Below, one piece after another: positions 1 to 64,000 of a stretch of DNA of 64,000 bases; the stretch's first letter is position 1; each line of letters starts with the position of its first letter. Below the pieces are notes generated by a model that ran no database searches, was not told where the DNA came from, and saw only the letters and a program-made list of their open reading frames with translations. The stretch lies in the NCBI GenBank assembly GCA_028622995.1, contig JAJQJQ010000004.1:1-64000 (forward strand), read 5' to 3'. The position numbers and the translations under genes are program-made. This DNA is from Panagrolaimus kolymaensis. Lineage: Eukaryota > Nematoda > Chromadorea > Rhabditida > Panagrolaimidae.

Positions 1-198
1 AACTTCAAGTTTTAGATAAGACGCTGCGGCACAGCAAAAAAAAGTGGTTATTTTTATTGGCGTCAAGGATAGGAATAATACCAAGCATTCTTTCCTTTGA
101 TGGACCACACATATCGGACATATGATGTTTCTTAAATATAAACAAATGCGCGAAAAGTATGGTTCAGTTGTGCTTTTATTAGCTGCAATGTTTCAGTT

Positions 199-982
199 CT
201 AGGTGATCCAAGGATCTGAAGAAAATCCATAAGCTTTTGCTAAACCATGCGAGAGATGTATTGCTCTAACGAAAGCATTATTGAATAAAATTCCATAAAA
301 ACCTTTCTCATTGAGAAAAAAGTCAATTGAAGCAAAACCAGTTGCAGTAAAATCATTCGCGTTTATGGGTAATTCGGGAGATAAAATAAATGCATCTTTA
401 AGTGATTTGTGAATCACATATTCTTTAACACCCATTTTTCCATCAGCATCATCGGGTGCCGTAATAACTATTTCTTTTTTTGGATCATAAGTTATTTTTT
501 TATCCACCTTTACTTTTTTTGGTGAAGGCTCCATTGGAAAAAGTGAGGGTGGGAGGAGTAACTCGCCTTTCACCTGAATTCCCTCCTTGCGCTGTTTTTT
601 TAGGAACTTTCCTTTGGTGGTGACATTGGAACAAGTGATGGTGGAGGAGTAAGTTCATCATCCGAAGATATATTAGTTATTTCATCAAAAAGATCATCGT
701 TTCTTTTTGGACGTGCTTTAAAAATATATTCTCCAAAACTTTTTCAAGGTCATCAGAAACTGTGTAATTTGCTAAAGGCAGAGTTGATTTTACACCATTG
801 GTGTAAATGATTGTAATCTTTTCATTCATCAGCGACCAATTTTGATCGATGGCAAATGTTTTTAAAGCGCAATGCCAATTTTCACCAACAAAATTTAAAC
901 TTGAATCAAGCTGTAGAGTTATTGTATTTGATTTATCAATAGTAAAAGGAAACATAACATGTTCAGTTTTAAGTGAAAGCAT
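199..982 (-). pseudogene. Frameshifted capsid-associated gene (possible penton/minor capsid) of a Maverick/Polinton
   Basis: Two non-overlapping reading frames (982-677 and about 573-199) look like one broken gene. The N-terminal part carries WHCALKTFAI followed by a short beta-rich stretch. This resembles the start of small jelly-roll proteins encoded beside the major capsid protein in Polinton-like elements. The frame shifts near a T-run at about 705-715, and again twice between 540 and 620. A Pro-rich linker (TPPPSLVPM, then LPPSLFPM) is duplicated there. The C-terminal frame ends in a hydrophobic beta-rich segment with a stop at 199. It lies downstream of the capsid gene on the same strand, as expected for a structural gene. 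The penton assignment is inference from position and N-terminal pattern; the frame breaks are seen directly. Bases 1-198 beyond it show no gene. Confidence 0.45.
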
Positions 983-1250
983 AATCTAAAATTGCTACAT
1001 TTTAGAAAAACCTATTTTTTGCCAACTGTTAGAGAAAAATCGCGAACTATTTTTTTGTGCAAAAAAAGACCAGGAAGATTTCTTATGCAAAGAAAGAAAA
1101 AAAGAGTTGTGCAAAAGTTATGTAAGAAGATGAATTGTGTTGTGTAAAATATTATGCATAAAATCAAGACACAGTTATGTAAAAAAAAAAAGAATTTATT
1201 GGTCTCTTAACAAAGTTAAGTCAGTTTTTAAAAAAAAAAACAAGAAAACA

Positions 1251-1517
1251 TTACAAGACAGGGTTAGTTTTAATTCCCGCAAAAATACGGTAAAACATAT
1301 AAGATAGCCAACAAAGCCATCCAGAAACAAAGATTATGATTTCAGTGATAGTGGCATTGGGACCGATGAAAGTTGCTGGAGGCTGATCCATCTTGCAGAT
1401 AGGAGAGGTTTGCTCAAGATGACTGGAAGGAGGAATGGAAGAAGAAGAAGAAGGGACATTAGCGTGGATCATTTGAAGAGAGAGAAATAGGAGAGCAAAA
1501 AGAAAAATCGACTGCAT
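1251..1517 (-). CDS. Small signal-peptide plus single-TM protein between capsid genes
   Basis: This 88-residue intronless ORF begins MQSIFLFALLFLSLQMIHA, a good signal peptide or first membrane segment. A Ser/Pro-rich linker follows, then a second hydrophobic segment (IIIFVSGWLCWLSYMFY) and a short basic tail. It lies 18 bases beyond the capsid stop on the same strand, so it is probably expressed with the structural genes. I do not recognise a family. Small membrane proteins are common beside capsid genes in Polinton-like and adenovirus-like genomes, so a virion-membrane or egress role is possible but unproven. Confidence 0.5.
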   Translation of the reverse strand: MQSIFLFALLFLSLQMIHANVPSSSSSIPPSSHLEQTSPICKMDQPPATFIGPNATITEIIIFVSGWLCWLSYMFYRIFAGIKTNPVL

Positions 1518-1535
1518 CCTGGCTATGCAAAACTA

Positions 1536-2921
1536 TCAAAGTGCCATGGCTGTCGTGATCGTGCGGCTTTTATCTATCGCGAGGATCGAATTGAATTCGC
1601 CGTATACGATAAGCTGCAATCCATTCGTTTGAACAGGTGAGCTGAAGTTTAAAGTGATCGCAGTGGCGCCAATTTGTTGCATCTCAATAAATTTTTCACT
1701 ATGTTGAGATTGGAGGTCAAATCCATAAATGCAAGAATGTTTGAGGTATTTTTGCATGGAAATGCCACATTTTCCATCCACAGATTTAACCATATCATTG
1801 AAAGCACGGCCATAAATTTTTGATTGCCAGTTTAGCTTATAGGGATATGCAGGAGTATGGATGCCATTGGTAATTAAGCGAATGGATTCAAGATTGAATG
1901 TACCAAATTCAAATGGTGACATCCCAATATGCCCATAAAAAGCCTTTGCATCGACCAATACCGCAAAAAGTCTTTTGGGGAGATAGTCAGAGAACAAAGT
2001 TGTTGAGAAATCATAGCGACCTGGAGAAATGAAGAAATTCTTCATCAAACTTCTATCAAAACCATATTTAGCAACGGTGTTTGCATTAAGTTTCTGTTGA
2101 ATGGCGTAGTCAAGTTGCGGTATCAATAAATGCTGCTTTGCGTACAGCTTACAATCAAGCAGATGATACTGATACTCATTTTGGGTGTTGTTCAAAAGGG
2201 CAAAGAAATTATTATGTGGAGTCAGCTCTATGTCCACTACCATCTCGTTGAGGAGTATCTTATCTATAAAAATATTGTGTAAAAATATTGTGCAAAAAAT
2301 ATTGTGTAAAAATATTGTGTAAAAATATTGTGCAAAGAAAAAAAAAAATTGTGTAAAAAAAGTAACCCTTACTTTGTCGAAAAAATCGGCATCTAAGCTA
2401 CAGATTGCTTGGAAAGTTGAATCACCTTCAAACAATGCTCGTCTTGCTTCGAATCCTGCACCACCCATTTGACTCATTCCATCTTCAAAAAAGCCAGCAA
2501 CTTCGAGCTCCTCTTCTTTTCGATTTACTCCAATGCATAAACGACGACGTAAATATGCGTTGTATGAGTAGAGGTCATTTGAGTTATAAACTTGACGTCC
2601 ATTAAAGGAAATTTTCATATTTTTAATGAAAGTAGCTCCAAAGCCATTGATAAAGCTGACATTATCAGTGGGTGCTATTTTAACTTGTGTTTCACCAGTT
2701 TTCTTTGTGATTTTAAAGGTTGTTGCCAAATGACATTTTGAGAGATCAATGTATGCTTGACCTGAATTGATTCGAAAATGAATTGGCCACGTACCAATGG
2801 GTGTGAGTGGAATATATTCAACTGAAGATGAATGTTGAAAAGCCACTAACGTTGGGTCAGTATTGAAGAAATCAATGGAAACTGGAAGCTTTTCAGCACT
2901 TGTGGGATCTAATTTTTGCAT
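1536..2921 (-). CDS. Maverick/Polinton major capsid protein (double jelly-roll)
   Basis: The 461-aa reading frame has the hallmark N-terminal region of Polinton capsid proteins: a beta-rich stretch with YIDLSKCHL, a 'NGFGATFIKNMKISFNG' segment and a Y-x-Y-N-A-Y-L-RRR motif at about residues 115-130. These match the family's conserved 'yidL...spvNn..hslF..v.v.lNg...y.Yray' pattern. It would form the trimeric hexon-like capsomer. Residues 184-221 are a low-complexity Phe/Ile-rich insert with no capsid character. It is bounded by GTAAGG at 2372 and a TAAG at 2259, and the 114 bases are divisible by three, so it is probably an intron. Removing it gives 423 aa joining FFDK to ILLNEMVV. The start at 2921 is four bases from the next gene upstream (2924). 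Confidence 0.85.
   Translation of the reverse strand: MQKLDPTSAEKLPVSIDFFNTDPTLVAFQHSSSVEYIPLTPIGTWPIHFRINSGQAYIDLSKCHLATTFKITKKTGETQVKIAPTDNVSFINGFGATFIKNMKISFNGRQVYNSNDLYSYNAYLRRRLCIGVNRKEEELEVAGFFEDGMSQMGGAGFEARRALFEGDSTFQAICSLDADFFDKVRVTFFTQFFFFFAQYFYTIFLHNIFCTIFLHNIFIDKILLNEMVVDIELTPHNNFFALLNNTQNEYQYHLLDCKLYAKQHLLIPQLDYAIQQKLNANTVAKYGFDRSLMKNFFISPGRYDFSTTLFSDYLPKRLFAVLVDAKAFYGHIGMSPFEFGTFNLESIRLITNGIHTPAYPYKLNWQSKIYGRAFNDMVKSVDGKCGISMQKYLKHSCIYGFDLQSQHSEKFIEMQQIGATAITLNFSSPVQTNGLQLIVYGEFNSILAIDKSRTITTAMAL
2259..2372 (-). other. Probable satellite-derived intron inside the capsid gene
   Basis: On the coding strand this 114-base stretch starts GTAAGG and ends GATAAG. It consists almost entirely of TTTTTACACAATA / TTTTTTGCACAATA units. 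The same unit fills intergenic gaps of this element. Because its length is a multiple of three it reads through in frame, so retention and splicing would both give an open frame. The acceptor is not the TTTTTAG seen in most other introns here, which is the main doubt. Confidence 0.6.
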
Positions 2922-2923
2922 GA

Positions 2924-3280
2924 TTAGGTGAAAATATCTTTATATTTTCTTTTAATTGGACGAATAACAATTGGATCAGTGGTAGCTGATTCAGGAGTTG
3001 TTGTGAGAGGTGCAGCTGAGGCGGGAATAATGAGACTTGGGTCTTTATTTTTTAATTCCAACTCAGGTTTTGCTGGTTCACAATCTACTTCACAAGGATC
3101 AGCTTTTTCTGGAGCTTTTGAAGTATTGCCTTGAAAGAGATTGCTCCAATTAATTTTTTCGAAATCAATGGAAACAAGAAACATTAAAGATATGCAGAGC
3201 AAAGGAAAAACACGACTGTACTTGACCCTTAAAAAAGTAACAACTGAAGGGTTTGTGAAAAAACTAGACTTAAAAGACAT
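2924..3280 (-). CDS. Single-pass membrane protein upstream of the capsid gene
   Basis: This 118-residue intronless ORF has a hydrophobic segment at about residues 22-38 (VFPLLCISLMFLVSIDF). A long Pro/Ala/Thr-rich hydrophilic region with two close cysteines (DPCEVDCEP) follows, then a basic tail (RPIKRKYKDIF). Its stop is immediately before the capsid start, giving a tightly packed same-strand array with integrase upstream and capsid downstream. No family recognised. The compact arrangement and the basic tail fit a small virion protein; that is inference. Confidence 0.55.
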   Translation of the reverse strand: MSFKSSFFTNPSVVTFLRVKYSRVFPLLCISLMFLVSIDFEKINWSNLFQGNTSKAPEKADPCEVDCEPAKPELELKNKDPSLIIPASAAPLTTTPESATTDPIVIRPIKRKYKDIFT

Positions 3281-3408
3281 GTGATGTGACCTCGGTTAAA
3301 AAGAACAAAGTTTTTTATTCGAGAAAAAAATTAGAGAAGAAAAAAATGTACAATATTTTTGCATAACATTCTTGCATAATATTTTTTGCATAATATTTTT
3401 GCATAAAG

Positions 3409-4491
3409 TCAATTAATTATATCTGCTTCTGAAATCCATACATCATCATCAGAATGTCCAATAAAATGCACAAAGTATTCAGTTTTTCCTCTTCTTTTTC
3501 TTGTTTTTAAAATATCAATGCGATACCCGGCTTCAGGATTTTCTGCATCAAAGTAACCCATTTCCTCATTATAATAATTTCCATCTAAGATTTCATTTTT
3601 CTTATCGCCTTTTAGTTTATAAGCTGTGGGTTTTGTGGGTAAGGGTTTATCAATAGTGTAAATTTTATCACTCCAAGCAATATCGTAACCACGTTGAAAA
3701 GTTTCTTTTCTTTGTCTCACTCTAACAGTATCACCTGCATTATACTTTGGCTTTATTTTTGGACCCTCAAGAATATCAGGAACATAAAGCTTTTTCACAA
3801 GTTCAAAGGCATTTTCTTCGTTGACATCCATTGGCTTCATTTTAGTTACTCGACAAACAGTATTGTTGATTCCATCGACAATTGAGTGCAAAACGTTTAT
3901 ATATCTTTTACTGCCTTTTTCAGTAAAATAGCGATAAATTCGTGCACGCAATGTTCGAATCATTCTTTCAGCTACAGCTGCCTTGGTCTCGGTATAGGAT
4001 GAAGCAAACTTTTTGATTTTAAGCTTTTCAAAGAACTTTACCATAGCATTTGATTCAAACTCATTTCCTTGATCAGTGAATATCATTTGTGGAAGTTTAG
4101 GAGCTCGTTTAAAAATGGCCATGAAGGCTCTCTGCATTTCTAGCGTTCCTTTATTCTTTACTACTTCGACATATAGCTGACGAGAAAGGATTTCAACAAA
4201 AACGAGGATGTACTTGTATCCATTGTTATCCTTAGAAAGTTTTTGCATATCGGCTAAATCAGCTTGGCATGTATCCCAGTAACCATAGCTAATAGTTTTT
4301 AAGCGTTTGAATCGATGTCTGATGGGGCGATGAAGAGTATAGGTCATGGATTTATTTAAAAAATTAACAACATCTTTTTTCGTAACATCAGGGTTATGTT
4401 TTTTAGCTTCCTTTAACAAAATATTAACACCTCCATAAGCAGCTGTGGAGAATTCTGGATCAGTGTAAATTTTTTTCAATAAAGTATCCAT
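3409..4491 (-). CDS. Maverick/Polinton retroviral-type integrase with chromodomain
   Basis: The 360-aa protein would cut and join element ends to chromosomal DNA. The RNase H-like catalytic core is complete: D78 in QADLADM, D140 in FTDQGNEFES and E175 in AVAERMIRTLR. This gives the D,D(35)E arrangement with 34 residues between the last two. After a basic region with an SH3-like barrel feel (YNAGDTVRVRQRKETF), residues from about 322 to the end form a chromodomain-like fold (YRIDILKTRKRRGKTEYFVH, then a conserved W in VWISEADI). A chromodomain-tailed integrase is diagnostic of Polintons and some Ty3-like elements. The absence of RT/RNase H and the neighbouring capsid and ATPase genes decide for a Polinton. 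Intact frame, no intron. Confidence 0.93.
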   Translation of the reverse strand: MDTLLKKIYTDPEFSTAAYGGVNILLKEAKKHNPDVTKKDVVNFLNKSMTYTLHRPIRHRFKRLKTISYGYWDTCQADLADMQKLSKDNNGYKYILVFVEILSRQLYVEVVKNKGTLEMQRAFMAIFKRAPKLPQMIFTDQGNEFESNAMVKFFEKLKIKKFASSYTETKAAVAERMIRTLRARIYRYFTEKGSKRYINVLHSIVDGINNTVCRVTKMKPMDVNEENAFELVKKLYVPDILEGPKIKPKYNAGDTVRVRQRKETFQRGYDIAWSDKIYTIDKPLPTKPTAYKLKGDKKNEILDGNYYNEEMGYFDAENPEAGYRIDILKTRKRRGKTEYFVHFIGHSDDDVWISEADIIN

Positions 4492-4538
4492 CTCTGAAAA
4501 TTATGTTTTCTGCATAATGTTGTCTTAAAGTTGAACGC

Positions 4539-4849
4539 GCATAAAAAATTATGCAAAGACTTGTGTAAAGAAAAGAGAAAAAAAGTGCGCAAAAAATTCC
4601 CGAAAAACAACAGTTAAGTATGCAACAGCTGCAAAAAAGTTGTGCAAAAAAGTGTCTCACTTTTGCGCAAAAAATGTTCTTTCTCCCGATAATTTTCCGA
4701 TAAATTCCCGAAATACAACGCTTAAGCATACAAACTAGTGCAACTCAAAGAGAAAATGAACAATTTTTTGTAAATCAGCAAGAGGATGCGCGCATGCGCG
4801 CGTGTGTGGAGAAAGGATGGACGCGACTCCCCATCAGGTTCTGTCCGTC
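4539..4849. repeat. 311-bp direct repeat, copy 1 (upstream of integrase)
   Basis: About 98% identical to 7509-7820 in the same orientation. It starts with GCATAAAAAATTATGC and ends with GGTTCTGTCCGTC. It contains two related 'ATTCCCGAAA.ACAAC.' segments and a GC-rich palindrome GCGCGCATGCGCGC near 4787-4800. It ends 48 bases upstream of the minus-strand integrase start, so it may carry the promoter. Small ORFs reading through it (4460-4729) are not credible genes. Confidence 0.9.
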
Positions 4850-5484
4850 ATAGTCTATGAGAGTGACCTATTGTGGCACACATATCCATGAAGAAGAAAA
4901 AAAAAATCTTGTTTTTAAAAAATACATTACCTCTCAGGGGTAAATGACATTCATCAAAAACAAACAAACTTAAAAAAATAACAGGAAAATCATGCAATGA
5001 GTTTCATTCATTCTTTAAATTTTTTGTTTCTCATCTCCCTTTTTTGAATATTTTATCTTTATCTTATTTTATTTTTGTTTTACTTTTTTTGAAATTGCGG
5101 CCATGAGCGCATTTATGGAAATAGAAAAATTTGCATCTTCTCATTAGTTTCTAATCGTCGCAAGCATAAGTGCATCATGACGTTTTTTCTTTCATTCCAA
5201 AAAATTGTTGCAGAATACTATTCAAAAATGCTTTTAGCGCAAGATAAAGAAAGGGTTATTAAAGTACAAATACGCATAAATAATAAAATTGAAGTAAAAA
5301 GGTAGCGAACATGAATAATAGAAAAAAAGAAAGATGCGCATTCGTCTGAAGCAACTAGAAAGAAGTTAAAAAAAGAAAAATTTTATTTTATCGTTTTTAA
5401 ACATAAAAAAGAAAAAGCATCCAAGCATTGGAAGAAGTCAAAATTATAAATGAAATTATAAATGAAATTTAGCAAAAAAAAAAA
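4850..5484. other. AT-rich intergenic stretch, no gene seen
   Basis: A/T homopolymer-rich DNA between the direct repeat and the 3' end of the basic-protein gene. No supported ORF, RNA gene or long repeat. A short duplication 'ATTATAAATGAAATT' occurs near 5445-5470. Confidence 0.6.
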
Positions 5485-5913
5485 TTAAAGTTTCCATTTT
5501 TTTGTGATTGGTACTGTAAAAACGGGCCGAGCTGCTGCAACAACTGCTTTTTTGGCGGGAGTTTTTCTAACTATTTTCTTAGCTACTTTATATGCAGCTT
5601 TCTTGACTTGTGGTTTTCTTTCATATACGCGTTTGGTTGGTCGACTGTATAGTGGGGTTTTATTATATGTTCGATTAGGAAATCCAATTGAAGGAGGAGG
5701 TAATGAGGTGATGGCGGTTTGACGAAGGCGACGATCGTGTGTTTCAGGAATTTGTTCATTGGCAACATCAAAATGACGTTGACGTTGAAGATATTCTTGA
5801 TTTTCAAGATTTTTAACCGTGGCATTGATTGTTTCATTGAGACCTGATTTTGATTTTTCTTTCTCAACTAGGTTGTTATATCGCGAGACGGGTATAGCTA
5901 TCAGCTTTTGCAT
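5485..5913 (-). CDS. Highly basic protein, candidate virion DNA-condensing protein
   Basis: This 142-aa intronless ORF has a mixed N-terminal half (PVSRYNNLVEKEKSKSG, then a helical Gln/Arg-rich part). The C-terminal third is very Lys/Ala-rich and resembles histone H1 tails or adenovirus-type core proteins (KKAAYKVAKKIVRKTPAKKA). The lysine-rich tail would bind and compact DNA in a capsid, which is an inference from composition. The start at 5913 faces the plus-strand PAZ ORF start at 5947, leaving a 33-base divergent gap that must hold both start regions. Confidence 0.6.
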   Translation of the reverse strand: MQKLIAIPVSRYNNLVEKEKSKSGLNETINATVKNLENQEYLQRQRHFDVANEQIPETHDRRLRQTAITSLPPPSIGFPNRTYNKTPLYSRPTKRVYERKPQVKKAAYKVAKKIVRKTPAKKAVVAAARPVFTVPITKKWKL

Positions 5914-5946
5914 GATCTAAAAAAGCTACTTTTATAGCAAAAAATA

Positions 5947-6276
5947 ATGGGAGTTCCATTGATCGATCACATTCTCGAACGCGGTGGACATCGACTTCCT
6001 TATACAAAATTAAATTGGCATCTATGGGATGCTAAAATAAATGTTCGCGCAATGAAGAAATTAAAGGCACGAGAACTTCCACGTGGCTCATTCACTCAAA
6101 CAAGTGCTAGATCAACTCATGCTCTTGGAGGCTTCTTGAATGTCACCATCCAACAATACTTCTTCGTCAAGTATCGAATCATTCTTAAATATCCACATTT
6201 GCCCCTCTATCGAGTTTTGCTTGAAAATGGTCAGCAAGAATACTATCCTATTGAAGTCCTTGAAATTGAACTTTAA
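5947..6276 (+). CDS. Free-standing Argonaute PAZ-domain fragment carried by the element
   Basis: This 109-aa intronless ORF has the order of an Argonaute linker followed by a PAZ core. The N-terminal part (PLIDHILERGG, then a LKARELPRGSFTQTSARSTH segment) corresponds to the linker and PAZ entry of nematode Argonautes. Residues 67-109 have the PAZ C-terminal signature: VTIQQYFFVKY, ILKYPHLPL, then QEYYPIEVLEI. In Argonautes that region builds the pocket gripping the small-RNA 3' end. MID and PIWI are absent, so it cannot slice or bind a 5' end. It is the only plus-strand gene in the structural block and has an uninterrupted frame. It may be an acquired host fragment acting as a small-RNA decoy or dominant-negative partner. 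A chance relic is possible, but the frame is clean. Confidence 0.8.
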   Translation: MGVPLIDHILERGGHRLPYTKLNWHLWDAKINVRAMKKLKARELPRGSFTQTSARSTHALGGFLNVTIQQYFFVKYRIILKYPHLPLYRVLLENGQQEYYPIEVLEIEL

Positions 6277-6448
6277 AAGTATTTTATCGTTTTAACGACT
6301 TTTCAATTATGTTGCAATAAAAAAAGTTTATATTTATTTCATAAAGGTTTTACACAACAAAAAAAGTATTACACAATATTTTTGCATAAGAATTACATAT
6401 TTTTCTGCACAAAAATAAAAAAAGTTTTACATAATAAAAAAAGCACAA

Positions 6449-6745
6449 TTAATTTTTAAAGCTTTTAATGGCCCATCGAGACACACTTTGAAACACTTTA
6501 AGAGGAACTTCTTTAGCTATTTTTCGAGCAGCTTTTTCAGTTCGAGCTCTACCGAATTTCTTGATGATGGGAGCACAAGTTTTTTGACGATTACAATAAA
6601 AGGATTGGACAGGTTTTTTAGCAGTAAAAAAGTATAAAAAGATTTGAGAAAGGAACATAAGCTCCTCGGAATTTAATTTCATAATCTTGGTGATAGATTT
6701 TGATTTTTCAATGCTTCTGAGAAGTTTGGCTTGATCGAAACTCAT
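6449..6745 (-). CDS. 98-aa basic protein overlapping the packaging ATPase gene
   Basis: The ATG at 6745 overlaps the ATPase stop in ATGA (6742-6745), a virus-like translational coupling or a compact polycistron. The protein has a hydrophobic stretch in the middle (ELMFLSQIFLYFF), then CNRQKTC and a basic C-terminus (RTEKAARKIAKEVPLKV). No family recognised. The position just after the packaging ATPase suggests a structural or packaging accessory role, which is inference only. Confidence 0.6.
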   Translation of the reverse strand: MSFDQAKLLRSIEKSKSITKIMKLNSEELMFLSQIFLYFFTAKKPVQSFYCNRQKTCAPIIKKFGRARTEKAARKIAKEVPLKVFQSVSRWAIKSFKN

Positions 6746-7395
6746 ATTTTGTATATGATTGTGTCTTCGTCGGGGAGAATATTGGTAGTAAGACGTAAAG
6801 TATTACACGATTTGGTGTGGACGTTTACCATTAAGTAGCCGTATTTGTGCGAAGTTGAGTCGTCGTATGCTTTCATAAACTCGTTCACTTTTCCTGCAAA
6901 AATTTGTACGCCGAAATTACGAAGCTGATTTCTGAAGGCGGGTGATCGGAGAAACACGAAATAATGAGAATTTATCCTAGGCGTTCGAAGTTTAGGCAAG
7001 AATAAAATTTGTGTGAGAAGCAGAACGCAAATTTGCTGATGATGGCTTTTCTTGGTGAATAAAATGTCAAGAAATTCTGAATCCATCTCATTGACGAGAT
7101 CATCAAGTATTAGCAATAAAGGTTTAGGCATAGAATCCAAAAGCTCATCAGATGGAACTCCATAATGCGTTTGTATTTTTAGTTGTTTTAGCTCATCAAC
7201 ATATTCATGATATTCCCCAAAGCAATATAAAACAGTTGCAGGCGCTGGCTCAAATAAACCCTCTCTTTGCTTGATGAAAGATTTTAGCAATGTTGTTTTT
7301 CCGCTGCTACTGGGGCCAGAAAAAATACAGCAACTGGGGATGTGTATTTTAAAATCACTCCCCGAAAAAACAAAATCCGACTGTTCGTCAACCAT
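6742..7395 (-). CDS. FtsK/HerA-type genome packaging ATPase (A32-like)
   Basis: The 217-aa P-loop ATPase has Walker A at about residues 24-31 (GPSSSGKTT) and a strong Walker B (LLLILDDLVNE) at about 93-103. A glutamine-ended strand follows (VLLLTQILF), the sensor position typical of the HerA/FtsK class. In Polintons and other double-jelly-roll viruses this enzyme pumps genomic DNA into preformed capsids. Its length fits the short A32-like form. Intronless; starts 114 bases downstream of copy 2 of the 311-bp direct repeat. It overlaps the next gene by four bases. Apparently complete and intact. Confidence 0.9.
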   Translation of the reverse strand: MVDEQSDFVFSGSDFKIHIPSCCIFSGPSSSGKTTLLKSFIKQREGLFEPAPATVLYCFGEYHEYVDELKQLKIQTHYGVPSDELLDSMPKPLLLILDDLVNEMDSEFLDILFTKKSHHQQICVLLLTQILFLPKLRTPRINSHYFVFLRSPAFRNQLRNFGVQIFAGKVNEFMKAYDDSTSHKYGYLMVNVHTKSCNTLRLTTNILPDEDTIIYKI

Positions 7396-7508
7396 AATAC
7401 TTATAGCAACTAAAAAATTTACAGATTCTTCTTTTTTCTTACATAGCTTTTTTTTCTGATCAGGGAAATATCCCTATGTGACCTTTGAGTTGACATAATT
7501 TTTGTTAT

Positions 7509-7820
7509 GCATAAAAAATTATGCAAAGACTTGTGCAAACAAAAGAGGAAAAAAGTGCGCAAAAAATTCCCGAAAAACAACAGTTAAGTATGCAACAGCT
7601 GTAAAAAAGTTGTGCAAAAAAAGTGTCTCACTTTTGCGCAAAAAATGTTCCTTCTCCTGATAATTTTCCGATAAATTCCCGAAATACAACGCTTAAGCAT
7701 ACAAACTAGTGCAACTCAAAGAGAAAATGAACAATTTTTTGTAAATCAGCAAGAGGATGCGCGCATGCGCGCGTGTGTGGAGAAAGGATGGACGCGACTC
7801 CCCATCAGGTTCTGTCCGTC
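7509..7820. repeat. 312-bp direct repeat, copy 2 (upstream of packaging ATPase)
   Basis: Near-identical to 4539-4849, differing by a few substitutions and a one-base A-run length change. Both copies sit immediately 5' of a minus-strand core gene (integrase or ATPase), which suggests a duplicated promoter cassette rather than a random insertion. No target-site duplication is obvious at either edge. Confidence 0.9.
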
Positions 7821-8004
7821 GACGCAATGAAAATACACACAATGGTTTGAGAAAAAAATATGTTTGCTGAATCAACACCTTTGATCTCACTTACATAAAT
7901 TTTTATTACGGTAACAAAAAAAAGCATCGTTAGAATGGAAAAGCATTGAGCAAAAGAAAAGAAAAAATGTTAAAAAGTTTAGGAGATGCAACAAGGGATT
8001 TATA

Positions 8005-8764
8005 TCAGAGGTATGTTGAATATGCTGTTAAAGGCCGACTGGTTGGAACGATGAGATCTCCATGGTGCCAGGTTTTACACAATTTACATTCAAATTCGTT
8101 CGATTCATTGAACACTAACTCGTAAATGACATTCTTTTCATGAACATGATCGCAGGGGAAAATAACGTGGGGTTTTTTGGAGTGCCCATATGCTTCTTCA
8201 AATTCATCAATGAAGTTATTAGTTTTTGGTTGCATTGTATTGTAGCTGAAAAAAAGAATGTCAAAAGAGAGTTAATAAAAAAGCGTAAAAGCTTACCCAT
8301 GATGGGGCATAACCAATTCATAAGAATGGAATGTATGACATTTGATGCATTCAAATTCATAATTTGCATTTAATTGTTGACCCCAAAGGCTGTGAAACGA
8401 AGTGATGTGATTACACGGAAAGATAATCGCACTTTTTTTCGAGCATCCATATTGCTTTTCAAATTGGATCAAAAAATCAACAGTTTTTTTCTGATATGGG
8501 GGATATCTATAAAAAATAAGAAAGAGGGTAAAAAAAGAAGAAGGGAAAAGCTTACCCATAAAACGCTGCAGGATCAATGTTTTGAGCTTCTTCGAGTTCA
8601 AGTTTTTCGAAGAGAGCTTCCATCTGATTATCAGGAAATGGCTCGCTTGTTTTTGGTGGTGATGGAATAAACCAATCGAATAAGTCACCAGGATCCTCAA
8701 GGGGTGCAAACAAATCCTCGCTTTCTTCTTGTTGAGGATCGGGTTTGACAAAGTTGGAATCCAT
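8005..8764 (-). CDS. Three-exon protein with two tandem Cys/His zinc modules
   Basis: Exons read 8764-8556, 8506-8297 and 8245-8005, giving 219 aa. Exon 1 encodes an acidic region (QQEESEDLFAPLEDPGDLFD). Exons 2 and 3 encode homologous modules: F-x2-[FE]-E-x2-YG-x-SKK-x3-IFPC-[ND]-H, then after about 20 residues FEC-x2-C-[HK]-T-[FW]-H. The C-x-H ... C-x2-C-x3-H spacing should bind one zinc per module. Both introns are phase 2 after a GG, and exon 2 is 210 bases, so the module was duplicated as a symmetric exon. I do not recognise the family. An acidic start plus zinc modules would fit a transcription or protein-interaction factor, but that is inference. Confidence 0.7.
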
Positions 8765-9181
8765 TGCAAAACTGTAAAATAAAAAAGTTTTTAAATTAAA
8801 AAAGAGCAACAAAAAAAGTCACGATCAAAATGTAAAGAAAAAAGAAAAGAATGGAGTTGATGCTGTAAGTTTGCGATAAATAAATCCACATCTCTGAGAT
8901 ACCATAAAAAAGGTCAAAGGAGATCGCTTTCAAAAAAAGTCAACAAAAAAGGTGCCGAAAAAAGGGTCAAAAAAAGAGTATTGCATAAGTGGCGACAAAA
9001 GAGATTGACTGAACTTAAAAATGTAAAACAGAGATTATCGATGTATTGTTTTAGCTACAAGGAGAAAAAAAGCAGTTGCCGTGTTCGAGACTCTCGATAA
9101 AGAAGAATAATAATGAAGCCCCCCTCTTGACTTTCATTGTTATTTCGAGTGTCACCTTTTTATTTTCTTTAAGGACAAAAA

Positions 9182-9701
9182 ATGTCTCGAACACGGTAAG
9201 TTAAAAATGCCCTTAAAAATTTAATTTATCAGTTGATTTTATTTAGTGCGGCTGTTGGCAAACTTGTTATTGTAGAAGAAAATACAGATGGAAGTTTATT
9301 GCGGACTTTACCTATCATTTTTAGTGATTATGAAGCTAAAGATGACGAATTCACCCTTCTTATTCATCGTACATTGAAAAAAGCAATGAATAAAATAAAT
9401 AAAGGGCTTAATCCAAATGGCTACTTTCGGTAAATCGTTTTTTCTTTCATTTTTTCTTCATATTTTTAAAAACTTTTTTTATAGTTACAACATTTGGAGT
9501 GAACATCTTGGATCAGAATCTTTCCCCATGCAAAATCCACTTCTTATTCCAATGACAGGCGAGGATGTTTTTGCGCGAATATTGAACCTATTACAGTCCG
9601 AAACTCATCATGAAATTTTTCGTGACCGCCTTTTAATTGATCTAATTTATGTTCGTCCTCTCGAGAATGAAAATAACGAACTTGACGATGACTTAGAATA
9701 A
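9182..9701 (+). CDS. Unknown 137-aa three-exon protein
   Basis: Exons 9182-9195, 9247-9429 and 9485-9701 join in frame with GT-AG introns of 51 and 55 bases. The start follows directly from the tiny 14-base first exon (MSRTR). The protein is mixed alpha/beta with IVEENTDGSLLRTLPI early, an amphipathic helix (HRTLKKAMNKINKG) and an acidic tail. No signal peptide or membrane segment, and no family recognised. Exon 1 and its splice donor form the right arm of a 13-base inverted repeat whose other arm is at 9079-9091. It is divergent from the zinc-module gene, with the 417-base gap between them as shared upstream region. Confidence 0.6.
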
Positions 9702-10014
9702 TTTTGATTTTATGTTAAAAAAACTTTTTATTTGCGGGTACATGCTTTGATTAAAATAAAAAAAATACATATAAACTAACTGATTTTTTTGTGAAAAAAA
9801 GAAGCTTACACAATTTAAAAAAAAAAAGAAAGAAAGTGATTTTGCATAATATGAATTAGGGGAAACTACATAAAAAAAGCATAGTAAATTAGACACGCAT
9901 AACATAAAAAAGAAAAAGTTATGCAGGAAAAGTTATGCAAGAAATATTGTGCAGAAAAAGGGAAAGAAGGGGTTATACAAAAAATAAAAATAAAAGATGT
10001 TAAAAAAGTAAGAT
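9702..10014. other. AT-rich spacer with the TTGTGCA/TTATGCA satellite
   Basis: Between the 137-aa gene and the F-box gene 3' end, with runs of TTATGCAGGAAAA, TTATGCAAGAAAT and TTGTGCAGAAAAA around 9895-9960. No gene supported. Confidence 0.6.
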
Positions 10015-11060
10015 TTATGTTTCACTGCAATTGATTGGGAAATTAAGCTTTGATGCTAGCATGTGAAGCTCATATACTGCTTCCATTTTTTGTTGACGGC
10101 TGGCACGGTGTAAAAAACTAACTTGTACACGAGTAGGAAATGACATAATTCTCTATTAGTTTTACATAAATATTTTATAAAAAAGAAGCCTTTTCTTTTA
10201 TTATAAAAAAAATGCATACTTTTAAGGTTCTGACAAAGGGTGTCACACCCTTGATAGGAATTTCAGTAAGTGAAAGTTCACGTAAAAATTTATGTCTGCC
10301 AAGATGTTTCCCGATATAGTGATAATAAAGAGGGCCGTAATAGAAACCTGGAGAATTGAGCCTAAAAAAACCATTTACCCTCAAAAAAAAAAAGAAAGAG
10401 AAAAATAAACTAACTTAAAAACTCTTACGCTTTGGCAACTTTCGAGGATGCTTTCAAAACATGCACTGATGACACATTTTTTAAATTCGATTTTTTTCTG
10501 ACAGTTTACACGAACTTTTTGAATAACTTTAGGTGTTACATCACACTTATCGAAGATTATTTCTTCATAAAAAAGATGATCTGTAAGCATTTTTTCCAAA
10601 CCTTCAAGAAGTACTTCTTCAGGGCAGCGTATGAACTTTAAACAGGATGGGAGAATTATTTGATGAGTTTCCAATACTTTTTTATCATCTTTGAAAAATA
10701 ACCCAAAATGAGCATTCTGAAAATGAAATAGAAAAAATCATAAAAAATTTTATGAATATTAAGATTTTCTTAAAAACCTACTTTCTCATCGATCATCTTC
10801 CAGCCATATCGGGTGTTGTCAAAAAAAATAAAGCGCATTCGTTTAGACGAATGAGAAAGTGCAACCGCATTTTCTAATGAGGGAATATGAGCATGAATAT
10901 TAAAAAGTACTTCGTTGGGTAAATCAAAAATATTTGGTGCTGGTTGAGTAGATTCATATAATTTAAGAAAGTGTTGTTCTTCCATCTCTTTCTCACGGAT
11001 ATATAAATTTGCAAAATGCTGGTCAAAACCACATTGAAATTTTTGAATGTTTCGCTCCAT
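10015..11060 (-). CDS. F-box protein (286 aa, four exons)
   Basis: Exons 11060-10782, 10716-10415, 10361-10220 and 10152-10015 join in one frame. The F-box lies at about residues 44-80 (FDLPNEVLFNIHAHIPSLEN, then a conserved SHSSKRMRFIF). This motif binds Skp1 and places the protein in an SCF ubiquitin ligase as substrate adaptor. The remainder has leucine-rich-repeat-like strands (FLRELSLTEIPIKG) such as nematode F-box proteins use for substrate binding. An alternative donor at 10428 gives a shifted frame, so I chose the one at 10414, which keeps the LRR-like frame. Nematode genomes have large F-box families, so this may be a host gene or cargo of the element. The TTGTGCA satellite on both sides favours cargo. 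Confidence 0.75.
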
Positions 11061-11444
11061 AGCAAAAAATAATAAAGCAACAGCAACCGATGATGATGAA
11101 TGCTTGGTATCAAAAATGATTCTTCATTGAGCGGATAAGCATCACCAGAGAAAAAAAAAGTTGTTTTTAATGACGCAAAGTTTTTGCGGCAAAAGAAAGA
11201 CAAAAGAAATAAATCTGCATATTTGTTTATTTTTAAAAACATGGATAATCGCAACAAAAACTTTTTTTGTCACTATCTGTTGCATTCCTTTTGAATGCCG
11301 AAACAACCAGATGTGACCTCATAAGTGTGCCTTTCTTTTTTCTTTGTTAGCGATACACCCGAAAAATAAAAAGTCATTTTGTCTTTTTCATTTTTACTGT
11401 AACCCGACGACATATTTTTTTCTTCTTCTTTTTTTGTAGAAAAG

Positions 11445-12136
11445 ATGGAAAATTTGGAAAGCCTTAATGGTCAACCTGAAATCATGCATCACTTTATTGA
11501 TGAAACGCTCAAATCCCTCAAGCCTGAAGATTTCATTTTTATTGAAACTGCATCTGAAGTTGACAATTGTAAGTTCTTGCTTGTTTTATAGGCTAAAAAA
11601 AATATCCTTCTTTTTTTAAAGTTTTTATTAATATTTCCGATGGCCCCATAATCGAAATTGATTTCATTTTTCATTGGCTTGATAATTTTTCGGAAGAAGA
11701 TTTTAATTTTTTGAATGAAAAAAACATTGAAGAAAGTGGGACTTTTTTTTTGACTCTTTTTCTTATAAACTAATTATTTTTCCATTAAGGCTTCAATGAA
11801 GTTCTTGATCAAGAAGAAGAAGAAGAAACTACAACGAATGCAAATATTTCCCACGAACCTCCAAGATTGGAAATGTGTACAGCACCTTTTGATGAAGAAA
11901 CCGAGGGTTATGATGTCATAGCTAAAGTCTCATGCGAGCCACCCGTATTAAAGAGAAATGGTTCTCCTCTTTCACCTAACATTAAAAATAAAAAGGCAAA
12001 AATTTCCGATGATGAAGCTGATGAATCTTCCGATGAAGATAATATTGTCGAAGAAGAAATCAACATCAAAATATTTAAATTTGATCGAAGCAGCTCCAAG
12101 AAATTCCACTTCAAAACATTACCCCGCAAAGTTTAA
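11445..12136 (+). CDS. Acidic three-exon protein with nuclear-type tail
   Basis: Exons 11445-11568, 11622-11735 and 11790-12136 give about 194 aa. The N-terminal part is hydrophobic/acidic (FIFIETASEVDN, IEIDFIFHWLDNFSEEDF). The C-terminal half has Glu runs, a KNKKAKISDDEADESSDED segment that looks like a nuclear localisation signal followed by a CK2-like acidic cluster, and a basic end (FHFKTLPRKV). No family recognised. Composition suggests a nuclear regulatory or chromatin-interacting protein, which is inference. It is divergent from the F-box gene, with 384 bases between the two starts. Confidence 0.6.
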
Positions 12137-12496
12137 ATTTTTTTCTTATATAGCATTTGCACAGTTTCTTTACACAACTTTTCTGCATAATATTTTTGCA
12201 CAATGTTACTAGGCATTTTTCTCTTTCATAATTTTATTTTATATGTAATGTTCTTTTTATGTTTTTACACAATTTTTGTTTGTGTATAAATTTCTTTCCA
12301 TAACTTTAATAAATTTTTTTATTTCAATAAAAAAGTAAATGCAAGAAAAAACATAAAAAGGCAGAATAAAAGAAAATAGATAAGTGATAAAATTCATAAA
12401 ATACCGTGAAAAAAAAATAATACCCAACAACTGCATAAAATAATAAAATAAAATAAAAATCAAATGGCCGGAAAATAATACGTAGTCGATAGAAAT
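12137..12496. other. Convergent intergenic spacer with satellite motif
   Basis: Between the 3' ends of the acidic-protein and J-domain genes. It holds ACACAACTTTTCTGCATAATATTTTTGCACAATG near 12,170-12,205 and AT-rich DNA with no supported gene. Confidence 0.6.
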
Positions 12497-13909
12497 TTAC
12501 ATTTGGGCAATATGGATGACATCACTGTTAACTGTTGCTTTTTTCCATTTTGCATAAGCGTCAGTATATTTTGGGAAGTTGTTGATCCCTCGGAAACCAT
12601 GCCATTGTGGAATGATGACATCTTTTCCATCTTCGTGTTGATACATTACAAGATCTTTATAATGGTTCTTCATAACCCATTGATAATAATCCATATGTTT
12701 TGAGGGTTTTTTATCGAGCACCTTTGTATCTAACAAATACTCGCTAAAAATATTAATTTATTATAAGTCCGAAGAAAATTCAGCCTCTACTTACCGATAA
12801 TGCTTAAAACATATCAATAATGTTGGTTCAATTTTATCTTTACCATTCCTATACCGTTTTACACCTGGATTTCCTTCAACAGACTCATCAGATGTAAGAA
12901 CTACATCATCATCTTCAAACTTTGATTTCTTGTTGCTAATTTTAGAAGGAGCTGAAGAGGGGACTAAAATGAGTTGAATATAGATCGTAATATAAAAATA
13001 TTTAAGTGATTTACCCTTTCTTTTTACACCATTAGAAGATGATGCCTTTGCTGGAGAAGGCATAGGGCTTAGAGTAATAACGGGTGGATTTTTAATAGGC
13101 TCTTCTAAAATGCCAATGAATGCAGGAGGGTATTTTTTGAGTAGTTTACTACCATGCTTTTCAACTAATTCCTCCTTATAATATGACGCATCTTCAATCT
13201 CTTTTGATTTGATTTTGATATCCTTCTTTTGTCCAAGAAGAAGGAGATCATGATCATATTGCTTTTGCGAATCCCTTTCAACTTCGGAAATAAGATCATT
13301 CAATTTTCGAATTTTCTCATCTTTTTTGAGGGCAGAATCAGCTTTCATCTTGGCTAATTCAGAATTATATTCTTGTAGTGCTTGTTTCTGGTATTTTTTT
13401 GAATTAGCATATAGTATGGTTCCATATTCCTTCACATCCTCTTTATATTTTTTACAACGATCTTCAAAGGTTGAACCACGTTGTGAATCGTCATCTCGGA
13501 GACTGGTACTTCCCCGCTTGGTTTTAGGAGCATCTTGAGCAGAATTAACAGGGAGCTGAAGTGCCAAAGGACCAGAATTAACTTCAGATGTATCAACATG
13601 TGGAGCGTTCATACCAGTAGCAGCCTCATTTTGGATATTTTGCTGACGCTCTCTTTCGTTAGCAAAAAACTCTTTGAGAACGTCCCAATAACGCTGAGTT
13701 TTCTACAAAAAAATGTAAGAATTCTTATAAGACTAAAAAATGTATATTTAACAAACCGTGATTTGAGAATTAGAGCCACCCTTGTCAGGATGACGAACTA
13801 AGATCATTGCTTTATACGCGGTGCGAACAAGCGCTTTAGTAGCTCCATAATCACATTTAAAGTGATCAAATGCAGCAATGAGGGCAGGAGTTAAATTTTT
13901 GTTTTCCAT
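12497..13909 (-). CDS. J-domain (DnaJ-like) protein with coiled-coil and Lys-rich linker
   Basis: Exons 13909-13757, 13702-13015, 12963-12795 and 12743-12497 give 418 aa. Residues 1-70 form a J domain with the invariant HPD inside VRHPDKGG, preceded by the basic helix II (ALVRTAYKAMIL). J domains recruit and stimulate Hsp70. A charged helical region follows (about 115-200, probable coiled coil: ELAKMKADSALKKDEKIRK). Next come a Pro/Ser linker, a nuclear-type basic/acidic patch (SNKKSKFEDDD) and a Trp/Tyr-rich C-terminal domain (HMDYYQWVMKNHYKDLVMY) that I do not recognise. J domains occur in several DNA viruses as well as hosts. Its location among element genes and the satellite makes capture by the element plausible. 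Confidence 0.75.
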
Positions 13910-14537
13910 AATTCACCAGAAAAAAAGAGAAATATTTCAGCTCAGATAAAAGTAAGAATGAAGGAATGAAAGATTTTCCATAAATCCGAGAGCTTCAATG
14001 AAGCACCTCCTTCTTGCATAAATACTTATGTAGAACCCCTAGCATATCATATTTTGCATAATAATCCTCTCAACGTATAACCTCTGCTTTTCATATTTTC
14101 AAATCTGGCCCTCGCACCATAATTTGATACTGCCGAATAACTGCCATCATCCCTCTCACCATAAAAATGTATACGATGTATCAAAGTTTGTTTGACCTCT
14201 GTCTCAGATGCAATAACAATCTCAAGTTTTTATTGATTATGAGTGCAAAAAAAGTTGCCAAAAACAATCCCAAAAAAAGATGCAAAAAAAAAATCACAAA
14301 AAAAAGTTTCAAACGAATTCAGGTTTATTACATACAAAAACAAACAAACTTTATGTACAACAACAACATACAATACAAACAAAAAAATGATACAAAAACG
14401 TATGCAAAAACAAAAAGAAAAAAGTTAACAAAATTTAAAGGCAATATTCAAAGACATAAGCAGCACCAACAATTCATCACGAATAGCTCTTGAAACTAAA
14501 TCAGCTGTATTCTTTGCATTACCTTGACGCCTAAGCT
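13910..14537. other. AT-rich, low-complexity stretch, no gene
   Basis: CAAAAAA-rich low-complexity DNA. The 108-aa plus-strand frame at 14,167-14,493 is a Lys/Asn/Gln run caused by composition and is not counted as a gene. Confidence 0.6.
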
Positions 14538-14696
14538 TTAATCAAGCATTAGAAATATTATAAGCATGAAGAGGAAGCCAGAAAGAGCTGTGAAAGTTGC
14601 ACGCATATAATCTTCATCAGGAATACCAGCTCCACGAAATTCATCCATTTCATCGGCAATCGTAATAGAAAAAGTCGTAAAGTTGTTATTTAGCAT
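14538..14696 (-). CDS. Tiny membrane protein or terminal exon (52 aa)
   Basis: An ATG at 14696 just after a TTTTTTTCAG acceptor opens a 52-residue frame: acidic first half (IADEMDEFRGAGIPDEDYM) then a hydrophobic segment (LSGFLFMLIIFLMLD) and stop. It may be a whole gene whose 5' UTR is spliced, or the last exon of a longer gene. No family recognised. It is one of three small membrane-protein frames in 14.5-16.3 kb. Confidence 0.4.
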   Translation of the reverse strand: MLNNNFTTFSITIADEMDEFRGAGIPDEDYMRATFTALSGFLFMLIIFLMLD

Positions 14697-15031
14697 ACCT
14701 GAAAAAAATAACAAAATGAGTCTGTTATCGAAGCAGAAACAACAAAATCAAATGGTAGAAAAAGCCACGAAAAAAAGAGAGAAGAAAGACACAAGTATTA
14801 AAGAAAACAAATATTTATTAAAAAGCAACAATCAAAAAAAGGTCATACAAAATCACGAAAACAATGAAAAAACATAACAAAAAAAAGGCGTGCTGGAAAA
14901 AAAAAATTGAATCATTTGAAAATCCATCAGCAGCAGCAACAAAAAAAGAAGAAGAGCATGACCATGTAGTTGAAAACTTCTAAAAATTTGAAAAATGAGA
15001 AAAGTAAAGAAAAAAAGTAAAAATGAACTTA

Positions 15032-15343
15032 CTATTTGAATTTACCGAGATAAATCACGGTATTGATGAGATTGCACATAGCAATCGCAATCAAACAAAC
15101 TACCATACAAATGAGCCAGTTGAATTGAGGTGAAGACCATTTGAATGAAAAAGAGACATCTTCTTCGTCCATTTCTTCTTCTTCGTGAACTTCAGGATCA
15201 ATGTTGATTGCAGCATTTTGCGGAGCTAAACGTCGTCTATCATCATTACCATCACCGCCACCATTACCGGCGTCACCTGCATTCCACTGAAAAAAGAGAA
15301 AGTTAGTTGAATGAATAAAAATGACCAAAAAATAAACATACAA
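15032..15343 (-). CDS. Small acidic protein with C-terminal membrane segment
   Basis: The 103-aa frame has a hydrophobic start (YVYFLVIFIHSTNFLFF), a Gly/Asp-rich stretch with DDRRRLAPQN, a strongly acidic region (EVHEEEEMDEEDV) and a C-terminal transmembrane helix (FNWLICMVVCLIAIAMCNLI). A TTTTTTCAG at about 15,294 could be an acceptor, in which case the first 19 residues would be intronic and an upstream exon supplies the start. I could not find one that stays in frame. Unknown function. Confidence 0.4.
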   Translation of the reverse strand: MYVYFLVIFIHSTNFLFFQWNAGDAGNGGGDGNDDRRRLAPQNAAINIDPEVHEEEEMDEEDVSFSFKWSSPQFNWLICMVVCLIAIAMCNLINTVIYLGKFK

Positions 15344-15918
15344 AGTTCAACATGATTGAAGGTTTTTGAAAGTCGAAAGCTGGATGAAATTCTTGAAGGT
15401 TTTGAAAACGTTTGAAAAATTGATTGAAAGATAAACAAATCTAAAAACAAAGAAAAGGGTTAAAAATATTGCATCATAGCGCATAGTTTTCACGCAAGTA
15501 CAAAAATATTTGAAGTCATTCGAAAAAAAATCATGAAAGTTGAAAAAACGTTGTTGAAAAAAGAAATAAATGAAACTTCTTTACAAAAAAAAAACGACTT
15601 CAAACAAAAATATTTGAATAAGGCTTCGTTGCCAATGGGCAATGAATTTTCGCTTTGAAAACAGAATTTTTAGCGCCAAAAAAATGTTTCACTTGCTTTT
15701 GCTTTTCAAAATTTTCAATAATCAATGTTTGTCAATATTTTTCATGTTACTCATCTTTCTTCGTCCACAACTTTGCGTGCTTTTACATATGATTTCCATC
15801 TTACTTATTGCTTTATTTTTTTCAGATTTACATACAGTTCAAATTATTATCAAGCTTCAAACGGAATCAAGCCATCAAACAGACATCAAGAAATCTTGCC
15901 AAACTTCCACCTTTCAAA

Positions 15919-16316
15919 ATGCTTTCAAAAAGCTTACTTCTTTTGGCTGTTCTTGCTATGGCAAATCTCTTGGGTATTAGTGGTGTTTCAATAGGACTTG
16001 TGACTGGTATGCTCGTATTGGGTATGTTCTTTTGTTATTGCTTTCTTATAAATAGAATCGTTTTTAGGCTTTCACATTCATAAACTTCGAGGAGAAAATA
16101 TTCGCCTTCGCTCCAGCAATCATCAACTTCATCATCATGTTGCTTACCTAAACCACCACCATCACAAGCGAATTGTACGTGGTAAAGCTGTTGTTAAGCA
16201 GTTTGTTCAAGAAATTATGAAACGGTTTAGTAAGTTTTTGTTTTTTATCTGCATTTCTTTGTACTAATAGCTTCATTTTTACAGGCTTCAAGCGTATTCA
16301 ACGAACACGTCAATGA
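15919..16316 (+). CDS. Small TM protein with His-rich basic tail
   Basis: Three exons (15919-16021, 16068 to about 16230, then about 16286-16316) join in frame, giving about 98 aa. A long hydrophobic helix (LLLLAVLAMANLLGISGVSI) is followed by a cytosolic or nuclear basic, His-rich tail (NHHHHKRIVRGKA, then FKRIQRTRQ). The start was placed at the ATG directly before the hydrophobic helix; the frame is open further upstream. No family recognised. Confidence 0.5.
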
Positions 16317-16965
16317 TCTCTGAATTTGTTCAACGTCATCTTACTCTTCATTGTTTTTATGGTTCAAATCAATCCTTCAATTTTGTATGATCCTTTTTTT
16401 ATTAATGCTTTTTGATGATTACTAACATACATATTATTTTCAGATAAATGTTTTCCCTCTTTCGAATGATTCAAAAAATGATGATGCTGATGTTTCAAAT
16501 GCTTCAATGATTTTTTTTCAGAGCCTCTTTTTTTGTTGTTATTCGATCCCTTTTTTGTTTTGTTTTGTACCCCATTTTTGTCTTTATAATTTTTTTTGTT
16601 GTTGTAACTTTTTTTATGATTTGAACCTATTAATAAATTACTTTGTAAATGTAAAAAATGTGTTCGATGTTATGTAATAAGGAGAGGATTAGCAAAAGCA
16701 AGAGAAAAAAATGATGGCAAAAGCGCAAACTTTTTTTTAGCGAAGAAAAAAAGACAAAAGAAAAAATGATGGCAGACGCGCAAAGCTTTTTTCTTCGGTA
16801 AAGACAAAAGCAAAAAAAAGAGTTGCTTGCAAAAGACGAGAAAAAAAGGAGGAGTTTTTTGTTAATCGTTTTTCTTTGCAAATAAAAAAAGTTGCGATAC
16901 CCCAAAAAAGAAAATATTGTTTTAGACATTTCTTCATTCAGGCTCGTTTTTATTGCTGTTGGAAA
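16317..16965. other. T-rich and AAAAAGA-rich stretch, no gene
   Basis: T-rich run (16,440-16,620) then an imperfect duplicated segment with GAAAAAATGATGGCA-GCGCAAA at about 16,705 and 16,760. No gene supported. Confidence 0.55.
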
Positions 16966-17353
16966 ATGTGGCGAATCCGTAGCCCTCAATTTATAGTTTC
17001 ATTCTCTCTCTGCAATTTCTGTAAAGATATTAATCACAGCAAAAGAGATGAATACGTTGAATTCAATAAAGATGGATCGGCCATTATTAAATTTCGATTA
17101 TGCAAGATGTGCATAAAACGAAATTGTATTGCAAAGGAAGCAATGGGTTAGTTTCTTTTTTTAAAAAAAAATAAATTTTGACGAGAATGAATGGATATAT
17201 TTTTTAGATCAAAAGGTTCCAATCGAGAAGGGCGAAAGACTCAATAAGCGTCAGATGGAGGCAATTTTGGCGGACGAGTATACACCAGAGCAAAAAATGG
17301 CACATTTAGAATACCTGAACGACAAAAAAATTCGCGATGCAACTCTCGAATGA
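16966..17353 (+). CDS. CxxC zinc-binding protein (two exons)
   Basis: Exons 16966-17146 and 17208-17353 give 108 aa. Two cysteine pairs about 35 residues apart (CNFCKD and CKMCIKRNC) suggest a zinc ribbon. The C-terminal part is a charged helix (LNKRQMEAILADEYTPEQKM). A TTCATTCAG acceptor at about 16,940 opens the same frame, so an upstream exon may exist. I do not recognise the family. It is the last of the small spliced genes before the satellite-rich boundary at about 17.7 kb. Confidence 0.5.
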
Positions 17354-17689
17354 GCAGATCATACTTGCTCCACTCAACATCAACAACCCATTCAATTACA
17401 CCATCCACTCAGCAACCCAACCATTACCCGCAAACCCAGAAGCAGTATCAGCAACGCAAGCATAAGTCATTTTAATTTATTTTCTCTCCTTCCAAAACTT
17501 TCTTTTTTTGTTTCATTTGCTTGCAAAAAGCTTTTCTTTCTTTTCCATCCATCAAAAAAAAAATTACTCTGCTAACCTTTTTTAATTTCTGCTTTACTTT
17601 TAAATTTATTGATTGAACTCTTCTTTTTATTGATTTGCTTGTGCTTCTTTTTTTATACATGCAATTGATTGATCATAAACATATTTATT

Positions 17690-17960
17690 CTTACACAACT
17701 TTTTTATTTTTTGCATAACATTATTACACAACTTTTTGCATAACTTTTATGCATAACAATAGATTTGATTTTGCACAAAAAAAAGTCCGAACTGCAAATA
17801 CAGTAATCGAACTGCAAATTAAGCCACGCCCCCTTTTCCCCTTCTCTTATTGGTGGATTGAAAGCCACGCCCCCTTTTCCCCCTTCTCTTATTGGTGGAT
17901 TGAAAGCTCCGCCCCTTTTTTTGCACAAAAAAAGACCGAACTGCAAATTAGGCCACGCCC
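17690..17960. repeat. Satellite plus GC-box/CCAAT-like tandem repeat
   Basis: Four TTGTGCA/TTATGCA-type units (17,690-17,780) are followed by a tandem unit of about 46 bases containing GCCACGCCCCC, a pyrimidine tract and TTATTGGTGGATTGAAA (copies at about 17,820 and 17,865). A partial third copy (GCTCCGCCCC) and a second 'CCGAACTGCAAATTA..GCCACGCCC' unit end at about 17,960. This is the last place the satellite is seen going rightwards, so it may mark the element edge. Confidence 0.65.
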
Positions 17961-18158
17961 ACAATGGCGTATTCACCTCCCTCATACTACTAGTCTAAAC
18001 TACTTGAAAGCCTCGAAAATCGGAACATCAAAACACCACTGCAAAAATCCAATAGCTAAAAAAAGTCCCATCAAAACAACAAAAATGAATTCAAAAAAAA
18101 TTTATTTCAAATTTACAATACAAAGGATAAAAATATTTGATTATAAAATTTCACATAA

Positions 18159-19966
18159 TTATTTTGATCTTCTTGCAGATAATAATCGTTTTGCATTTTG
18201 AGTTGGATTTACACTTCCAGTAGTTCCAGGCGGTACAGTTGGTATTGGCGGAGTTGAGGATAATAAAGTTGCATTGTTGACATCGGTTGAGATTGGAATT
18301 TCTACAGCTTCACGAGCAACATCGATATGAGAATTTGATGCGCGAGGTTTACTAAAAAATAACAAACGTGATTAATGTTGTTAAAGCAAAGAAAAACTAA
18401 CTCATTTCGCGTTAGTATCTTTTGAGGTGGTTTCAAATCAGGATGAGTTGCCATAAAAGATATTTGATGTTCACAAATTTCAATAACATCTTCAGTCATT
18501 CGTGGATTGATTTCAAACGTTTTTTCAGCATTCAGAACATGTTTGACATATCGAAGACTAGCAGGAGTTTTAGGTCGTTCGATTATCAAGCGCACCTAAA
18601 AAACGAAACAAATGGTTAAACTTCTTAGAAAACAATTTCATAAAAGAAAACTTACAAATTTTGTTTTTGCAAAATAGCTACAAAATAAATCATCAGCTTC
18701 TTTGACACCAGCGATAACTTGATCTTCAATTACCAAAATAGCATCACCAACGAGTAAAGATTTGTATGCGATTGAATTTATGCCGTTTTCGATTCCAGAA
18801 ACATACACTTTTCCATTGTAAGCTTTGATTGTCATTCCAAGAACAGTTTTTGGTGCAACGATCAAGAGAGCCAGGAGATAATCAAAATGTGTTGGTATAA
18901 TTTCATAGCCTTGAGGACGTTCCAATTTTGAAAAGACATCAGAAAGTTCGAGCCATGAAATGGGTTTGTTTCTTATTGGTCGTAGTATTGTAAATGTTAA
19001 TGTTTGAGATGAATGGATTTTGGAGACAAATGAAAGTTGCTTTGAGTATTCTTTTCGAGTTGATACTTGAAGATCATTGAATTTGAACAGAATATCACCA
19101 ATTTCCATTTGAGCTGAAAGTTCTTGAGGCACTTCATAGATGATCAAAGTTTTTGAAACTTTCAAGACTGGCTAAAAAATGAAAGGTAATAACATCATAT
19201 CAAAAAACAGTCGCTTTTCTCCATTACAAAACTAATGATGGATATGCAGCTGTAAGTAAACTTCCAAAACTAACTTACAACTTTTTTAGGTGGTTCAACT
19301 TTGCATTCAATGGGTGCCAATTCTTCCAGCAATGAATCAGGAAAATCACGACCATAACCAAAAGTATTAGAGCATTTTTGTGGTTGATTTGAGCCGTCAC
19401 ATTTTTCGCCACTAAATATTTTCTTAGCTCTCGACATCGTTGATTCAATCTTTTCAGCTGAACAATTTCTTTCTCTTTGACTTATTCGTGGTTTATCAGC
19501 GGATTCTGCACTTCTTTTGATAATTTTAGTGGAAGTTTGAAGAGGTTCTGCAGAGCAATGGCCATTTTGACGTTGACGGGATGAACGTTTGCTTTTTCCA
19601 GAATCATCTAGCCGATCTTTTCTTGATGAATCATCAACATGCTTTTGTTTTTCTGAAAAAATCAATGAAATTATTTCATTAGAGTTGGAAGGTGTCAATA
19701 ACTAACTTTTTCTTCGGCTTATATTTTCTTTTGAACTACCATGTTTTGATTGTTGACTTGCATTCGCTAACGTTGAAGCATCTGAAAATGTTGGATGAAG
19801 AGAAAGTTAGAATAATCAAAGCGGAAACCTTACATTTTGGGCTTTCATTATTTCTATTTGAATGTTTACCATCAAATTCTTTCTTGCATTTTGCATCTTC
19901 AGCGCTCTATAAAATAAAATCATTAATAGTAATATTTGAGATTTGAGAAACATTCACGCTCACCAT
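18159..19966 (-). CDS. Two-PDZ-domain nematode protein
   Basis: Starts with a one-codon exon (ATG at 19966) spliced to 19906. Further exons cover a Ser/Lys/Arg-rich low-complexity N-terminus (19,7xx-19,28x). The main exon from about 19,170 to 18,660 encodes two PDZ domains: the first around VPQELSAQMEIGDILFKFN, the second around VYVSGIENGINSIAYKSLLV with GDAILVIEDQVI. Two 3' exons supply the end of PDZ2 (VRLIIERPKTP) and a Pro/Ser tail with the stop at 18159. PDZ domains bind C-terminal peptides and scaffold signalling or cytoskeletal complexes. This divergent pair resembles a nematode-expanded PDZ family. Host gene, ordinary introns. Confidence 0.75.
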
Positions 19967-21073
19967 TTTCACATTTGCCGTTGATTATTTTGAAGAAAAA
20001 GCAGCAACTTGTTTTTGCAGCAAAAAAAAAAAGAAGTGCGAATGAGAGAAACAACTTCTCCTAAAAAAATGAAAGGCATTTCACAACGAAACATTTGCAT
20101 GAACGCGTTTTCTTATCAAGATTCCAAATATTATGAAAACTTTAATGTTTGGGGTTTACCAACAATTTATTTACAATTTTATTACTAAACATATTTCAAA
20201 TAACGAGCTCGTAATAAAAACTTTAAACGAAGAAGCTTCTCTCTACAAACATTAGGGTTTTTATTTTTGACGAATTATTTTATTAAATCCTAACCATTTA
20301 TTCACCTTGAATTAATGAAAGGCAATTGTTAACGGAGGTGTAATTTTTCTGTAAAAGCCATGTTCCGTTATTACATACAAGATCCATATTGGAGATTCAT
20401 CCTTTCATTGAATGTTATAATGATGGAATCGCATGTCGAATACATTCATGAATTTCAAAATTGCTTTTGTAAACTCATCTTCTGTCTAATAATGTAAAAT
20501 TTTATTTCTTCTAAAACTAAACCATAAAATCCTTTCCGGATTTAAACAAAATTATGTCAACCTATCCAGACTAACTTATGTGCATTAACACTTGGGCAAT
20601 TCAAAGCCTTCAAATCCGATAAAATTCTTTGGTCGTTAAATTCCAAAAGGATTTATAGTTTCTTCCTTTTCACAGAGACTGTTTGTTGTTGAAAATAAAG
20701 CTGCGCTAATGCATCTTTTCTCTTCTTTGTTTTGTGGATCCATTACAAAGAAACTTACTCGTCGCACACTAAATTAGTTGCAAAAAAATACACAGGTTTA
20801 TTAACCACAAATATGTAAGCAGCGTCTTATGTTTCACGCATGTTTTGTCTTTTATGAAGTTTACGGTTTTATTTTCTAATCAACAATTGCTTTCCCTCGT
20901 AATTTCGTGTTTATTCTCTTCCTTTTTTTTATGTTGAAAAATAATAAGCACGAAAAAAATGTAACAAATAGCGAAGGACTTTGATACGATGGGATTAAAA
21001 TATTTGGAAGACATCAATGGTGCTTTTAACGTTTTTTTGCTTCATTGTTTATCAAAAAAATTAAAAAGGAATT
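19967..21073. other. Intergenic DNA, no gene seen
   Basis: AT-rich sequence between the PDZ gene and tRNA-Thr, with no ORF with protein-like composition and no repeat recognised. Confidence 0.6.
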
Positions 21074-21144
21074 GCCCCTTGCTGGAATCGAACCAGCGAC
21101 CTTTGGTTTACAAGACCAACGCTCTGCCACTAAGCCAAAAGGGC
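21074..21144 (-). tRNA. tRNA-Thr (TGT anticodon)
   Basis: On the minus strand a 71-base cloverleaf folds: acceptor GCCCTTT/AAGGGGC, D arm with AGTGGCAGAGC, anticodon stem TTGGT/ACCAA around CTTGTAA (anticodon TGT) and T arm GCTGGTTCGATTCCAGC. No intron. Confidence 0.93.
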
Positions 21145-21330
21145 TATATATTAAATATCTCGGAAATATATGTATGTAAGTAAAGACGAACAGAACGGCC
21201 AGTGTTCAAAAATTTTTAAAACTACACCGTGCGTCATAAAATAGGATTTCTTTGGTTTGTATTTAATGCTAAAATGAGTTTAAAAAAAGTAATTATTAAT
21301 ATATTTATTTTATTTTTTTCAAAAAGTTTA

Positions 21331-22823
21331 TTATAAATTTCTTCCATTTCTAACAACAATCACAGTAGTCACGGAGAATGTTGTAGTTCTTGAAGAAAAA
21401 ATTATGTCTTTTAGCAAAAGTTGAGCTCGTTTTGTAAAACTAAATACAACAATCGAATGAATGGTATTCATAAAAACCATAATCCAACTAATTAAAATTG
21501 AATCAAATGAATCAAAGATTGGAAAATTTTTAGCGAGATCGGGAAAATATCGAAAAGCATTGTATTCAATAACAAAAACTGAACAAATAATTAAACTTTG
21601 GATTAAAAGCCGCATTTCAGTTTTTCTTCCTTTTCGAGTGCTTAATAAATTTACGGTTGATTGATTATTAAAAAGTTTTTTAGTGAATTGGCATCGAATT
21701 TCAGCGAATGTTAGAAGGTAAAGAAATAACATTATCCATGGAATGAATTGTGAAAACCAATTATTTATCTAAAATCATTACTGATTTATTAATTTTTTTG
21801 ATGATAAAATTTTAAATCAAACTTACAGCTCCCACTATTTCATAACTCCACCATGGCCTTAATTCAATTGGAATGCATTTGTGTACAATTCGAAATGCTA
21901 AACAAAGAAACAGTTCATATGTGTCATATGGTACTAAAAAACAAGACTCACATATTGCATCAAATTGGCTATAACATCCTCCTACGCTGGTGCTTACGAT
22001 ATAAAGTAATAAAATGCTCCAACCCAAAATAATTGTAAAATAAATTGCGGGTTGTGAAAAGAAAAATTTATTTAATTTTGGAATTATAAAAACCATAAAT
22101 CTATTTAACGTTAAAATAAACGCAAACAGTAATGTTCCATTATAAGAAAATCTATCAAATATTGAAAGAGTCAAAACTAATACTTCTGGGTATAACTAAA
22201 AAAAAACAACAACAACAGGTGTTTAATGGTAAATGGAAATGAAATTTTAAAAAATAATGGAATTACCTGAAATCCTGCAATGGTAGTTGGAGCAGCAAGA
22301 AATATTTGAGCCGCTAAAGCAAGAAAATCACAGATTAAAAGTTGCCAGGTTAGAATAAAAAATGAATATTTTTTAAATTCATTATGACCCTAAAAGTGAT
22401 CATTGTAAATAACATGATGCTAAATGATTACTACTTATTGAAGATGGTATTCCATAAGGACACTAAACGATTTTAGTTCAAAAAGATTTTTTGTTTGTGA
22501 AAAAAATAATGAAGCTTCTAAACGAAAGACAAAAATTTCTAATCGACAAAGAATTTTTAATGTGAAGCTTTTAGAAGTAAGTATACGGGCATTTTTGGAT
22601 GCTAAAAATGTTAGAAACTTTGCTAATGAATTTTGAGCTAAAATAAAGTCAGGAGCAAGTTTTAATATATTTTTTTATGTCAAATCTTCATGGCCTTCAA
22701 ATCCGTTAAAGGTTTTTAACATACCTTGATTAATACGAGTAATAACAGCAAGTTTAAAACCAACCCAAGACAAGCCAAAATAAGTAAAGAAATTCCACCA
22801 AAAAGGCGAATAGCCACCTCCAT
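21331..22823 (-). CDS. Seven-transmembrane chemoreceptor (Srx-like GPCR)
   Basis: Exons 22823-22725, 22389-22267, 22195-21827 and 21768-21331 give 342 aa with seven hydrophobic helices. TM1 is LLILACLGLVLNLLLLLVLI, TM2 follows WQLLICDFLALAAQI, and TM3 contains the nematode serpentine-receptor signature NGTLLFAFILTLNRFMVF. The LNRF motif replaces the DRY of classical GPCRs. A disulphide-like Cys cluster (GGCYSQFDAICESC) lies in the second extracellular loop. The C-terminus is short and ends VVRNGRNL. The role is expected to be chemosensation in the cilia of sensory neurons. Subfamily Srx is my best match by motif but not certain. Confidence 0.8.
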
Positions 22824-23347
22824 TTTTAAAAAACAGCCCAAATGACTTTATTGCAGGTAAAAAAAAAACAAAATGTTATAAATGGAATAAATTAAGTTTA
22901 AAATGTCAAGAATTAAATAAAATGTTAATAAATAACTTTTGGCACATGAATAAATTTATTTAGCTTTTGAACTCCAATTTTAATCCAAAAATAAAGGAAA
23001 TGAAAAAGTAAGATTTTGCAAAAGTTTTTAAAACTTTCTCATAATTTTTTTCCACGTTTTTTAAATTAACCGTGTCTCTCTTATGCTTTTAAATAAATTT
23101 ATAAATGATATATGTATAAAACGTAGCTCAGGAAAAAGATAGAATACAAAAAAGGTTGTAAAAGCTTTGCTTTAAATTATGATAAAAAAAAACTTCCCAT
23201 GGTTGTTTTGTACTTTTGACTATTACAGCTTAAGTTCAGCATCAATTTTATTTTGTATGGTTTGGAAAATATAAATTAAAGCTGCTGTAAAATGAAGAAA
23301 GACAATAAAAAATTACGATAATCATAAACATTGAAAGCAAAAAAGGA
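22824..23347. other. AT-rich intergenic stretch
   Basis: Upstream region of the chemoreceptor up to the left end of the PAT-like element; no gene seen. Confidence 0.6.
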
Positions 23348-23462
23348 ATTGCATTTTTCTCGAAGCGATAAGACGAGCAGTCTGTTTCGACGTTGAAGTA
23401 GCTAAGAAAAAAAAGTGTTTTTCTTCATTCTGCTTTTAGCAAGCTTGTAATCCTGTTGAACG
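23348..23462 (+). repeat. PAT-like split direct repeat A1
   Basis: Runs from TTGCATTTTTCTCGAAGCG to CCTGTTGAACG and matches 25445-25556 except for two extra A in an A-run. Confidence 0.9.
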
Positions 23463-23548
23463 TATTTTTACCAGATCTATTATTTTTTCTGCGAATATTT
23501 TTTGAATTTTGCGTGAATATAATTCTGCTTCGTACGTGTATTTCAAGT

Positions 23549-24445
23549 ATGTCTGACACGGACCCGGAAGAAGCTCTCAATGCTCGTCTTCAAAGAGAAA
23601 TACAAGAAATGGAACACCCGGAACTAGATTATGGTGGTGGAACTCCTCAAAAGAAGAAAAGAAAGAAAATTGTCTATGATATGGAACCTGATGAAGATGA
23701 ACTTTGTGATGGTGGAGCTCCAAAGAAAAGAACACGTAAAAGAAATGACGATAGTACCGGAAGTCAATCACCTGTAAGAAAGAAGAAAGCTGTAGATGCT
23801 GATGTTCGTGATACTTTGTTGGCTATGGCAAGCGCAATTGGTAATTTAACCACGATGATGAACGATATTCAAAGAAACAAGAAGAAGGAACCGGATGCCC
23901 TCACCATCGATGACCTTGTTGCTCATAAAGTTGCTGTAAGAAAATTCAAGAATCCCGGAATCGAAAGACAATGCTCCATCCTGTAGAAGATAAAGCTCAA
24001 GCTAAACGAAGCTATGAAGCAAGATGACCCGGATAAACTGGTTAAGATGGTAAAAGATGTGATCAAAGATGTGGACGACCGTTATGCTCTTTTGGAACTC
24101 GCCGACAAAAATCCTCGCGCCTTTGCTATTGCTGATGCTCATGAAGCAACCAAGAAGCTTGATGATATTTCAAAGAATCTTTCCAAAGATGTCCGTGATT
24201 CAATCCTCAATGACAGAACCGGAAGAACTCATCGATATCGTGGAATTGAAGAAAGCTTTGGTCAACCGTTCAACGGATCTTATTATGGATACTACAACTC
24301 AAATGCTTACTCCGGAAATCAACAAAGAATACCAAGTCTTATGGAAGGTGTTAGACAGCCCGGACCATGTTTCATCTGCAAAGGACCTCATCTCAAGAAG
24401 GACTGCACAGCAAGAAGAAACACAACTAGAAGAGCTCCATACTAA
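23549..24445 (+). pseudogene. Gag of the PAT-like element, with an in-frame TAG
   Basis: A single frame from 23549 to 24445 is interrupted only by TAG at 23984-23986. The N-terminal half is acidic then rich in Lys/Arg clusters (QKKKRKKIVYD, PKKRTRKR), followed by helices. VRKFKNPGIERQ just before the TAG resembles the conserved core of DIRS/PAT gag. The C-terminus has a zinc knuckle C-x2-C-x4-H-x4-C (CFICKGPHLKKDC). It would coat element RNA. The stop is either a nonsense mutation or, less likely, a read-through codon. The ATG at 23549 follows an A1-derived leader. Confidence 0.75.
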
Positions 24446-24514
24446 GAAATGAAACCGGAAGAGGAAACAAATGGTAAGTGTTTTATAGCATTTTTTGTAT
24501 GTAGTTCTTTAGCT

Positions 24515-24835
24515 TCAAAAGATTAAAATATGGGAGGATGTTATGCCCCAGCTTATATGATGAACGTTAATAATAACGGTTATGCTCTCTAGCTTCTAGA
24601 GGTTAAAATATGGGAGGAAGTTATGCCCCAACTTATGTGATGAACGTTAATAATAACGGTTATGCTCTCTAACTTCTAGAGGTTAAAATATGGGAGGAAG
24701 TTATGCCCCAACTTATGTGATGAACGTTAACATTAACGGTTATGCTCTCTAACTTCTAGAGGTTAAAATTTGGGAGGAAGTTATGCCCCAGCTTATGTGA
24801 TGAGAGTTAACATTATCAGTTATATGTCGCCTCCC
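24515..24835 (+). repeat. 80-bp tandem repeat, four copies, in the PAT-like element
   Basis: Unit CTTCTAGAGGTTAAAATATG... ending in CGGTTATGCTCTCTAA, about 80 bases, repeated four times with decay at both ends. Each unit contains an inverted AACGTTAATAATAACG segment. Confidence 0.9.
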
Positions 24836-25292
24836 GGATTACAATCTTTAAGATACATCCTTCCAATAACCGCGTTTTTCCTTATATAAAAAGGGAATAA
24901 AGAATATCTTTAACTGCTTAAAACTTAAAGAAATCTTACTGTTTGTTTTCAGGATTCATAATTGTCGTTGTTCTCTGTCTCCCGGAAGGTCCTCATAATG
25001 CGAAGTTCTCTGATCCGTTCCTAAAAAACTTTTTCGGGTTTGTTCAATTGTTTTTAAGTTATTGATCTGTTCAAGCATTTGAATGTATCTTTGTTGTTTT
25101 TAATAAAAGTAAAAAAAGTATATTTGTTATTCGATTGCGTCAATACAAAAGTGATTACATAAGTGTTCGATAACGTGAATTTTTTGTTCCTGGATGTCTG
25201 TTATTTATATCCTTGATATGTACCTAAGTTAAAGAAAACAACCGGACTTGTTCTCGAACCTCACTTGTTCTCGAACCTTTAGCTCCATATTC

Positions 25293-25556
25293 TGTATTTT
25301 GCTTTTTGCTTGCTAATAAAGTAGACCCAACCCAAAACGGAGAAAGAGACTGTGAAGTCTGTGAGCACAGAGAAAAAAGAATTTTTCTCGGAAGCGAAGA
25401 GTATTTTGAATGAAATGAGAAATTAAACGGAGCTGTAGAGAAAATTGCATTTTTCTCGAAGCGATAAGACGAGCAGTCTGTTTCGACGTTGAAGTAGCTA
25501 AGAAAAAAGTGTTTTTCTTCATTCTGCTTTTAGCAAGCTTGTAATCCTGTTGAACG
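25293..25556 (+). repeat. PAT-like internal repeat block B1-A2
   Basis: B1 (25293-25446) matches the right terminus B2, and A2 (25445-25556) matches the left terminus A1; the two are fused. This block is the complementary template used by split-direct-repeat elements to rebuild their ends. Confidence 0.88.
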
Positions 25557-25593
25557 CCCGCCCGCCATCCCCTACATTAAGAAAATAGTAGCA

Positions 25594-25741
25594 CGACGTT
25601 GACCTTTGCTGGATGCAAGGTACCGTGCACTCACTGGAGGTGAGCCGTCTGAATCGGGATATAGTTTTGTTTTGGTACGACGTTGGCCTAAGCTGGATGC
25701 AAGGCACCGTGCACTCGCTGGATGCGAGCCGACAGAATCGG
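25594..25741 (+). repeat. Imperfect 64-bp duplication, period 84
   Basis: CGACGTTG.CCT..GCTGGATGCAAGG.ACCGTGCACTC occurs at 25594 and 25678, each ending GAATCGG. GC-richer than its surroundings. It lies inside the PAT-like element downstream of A2. Confidence 0.8.
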
Positions 25742-26597
25742 AAACAAAGAATGTCTTACCCACACCATTTGGGCTTGATCCAGACCATTTTTTCTCTCCC
25801 TCACTTTTTAGATATGGTAAGTCTTTTTTATTTTATTAACCTTTTAGTTTTTTCAGATCAAACAATGGTCCGGATCGCCCAAAAGGAACCCAGAGAAGAC
25901 AGCACCACCCTAAGAAATCTCAAATTTCATGCTTAATGGATTACAAAAGTTATACAGAATACATGTTTGCAATCGACAAATGAAAAGAAAGATATTTGTG
26001 GAAGAAGAGAAAAATAAACCGGAAGTCAATAATGTAACAAAATGTACCAGTGCATCTGGGATTTTTATCAAAACTAAGAAGATTTTCTTGTCAGGTCATT
26101 ATTGAAGAATGGGTACTAAAGTTTTCTCCTTCCTTTTCCCCTCCCTTTTTAGATATATAGCGACCATGGTCCTATGATGCTGCACTGGAGGATCGCAAAG
26201 AAACATCAAGAAGAATTAGAATCCGGAAGAACTTAACTCATCATTCAAATTTTTGGAAGTATTGAAACTGCTACTATGAAAACCGGAAGTTCAGAAAAAG
26301 AAATGGATCAAAGTGCTCATTGATAATCAATTGGAATCCGGAAGAACTTAACACATCATTCAATTTTGGGAAGTATCGTAACTACCGCTATGGAAACCGG
26401 ATGTTGAGAATGTGATTGAAATACTCGTTGATAATCGTCATTATGAAAGAAGTGCAAAAACAACTCAAGAAGTGTCCTCAGTGCTCAGGAATTATTGGAA
26501 ATGAATCAAAGTAAACCGGAAATTTGTATTAGATGTTATTGTAATTTGTTTTTGTTGTTGTTTTTGTCATAGGGCCATGGTTGGTATTTTGGTTGTA

Positions 26598-26751
26598 TGT
26601 ATTTTGCTTTTTGCTTGCTAATAAAGTAGACCCAACCCAAAACGGAGAAAGAGACTGTGAAGTCTGTGAGCACAGAGAAAAAAGAATTTTTCTCGGAAGC
26701 GAAGAGTATTTTGAATGAAATGAGAAATTAAACGGAGCTGTAGAGAAAATT
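26598..26751 (+). repeat. PAT-like split direct repeat B2 (right end)
   Basis: Runs from TGTATTTTGCTTTTTGCTTGC to CTGTAGAGAAAATT and matches 25293-25446. Confidence 0.9.
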
Positions 26752-28081
26752 TTAAATTTCAAGTATTTTTTTCATTTTCGAAGCAATCCATGATATATTT
26801 CTCTGACCAACAAACTCTGCAACTCTGCTAGATTATAATTTAATTTTGAAAGTATGTATTCCACCTTTACGATGATACACGTAAACTTTCCCTTTAACCC
26901 ATCTTTTTTTAAACCATTTTGTTCGTTCTTTTTGCAAATCCCTCGACTTTTATGAATGTATTAATTTAATCTCGAAAAATAAAATGGAAATAAAAGAATT
27001 TAAGAAATGCGGTTTCTTCAACTTTTATATTCCCATCAAAAAAATAAAGATTTTGTTCGTGTGAAAAAACAAGTTTTATGATAAAAATAAAATTTCTTAA
27101 AGTAACATTTTTTTCTTCTCGACTTCAACTTTCTGGTTCAGATTTGCTTGATTTTGCTATTTTCTTTTCTGCAGAAAAAATTAACTTCTTGTACCACTCA
27201 ACTTCAAACATTCTCCCTTCTCGATTCTGAAAGCATTGAGAAATCAGTAATCATTGCAATCAATCTTCTTCTCTTTTTTTACGAAGAATGAGATGAAGGA
27301 AAAGAACCTGATGTTAAGAAAAAATCCAGAAAAAAAAGAAATCGGTTAAAATAAAAACCTTTTTTTAGAAAATTCGGTCAAATGAAGAAAGAGAAGAATA
27401 AGAAAAGATAACTTGATTCACTTTGACCTGACTCTTTTTTTTTCGGGAACAAAAAGATAGCAATCAAAAATAAAATTAAAGAAAAGAAGCCATAAATTTG
27501 ATATGTCTCTCAATTTTTTTGAAATGGATATTAAAATTTATCCCCGTTTTTTCAGGAGATATTGATTATCCATGGATTTTATGGTTTTATTCGTTTTCAA
27601 TTTCAAATACCCTTTTTTCTTTCATGCTTGAATTAGGTAATTAATTTTAATTAAGTGCAAAAATGTTTTATTATTTTTGCTGCTGCGATAATTCTATGGA
27701 TGGACATGACATATAAACAAAAAAAATTAAATACAAAATTAAAATAATATTTAAATCCGATTGCAATTAAGAATATCGCGCACCCGATTGCACATTTTCC
27801 ATTTTTAAAAATAAAATTTTTAAAATTTTAACTTAAAAAATGAAAGAGCACTTTCGCACGCATCTGAGCGCTCGAATAATTTAAAAATACAAAAGAGATT
27901 TTTTTCGCTGGAACAAACCGGAAACAAAAAAAAATGTGAGGAGAAGAAGAAGCATATGGCAACGCCAACAACCATCGACGATGATATTCGATTATCTGGT
28001 GAAAGATATACAAAATCATTAAAATGTTGATAATGGTGAGAAGAGGGAAGTTGACGATGATGATGTTGACTAAATTGCTGC
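26752..28081. other. Intergenic DNA, no gene seen
   Basis: AT-rich sequence between the PAT-like element and the collagen gene. The minus-strand frames at 27,820-28,203 are 3' sequence of the collagen gene read in other frames. Confidence 0.6.
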
Positions 28082-29126
28082 TTAACGTCTGGTTCCATCT
28101 TCAAAGAAGACACCACCATCCAAAGCGCAATATTTGGGGCAAATACCTTTTTCTCCTGCACCACCAGCTGAGCCGGGAGGTCCAGCAGGGCCGGGTTGAC
28201 CATCAGTGCCTAAAAAGATTTGATTGTTAGATTGTTGAGGAAAAATGCAAAAGTTATAGCATACCAGGTTGTCCGTCAGGTCCAGGAGTGCCTTTTGGTC
28301 CAGCTGGGCCAGCAGGTCCATCAGCTCCAGGAGGTCCGGGTGGTCCAGGTGGGCCGGGTGGTCCAGCATCTCCAGCTTCTCCGGGCTCTCCAGGAACAAG
28401 TGGTTCAGATTGAGCGGGAATACCAGGTTCTCCAGGAGGTCCAGCTTGTCCAGGTTCGCCAGGTGGTCCAGCAGGTCCACGAGGTCCAGGAGTTCCTGGG
28501 CTAGCATCGGATCCAGGTCTGCCGGGAGTACCAGCCTCTCCTGGGTCACCAGGAGATCCAGGAGGTCCAGGTGGGCCGGGAGGTCCTAAAAATAATTAGA
28601 ATAATAAGTAAACAAACAATTATATCAAGCGAAAAAATGCGAAAGTCGCATTCAAAATACAATTTCATAAATGCTTACCTTGTGGGCATGGTTTGCATGG
28701 TGGTGGAGTAACGGGTTCACAAGGAGCTGTTGGTGGTTTGCCAGGAGCCCCAGGGGCACCGGGAGCGCCAGGTTTGCCAGGTCTTCCTGGTTTACCAGAA
28801 GCACCTTGAGGACCAGGTTGTCCAGGAAGGCAACATCCTTCACATTGAAGATTGGGAGCGGGGTTAACTGCATCATAACCAGATTGACGGGCAGTACGAT
28901 TTGAAGGTACTTCAGGTGTATTTTTCATGTGGTTAACTTCAACATAGATATCCTTAGCGGATCCTTTGCAGAAGCTAATTTCATGATGCATTTGTCGTCG
29001 AACATGATTAACATAATTGTAAACCATGGGAAGAGTGACAAGCACAGATAAAACTGCCACAACGGAAAAGGTGACTGCCGAATAGGCAACAAATTTATAA
29101 GCCTTAAGACGCCCGTCCCGCTCCAT
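28082..29126 (-). CDS. Cuticle collagen (298 aa, three exons)
   Basis: Exons 29126-28679, 28585-28265 and 28209-28082 join in frame. An N-terminal membrane anchor ([19 protein letters not shown]) belongs to the nematode cuticle collagen N-domain. A subtilisin/furin-like site SNRTAR follows, then Cys-flanked Gly-X-Y blocks ([20 protein letters not shown]; a short block, Cys-rich break PPPCKPCPQ, a long [10 protein letters not shown] block and a final block). The C-terminus is [20 protein letters not shown], typical of the large col subgroup. The protein is trimerised, cleaved and cross-linked through Cys and Tyr into the cuticle. Host gene, complete. Confidence 0.95.
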
Positions 29127-30616
29127 TTTGTTTAAAATTGAAGCGATCAGCGAAATGTGATGATTAAAAATGAATTAAGATTGGGTTTAAATACCAACTT
29201 GAAATCTTTTGCTGCGACCCATATCCTCGAGAGTTTTTATGCCCGCCCTAGAAAAAAGAAAAGAATACGACTTCGTCGTCGTTGTCGTCAAACATAGTAT
29301 TGTTGTTTGTCGGTCGAGAAAAAAGTGGGGGATAATTTAAAGCAGGGCGCAATAATTGGTTAGAATGATTAGAAGAAGAAAAAAATGAAGGGAAATGCAA
29401 CTAACCATATTTATCCACGAAGTTGAAGAAGAAAGAAAAAAGCGCGAAGTTAGCCTTAGGCAATCTTCTTCTTTCAAACAAAAAAAATACTCTTGATAAA
29501 AGTAAAACGTCGTCGTATTATTACTGCATTGAAATGTGGTGATGGCATGCAGGAAAATCAAGCAGTATCACCATCGAGAAACCACTAAAACGGAAGACGA
29601 AGAAGTTTCAATGCAGCATTGGTGGCCGCCGCAGGCGAATCCGGTTTTGTTTCTTTTCTATTTTTTTTTTTGTTATCACTATCGTTAAACCACAAAAGCT
29701 TATCCATTTCCTTCCTTCTTTCATTTTTTATTAAAAAAAATTGGGTGTTGATCTTGTCATCTTTTTGAATCCGCAAAAAAAAAAAATACATTTAGCCTGA
29801 ATCGGGAGCAGAAAGAAAAAAATATTCAAAAAAATTGTGAACTATTGAAAACCCTAATTACAAAAAAGGTATCTTCTATCAACTGTTGTCGAATCTTTTA
29901 TCGGAAGACACTTTCATTGTTGTCTAGAAAAATCAGTTCTTTTTCAGGATGATAAAAAAGAGTCTGTATTCCTTGATTCTTCTTTCTTCCGTACAAATTT
30001 TTCGTGACTTGTCAAATAAAAAAAATAATTCATCATTATTTTAAAAAAAGAGTCTCGATCATAGTAGCGTTTTGAAGCAAACGACTTTTTAATATAACCT
30101 GATCTTGGTTAATTCAAGCGGATAAATTGCTTGACAACTTTCAAAAAAGCTGCTGTCACATCAAAAATTTTTTTTTGGGTTTAACTAAAAAAATCGAAAA
30201 CGTTCCACTAAAAAAATGGAAAAAAAAGAGAAGAAAAAAAAGAAAAATAAAATTTATCAAATCAAATTGAAAGAAAGTGTTTATTTATTAGCAGTTAAAA
30301 AATACATACAGAATTATGAAATTAACTTTTTTGCTTTGGAGCCTGCTTCGTGAGATTTAATACAAGAGGATATAAATAAGCAAATGTGGAGAGGAAAAAA
30401 TTCACAGAAAAAAATATGGCATAAAAATGGCGGTGAAACAATGCTCAAAAAAGATGCGAAAAATATAAATAAAAAAATTGGGATTAGCAATGTAAAAGAA
30501 ATTTTACTTTTTTATTTCAAACTTGCTAAAACCAAATTTTATGTTTGCTACAGCAGTATCTCAGCCAAGTGTTATAAATATTTGACAAAACCTTCCAAAA
30601 CTTATGTTAGTTTAAT
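29127..30616. other. Collagen upstream region and intergenic DNA
   Basis: Repetitive CGTCGTCGT near 29,265-29,290 and A/T-rich sequence. No supported gene; the plus-strand frame at 30,384-30,620 is composition-driven. Confidence 0.6.
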
Positions 30617-31804
30617 TTAAGAAAGATAAGGTTTAATAATTTTTTCAACAAATACATCATTTGGTAAACGTAAATGATCTCCATCAACTGCAATAAACTT
30701 TAATCGACCTGATTCTTTAAGCTGCTTTAAACCAATTCGATCATCTTTGTATAAATTCGTTTGCTTCATATCAAGTACAACCGTGGTATTATTATCGGGA
30801 TAAAAGCCAAACCACTAAAAAAAATTAACCTTTCATTACTGTATTTTTAAAACTTGTTTGGTATGTTACTTCAGAATCTTTAGGAACGATCATCATATCT
30901 TTAGCAAATTTAACCAAAACTAAATTTTTAAGTTGCAATAAATTTTTCTTGTATTCATCATTTTGAACTTTTTCATTATTTAGATCGGCCAAAAAAATAT
31001 TTTTATCTTTATAATCATCAATTTGATATGGATCATGCCAATATTGAGCTTGAACAATTCGATTTTGTACATATTTTGTATATGCACCCATATCCAATGC
31101 ATATCTAACCCAATTGCATAATGTGGTTGAACCAGGACAATATGGAAAACCAAAGATACCTTGTTGGGGTCCACCAATACTAATCAAGTTTTTAATGGGT
31201 GGAACTGGACATCGTTGAGCTACAGCGCGGCTGCAAAAAAAAAGTGGAGATAAATTATTATTGGTTGATTTTGTTTTGCTGCAGGCAGCGGCGATGTCGC
31301 TAATTTTTTGACGTCATCATTTATTTTGTTTTGTTTGCAACAAAAAAAAAGGTTGAAAAAGAAAGGAAGAAAACCCACAAAAATAAACCAGCTTGAGAAA
31401 ATCCCATTGCATTATAGCCATTTTTAAGTATGGGATCATAACGAATTATTGCACATGCTTCTGTTACAAGTTTATTCATATTTGCAAGATATCCATGTTC
31501 CATATCCTGAAAGTCTTCCATCATAATTTCATTGAATACAATATTGATTAAAACTTACTGAAACAACACCTCCGCCAAGCATTAATGAATGAACATAAAT
31601 GCCATTGATTTGACTTTCAATCAATTTTTTAACTCGTCCCATGCTTAATGGATTACAACATGAATCACCCATTCCATGCCAAATTACAACTGGGATTGTT
31701 TCATTATTATTTTTATCAGAAATATCATTTTCAGAAGCATTGCAAACTAAAAATAAAGTCAATGCGAAAAGTAAAAACCCAAAAATCAACCTCATCTTTG
31801 CCAA
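30617..31804 (-). CDS. ppt-1: Palmitoyl-protein thioesterase 1
   Basis: Four exons read from 31804 ([20 protein letters not shown] signal peptide) to a stop at 30617. Family landmarks are in order: [19 protein letters not shown] (the substrate-groove start), the nucleophile serine in [25 protein letters not shown], and the catalytic His in [13 protein letters not shown] close to the C-terminus. The enzyme removes palmitate from cysteines of proteins in lysosomes; loss in humans causes infantile neuronal ceroid lipofuscinosis. Motif order and length match the metazoan family. The start codon could also be the Met three codons downstream. Confidence 0.93.
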
Positions 31805-32113
31805 TCAAAAGCAACGACTGAGACTGCTAAAGCTTTAATGTATTTGTTTTATTAGTCCTCTTTCCAATCCACAACAGTGTGACTAAGAAAAAAAAAAAGA
31901 AGAAAGAAGGGCAAATGGTGTGATTTTTCTAATCGATTTTTATCCATAAAATGTGTTTTTTTCAAAGGCAGAATTTGTTAGCTTCAAAATGCATTTCAAC
32001 CATTTTCTTTAAAAAAAAATTTGGTTTGAGAAGCAAAAAAAGTTATGGTATTGTTGATATTTGGTTGAAAGACGACGATAACGATTAGGTGGAAAAATCA
32101 AAAAAGGTTTTAC
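31805..32113. other. Intergenic DNA between PPT1 and tRNA-Leu
   Basis: AT-rich, no gene seen; includes the presumed upstream region of ppt-1. Confidence 0.55.
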
Positions 32114-32195
32114 TGACGAGAGTGGGATTCGAACCCACGCCTCCGAAAAGACTGGTGCCTTAAACCAGCGCCTTAGACCGCTCGGCCATCTCGCC
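32114..32195 (-). tRNA. tRNA-Leu (AAG anticodon)
   Basis: Minus-strand 82-base cloverleaf: acceptor GGCGAGA/TCTCGTC, anticodon stem CTGGT/ACCAG around TTAAGGC (AAG), long variable arm as expected for a class II tRNA, and T arm GTGGGTTCGAATCCCAC. Discriminator A at 32114. Confidence 0.94.
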
Positions 32196-32474
32196 TTGAT
32201 AGCATTAGGTTTGCGTTTCTATCAACTAGTAAGAGAGACAGACACCTTCAAACACAAAAAAGAAAAATGAAAGCAACTTTATGCTCTCTTATGTTTCCAA
32301 TAAATCGAATTCAATGTATTAAGTTAGCTTAAACAACTCGAAGGATTTAGTCGAGAAATGCTTTTGAAAAAAGTTCCAAAAATTAAAGGCGATATTACAA
32401 AATTTACAAATATTAAATGATTTATTAACGATAATACAAAAATTATTAAATACAAAATTAAAGACATTTTTGAT

Positions 32475-34006
32475 TTACAAATTAAATAAAGGAGATCTTC
32501 TTTCGAGTTTTTGAGTTGTAATAAAATATCTAATTGCCATTTGAACATATTTATGACGACCATTCATGATACTAACATGGGATGCACCTTCGACAATCAC
32601 AGGATCAATCTTGTATTTTGAGCGTTCAAATAGTACTTGTCCATGAGATAAAGGTGTAATAGTATCGGCTGTTCCATGACAAACGAGCACAGGGACTTCA
32701 ACAAGAGGAATTTTATCATAACTGAAAATTGATGAATAAAAAAAGCAAAAGGATGTGAAAAACATACTTCGTAAAACAATCTAAACATGCTGTGCTTTCT
32801 TTTCTTGGATTGTTGGTTAAGAGCCTCATACCAGAAGTAAATGGAGCCATAAGCACAAGACCAAACAAGTTGCTGGGTTTCTTTGAAGCCAAATCGACGG
32901 TTGCAGCAGTGCCGATAGAATATCCAATAAGCAAAATCTAAAAACCATAATAAAGTTTTATTCATCTCCAAAAATAACTAACCTGAATCCTTTCTCCTTC
33001 TCTTTTGATCACTTCTTCATAAACGCTTCTGATATCACCGTATATATTCTTTTCATAAGAGGATCCATTGCTTCTACCAAAACCAGAATAATCAAACGCA
33101 TAAATATCAATTCCAATGGCTTGAGCAAAGTTGTGAAGAGATGCAGGAAGAAATGGCTGCATAAAACCTCCAATATCAGATGAATTTGGTTGAGCAAAGA
33201 TAGCGACTTTGTTTCGGAAACATTTTGGAGTTTTACAGCCAATTGGTCGAGCTTTGAAATGTGCACACACGATTGAATTACCAGATTTTGATTTCACAAT
33301 AAAGCCATCAACAGATTTGAGTTCACGTCGAATTATAGCAACCAGATTTTCATTTGCAGGATGTTTATCAGTCCAGAGTGGTTCAATTTGAAGCTTGGGA
33401 TATTTTGCAGCCTAAAATATCAAAAAATGAATGAAGTCATAGCAAAATTTTAACTAACCTCCTTGGCTTTGGAAACATACTTTCTTTCTCCATTATCATC
33501 AGTTACGACCAGTCTGTAGCTTTGACCTCTTGGTGGTGGACGAAATGCGACTTTACGAACAATACAGCATGGTAGAGGCGGACATAAAACATAAGTTATC
33601 AAACAGCATGTCTAAAATTAAACATTATCAATCCATATCCATTAAATATGTTCATAAAACATACCCCAAGGCATTGACAACAATCCAATATTGAGTTGAT
33701 AAAACCACCACTTCCACGATTACCACCAGGAGGAACTCCAGTTGTTGCTTCCAAATGTTGTTCATTTTCAATTGGTTCATTTCTTTTTGGTTTTCTTTCA
33801 TCAGGTTCAGACGATTTACTTGCTTTTGTTTTCTTTTCTTTAGTTGAAGCTTTTTCTTCTTCATCATTGTCATCTTCTTCTGATGAATATCCAGATTCTG
33901 CTCCAGCTCCTTCACGTTCAACCACCGTTAATGGATCTTCATCTGCAGTAATCACCCGTAAAAGATAGAGAAACCACATCTCAACAGCCGAATGATGATG
34001 CAACAA
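32475..34006 (-). CDS. ABHD17-like alpha/beta hydrolase (depalmitoylase)
   Basis: Five exons on the minus strand. An acidic/Lys-rich N-terminal extension (33,9xx-33,7xx) leads to a Cys cluster (SILDCCQCLG, then LCPPLPCCIVRKVAFRPP). In ABHD17 proteins that cluster is palmitoylated and anchors them to membranes. The hydrolase core follows: FDYSGFGRSNG, nucleophile serine in LIGYSIGTAA, acid residue in CHGTADTITPL and His in EGASHVSI. The family removes palmitate from signalling proteins at the plasma membrane. The first exon is uncertain: ATTACTGCAG at about 33,943 looks like an acceptor, so residues before DEDPL may be intronic and the true start may lie further upstream. Confidence 0.88.
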
Positions 34007-34200
34007 ATAAATTTTCGCTCACTAACGCATGAATGATAAACTTAAAAAACGTTATGCAAATTTTTTTATTTAACGAAAACAAATATTATATTTATTTTAT
34101 GATCGACTTCACAAAAACAAAAGAAAGAAACAAACTATCTCAAATCTTAATACATCAAACATATCAAAATATGAGACACAACAAGTTTGAAATGATCGAT

Positions 34201-34656
34201 TTACAAGCGACGACCACGGCGGCCACCCTTTCTCTTAGTTGAATCAGATGGAATAGGAGTAACATCTTCAATTCGGCCAATTTTCATTCCAGAGCGAGCA
34301 AGAGCGCGAAGTGCTGCTTGTGCACCAGGTCCAGGAGTTTTAGTTTTAGTACCACCAGTAGCACGAAGTTTAACATGAAGAGCATTAATACCAAGTTGTT
34401 TACAGCGTTCAGCAACATCTTGAGCAGCAAGCATAGCAGCGTATGGAGAAGATTCATCACGATCAGCTTTCACTTTCATACCACCAGTAACTCGGACAAT
34501 AGTTTCACGACCAGAGAGATCAGTAACATGGACGAATGTATCGTTGAATGATGCAAAAATATGTGCAACACCAAATACATTTTCACCTTCTTTGACTTGA
34601 GGTCCAAGACTGACGACGGGTTGTTCTTCCTTGACTTTGCCCTTGCGATTAGCCAT
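34201..34656 (-). CDS. rps-14: 40S ribosomal protein S14 (uS11)
   Basis: Single-exon 151-aa protein, complete and of family length. Conserved blocks include [40 protein letters not shown] and [19 protein letters not shown], ending in the basic tail [13 protein letters not shown] that contacts 18S rRNA. It sits in the platform of the 40S subunit. Intronless here. Confidence 0.98.
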
Positions 34657-35636
34657 TTTTGTGAAGAGTTTGATTGACTGCTAAAAAATGGATATTTAGA
34701 GGATACCTTTAAAAGCAATTATGATTAAAGATACGCGTTAAAAGGCACGAAAAAATAAGAATAAAAAACTTTAATAACAAAGGTATATTCTCTAAGCAAA
34801 AACCGAGCAAAATGTAGCAAAGGAATTCATAAAAATGGGGATATCAGATAGCAAAAAGCTTATTAAAAACTAATACAAAAGGCAATAATTTGCCATAATT
34901 TTGTTAAAATTTTAACGCAAAAAATCTAAAACCTCAAACTTTGCTTCTTTTTTTTTCTTCTTTGCAATGCGAACGAACAAAAGCTTGATCAGTTAAGGTG
35001 ACAGTAGAACATGGAATTCGTTTAAAGAACCAAATGCATTCAATTGCTTTGTTTGCGTTGCTGCATTTTTTTGAGTTTGTTTTTTCTTCAAAGTTTGATG
35101 CGTCGCTTTTTTGTTAAAATTTTCTTCCAACTTTTTTTCTTCTTCATCCATTATTATTTTTTTAAAAACGAATAAAGGAAAGCAACTTATGATGACATTT
35201 AATTTTATTATTAACCACCGAACACAAATACTTTTTGATAGGTTTATCTTTCAGAAAAAAAGGATGATGGATTTCAAATGAGGAAGAGAAAATAAATATA
35301 AAAGTTTTCTGCGTCATTTCTTCTATTATTTTTTTTGTGGAGGTCAAAATTAAAAAAGGGATATTATAAGAGATTGTTGAAGTAGTTGGTTTTTATATTT
35401 TGGAATCCGGAAGACAAGAGGATTTTTGAAAAGGGTCATCATCATTCATAGAAGTGAGTCTAAAAAAAAGTTTCAACTGTTTGTTTGGTCAAAGTTGGTT
35501 TTTTTTCTTCATTCACAAATTCTATTGTATCAAAACAAAGAAAGGCGGAATTAGAAAGGATTTCTAATTTCTAAAAATGGAAAAAAGTTTATAAATAAAG
35601 AAAGAAAATCAACGATATAAGAAAAATTGTTTTAAA
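34657..35636. other. Intergenic DNA, no gene seen
   Basis: AT-rich sequence between rps-14 and the small secreted protein gene; no supported feature. Confidence 0.6.
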
Positions 35637-36275
35637 ATGGTTTATGTTTTGATTGCTTTTGTAGCAGTGTTAGAGCTTACAATCAGTCAATTATGGCCAA
35701 TGTCGGCTTATCCAATGCAACAATTTCCTAGTTATGGTATGTCCCAATCATTAAAATTTATTTTTTTATGCTAAAATTATTACAGGTGGTTCTGATGCCG
35801 TTTATCCACCACAAAATCAATATTATGATCAATCATCCTTTGGTGGTGCTCCTTATCAATCTCAATTTTCTTCTTATCGAAGAGGTTATGGTAATACATA
35901 ATATTTTTATTTTGCATCTGTTAAAGCTTTAACTTTTTAAAGATTATCAATCCCCTCCAGTTTCATTTGGTGGTGGGCCACCTGTTGGTAGTCGAGCACA
36001 CGAAGTTGCAATGTCAAGCTTAATGAATTATGTTTATGATAAAGACAACTTTCAAGTAAGTCATTACTACGAAATGAAACTCCTTTTATCCAATAAAATG
36101 ACAAATATTTTAAGCCACAAGGTTGTGGATGGGATCCTGGTCGTAATCGTTGCACAGATATTCTCAATCAATGCAAAGGAATGTGCAGAGATTTTGCCAA
36201 TGATGTTGTAATCCATGATTGCCGATGTGTACCATTTGGGTATGCTGCACTTCTTGGTTGGGGAAGAAAACGATG
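35637..36275 (+). CDS. Small secreted Gly/Tyr/Gln-rich protein with Cys-rich tail
   Basis: Four exons starting at 35637 join in frame to TGA at 36273-36275. A signal peptide (VYVLIAFVAVLELTIS) is followed by Pro/Tyr/Gln/Ser-rich low-complexity sequence. The compact Cys-rich domain at the C-terminus (GCGWDPGRNRCTDILNQCKG, then a C-x3-C-x12-C-x-C pattern) ends in a basic motif GRKR. Six to seven cysteines suggest disulphides. No family recognised. Possible cuticle, mucus or peptide-ligand role; the terminal basic motif could be a processing site, which is inference. Confidence 0.6.
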
Positions 36276-36656
36276 AAAAAGTTGTTAAACTTTCTTTAGT
36301 TTTAATCTTTTTTTCGAAATAATTCTTCTAAAGTTTCATTAATAATAAATATGCACAAAATGTGGAAAACTTCGACTGATTCATTTATTTACTTTCTAAG
36401 ATAAAAGTAAACAAGTTGGAATTCAAGAAGCTAAAAAGTTGTTTAACAAAAAAGGTGGAGTCCTTCAAATTCAAGAAAATTTAATGCTTTTTAACTTCTT
36501 CGTAAGAAAGCTTGGAGACATTACAAAATTGAAAGAAATAAATTTTTAACAAATGCAAACTCAAAAATCCACACAATAACAGTAAAAACCTATCAAGCAA
36601 AAAAAAATAAACACAAAAAATAGTCAGTTAAAAACATTTATTATTTCATTTACATA
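36276..36656. other. Intergenic 3' flanks, no gene
   Basis: Convergent 3' ends of the secreted-protein and Kelch genes; only AT-rich sequence. Confidence 0.55.
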
Positions 36657-38708
36657 TCAAATAAATTTTCTATCAAGTAATTTTGCAATATTTGTTGGCT
36701 TGTCGATATAAATAGTGGCGCCAGCAGCAATAGGTTTTGGAAGACAATGCACAGGAATCCATCGTTCACCATCGAATTTTTCGCAATGATCAAGAGTGCT
36801 TTCTCCAACATGTCCACCCATAACATAAATACAGCTTTCAAATACCACCGCGCTAAAGTTTGAACGTTCTAATATCATGGAAGGTGCAGGAGCCCAATGA
36901 CCAGTTTGAGGATTATAAAATTCGACAGCATTTGTTGAATGACCATGTTGAAATCCACCAAGAACAAAAAGTTTATCATGAAAGTTTACAGCGCAGTGAC
37001 CAGATCTTGGTTCAATCATAGGTACCATATCATTCCATGTATGAGTTGTTGGATCAAAAGTTTCAACACGATTGAGAGTTCGAACTCCATCAAATCCACC
37101 AAAAACCCAAATGCGATTACGAAAAGCAACAGAAGCGGCATCGGAACGTCCAACAGACATTGGTGGAAGAATTTCCCATGAATTTGAGGCACAATCAAGT
37201 CTTTCAACTACAGGACTTCGAACACGACCATCAGAACCACCAATGAGATAAATTTGACGATTTAATGTTGCAAGAGTAAAGTATCCTCTAAAAAATGAAT
37301 GTGTCAAACAAACGAAAATTGCAAAAAAAGCATACTTGGTTTCATTCAAAGATGGTCCTGGTTTCCATTTCATTGTATTAAAATCATATTTATAAACTTC
37401 TGTTCGAAATCTTCCATCAGTAAATCCACCAACGACGTATAGTTTCTAAAAAATAAATATGGATAGTTTTATTTTTAAAAAACATGTAATAAACTCACTT
37501 TATCAATGTAAGCAACTCGAAAGTATGATAGCCTATCTTCAAGGTTGAGTTTTGGAATTGGTGCCCAATGATCAGCAGAAGTATCGTAAAAATATGAAGA
37601 TTTTGAAGCTTGTCGTTGAGTCCATCCACCCATGTAAAGCAAAAGAGATCGAGGAATTCGAGGTTTGAACGATGTGTAAACACTTGTTGCTTGATTCAAT
37701 GTTGATTCATCCACTCCCAAATTTCGAAAGAAGCTTTTGAAAGCAGCAATACAATCACGACGCTAAAATAAAGAAGAAATTTTAGTTGTTGAGTAAATTT
37801 AAGGAAAATGAAACTTACTTCAGAGATACTTGAATACCGAATAGCTTTGAAAAGATTTTGACAATTTTCTTTTGCACATGACCGATTGACAGAACTCCAA
37901 GCACAGATTACTTTAAACGTTGTTTCAGCACAATCCCAATAAATTCTATCATCTTTGAGAAGATCAAGTAAAGCAGCAATTTGAATTGAAACTAAATCAG
38001 CATATTCAGGACCTTCATTCGAAATAATATATGGTGCAACATCAGCGACTCTTTGACGAAGTTCTAATTCACATGGTAATGATCGATCACGAGCAAGAAG
38101 CCAGCATTTTGGTATTCCAGACGATTCAATATGTTCCCATCCACGATTTAACAGATCATCCACAAGTTGCCACCATTGAGATCCAACACTATAGTGTATG
38201 AGTTCGAATACAGGAGTCCAAGAATGTATCATTCGATGATAAATTACATCAATCAGTAATTGAAGAGCGGAATCAGATATTGGTAAATGTATTTGATTTT
38301 GAAATGTTGGAAAGGGTACATTTTCACCTAACCAATCAACGATAAGTGAATAATGAGCGTTCAAGCTGGAAAAAAATATGGAAGAATGAAATGAGATTGA
38401 AAAAAGTAAAGAAAAGGTAACACACGAAAGGATGAATGGCTACCATATGATCCATTTGCGTGGCAAGAATTAGGTATTGCATGAATCCAAAAAAAATAAG
38501 CTGCTTACCTGAATCCATTTGATGAAATCAAAAAACAATCAGCTGTATCACATTCATTTAATCTTTCAGCAGGAAATGAGCGTCCATAAAAAGCGGCAAT
38601 TTGTTGCATTGATCGAGCTGCAGCCATCCTTCTTCTTTTCTTCGACGAAGAAAAATCAATTGTCGTCTTTGAAATGATTTTTTTAAATTCTTTCATCTTC
38701 ATTGACAT
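36657..38708 (-). CDS. BTB-BACK-Kelch protein (Cul3 adaptor type)
   Basis: Six exons run from 38708 (MSMKMKEFKKIISKTT) to TGA at 36657. After a basic N-terminus, the region around FPAERLNECDTADCFLISSN and DSALQLLIDVIYHR is a divergent BTB. About 150 residues of helical BACK domain follow (CWLLARDRSLPCELELRQRV). Next come kelch repeats: LLLYMGGWTQRQ, KLYVVGGFTDGR, IYLIGGSDGRVRSP, IWVFGGFDGVRT, LFVLGGFQHGHS and CIYVMGGHVGES. Each has the GG doublet and a downstream W. Such proteins bring substrates to Cullin-3 ubiquitin ligases. Exon limits are approximate. Confidence 0.9.
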
Positions 38709-38945
38709 TTATTTTGAGAAACATGTAAATTTCTTCTGAGCTTCACCATCGATGGATGAGGAGGATTTATGTGAAAATACAAAAGTGGAATGAAATTTTG
38801 GAAGAAGCTAAACTTTGATTTTTCACACTAAATTTGCATTTTTTTATTTAAACACAAAAGCATGAAACTAAAAGTGATAAGGCTTTTTATTCAAATTAAA
38901 ACCCGTGAATGAATGTTGTTTGTTTTCTGCGTTTTGGGTTTGATT

Positions 38946-40058
38946 CAGGGTTTGGCGGAATTGCAAAAAATTCCGCTTCCGCGGAAGGCGGAATTCCTAA
39001 ATTCCCTTCCGCAAAAGCGGAAGCGGAAGTAAAAAAAAGGCGGAATTCCGCAAAAACGGAATGCGGAAGCGGAATTACCAAAAAAATTTTTTTGTTATTA
39101 TACATACATTTTTTTTCCATTATAGTCCACGGTAACGATTTTACTATTGTATGTGTCTGTATCAAAGCCTTTGTATCCAAAGTAGATAAATTTTATTTTT
39201 TTTTATATGACGATAATCAAAAGCTAAAAGATTTTTTGAGACTGTTGCATGCTTTATTAATGCAAATTTTGACCTTGAAAATGGGGACTTTAGAGTAAAC
39301 AAGTGCGATAAAGAGCTTCTTTACTTTAATGTTGCCGGGAAAAAGATCAATTTTGATTAAAAAATTTCTTAATATGGGTAACATGCAAAGATAATGTATT
39401 AATGAACTGAACATAAGCTTAGCCACATTATTTTTTCTTATTGCACCAAAAAGGTTTGTTTTTTACATCTAAAAGCATGTCGCGCTTTTACAATCAAAAC
39501 TTTTCTATTTTTACAATATTAAGAATTCCTAAATCTTTTAACCATCTATAGATATCATCATTATTTAAACCAATTTTAACATCAATATCCCAATTTTGAA
39601 AATTTAAAGATTGTCAATCGATTTATTTCAGCTATTTTTGATTGCAAAATTGGTTTCAAAAAGGACTAAAGAACATTTTGTAAGAAACTAACTGATTTCT
39701 AATGTGCAATAAAAATAAATAAAAAAAGAAAGAAAAGATTCTCCAGGTATGCAAAAATAAAGAAGATCCGATTTTTTATTTAAGTTTGTCTTACCCTACT
39801 GATTTCATCCGTTACAATGTACTGAAAAAAATTTGATTTTGCAGTGTAAAAATGTTATACACTTTTATTATTTTTAAAGCCTTCTTTGGGCATTTGATCG
39901 CAGCGTTTTTTTTATCAAACTCCCGCAAAAAAATGTAAAAACTTTTGATAAATATTTTTAAAAATTTGTTTAATTCCGCTTTCGAATTCCGCAAAATTTT
40001 GCGGAATTCCGCGGAATATACGGAAATCCAAAAACATGCGGAATTCCGCCAAACCCTG
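38946..40058. mobile_element. Non-autonomous hAT-type DNA transposon with 8-bp TSD
   Basis: Terminal inverted repeats CAGGGTTTGGCGGAATT (left) and AATTCCGCCAAACCCTG (right) flank 1,113 bases. An exact 8-base duplication GTTTGATT sits immediately outside at 38938-38945 and 40059-40066. The CAGGG start plus 8-base target duplication is the hAT signature. The subterminal regions are packed with GCGGAATTCCGC palindromes (38,960-39,085 and 39,975-40,050). No transposase frame inside, so it depends on an autonomous partner. Confidence 0.92.
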
Positions 40059-40066
40059 GTTTGATT

Positions 40067-40935
40067 TCATTGAATGTGAAAAGCTTTTTTTTAAGTTTCA
40101 TATGAAGGCGTTAACGCAATGCAATGTTGCAAATTCACAAAGAATATTGGCAAAGATTTAGATCTGAATGCAATCCAGTATACTAAAATTCATTTTGAGG
40201 TAATCAAGGCAACCAAAAACGAACTCTCAAAAAACACATATGGATCGAGAAAGCTGTACAAAAGCTTGGAAAATGGAGTTGGAATAATTTCCATCAATAG
40301 AGTAAGATTGGACTTTCATTAATATTCGTTTTCGTGAAGTTTACTCATTTTCATTCATTAAAATTATTTTAGAAAGTAACAATGTAGTCACGTAGCCAAA
40401 ACTTTAATTTATTTATTTACAATGGAAACCAAAAGCAAAATTAGAAAGCTTAATGGAACTATGTAATTTTTGTTCATCATCACGGGGCTTTAGTAAAAAA
40501 AATATGAATATTGATCCCATGGTGCTTAAAATGGTACGATTGAAACCGTTTTCGATGAAACTTTTGAAGATATTCACAATGTTTTCAACGCCAAAATATT
40601 TTATGTTATCAGAGAATTGACTTCAACTATGATTCTCGAGAAAAATGAACTGCAAATAGAAATCATCCCTGCTTAATCCTTTCCATAAACTTTTTTTTAG
40701 AATTATTTATCATCCTTCTTTTTATTGCTTGAGCTTTTTAAACCATTTGTTATTTTAACTCGAAAGAGCCATCACTGCTATCTAAAATCTTTCCAAGTCA
40801 AAAATAACTTTTACTTTAATTCAAGTCCATAAAAAGGTTTAAAAAGTTAGAAAGTTAAAACCGCAAAACAAAAGAAAAAAGATAGACACAAAATTTTAGA
40901 ATCACATTTATTATATCACATCGACAAAATACACC
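40067..40935. other. Intergenic DNA, no gene seen
   Basis: AT-rich sequence between the hAT-type element and the PP1 gene; short frames only. Confidence 0.6.
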
Positions 40936-41970
40936 TTAGGCTCCATTTTTGAGAGCAAGACGAACAGCTTTAGCAGTTGAACGATAAACAGAAAAGGAGC
41001 ATGAAAGATCAGCGGCGACAGTCATGGTTGCAGCAGCATTGTCAAATTGACCACAGTAATGTGGAGCAGAGAAGATGGTGACGAGACGACGATTTGCAAA
41101 GAATTCATATCCATCTTGAACAACTTGATGAGCACGAGCAATGAGATCAATATCAAGTTTATTGCATGCATCGACGACAACATCTTGTCCAAAAACATAT
41201 GACACACCACGAGTATTTGCTTGCCATCCTTTAGCCCATTGATCAGGATCAGCCCAGAGAAGATCACTGAAAATATGTAATGGCTTAATCAAATTTCAAA
41301 GTTAAAAAATAAAACCTTACATTCCCATTGATGGATTTGGTGGATCTTGAGGACGAGGAAGGTTACGAAGTTGATCCATACTTGTCAATTGAGGAGATAA
41401 ACCACCATGCATACAAAGAATTTTACCAGCGATCAAACCACAAAGAGGCATCCAGTTGAAGGTATCTTGAAAAGCATTCCAAAGACGGATGGATTTGTAA
41501 CGACGGTTACATTCTTCAAAGAACCCATAGACACGATTGATTGCAGGACATTCATGGTTTCCACGAAGCATGAAGAAATTTTCAGGATACTTGATTTTGT
41601 AGCAGAACATGAGGCAGATGCTTTCAATGTTTTGACGTCCACGATCAATATAGTCACCAAGGAAGAGATAGTTGGATTCTGGTGGAAAACCATTTTTATC
41701 AAAAACACGAAGCAAATCAGAGTATTGACCATGGACATCACCACAAACGAGGACAGGAGGATCAACTTCGACAAGAGATGGTTGAGAAATGAATACTTCT
41801 TTAGCAATTTGACAAAGTTGTTGAAGTTCTTGTTCGCTAACCTAAAAATGAAGGAGGGTTAGTAAAAAACAAAAAATGAAAGAACTAACCTGTGTTGTAA
41901 GACGACCACCAGCCATACCAACATTGAGCAATCGGCTTATCATGCTATCAACATCAAGTGGAGCACCCAT
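40936..41970 (-). CDS. Protein phosphatase 1 catalytic subunit (310 aa)
   Basis: Exons 41970-41890, 41841-41321 and 41266-40936 join in frame. The metal-binding phosphoesterase motifs are complete: GDVHGQ, GDYIDRG and [15 protein letters not shown], followed by [15 protein letters not shown] and [12 protein letters not shown]. The enzyme is a Ser/Thr phosphatase directed by regulatory subunits. It is shorter at both ends than the ubiquitous PP1 and has substitutions at otherwise fixed places (for example [17 protein letters not shown]). This resembles the sperm-type PP1 group of nematodes; the sperm role is inference. Confidence 0.93.
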
Positions 41971-42358
41971 GGTTGAATTCTTTGATGAGAATGGAGATTC
42001 AGCAAATCAATAAATTGACGATGATGTTAGCTTCCGCGTCCGACGATTTCAGACCATAAATGAAAGCATTTGAATGTCACTTCATTCCTTTTATAAGCTT
42101 TTCAAGCATTTTGGAAATGAATACTAAAAAATGTAAATTTTACTTATTTTTTGAATGAATGAAATTGCAGCAAAATTTTTTACTCTTTCAGACCAAAGGA
42201 TTAATCTTACAACGATTGATTATACTACGGTAAAACCAAAAATTAGGAACCACTTTCAAATATTTTTACTTTCTTCATTTTAGACATTTTTGTTAAACGA
42301 AAGCTTTGTATTGCAACTTTACAATTTCAATCAAAGTTTGTCAATCAATCAATCAAGA
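41971..42358. other. Shared upstream region of PP1 and HSP70-fragment gene
   Basis: Divergent intergenic region between PP1 and the HSP70-fragment gene; AT-rich with no separate gene. Confidence 0.5.
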
Positions 42359-42989
42359 TGGCCGTCGACGAAAGCAAGGTACATGAACCTGATTTCATCC
42401 TTCGGGTTTCAACAACTGAATTGGCAGCGTTGGAACGCATTTCAAAATCCGAAGTTAAACTCATTAAAGATGCTAAAGGTTAGTTTAAATTTTTGTTTTC
42501 TTCAAACATACTTATTTGTCAATAATTTTAGGTCGAATTAAGACGCAGTTTTACATCTCTTTTGCTCATAGTGTTCCAGTTGTTGGTGAATCAGCAATGA
42601 AAGATTTGGAATCGCATCCAAAATGCGTTGTTTATGGTATCTTTTTCCTTATTTTCTTATTCTTTCTAAAGCTTGATTTTTCAGATATTTTCAAGTTTAT
42701 TGGTTTACCAATGGAAGAAATTGAAGTTAACCCTGAATGGAGCTTCAAACTTGAACCAGCTGAAAGAACTGGTGTTAATGTTATTTACCATGATGATAAG
42801 AACATGAAATGTCAAATGCAATCAACTCATATTTTGGCACTGTTCATCAAAGCTATGAAGAAACGCGCTGAAAACCACCTCCATCGTGAAGTAAAGAACG
42901 TAAAGCTCTTGATTTTTTCTAAAGTCACTAATGCTCAGAAATTTGCTGTCAAACATGCTGCTCAAATGGTTGGCCTTGAATGTGTTTAA
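42359..42989 (+). CDS. Truncated, divergent HSP70 nucleotide-binding-domain protein
   Basis: Exons 42359-42478, 42532-42637 and 42685-42989 give 176 aa. The part from exon 2 aligns by eye with the early HSP70 ATPase domain: GESAMKDLESHPKCVVYDIF for the 'K.Q...NP.nTvfd.KR.iG' block, and a terminal LLIFSKVTNAQKFAVKHAAQ for the 'vVITVPA.FndaQR.at..Aa..AGl' block, ending QMVGLECV. The phosphate-binding IDLGTT loop is absent, so ATPase activity is very unlikely. Introns are conserved in frame and there is no internal stop, so it may be expressed as a small derived protein. Its identity as an HSP70 derivative rests on motif order only. Confidence 0.6.
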
Positions 42990-43262
42990 CTTGTCATGCC
43001 TATTTACTTTTTCCTTGTTTGATTGTTTTTGATTTCTAAGATGTTTTCTTTGTTAGTAATTGTCAATAAATTTTGTTGTTTGTTTTTTTTTTTGTAAGTA
43101 AATAAAGTTCATTATTTATTATCCTTTGAACATTTTTATAAAAACAAGATATTAATTTATTTACTATTAAAGAAAGTTGAAGAAATAAGAAAGCTCGGTA
43201 GTTACAAACAAATAAGGCTTAAGAAATGTTTTTAGAAAGCGGTTTAACAAGATCACTTTATC

Positions 43263-43880
43263 TTACTTTCGAGTTGCATAAGGGAATGAATCATAAATGC
43301 TTCCACCACTAAGTCCACTAAGTCGTGATGCTCCAAGTGGGCTTGAAAGAGATCCATATGGAGAGAGTCCGCCACTGTAAAGCCCGTTGGATCCACCATA
43401 AAGTCCACTGGGGCTACCATACATTCCATTGGAGCCACCATAAAGTCCGTTGGATCCACCATAAAGTCCACTGGAGCTACCATACATTCCATTGGAGCCA
43501 CCATAGAGGCCACCCATGCTTGGAGTACCATAAGGTGAACTAAGGCCTGAGAGAGGGAATGTATTTCCACGAGATGGAAAACCACCAGAGCCATAAAGTC
43601 CAAGTCCTATATAATAACTTATTGTAATCCAAAATGCTTTTTTTCCAAACTTTTAAAATTTACCATATCCTCCAAGGCTACTGGATGATCCACCATAAAG
43701 TCCATCATCATACATTCCTGAACCCAAACCACCGAGACCTCCTAAACCAGAAGATCCAAAGCTGCTGAGGCCACCATAAGGGCTGCTGGACATTCCAGAA
43801 ATACCGCCATGACTACCATATTGAGCGATTGCGGCTTCAATACAAATTGCAACAATTGCAAAAGAAACAAAGCGAGCCAT
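43263..43880 (-). CDS. Secreted Gly/Ser/Tyr-rich repeat protein
   Basis: Exons 43880-43664 and 43606-43263 give 186 aa. A signal peptide (FVSFAIVAICIEAAIAQ) is followed by repeats GLYGGSN-GMYGSSS in runs of seven to fourteen residues, with codon-level repetition visible at 43,370-43,500. It ends in YATRK. Such proteins are structural or antimicrobial components of nematode cuticle and gut secretions. No catalytic feature. Confidence 0.75.
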
Positions 43881-46595
43881 TTTTTATTTGTGATTGAAAA
43901 GAATGGAAATACAAAAACACCTGAAAATGCTCACTGAAGAATTCGAGGATATCAAAGTTTGTTTTTATCTCGAAATTCACGTCCTACAACTTTCGCCAAC
44001 CGTGACAGCCGGATTATGTATTTTGTTGCTGCAAAAAAAAAACGAACTCCTCCTCTCAAAGGATTATAAAAAAATGGTTTTTTTTGTTTGACGAAAAATG
44101 GCTTAAAAACCGAAGGCGAAAGTAGCACGCATAGTAAGCTTATCCACAAAAAATGACCAAGGAAAAAAGGGATATGTACTTATCAATCAATCCAGGTACA
44201 TTTCAATGTTTCTGTATTTTTTTGTACAATGGAAAAACAAAACAAAAAACAAGTGATTTGCGGCTGGCTAGTCGATGGATGGAAACACGTTTTTTTGGAT
44301 TAGAGTTATCCTTTTTTTCTCCCATCATTTTTTTTAGGAAATATTGACGATGAAGAAATAAGAGGACGAAAAAACTTTGACTGTCGAGCGAGCCTCCAAA
44401 AAAATAAAAAAAGCTTCAAATAATAATTTCCCGTTGACTTGGAAAGAATGAATCCGGTTACGTGAAAGAAAAAAAGAAGAAAGGCAAGAAAGTGTTTGGA
44501 AATGAAAAACTTTGGAGGCGGTTGTTGTACCTTTATGGGTGGCAAAATAAATGATGCGAGGTGTTAAAAATTAAGCAGAAAAAAAAACTGCAACATTTAT
44601 GAGATTATAGCTCTTTGAAGAGAGAGAAAAAAATTGTATTTGGTTTTATTATGTTTGGTGGGTGAAAGAAAGAAGAAAGATTCCAAAAGAAGATTACCGC
44701 ATATTTGTCAATGGCAAAAGCGCTTACAAAGCTTCTTTTTTTTGTTTGCTTGCTTTTTGAACTCAAGTTTATTAGCGCTATTTATAAAATGTGCGTCATG
44801 GCCATTATTAGTTTCCAAAAAATCACCAAACCCAATTTGTCGATGGAACGAACAACTTCCAACGTTTAACTTCCTTTTCCTTTTCACTATTTTTTTTTTC
44901 ACCTCCTTTTAAATTATCAACGTCATAAAATAAATGTCGGAGACATAGGATAACTGTGTCATTATTTAAATGCCATTATATTTTTTTATACAATCAAATA
45001 ATAAAAAGGCAAGAAGAAGAAAAATTTCTTTTGAACTCAAAACGTTCGTTTATAAACTAAATAAATTAGTTACAGCGGCTTTTTAGCTTTACTTTTTTCT
45101 TTTTTCCTACAAAAGCTTTTCTTCTCTCACGCTTCAAAAAGTGCCTGTGTGGCTAATAGAAAGAGATAAGCGTCACGCTTTTTTTTAAACGTGTTAAAAT
45201 TAAAAAAAAGAAGCTAATTGAAAATTTCTGAAAAAAAGAAAAAGAAAAAAGACAGAGTAAAGTAGCAGCAATGGAGAGCTAGCTACTAGCTACACAGAGT
45301 ATGGTGGAGGTGATGATGATGAAGATGAGTGATCCACTTTTATACTTTTTACTTATTTGTGGGAGGGTTTTAAACAACTTTCAAAAGAGATAAGCTTTTT
45401 AAAAAATAAAGCTACAATAAGCTTTGTTTGTTGCTACGAAAGAAAATGATAGCAAGAAAAAGAAAAACTTGATTTAGACGTTTACAAATAAATATTTTTT
45501 GAAGCGTATCCAACTTTTTGGTGTAAAAAAAGGATCAGACAAAAAGTTTGTGAAAAGTGACCATATTTAAAGCTCGTTTGAGATTTTTTGTTGTACCTTT
45601 TTTCATATGAATTCAATAGTAGCTTTATGGTCAACGAATCAATCTTTTTCTTTTTGTTTATTGTTTGATGGGATTACGCCTTTTTTTGATTGCAGCACAC
45701 ACAAAAAAAATTACGTAAAAAATAATATTATAATTCTAACAAAAAAGAAAATATGTGGACGCGAGTTACTACTGTAAGAGAGCAAATTCAATATTGCCTT
45801 AACGAGAGTTACGAAGAAAAAAATGAGGGAAGTTTTCAACGAAATTAAATTCTCTAATCATGAAACATTACACGTTCAAACACAAAAAAAATGAAGCATT
45901 CCTAATATTTCTTTGAAGCAATAAATTTTTTTTACCTTCAATGCTCGCATTTTTTAAAACGTCATTTACTCTTCTTTTTTTTTATCCGACAACCTCATAA
46001 CTAACTAACTATTAGTTTACTAAAATATTTTCCTGATATAAGTAATAACAAAGATAATTAGCGTTTTAATGAGGTTACAACCGTCACTTATTAGTCATGA
46101 ATTATGAGGAAATTGGAAATGGAATGTTCTTATTTTGAACTTTACATGTATTCCCTCGAGAATATTATTTTTTGAGATCTTTCAAAAACAAAAAGTCCAA
46201 AATTAATGAGACATACGGAAGGAAGGCTTACATACAACTGTTGTTGACTCATTAGTGAAACATACACATTCATGTCTTTAAAATTTTTGAAGGCTTCTGT
46301 TTTTGACAGAAAAGTGAAACTCTAAACTAACAAACTACATACATTGATGGAAAATTATTGAATCAGAGATTTCGAAAGAATAAAGTACATAATTTGAAAG
46401 TAATTATTTCTAAAGCAAAACTTCTTTAATTCTTCATAGTGAATCGCATTCAGAGGGTTTTTATCACTACCAATAATAGCCTAAATTTTCAGATTCACAT
46501 CAAAGAATTTTTTTCCTTATTAATTTTGGTCAATTATTTTATAATTAAACCAAGTGTTTTTTTATCAGGTTTTACAAACCAAAAAATAAATCTTT
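43881..46595. other. Long gene-poor stretch
   Basis: 2.7 kb of AT-rich DNA with homopolymer runs and no credible coding frame on either strand. Frames at 43,952-44,149, 44,306-44,545 and 44,634-44,912 are short, low in complexity and without splice context. I see no RNA gene or repeat family. Confidence 0.6.
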
Positions 46596-48179
46596 TTATT
46601 CTTTAATATTATCAATCATTTTTACAATTTGTGCTTGGGAAAATTGGGTTTTATCAGTTTGAATTTCAATGGAATTCGAGCTTCCACTTTTTTCTTCCAC
46701 AGCACTAACAGTTAAAATTCCATTTTCATCAATTTTGAATGTTACCATGACATCTGGTACACAACTTAGAGCTTTTATAATGTTTTGTAAACAAAATCTT
46801 CCTAATTCTCTATTTTCATCTGCCATCTTATTTTCTCCTTCAAAAACTTGAAATAAAATGTTTATTTGATTATCCATTGAAGTAGTGAAACGACGAGTTT
46901 TTTCTACAGGAAATTGAGTATTACGTTCAATTAATTTGGAAAAATAACCCTCTATGTTGTTAAATTTTGTTCGTATACCAAGTGAATGTGGAGTAACATC
47001 TAATAAGCGAATATTTTGGATGCTTGTGTCGGTACATTTTGAAAGGAAAGCCGCTTGAAGAGCAGCTCCATATGCCACTGCTTCATCAGCATGGATATTA
47101 GATTTAGGTTGTTTACCATTGAAAAATTGTTGAATAGTTTTTTGAACGAATGGAATTCTTGTTGATCCACCAACTAGAATAATTTCTGTTATATCAGATT
47201 TTTCAATTTTAGCATCGGCTAATGCTTGCTTTATAGGTTCAAGAGTATTTTCAATCAAATCACCACAAAGATCTTCAAAGCGAGCTTGAGTAATTTTGCA
47301 ATCAAAATCAATTCCATCAAAAAGACATTCAACTTCAATCGAAGTTTGAGTGCAATTACTTAAAGCTCGTTTGGCACTTTCACAAGCATTTTTCAATCGA
47401 CAAATTGCTCGAGAATTTGATGTAATATCGTGGCCGTGTCTTCTTTTGAATTCATTCACACAAAAAGATACAATTCGGTGATCAAAATCTTGCCCACCAA
47501 GATGAGTATCGCCTCCAACTGCGAGAACTTCATAACAGCCATCATGGATCTTCATAATGGAAACATCAAAAGTACCTCCACCAAGATCATAAACAAGAAT
47601 AATCTCTTCTTTCTTTGCTTTTTTAAATCCATATGCTAATGCTGCGGCAGTGGGTTCATTAATGATTCGCAAAACATTTAAACCAGCTATCTTTCCTGCA
47701 TCAATGGTTGCTTGTCTTTGGGCATCATTGAAATATGCTGGCACTGTAATAACTGCATCAGTAACAGCATGATCCAAATAAGATTCAGCAATATTTTTCA
47801 TTTTTTCAAGAATCATTGCACTAATTTCTTCTGGAAGAAACTTCTTTCGTTCTTCCTTATATTCAACTTCGATCTCAAGTTTTTCTTCATTTGAAACAAC
47901 TTTAAATGGCCAATGATTGAGATCCTCCTGAATAATGGATTCATCAAATTTTCTTCCCATTAATCTTTTAACATCGTAAATAGTATTTTGAGGATTCCGA
48001 TGCATTTGATCTTTAGCGGCTTTACCGACAATTCGTTCAACCTCGGTGAAAGCGACACATGAATGGGTAGTTTTATCACCTTGATCATTAACAATTATCT
48101 CAACATTTCCATTTTCAAATACTCCAACACATGAATAAGTAGTTCCTAGGTCAATTCCAATGGCTTTTGAAGTCGCCAT
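46596..48179 (-). CDS. C-terminally truncated HSP70
   Basis: The 527-aa intronless frame has a complete nucleotide-binding domain (AIGIDLGTTYSCVGVFENG at the start, VYDLGGGTFDVS, ILVGGSTRIPFVQ). The beta part of the substrate domain begins at about LLDVTPHSLGI, with FEGE and VTFKIDENGILTVSA near the end. It stops about 110 residues before the usual end, so the helical lid and EEVD tail are missing. The interdomain linker is unusual (NIRLLDVTP). No introns and divergence suggest a retrocopy-derived or fast-evolving cytosolic HSP70. ATP-driven peptide binding is possible but release control would be altered. Confidence 0.9.
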   Translation of the reverse strand: MATSKAIGIDLGTTYSCVGVFENGNVEIIVNDQGDKTTHSCVAFTEVERIVGKAAKDQMHRNPQNTIYDVKRLMGRKFDESIIQEDLNHWPFKVVSNEEKLEIEVEYKEERKKFLPEEISAMILEKMKNIAESYLDHAVTDAVITVPAYFNDAQRQATIDAGKIAGLNVLRIINEPTAAALAYGFKKAKKEEIILVYDLGGGTFDVSIMKIHDGCYEVLAVGGDTHLGGQDFDHRIVSFCVNEFKRRHGHDITSNSRAICRLKNACESAKRALSNCTQTSIEVECLFDGIDFDCKITQARFEDLCGDLIENTLEPIKQALADAKIEKSDITEIILVGGSTRIPFVQKTIQQFFNGKQPKSNIHADEAVAYGAALQAAFLSKCTDTSIQNIRLLDVTPHSLGIRTKFNNIEGYFSKLIERNTQFPVEKTRRFTTSMDNQINILFQVFEGENKMADENRELGRFCLQNIIKALSCVPDVMVTFKIDENGILTVSAVEEKSGSSNSIEIQTDKTQFSQAQIVKMIDNIKE

Positions 48180-48550
48180 CCTTAAAAAAGAATGAAGTCG
48201 AAATTTTTAAAAGAAAAATTGTTTGTTAAGAAAAGTTCATTTTTCTGATAACCTTTATAACTATGCTTTATCAATTTCACACGCGTTATATTGATTTTTA
48301 TTGTTCGATTTCCATACATAATTGAGTCATAACAATATTAAATAAATATTTTTTTAACCTTTATTTTCATAAAATGCTTTTTAAATGTTTTACAAACTAA
48401 CCAAAAAAAACCTTTTTGCTTTTTTTTTTAAATAAAGAAATGGTGTAAAACAAAAGTTTTTTGTCCAATGAATTTTTCTCTTTTTGCAATGAAGCACCAA
48501 ATGTGCTTGGTTGTGTGTATATGTGCACAATATCGAGGCATCAAAAATAT
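48180..48550. other. Intergenic DNA upstream of HSP70
   Basis: AT-rich; no clear heat-shock element run of nGAAn was recognised close to the start. Confidence 0.4.
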
Positions 48551-48672
48551 GCTGGGATGGCCGAGTGGTCTAAGGCGGTAGACTCAAGAGTTATTCTCTT
48601 ACACACAAATGTGTGAAATCGGGGTTTTCTACTCCTCGAATGAGGGCGTGGGTTCAAATCCCACTTCCAGCA
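48551..48672 (+). tRNA. tRNA-Leu (CAA) with intron
   Basis: Acceptor GCTGGGA/TTCCAGC, D arm GAGTGGTCTAAGGC, anticodon stem GTAGA/TCTAC with CAA at 48585-48587, variable arm TCCTCGAATGAGGG and T arm GTGGGTTCAAATCCCAC. An intron of about 38 bases (48589-48626) interrupts the loop just 3' of the anticodon-adjacent G, as in other nematode tRNA-Leu(CAA) genes. Confidence 0.93.
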
Positions 48673-49098
48673 AATATTTTTTCAATTTTTTTGTTCATTA
48701 AATTTTTTTAACCATCACTTTTTGGGTTGTCTTTGTTCAATCAACTTTTTCCACTGCAATGAAATCGATTTTGCATTCAAAGCAAAGCCTTGGAAGTTTT
48801 GAAAAAAAAGGATGGTCAAATAATAAAATGACAAGCATTTGCGGATTGTGCTGCGATATTTTCATAACATTTATTTTTATAAAGCTTGACTAAACTCAAA
48901 ACTGTGCTTTTAGGTAGCTTTGAAAAACTGCACTCAACCTTTTTCATTTAAAGTTTCGTTTCCATGGAAACATAAATGCAGCACTTCTGTTGCTTTTTAT
49001 TTTTGATGATTTTGGCTCCCTCAAAAAATAAAAAAAGGTCCTCACGTTTTAATTTTTGTGCCACTTTAATTATTGACAAAGTTTATTAAATGTAAATA
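48673..49098. other. Intergenic DNA between tRNA-Leu and IFT52
   Basis: AT-rich, no gene seen. Confidence 0.5.
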
Positions 49099-50880
49099 AT
49101 GGTTTCGGTATTGAGAAGCCGAGAAAATATTTTTCGACGTAATTCCATTCCAAATTCACTTCAAGTAATGCCTTTTCAATAATTTTTCGAGGAATATAAA
49201 ATTATAATTTAGGACCCAGTTGCAATTAAACAACAACGAGAACGAACATCTAAAATAGTTTTTGATCAATCCAAACAAGAACATTTTACAGCAACGAATG
49301 GTTTTCGACAACTTCAAAAACTAATTCGAGGTCAATGGACTATTGATGTGTGAGTTTTGTTTCACCGAATTTGGAGTTAGATTAATCCATTCTGGAACTA
49401 ATAAGTTTTTAGGAATACGGATGAAATAAGCGATGCAACATTTGATAAAGTTCAAATTTTTGTTTTACCTGCGCCAAATGCAAAATTTAATGAACAAGAA
49501 GTAATAACACTATTTGTTGAAATTCTTAAAAAGGTTTTTGAGTTTTTTTTAGTTTGCTGCTTTGAGAAAGTTTGTTCAAGCTGGAGGAAGCTTAATGGTG
49601 TTAATGACCGAAGAAGGTGAAGTTAAACTTGATACTAATATAAATTATTTATTGGAAGAGTTTGGAATTGCTTGCAATTCAGGTTAGATTTTGCTTGTGC
49701 CCTTCTTTCTATTGGCTTTAAAAGAATATTTTTTTTTTTACATTTTAGACGCAGTTATTCGATCAGTTTATTATAAATATTTTGATCCCAAAGAAGCTCT
49801 CATTTCTAATGGAGTTCTTAATCGAGCTCTTGGAGCTGCTGCAGGCAAACATCCTAAATCCGTTGAAGATCTTAACGCACAATCCCTTGCATTTGTTTAT
49901 CCTTTTGGTGCCACATTATCTCTCGATAAACAACACGCAATTGCTTTATTTTCAACTGGAACCGTTTGTTATCCAGTAAAAAGACCGGTAGCAGCTTTTC
50001 ATCAAATTTCTTCTGGTGGAAAAGTTGTTGTAGTTGGATCAGTTCATATGTTTTCGGATGCTTATTTTGATAAAGAAGAAAACTCAAAAGTTTTTGTATG
50101 TTTTTTCAATCAAAATTTTAACACCAAATCAAAAAATGTTTGTAGGATTTATTAATTAAATTACTGAGTGACGGAATCGATTTGAACACGTATGATGCGA
50201 GAGAACCTGAATTAGCAGATATGAGATTTATTCCAGATAATATTAGACTCTCAGGTACATTAAAATCATGTTTGCAAGAATCTGAACTTGAAGCAGGTGT
50301 TGGTCCAGATTTTATGAAAGCTTTTGATTCAAGTTTATTTGCACTTGATTTGGATTTATGGCCTGAAGTTATAAGGTTCGTTAAAATCATGATTTTAGCA
50401 ACTTTAAAATTAAAATTTAATTTTAGAGCATATGAAAAAGTTAATGTTCCATATGAACCTTTAACCATTGTAAAACCATCCCTTGAAGTTCCTCTTCCAC
50501 CACTTCAACCAGCTGTTTTTCTTCCAGGTTTTCGAGAACTTCCTCCGCCCCAACTTGAACTATTCGATCTTGATGATGCATTTTCATCTGCTGAATCACG
50601 TTTAGCTCAACTTGCAACTCGATGCAATGAAAGTGAAACAGAAAGATTTATTAAAGAAGCTGGAGATTTATTGGGCATTGGTCGAGCTCTTCCAATTCAA
50701 GAACGAACAGCTAAAAGAATCCTCGAACTTGTTGTGGCACAATTGGTTGAATTCAAACGAGGCCAACCTGATGCCGAAGCAGCTGATGATGGGCATTTGT
50801 TTGCCACAGTTGAAGATCATGAAGAGGAAGAAGAACAATATTTTTCGGATTTAGATGAATACGATGACCTTGAAGGATAA
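49099..50880 (+). CDS. osm-6: Intraflagellar transport protein IFT52
   Basis: Seven exons (49099-49164, 49213-49349, 49413-49500, 49553-49682, 49749-50095, 50146-50375, 50427-50880) join in one frame. Family landmarks: SKIVFDQSKQEHFTATNGFR near the N-terminus, a GIFT-type fold with LRKFVQAGGSLMVLMTEEGE, DAVIRSVYYKYFDPKEALIS, then SGGKVVVVGSVHMFSDAYFD. The Pro-rich middle (PLPPLQPAVFLPGF) precedes the helical C-terminus that joins IFT-B partners, and the tail is acidic. In nematodes it is required for sensory cilia. It is the intact parent of relic copies at 53.3-53.7 kb and 60.4-60.7 kb. Confidence 0.93.
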
Positions 50881-51148
50881 AATTTATAATAAACATTGAA
50901 TTAATTATAGTCTTTCTTAAAATTAAAAACATTAAAATTTAAGTCAAAATTTTTAAACAATTTCATTAGAGTTTACAGAAATCCATTTACTTTTCTTTTT
51001 TTTTGCTTTAATAAATCCTTTTTTTTAATTGAAACATTTTTGAGGGAAAATGAAAACACAAAACAGTCGTCACAACATGGGAAAGTTTGAATGAATAATG
51101 AAAAAATTTGCATAAATATTTTAAACCAACTTGAAACAATCCCATCTC

Positions 51149-51689
51149 AATGTAACAAATCCAAATGATTGCACTTCGAATACTAATCTTTGCAATGATA
51201 GTAATTATTATGATTTAATGACACAAAAATGCCCAAAAACTTGCGGAAGATGTCCAAATTTAAATTGTAAGTTTACTTTTTTTATACCTGGAAATAAATA
51301 AAATACATAGTGAATTGAACCAAAAAGCTTTCCTGGATAACTGTAGCGAAATTCATCGACTACTTTGCATTTTACTTTGATTTCAATAATCTTCAAATCT
51401 TTAGGCGTTGATACAATCGATTGTAGCAGTTACACAAGCTATTGTCAAAATTCGCAATATTATGATATCATGACTCAAAAATGTTCTCTAACTTGTAATC
51501 GATGTGGCATCACCACAACCATTGCTACTCCAACTTGTAAGCTTTATCACTAAAATGCTTTAAATTATGGCATTTAATTACAGGCGTCGACCAAACAAGT
51601 GATTGCTCAAACAAAGCGTATCTTTGCAATAATTCGAGTTACTACAGCTTAATGACAGAAAAATGCCCACAAACATGCAACCACTGTTA
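51149..51689 (+). pseudogene. ShK-domain gene, copy 1, lacking its 5' exons
   Basis: Nearly identical to 57,443-57,978 but begins inside exon 2; the signal peptide and Thr-rich stalk are missing. Three ShKT domains remain (DCTSNTNLCNDSNYYDLMTQ, DCSSYTSYCQNSQYYDIMTQ, DCSNKAYLCNNSSYYSLMTE), each ending in a C-x3-C-x2-C. It is probably a 5'-truncated duplicate; expression would need a new start. Confidence 0.8.
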
Positions 51690-51859
51690 ATTCATCTTTT
51701 CCAAAGTTAATAAAACCAAAAATTCGTTTTCAAATAATATTTTATTAAAACAATTCTACAATAAATACAAAATCAAACAAAGAAACAATAATAAAAATGA
51801 GATCGTGTTCCATTTGCACAAAAAATATATTTATGATTTTGTTTATCATGTTCAGAAGT

Positions 51860-53224
51860 TTAAGCACCTTTTGATTTTGTTAATTTTTCATTATCCTCTT
51901 GAATGCTGTTTTCTTTGGCAGTAGAAAGTTCCATCAATTTGTCACAAGTCGGAGGATTTTTGGTTTCTTTATTTACTATTGTTGGTTTCATCATTGATTC
52001 TAAGTAAGAAGTTGTCGGTATTTTAAGAGCTTCGTTCATAAGTGTATCATACACTTCCGTATCATCCGTAAAGCACCCATCACCATTTTTTAAATCATTG
52101 ATATGCTTTATTTCAACATTTCCAGGCTTGAATGGTGGATCTTCTTTGACATCATTAAAGTAAGCATGTTTAGTAATTTCAGAGTATCGTTGAACAGGAT
52201 CAGGATTTAAAAGTTTTTTAATAAGATCTTTAGCATCTTCATCATTAATGTTATTTAAATTTGGTTCTTTGTTAACAGTATCTTCGTATATTTCTTGTTT
52301 AGGTCGTTCAATAGAACCAAACGGTGCTTCTCCTTGAATCAAAATACAAAGAACAACAGCGTAAGACCATCGATCAGAAGCTACTCCAGCCTTATCTTCT
52401 CGCCATATTTCTGGCGCCATAAATAAATTGACTTGTTTAGGCAGTTCTCTGTTCTCTAAAATAACATATAGAGATTTGCCAAAATCAATAAGACGAACAT
52501 TACCATTTTCAGTCAAAACGATGTTGTCAGTTTTCAAGTCACTAAAAAAAGAATAACATTTATATTTTTATCTGTGTAAAAAATTACCCATGAGTATAAT
52601 TTTTACCATGTAAAACTTTTAGAGCAAGTGCCAATTCATAAGCAATAAATTTCTTTCCTTCGGCAGTAATTTCTTCGTCTTGGTTTAAATGATGCCATAA
52701 TGTTCCACCTTTGAAATATTCCATTATTGTGCACCATTGTCCTTTACCATTGAATCCACTATAAATCAATTTAGGGATATATTCACCAGCACAACATATT
52801 AAAGTATTGATTTCATGTATTATTTCATCTTCAGATTTAATTTTCATATAAAAATTTTTTAACAAATTCTTTTGATTTTCCATCCAATTGTATTATCCAT
52901 GCTTGACCATAACAACCAGCTCCAATACATATTCGCTTCTCATTCACTCTTTTCATAAAAGTTTCACATGTTTCTCTAACAGCAGTGCTAGAAAAGATAG
53001 AATTAATAGATGAGAATCAAAAAATTTCCTTTTTTTAAATCCAAAAAAGCTTTCGTGTTATTGATCCATAATTTATTTTAAAATGAATCGAAAATGATAT
53101 TATTTTCAAAATATCAAGATTAGACTTACCTCTTTTTTATACAACTAAAAAAAGGTATCCTGATACTCCACCAATTTTCATCACATTCAAAAAATTCAAA
53201 AATATTCGGAGCAAGGTTATCCAT
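51860..53224 (-). pseudogene. Protein-kinase-like gene, copy 1, frameshifted
   Basis: Same layout as the intact copy at 58,647-60,339: short first exon (53224), kinase N-lobe exon and C-lobe exon. An extra T near 52,858 in a T-run shifts the frame just after the glycine loop, in the segment that encodes KNF-YMKIK, and leads to an early stop unless it is a sequencing error. The C-lobe remains open (DFGKSLYVILE, APEIWRE). The Lys-rich 3' third of copy 2 is missing, and its 3' flank resembles that of the coiled-coil gene at 60,994, so the end is chimeric. Confidence 0.75.
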
Positions 53225-53329
53225 GATATATAGTTTTCTATCAATAAAAAACGTATTCCATGGTTAGACATTTTAAGAAATTTTTAAAGCCTTTTTAATT
53301 TACATGTATGTAAATTTTAATTTAAAGAA

Positions 53330-53670
53330 GCCGAGAAAATCATCTTCTTTGTGACTCATTTTCTAAATCACTTCAAGCAAAGCGTTGAATTGCAATCCAA
53401 GTAAAAAAAAATTTTTGCTTCAATCTTTTTCATTAAGATTTTTTCTACCTCGATTGGATTAACAAGGAGCATTTTTCTTTATGCTTTATCATTTTAGATG
53501 CAGTTATTCGATCCGTTTATTATAAATATTTTGATCCCAAAGAAGCTCCCATTTCTAATGGAGTTCTTAATTTAGCTGTTGGAGTTGCAGCAAGTAAACG
53601 TTCTAAATCCTCTGCCAAATTTCTTTCATTTGTTTATCCTTTTGGCTCCACATTATGTTTATGATTACTT
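53330..53670 (+). pseudogene. IFT52 relic 1
   Basis: 53,335-53,400 resembles IFT52 exon 1, and 53,498-53,660 matches the start of exon 5 (VIRSVYYKYFDPKEAPISNG) before the frame decays and stops. Intervening exons are lost. Confidence 0.8.
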
Positions 53671-54003
53671 CAAAAACCACTATTATCCCATTTTTTATTT
53701 TAATAAATTTTAAATCTCATTGAAACATTATTCCATTGGAAGAAAAATAATGATAACACAAAACTATCATAGCAACAACATAAAAATTGTGTCTTTTTTA
53801 TTCCTGTTGCTTTTTAATATAACAATAGCGGTGACTTCTTCGTCAAACACAAAAAAAAGTAAAGCGTAACAAAATTAGTAAAAAAATGTTTGTTTAATAT
53901 TTCACACAACAAAAACATTTGGAAAAAATTTTTGTTCGTAATTTTTGAGTTCTTCTTTTATTTTTTATTTTTGTTCAAACAAAGAATTTAGAAATAAATA
54001 GCT

Positions 54004-56622
54004 ATGATAAATCAAGATCATAATAAGAAAGATAAAAAAGAAGTTTGTTTAATTTGTGGCTCTTCAACAAATGGTTTGAGATTTCAGGTGAGATTTCATG
54101 TTTCTTTGTTTTTTTTTTGTTGGAAAAACGATGACTGATTGTAATGTTGCTTTTTTTAAATTGTTCCTATCATTTCCGAAGTCAACAATTTAAACTAAAC
54201 TATAAATTTTGTAGGTGAATTGTTGTCGAGCATGCGCAGCATTTTTCCGTCGTTCTGTTAAAGCTAAAATTTCATATAAATGTCAACGTGGAAATGGTGT
54301 ATGTGATGTGACACTAATTAGTAAGTACATATCCAAATCACTTATCATAAAATTGCCATTCATGTTCAGCCTTTAATCTTTTAACAAATTCTTTAAAAAA
54401 ATAATTATGAAAGATTAAATTAAAAAAGTTTAGAACTCGACTTTTTTTTCTTTAGTTAAAAACTTTGAACTAATAATTTTGTCTATCATAGTAAAAATAA
54501 ATTGGCTTTAATTTGAGCTAAAATAACATTTTTTGAAGATCACTAAAACCAAAAAATTTAACAGCTTTTTTTAAATTTGCTATAAAGTAATTACTTTATT
54601 TTTCAAAATCCATTGATTTAGGACCAATTTGCCGATATTGTCGGTTAAAAAAATGCATAGAAATTGGCATGAAGCTTGAAAAGGATGGTCCAAATGAAAA
54701 TCAAAGACTCATCGATGAAGGTTTTGATCCACACCAAAGTCCATCATCATCAACAACATCAATGGCTTCTTCAATGCCAATTCATACAAATTTAACTAGC
54801 ATTAATTTGATTTTGGAAGAAATTAATGAAATTTTTGAAGTAAGACTTTCATTAAAATTTTACCTAAAAATACATATTCATTTTTTTAAGAAAAAAGAAA
54901 CGCTGCCTTTACAACTTTCAGAAACAACAAATATTACAAAAGATTTTTCATTTATTCTTTCACAATTTTTAAATTCAGTAAAACCTCAACCATCTTTAAC
55001 ACTTTTTGTTGAAGTGGATCAACCATCGAGGAATTTATTTCTGGGAAATTATTTGACAAATGTTGCAAGGATGCTTTCACAATTTGAATACTTTGCAATC
55101 TTGGATCCAAATGAAAAAGTTTGTTTCTAACAAGTTTTTGATTAAATAAAAAATAAGTTTTTAGCTTGTTTTATTTAAACGATTTTGGCAATTATTTCAT
55201 CCCATAGAGCGATGTTATCACTCAGTGGAATATTTTGGTGATGATCCTATGGATTTTCTAGCCATTGTTGAAACAAAACATTTTCTTGATCTTTCAAAAC
55301 CTTATCAGTTTCCATTTGCACATTCAGCTAAAAATGATGCAAAAGTTTTTCTTATTCCAATTTTAGAACGAGGTCCATCTTTATTACGTCAATTTAAAAA
55401 GTTGAGAATTACGGTGGTTGAACTTGCATATAAAGCGAGGAAAAACAAAAAGTTTTTGCCAAAAAAAAAATTTTTCAAAACACCCTATTTTTGTGTAAAT
55501 TTTTTTTGCAAGTCATCATTTCTCAAGAGACTTGTAGAATTGTAAATGAATTTACAATTTTACTATCATTTCCTCAAAACTTGAATATTTGTAATTTTTT
55601 TTTACAAAAAACTACCTATTTTCACTACTTTGTATCAAAATTTACAAAAAAAAACTAATTTCTCAAAGATGTGTTATTTTGTAAACGAATTTACAGACAT
55701 TGCAGTGCTATGTTTGTAAATGGCCTTATTTACAAACATTGCAGTGCTATTGTTGTAAACCGCTTACCAAATTGACTATAGAAAGTGAAAATGCGGCGAA
55801 ATTGTGTGCGAGAGAGCGAGAGAAACACACCTTCTTTGGCTGTCTGGCACACAATTTCGCCGCATTTTCACTTTCTATAGTCAATTTGGTAAGCGGTTTA
55901 CAACAATAGCACTGCAATGTTTGTAAATAAGGCCATTTACAAACATAGCACTGCAATGTCTGTAAATTCGTTTACAAAATAACACATCTTTGAGAAATTA
56001 GTTTTTTTTTGTAAATTTTGTTACAAAATAACAATTGCTTTGAAAAAAAGGTAGTTTTTGTAATTTTTTCGGAAATCGCTTACAAATTGATATGATTTCA
56101 CGAAACACTCGTAGCTTTGTAAATAAATTGACAATTTCACTATCATTTAGCAAAACACTCTAATATTTGTAAAAAAATTTACACAAAAATAGGGTGTTTT
56201 GAAAAATTTTTTATTTGGCAAAAACTTTTTGTTTTTCCTCGCTTTATATGCTTGCCTTATTGCATTATGGTCTTGCTTTGGTAAAAACAACTAATACTTT
56301 GCGAGTTTTAAAAATATGTACTTTTAGATCGAGATGAAATTAGTGAACTCACACAAAAAGCAGCTGACGAAATTATTTCGAAAGCATCCGATGGATTACA
56401 TCAATATTATTTGAAAGATTTACACACAAATAATTATGCCCTTCGACAATCTGAACTTTTTAAAATTGTTCGAATGGCTGAAGTATGTTTTAGACATAAT
56501 TGAAAAGCGAAGTTGATGAAAATCATTTTTAGTTTACTGCACGAGATCGAAGACAAATGGCCACCGCGAATAACATATTTAATTTTTGGGAAAAGGGCTT
56601 TAATTTTGCTCCATTTTTTTAA
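54004..56622 (+). CDS. Nuclear hormone receptor, disrupted by a foldback element
   Basis: Exon 1 (54004 on) and exon 2 encode a C4 zinc-finger DNA-binding domain: CLICGSSTNGLRFQ, P-box CCRACAAFFRRSVKAK, then CRYCRLKKCIEIGM from the third exon. A Ser/Pro-rich hinge follows. The ligand-binding domain runs through 54,780-55,430 (LILEEINEIFE, LFVEVDQPSRNLFLG) and continues at 56,254 (LLHYGLALVKTTNTLR) to the stop at 56620-56622. This is the supplementary NHR type expanded in nematodes. The 826-base insertion at 55426-56251 interrupts the ligand-binding exon. Unless it is spliced out, the gene is inactive. Confidence 0.85.
55426..56251. mobile_element. Foldback (long inverted repeat) element inserted in the nuclear receptor
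   Basis: Ends are GCATATAAAGCGAGGAAAAA and its reverse complement, flanked by TT/TT (55424-55425, 56252-56253). Nearly the whole 826 bases is an inverted repeat around about 55,838, so the same peptide reads on both strands at 55,700 and 55,956. No transposase. Removing it restores an open receptor frame across the site (VVELA then LLHYG). Confidence 0.9.
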
Positions 56623-57147
56623 TAAACCTTTCAACATTTATTTTTTATGGTTTAAAAAAACTTAGAATTTCTTCTTTCTTAATTAAAGCCAGCTTAATTG
56701 TTAATAGAATATGAAAGTTACATATAATTTAAAAAATGTGTACTAGGTTTGGCCTTGAAACATTCAAAAAATAATAAAATTAAAAGCTTTAAAATTTTAC
56801 AAAACAAGAGTTGCATTCAAATAAAAAAACATCCACCGTTCCTCGAAAACAAAATCCTGTTTGAATGAGTAAATTTGTGCAAACTCACATCAACGATTCA
56901 ATAAAAAATGAAATTATTATTGTAAATATTTGGATTCCATAGTCTCAAAGATCCTTAGAATAAAATGTTTGCCTTTAAAAATATAAAAGAATGTCAATTT
57001 AACCTTTTTAACATCCATCCACCTGCTGGAAAGCATACAACGTTCAAACAAACGGATGTTCAGGATTAAAATTTAATAAATATAAAATGAGTTTGTTTCA
57101 TTTTTACAAAAATCAATTTCAAAAGCAGAAGTGGAGGTTTTGCAAAA
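56623..57147. other. Intergenic DNA, no gene seen
   Basis: AT-rich stretch between the nuclear receptor and the second ShK gene. Confidence 0.55.
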
Positions 57148-57978
57148 ATGAAAATGCTTTTAATATTTGCGTTTGTTGCTTGCTTTTTACCATACATTTC
57201 AGCAGTTTGTGATCCTTCAAATCGTAAGTTTTTTTAGAAACTGCAACTACTGCAATATTTTTAAAAGTTTAGCTTGTATTATGGATAGTTGTCCAGCTGG
57301 TTTGATATGTGATACAACAACGGATATTTGTTGCGATCCTACAACCACAACTTCAACTAATACGGCAACTATGACAACAACAGCCTCACCAACTACAGCT
57401 GCGACAACATCACCTTCAGCAAGTACATGTGAAGATAATGTAACAAATCCAAATGATTGCACTTCGAATACTAATCTTTGCAATGATAGTAATTATTATG
57501 ATTTAATGACACAAAAATGCCCAAAAACTTGCGGAAGATGTCCAAATTTAAATTGTAAGTTTACTTTTTTTATACCTGGAAATAAATAAAATACATAGTG
57601 AATTGAACCAAAAAGCTTTCCTGGATAACTGTAGCGAAATTCATCGACTACTTTGCATTTTACTTTGATTTCAATAATCTTCAAATCTTTAGGCGTTGAT
57701 ACAATCGATTGTAGCAGTTACACAAGCTATTGTCAAAATTCGCAATATTATGATATCATGACTCAAAAATGTTCTCTAACTTGTAATCGATGTGGCATCA
57801 CCACAACCATAGCTACTCCAACTTGTAAGCTTTATCACTAAAATGCTTTAAATTATGGCATTTAATTACAGGCGTCGACCAAACCAGTGATTGCTCAAAC
57901 ATAGCATATCTTTGCAATAATTCGAGTTACTACAGCTTAATGACAGAAAAGTGCCCACAAACATGCAACCACTGTTAA
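57148..57978 (+). CDS. Secreted protein with Thr-rich stalk and three ShKT domains
   Basis: Four exons from the ATG at 57148: signal peptide (MLLIFAFVACFLPYISA), a short Cys-rich part (CDPSNPCIMDSCPAGLICDT), and a Thr/Ala/Ser-rich likely O-glycosylated stalk. Three ShKT domains follow, each with the six-Cys pattern ending LMTQKCPKTCGRC or similar. ShKT domains are secreted disulphide folds used by nematodes in cuticle, mucin-like and host-interaction proteins. The last domain ends in TAA at 57976-57978. It is the intact member of the pair with 51,149-51,689. Confidence 0.85.
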
Positions 57979-58646
57979 TTCATTTCTTTCAAAGTTACTA
58001 AAACCAAAAATTCGTTTTCAAATAATATTTTATTAAAACAATTGTACAATAATAATATTCAGTAAAAAGCAGCTTCAAATGCACCATATTCAGAGAAAAT
58101 TTGATATTAACGTAAACATTTGGATGTAAGTGCTAAAAATATGCTTTAATAAAAACAAATAAACGTATGTTAGAAAAAAGCAAACTTTGTCCATTCTGAA
58201 ACAGGAAAAATTATCAAAACAAAGAGAATGGAGAGCACAACATTTCAATTAATATTTTTAGATTCACGAAAAGAGTTTCCATTTTTTCTAAATAACTTTG
58301 AAGTTATAAATTTTCGAGTATAGTTGATAATCAAAAACCAATAGAAGACGTTTGTTTACCATTAATTCATACCATAAGATGTAAGAAAATAATATAAGAA
58401 GCTTGAGATGAAAGATTTAGGTATGACGACATAACTAAAAAAGAAAGTAATTAATTATTTAATAAAAATGAAATCTCTTGATCAAAATTGACAAATGCTC
58501 GTATTTCATCATCGGTGATTAAAAAGTTAACATTATTTTAGTAAGCATCCAACAAAAGAAACAAAAAAAACAAACCTTACTAAAAGGTAACAACAGCAAA
58601 AATCAGTAAAGCACAAAACCATCATTCTTCCACCAGCAATTTTCAA
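57979..58646. other. 3' flank of ShK and kinase genes, no gene
   Basis: The convergent 3' flanks of the ShK and kinase copies; no further gene. Confidence 0.5.
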
Positions 58647-60339
58647 TTAATGAGTTTTTGGTTTTGAAATTTTTCCATTGACCACTCGAGAATTATTTCC
58701 TTTTAAAAGTTTCTTGATTTTCTTAAAAATGGAGAATTTCTCGGATTTTTTACCACTTTTCTTTTTCTTCGCTGCTTTTTGTTTTGTTTCTTTTCTGCCA
58801 TCTTTTGGTTTTGCTTCTTTTCCATTTGCATTTGGTTCATTTTTAACAGCTTTTGGTTTTATCACTTCTTCAGCACCTTTTGGTTTAGTTACTTTTCCAT
58901 CAACCACTTGAATGTTCTTTTCATTGTCAGGTGTAAGTTCCTTCAATTTGTCACAAGTCGGAGGATTTTTGGTTTCTTTATTTACTATTGTTGGTTTCAT
59001 CATTGATTCTAAGTAAGCAGTTGTCGGTATCATTAGAGTTTCTTTCATAAGTTTCACATACACTTCCGTATCATCTGTAAAGCACCCATCACAATTTTTC
59101 GGAACATCGATATGTTTTACTTCAACTTTTCCTGGCTTGAATGGTGGATCATCATCTTTTTTAAGACCTCTAAAGTAAGCATGTTTAGTTATTTCAGAGT
59201 ATCGTTTAGCAGGATCAGGATTTAAAAGTTTTTTAATTAGATCTTTAGCATCTTCATCATTTATGTTATTTAAATTTGGTTCTTTGCTAATAGTATCTTC
59301 GTATATTTCTTGTTTAGGTCGTTCAACAGAACCAAACGGCGCTTCTCCTTGAATCAAAATACAAAGAACAACAGCGTAAGACCATCGATCAGAAGCTACT
59401 CCAGCCTTATCTTCTCGCCATATTTCTGGTGCCATAAATATATCCACTTGTTGAGGCAGTTTTCTATCCTCGTAAGAAACATATCGAGATTTGCCAAAAT
59501 CGATAAGGCGAACATTCCCATTTTCAGTCAAAACAATGTTGTCAGTTTTCAAGTCACTAAAAAAAGAATAACATTTATATTTTTATCTGTGTAAAAAATT
59601 ACCCATGAGTATAATTTTTACCATGTAAAACTTTTAGAGCAAGTGCCAATTCATAAGCAATAAATTTCTTTCCTTCGGCAGTAATTTCTTCGTCTTGGTT
59701 TAAATGATGCCATAATGTTCCACCTTTGAAATATTCCATTATTGTGCACCATTGTCCTTTACCATTGAATCCACTATAAATCAATTTAGGGATATATTCA
59801 CTAGCACAACATGTTAAAGCATCAATTTCACATATTATTTCATCTTTAGATTTAATTTTCATATAAATTTTCTCCACAAATTCTGTTGGCTTTCCATCAA
59901 ACTGTATAATCCATGCTTGACCATAAGCACCAGCTCCAATGCATATTCGCTTCTCATTCACTCTTTTCATAAAAGTTTCACATGTTTCTCTAACAGCAGT
60001 GCTAAAAAAATATTTTAATTATTACTTCACGATGATGGGTTTAAAGCTATACATATTTATAAGAAAGCTTTCAAAAAATCATTGTTTTTACATTACTTAA
60101 TTGGTACTTTTCTCTTTTTTATCTTTAAGTTTTACGGTATGTCGAAATTAAATACAATTCACATTTGTAATTGTCCATGGGAATCTTATTTTCTAGGAAA
60201 TAACGTTGTTTTTTTTAATGATTAAATCTTTGACTTACTTGTTTTTTTCATTTAATTCGAAAAATAGTTTGAGGCTCCACCAATTTTTTTTCTCTTTACC
60301 CTCAAAAATTGTAAAAATATTTGGGTCAAGATAACCCAT
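58647..60339 (-). CDS. Divergent protein kinase with Lys-rich tail (469 aa)
   Basis: Exons 60339-60239, 60001-59603 and 59556-58647 join in frame. Kinase landmarks: glycine loop IGAGAYGQAW, likely VAIK lysine in FVEKIYMKIK, catalytic loop HGDLKTDNIVL (HRD is replaced by HGD but the Asp is kept), DFGKS with the metal Asp, APEIWRE and D in SDRWSYAVVL. The C-terminal 130 residues are Lys/Pro-rich and finish with KKIKKLLKGNN. A nematode-specific serine/threonine kinase is the best description; the substrate is unknown. The HGD form may lower but need not abolish activity. Immediately downstream of the second ShK gene, in opposite orientation. Confidence 0.85.
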
Positions 60340-60439
60340 GTTTTATCAATAAAAAAATTTATATCTTGGTTTGATATTTCATGAAATTTTAGAGCCTTTT
60401 TAACTTTCATGTAAAAAAATTTTCCATGTAAATTTTTGC

Positions 60440-60850
60440 ATTAAAAAGTAAAGAAGATATTTTTCGTTGTAACACTCATCATTTCTAAATTTGCTTCAAG
60501 CAAATCTTCGTAAGCACTTAATGCGAAAGATAAAATAAAAATTTAGAACCATATTTCAATTTAACAACGAGCAGGGATTAAAGAAGCTTGTGGTTAATTG
60601 GGTGTTCGTCGAGCTCTTCCAATTCAAGAACGAACAGCTAAAAGAATCCTCGAACTTGCTGTGGCACAAATGGTTGAATTTAAAAGAGGTCAACCCGATG
60701 CCGAAGCAGCTGATGATAGGCATTTTATTTGAGATCGACCAAACCAGTGATTTTTCTGGGAAAGCGTATCTTTGTAAGAATTGGAAATGCTACAGCTTAA
60801 TGACAGAAAAATGCTCACAAACAAGCAACCGCTGTTAATTCATCTTTTCC
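60440..60850 (+). pseudogene. Fused relic: IFT52 exon fragments plus ShK last exon
   Basis: 60,440-60,570 resembles IFT52 exons 1-2, 60,604-60,722 matches exon 7 (ALPIQERTAKRILEL ... FKRGQPDAEAADD), and then the frame switches into the final ShK exon (CYSLMTEKCSQTSNRC) with a stop at about 60,836. It is a scrambled third remnant of the IFT52-ShK unit, and one cysteine is changed to Ser. Confidence 0.8.
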
Positions 60851-60993
60851 AAATTTACTAAAACCAAAAGTGAAGAAAAGAAAAAACATTCATTTTCAAA
60901 CAAAACTTTATTCAAACACTTTCTACAATAAAAACAAAAACAAAGAAACAATAATAAAGAATGAGATCACGTTCCATCAGCACCAAATATAAA

Positions 60994-61918
60994 TTAAGAT
61001 TTTTGACTTTGATTATCATGTTCAGGAGTTTCACCATCTTTTTTGTCATCATTTTTGCTTTCTTTTTGAGTTTTGAGTTCAAGTAAACGCTTTTGACGAG
61101 CTTGGATGTCCTCTGAAAATTTAATAGTAAAGTAATCAAGAGCAAAAATGGCAGTAAACACTATATGATATCAAAGAAAGAGATAACATACCTTTGAATT
61201 CAGCAAAAACCATAGCAAGATTGAGACCAAGAGGGAATAAAAGTTCTTTACGAGCTTCAAGCTAAAATTCGAAAAATAAGTAAAACCAAAGAATTGATAA
61301 AGAGACACAAACTTTTTCATTCAATGCTGTTTCACGCTCATCGAGATCCTTTTCTTGTGTACGAGTTTCATTAATAACACTAAAACCTTTGCTTGATTAA
61401 CCATAGCACTTTTAAAACAAAAATGAAAACCTTTGACTTTCTTCTCTTGATGGAAGTTGAGTAATTATTTGAGCCAAAGCTTCTCTTTTTTCTTTGTTGA
61501 TTCTTTCAGCATTAATTTCTCTCCATTTTTGTTGTAATGCAATTAATTCAGCTCTTTTTTGATTAATCAAATCGTCTGAAAAATAAGCTTTATTAGTGAA
61601 CCGAAGCTTATCACAAGCAAAGATTTTACTCATTTTTTGACTTTGGTCATCATATTCTTTAGCATCTTCTTCAAAAGCATCATACATTTGAAGTTGTTTT
61701 TGAAAGGCAATTTCAGCATGATCCATAAAAATTTCTGTTTTCTTACACAAGCTACTATTCAAAATAATTATTAAATGAAGCAAACGTAAAATAGCTTACA
61801 CTTTGCTGATTTTCTGATTTGGAAGGTTCCATGTTAAATTTCGAAGGATGCCAAGTCGACGATCATGAGAATTTGCGTTTCCATCAACAACAAATTTCTT
61901 TAATTCATGGTTAGACAT
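60994..61918 (-). CDS. Coiled-coil protein of unknown function
   Basis: About five exons from the ATG at 61918 (MSNHELKKFVVDGNANSHDR) to TAA at 60994. The protein is strongly helical and charged: EIAFQKQLQMYDAFEEDAKE, LINQKRAELIALQQKWREIN, TRTQEKDLDERETALNEKV, and IQARQKRLLELKTQ. It ends in a Lys/Glu tail. No catalytic motif or signal peptide, and no family recognised. Its 3' flank is similar to that of kinase copy 1, another sign of local rearrangement. Confidence 0.65.
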
Positions 61919-62316
61919 TTTGAGCTATAGCTAAACGAATTGTTTAATTAAAAAGCAAGAGAACATATTTTAAAGTATCGAAAGAGAGGCAGATAAAAAC
62001 CTCCAAAATTCAATGTGAAATAATCATTCAAAATCATTAATTTATTTATCGAGATTAACACATTAAAATTGAATCAAAGAAAATAATTACAAAAAACAAA
62101 AAAAGATGGATACCAGTTCGTTGATAAAATTTTAAAACAAAGCTTATCTCGCTACAATCAAACAAAGGAGAGAAAAAATGGCTAAGATAAGCGCTTTAAT
62201 TACAAAATAAGACTATCAACGTATGTGCCAGAATAATAATTTATGATAAATATTATAAAGAAAAACAAAAACACCCGGATACAAAGAAGATGAAGAAATA
62301 AAGTCTATTTTAATGT
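61919..62316. other. Intergenic DNA, no gene seen
   Basis: AT-rich sequence between the coiled-coil gene and the 3' end of HRD1. Confidence 0.55.
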
Positions 62317-64000
62317 CTAATTATTTTGTCGATCGAAATATTGAAGCCTTCTGCGACGTAGAATTTCTTGTTGTTCATGTTCTTCAGGTGAAATATCCGT
62401 TGGAGAATCTTCTGTTACGCCATTTCTAGTATCATCAGCTGGTTGAGGAACAATATTAGGAGTTTTTGGAGACGAAGTTAAATTACCAAGATGACCATTA
62501 GAAGGTTGAGAAGAGCTTGCGGTAGGAACAGTTGATGAAGATGGCGCATCAATTGGAGCAGCAGTTGTATCAATATTAACTTCAGTTCGTTCTGTTGCAT
62601 TGCTGCTTTCACCATTAGGAACTTGTGATGGAGGAGGCAATTGAACAAGATTTTGAACTCTAAAAGAATAAATACAATAAATATAATTAGTTTAAAAAAT
62701 TCTTTACCCTGATGCATTAGCGACACTTAAATATTGTTGAAATTGTAAAACAGCAGCATCAAGCAAAACAGAAATATTATTGAGAGCTTGAATTCTTGCT
62801 TCAACTGCATTCCTTTGCATTCCTTCCATTTGACCAATTTCTTCATCAGATAATCCAGCAAAAACTGGAGGTCTTGGAAAAGGAAATGGAGAAGCGCCAG
62901 TAAGAGGTGGCATAGGAAGCATTCCAGGAAATGGTGGAGGAGGTGGCATTGAAGTTGTTGATGCATTACCATTTTGACCTTGAGGTTGATTTTGTTGTTG
63001 TTGATGATGCTGCATAAAAGGTGGTGGAGCAAAGGCGAAATTATGAGCCATAAATGGAAATATTTGAGGCGGCGGAGCTTGTTGTTGTTGACCATTATTA
63101 CCAGCTTGATTATTTTGTGCATCTCTTTGTTGTTGTGGATGAAATTGGCCAAAAAGTTGAGCAAAAATTGGTGGCATAGGTTGTCCATTTTGAAGCTGTT
63201 GAGGTATTTGAGGAAGGCCAGCATTACCTAGTTGAAGATTAGCATTTTGGCCAGGAACTATATTCGGTCGTCTTTGAGCTGAAACAATAAAAGTTAAAAA
63301 GAAATAATAAACAAAAACAACAAACCTAAAATATCGGTTCTGCAAGTGGGACAAGTTTGTTGACGTTGAAACCAAGAACGAAGGCAATTTGGATGAAAGA
63401 TATGATTACATGGAAGTTTTTTAGCTCCAGATTCAACTGTCATTTCTTCGCGACAAATGATACAAGTTGCATCACCTTGAGTTAATTCATCAGCAGAAGC
63501 AAGAGGGAAGAGATGATTCATAGCATGAACGGCACGACGAGATTTAATAACATCATTCAGAGCTTTTTGGAAGGATCGAATAGTCAAATAGAATTGTCTT
63601 ACAGCAAACAGAGGGAATGTATGAATCTTAATCATGATAGCGAAAAAGGCACAATAAAGCAGGCATCGAAGGAAATCTAAAAAAAAAAAGTGAAATAAAT
63701 GATAAAATAAAATCAAGTACTTACTGATAAAAAGTTCAGCATAAAGCATGTAAACAGCTTTGTTTTCCCATGGATGGTTTTGTTGTAAATCATGAGTATG
63801 TAAAAGATATTTAATAATGATATGAAATACCATTGTCATAAGAACAGCATACTAAAAGATTGATTGATTAGCCATGAGCATGAAAAAGTAAAACAAACCT
63901 CAAAACCAAAAACAATTTGAGCACTTGCACCTTTAGTCATGGTGTAAAAATAAGCCGAAGAAATGAAATGACTGTTGATGGCTGATAAGAGCGCAGAAAT
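62317..64000 (-). CDS. sel-11: HRD1/synoviolin ER ubiquitin ligase (5' part beyond the window)
   Basis: Exons on the minus strand enter from the right edge (about 64,000) and end at 62317. Membrane helices (VLMTMVFHIIIKYLLHTHDL, LLYCAFFAIMIKIHTFPLFA) are followed by a RING-H2 finger: CIICREE, the LPCNHIFHPNCLRSWF block and CPTCRTDILG. Then a Pro/Gln-rich cytosolic tail (GQNGNASTTSMPPPPPFPGM) and an Arg-rich end (RRRRLQYFDRQNN). HRD1 ubiquitinates misfolded proteins in ER-associated degradation. The first transmembrane segments are outside this window. Confidence 0.9.

Follow-up and report, generated by a model that had tools for sequence, protein, structure and literature searches.

The element and its PAZ-only gene

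The window analysed here, a stretch of 64,000 nucleotides from the nematode Panagrolaimus kolymaensis (assembly GCA_028622995.1, contig JAJQJQ010000004.1, positions 1 to 64,000, forward strand), begins inside a Polinton (Maverick) element that carries a gene for a lone PAZ domain. This gene (5947..6276, plus strand), recognized by ORF reading, Pfam, phmmer against PDB and a genome search, runs from ATG to TAA without intron and encodes 109 aa, exactly the clean ORF described in the initial annotation, with an AATAAA 3' of its stop (6316-6321). Head to head with it, the start codons only 33 bp apart, lies a small basic protein gene (5485..5913, minus strand; no Pfam match at the curated cut-off and a 31% relative in L035). 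The other flank is occupied by a second small protein gene (6449..6745, minus strand; no Pfam match and a 37% relative in L035), followed by a packaging-type ATPase gene with a P-loop (6742..7395, minus strand), which gave only weak AAA matches in Pfam (best E 0.0049) and has a 35% relative matching Pox_A32 (E 1.6e-4). The position first proposed for the ORF, between the basic-protein and ATPase genes, was therefore right for the adjoining basic gene but not for the ATPase gene, from which it is separated by the gene at 6449-6745. A retrovirus-like integrase gene (3409..4491, minus strand; PF00665, rve, E 8.2e-9, above the curated cut-off) and another which we take to encode the major capsid protein (1536..2921, minus strand; no Pfam match), containing an intron-like in-frame stretch, complete the named genes, all of them on the strand opposite to the PAZ gene.

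The Polinton part within the window (1..17991) was delimited by comparison with a copy on contig C6. It finishes at 17991 in a right terminal inverted repeat (17449..17991), 95.9% identical, in inverse orientation, to the left end of the C6 copy, and at window position 20000 only diverged matches are left (best 90%). Identity between both copies is 99.7% over window positions 1-4446, 100% over 4447-7773, and 99.99% over 7774-14401. Because its contig (C3) begins inside the element, the window lacks the polymerase side, which takes up about 7.4 kb in the C6 copy. Further left, the C6 copy contains polymerase pieces that resemble, at E 1.2e-16, an ORF with a PF03175 match (4.7e-12); the ends of the copy are inverted repeats of about 565 bp, the same 6-mer is found on both outer sides (a 6-bp target duplication), and by coordinates it spans about 25.4 kb. 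Given the integrase, the polymerase, the inverted repeats and the target duplication, the PAZ-carrying element is a Polinton, as the description of a Maverick-like element had it.

Two other features of the element deserve mention. An F-box-like ORF at 10770-11060 (minus strand; E 0.0013, below the curated cut-off) is perhaps further cargo. The intron-like stretch of the putative capsid gene is built of short TTGTGTAAAAATA-type repeats (window 2240-2345, 3347-3406), similar stretches interrupt, by eye, the polymerase frames of L058, and all 33 DNA matches listed for the TTGTGTAAAAATA-type stretch fall on contigs with a window-type element. That these stretches behave like introners is a guess.

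The PAZ domain was assigned by Pfam (PF02170) to residues 48-107 of the 109-aa protein (E 4.6e-6), with a score of 27.0 bits, slightly below the gathering score of 28.8, and a match restricted to profile positions 53-102 of 123; the window copy represents a shortened PAZ form. Phmmer against PDB retrieved 27 distinct sequences at E<=10, every one an Argonaute (best E 2.7e-5), in agreement with the PAZ identity proposed at the outset. The suggestion of an Argonaute linker ahead of the core had to be abandoned, as that stretch aligns with a shortened N-terminal part of the PAZ domain itself. The absence of MID and PIWI from the ORF stands: the protein ends with the PAZ domain, and Pfam found no PIWI in the PAZ ORF or in 16 other window ORFs (17 scanned). 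Two AlphaFold models of the PAZ-only gene, from 9-row alignments, had a pLDDT of 44 each, too low for them to be used. Judged by its sequence, 5947-6276 is a genuine gene for a stand-alone domain of Argonaute type, and its recurrence in the genome (see below) places the ORF beyond chance.

Copies and placement in the genome

Searching the genome with the window ORF gave 81 rows, the first 35 of which (E<=5e-10) we have counted as PAZ-only places. Sixteen of these encode an identical, intact protein (window included), one is 88% identical with a stop (C740) and the other 18 are relatives at 42-49% identity, so that the ORF is indeed present in other copies, as the initial annotation expected. 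We inspected 24 sequences among the remaining 46 rows; one of them, L025, shows a PAZ followed by an Argonaute linker domain (Pfam), and by similarity the remaining lower rows are taken for host Argonaute exons. Polinton genes accompany 34 of the 35 PAZ-only places, in the sequence inspected there or no more than 14 kb away on the contig; only C42 (L016) differs, showing no Polinton genes in the 9 kb inspected and a PAZ piece that looks broken. An ATPase match lies close by at all 16 identical-protein places. A 3.3-kb comparison of seven of the other 15 with the window showed an identity of 99.88-100%, suggestive of recent spread. Several copies on small contigs have frame breaks in the neighbour genes and none in the PAZ gene; the breaks may be assembly errors. 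An intron seems to be present in the relatives of two lineages (L012/L013 and L014/L015).

A single fixed place for the PAZ gene in all elements was considered and rejected, since it occupies at least three different ones. In the window type it sits between the genes at 5485-5913 and 6449-6745; in L014, L015 and L017-L022 it is found on the upstream side of the ATPase gene, in divergent orientation; and in L010-L013, L023 and L024 it is beside a TBP-like gene, L012 and L023 also showing polymerase pieces. Both kinds of PAZ gene are present, one of each, on C28 and on C425, about 14 kb apart, perhaps within one element. The gene may also be missing. L035 has relatives of both window flank genes, about 200 bp apart, without PAZ between them, and at the window-type locus C51 (L036) the PAZ gene is absent in the 2.4 kb inspected. 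None of five other ATPase lineages (representatives L031-L035) has a PAZ within about 2.5 kb of the ATPase gene, nor was there a PAZ row within 14 kb of them in the genome search, which could miss a very diverged PAZ. As none of these five sampled lineages carries it beside the ATPase gene, the PAZ gene is an accessory gene of Polintons.

Some peculiarities of the copies were noted along the way. L020, L021 and L022 (C24 near 512 kb, C415 and C806) contain two PAZ-carrying elements arranged as a near-perfect palindrome, their PAZ genes turned towards one another. The window-type element is found on seven contigs of 15-17.5 kb (C675, C689, C722, C724, C738, C740 and C761), and several other copies are situated near contig ends (C3, C27, C28, C76, C20 and C52); this could reflect an assembly broken at repeats, subtelomeric copies or extrachromosomal forms. 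The TBP-like genes of the Polintons (PF00352, E 7e-24 to 3.5e-35) are located at L023:3432-3992 (minus), L024:5093-5653 (plus), L012:3620-4162 (plus) and L010:5045-5521 (plus); the best 13 of 20 TBP-like matches have a Polinton ATPase match no further than 14 kb away, and searches of window-type pieces detected none.

A PAZ-only family in other nematodes

The window ORF alone had no match in the protein database. A nine-member profile retrieved 52 proteins at E<=0.1 (two already in the profile), in a search that admits proteins of 0.55-1.75 times the query length, where full Argonautes cannot appear. PAZ-only matches came from Meloidogyne graminicola, M. enterolobii, M. incognita, M. hapla and Aphelenchoides avenae, together with many from metagenomes or unnamed contigs; the Meloidogyne relatives are labelled 'PAZ domain-containing protein' in public databases. 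Two of the Meloidogyne PAZ-only proteins were without a close match in the genome studied here. IMG/VR scans with the PAZ and ATPase profiles gave no matches. We built an alignment of 50 rows (A9) from 45 of the 52 database proteins (P0046-P0052 were dropped) and five rows of the own genome. Pfam recognizes PAZ at E<=0.01 in 46 of the 50 members (best 1.9e-11), and the 50-row profile covers almost the entire PAZ of AGO2 (6ra4, profile 5-128 to chain 7-132, E 2.2e-13). Argonautes make up 29 of its 32 PDB rows at E<=1, the three others being weak (E 0.47-0.7). With hhalign, the family aligned to a host Argonaute PAZ from the same genome with Prob 98.3 (E 2.6e-14), a smaller family profile reached Prob 98.0 against the host PAZ, and a TBP control gave Prob 0.1. 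The best match, by PDB phmmer as by the family profile, is the Argonaute PAZ.

In a tree of 70 rows (P0040, P0042 and P0043 were dropped) all 51 PAZ-only rows fall in one clade, which also takes in three of the 19 host rows on a long branch, with support 65.9/83; the columns were aligned to the profile of the family itself, something that may favour the grouping. A separate tree of short PAZ pieces was too weak for use alone. This grouping makes a single origin of the PAZ-only family likely, with only moderate support.

The 3'-end pocket

The best-kept part of the family corresponds to residues with which AGO2 holds the guide 3' end. Across the 50 rows, the equivalent of R315 is R in 49, that of H316 is H in 48, and that of Y338 is Y or F in 49. 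Passages of PMC5896489 assign recognition of the guide 3' overhang in AGO2 to H271, H316, R315 and Y311, and binding of the 3' hydroxyl to Y338. PMC5389725 puts Y311 near the guide's 3'-end nucleotide, and PMC4504477 counts F294 among the AGO2-miRNA contacts. At the Y311 position 44 of the 50 rows have H and five, those of the own genome, have Y, and the family alignment has a deletion at the F294 segment. At the R315 and H316 positions the window copy has K and Y, as in human AGO1. The kept equivalents of R315, H316 and Y338 fit a predicted 3'-end binding, and the lost F294 segment, the H at the Y311 position and the shortness of the window form speak for a changed site; as a whole the residue pattern points to a site partly kept and partly lost.

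At the other end of the protein, a Trp occurs among the last 12 residues of 31 of the 50 A9 rows (among P0002-P0045), often as final residue behind an acidic tail, and in none of the five own-genome rows. This tail might be an Argonaute-hook-like motif, and in the relatives it may add docking to Argonaute.

Selection

Omega was estimated from Nei-Gojobori counts with our own script, using non-independent pairs from other lineages; the window-lineage copies encode the same protein and so yield no omega. Five closer PAZ pairs gave low values: 0.19 and 0.22 for L010/L023 and L010/L024, 0.03 for L023/L024, 0.13 for L017/L020 and 0.09 for L018/L020. For L017/L018, dN was 0.006 and dS 0. More distant pairs have omega 0.42-0.59 at dS > 1.1, near saturation. 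The script also returned values for other element genes: integrase, 0.03-0.04 in the two pairs involving L020 and 0.27 in L017/L018; ATPase, 0.18 in one pair; TBP-like gene, 0.17-0.30. The omega of 0.03-0.22 in the five closer pairs indicates that the diverged PAZ-only relatives are under purifying selection; the dN/dS comparison foreseen in the initial annotation thus came out far below 1 in diverged lineages, the window lineage lying outside it.

Possible roles of the PAZ-only protein

The PAZ domain of Argonautes holds the 3' ends of small RNAs, and nematodes silence transposons with large Argonaute families. Our proposal is that the element captured a host Argonaute PAZ, a domain that keeps residues holding the 3'-terminal phosphate and hydroxyl in AGO2. 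With these residues and with no MID or PIWI for guide loading or slicing, the protein could serve within the small-RNA pathway as decoy, shield or competitor, and host silencing of the element would weaken in consequence. Such interference with silencing is the likeliest role that we infer, and the claim that the protein binds host small-RNA 3' ends, or otherwise competes with the Argonaute PAZ, to the benefit of the element stands for us just short of an even chance. We counted in its favour the family profile lying on the whole AGO2 PAZ, the hhalign match to the host domain, purifying selection, the Polinton genes beside 34 of 35 places and the kept equivalents of R315, H316 and Y338; absence beside the ATPase gene in the five other lineages is also as expected of a gene for host interaction. 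Counted against it were the deleted F294 segment and mostly H at the Y311 position, which alter the 3'-end site, the shortened window copy under the gathering score, and omega values that come from pairs of other lineages, with the distant ones near saturation. The broader statement that nematode Polintons have turned a piece of Argonaute on their host, through a selected PAZ-only family that spread in Polintons and related genomes and grips small-RNA 3' ends by an RH...YY site, we put forward more tentatively, as doubtful but well worth considering.

Placement of the gene bears on a different reading, which we consider unlikely, in which a small binder of nucleic-acid 3' ends would work for the element itself, in replication, packaging or gene expression, and not against host silencing. 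In most types the PAZ gene is head to head with core genes (ATPase, TBP-like or basic protein), as a co-regulated element gene might be, and the TBP-like genes tell us that these elements do carry expression genes; yet its absence beside the ATPase gene in all five sampled other lineages and from C51 argues against a core function, and it changes place between lineages. Somewhat less probable still is a domain that no longer binds RNA and acts as a protein-docking module or in some other role invisible in sequence. The F294 deletion, the H at the Y311 position and the Trp tails of 31 of the 50 rows (absent from the own genome) would suit it, but the equivalents of R315, H316 and Y338 are precisely what the family has kept best. 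A functionless relic of a host Argonaute, carried along by the element, is very improbable and was rejected on selection and family spread: the window copy is short and below the gathering score, C740 has a stop, C51 lacks the gene and the C42 piece looks broken, but the omega of diverged lineages contradicts decay, PAZ-only proteins exist in other nematodes and 16 intact places encode the same protein.

To return to interference with silencing, how Polintons persist in nematodes is, to our knowledge, an open question, and a PAZ-only protein that is under selection and encoded by a transposon gives a counter-silencing candidate that is concrete and testable. If true, PAZ would be shown to work apart from Argonaute and Dicer.

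Comparison with known systems

We know of no described small-RNA decoy made from an Argonaute domain and of no VANC protein with a PAZ domain. Literature searches joining Polinton or Maverick elements with PAZ or Argonaute listed no paper whose title or opening lines of abstract mention a gene of this kind; the nematode survey of Jeong et al. (2023) may describe one. Nearest in concept are VANC of the Arabidopsis VANDAL elements, (PMC5735166, PMC10398659), and viral suppressors of RNAi, which share with the Polinton PAZ an element-encoded protein as candidate counter to host silencing; in the Polinton PAZ that function is putative. The element itself resembles nematode Polintons in its integrase, polymerase pieces, ATPase, inverted repeats and 6-bp target duplication, and differs from them by the PAZ-only gene that it carries; a term search found neither PAZ nor Argonaute in the main text of PMC11071308. 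The PAZ proteins of Meloidogyne and Aphelenchoides avenae, known as database entries, belong to the same PAZ-only family by profile and tree, although they have longer tails, many ending in Trp. With the Argonaute PAZ (PF02170; human AGO1/AGO2) the family shares a whole-domain match to the family profile and the R315, H316 and Y338 equivalents; unlike it, the Polinton PAZ stands alone, has lost the F294 segment, mostly has H for Y311, and in the window form is reduced to 109 aa. We regard the domain as known, its architecture and its carrier as new.
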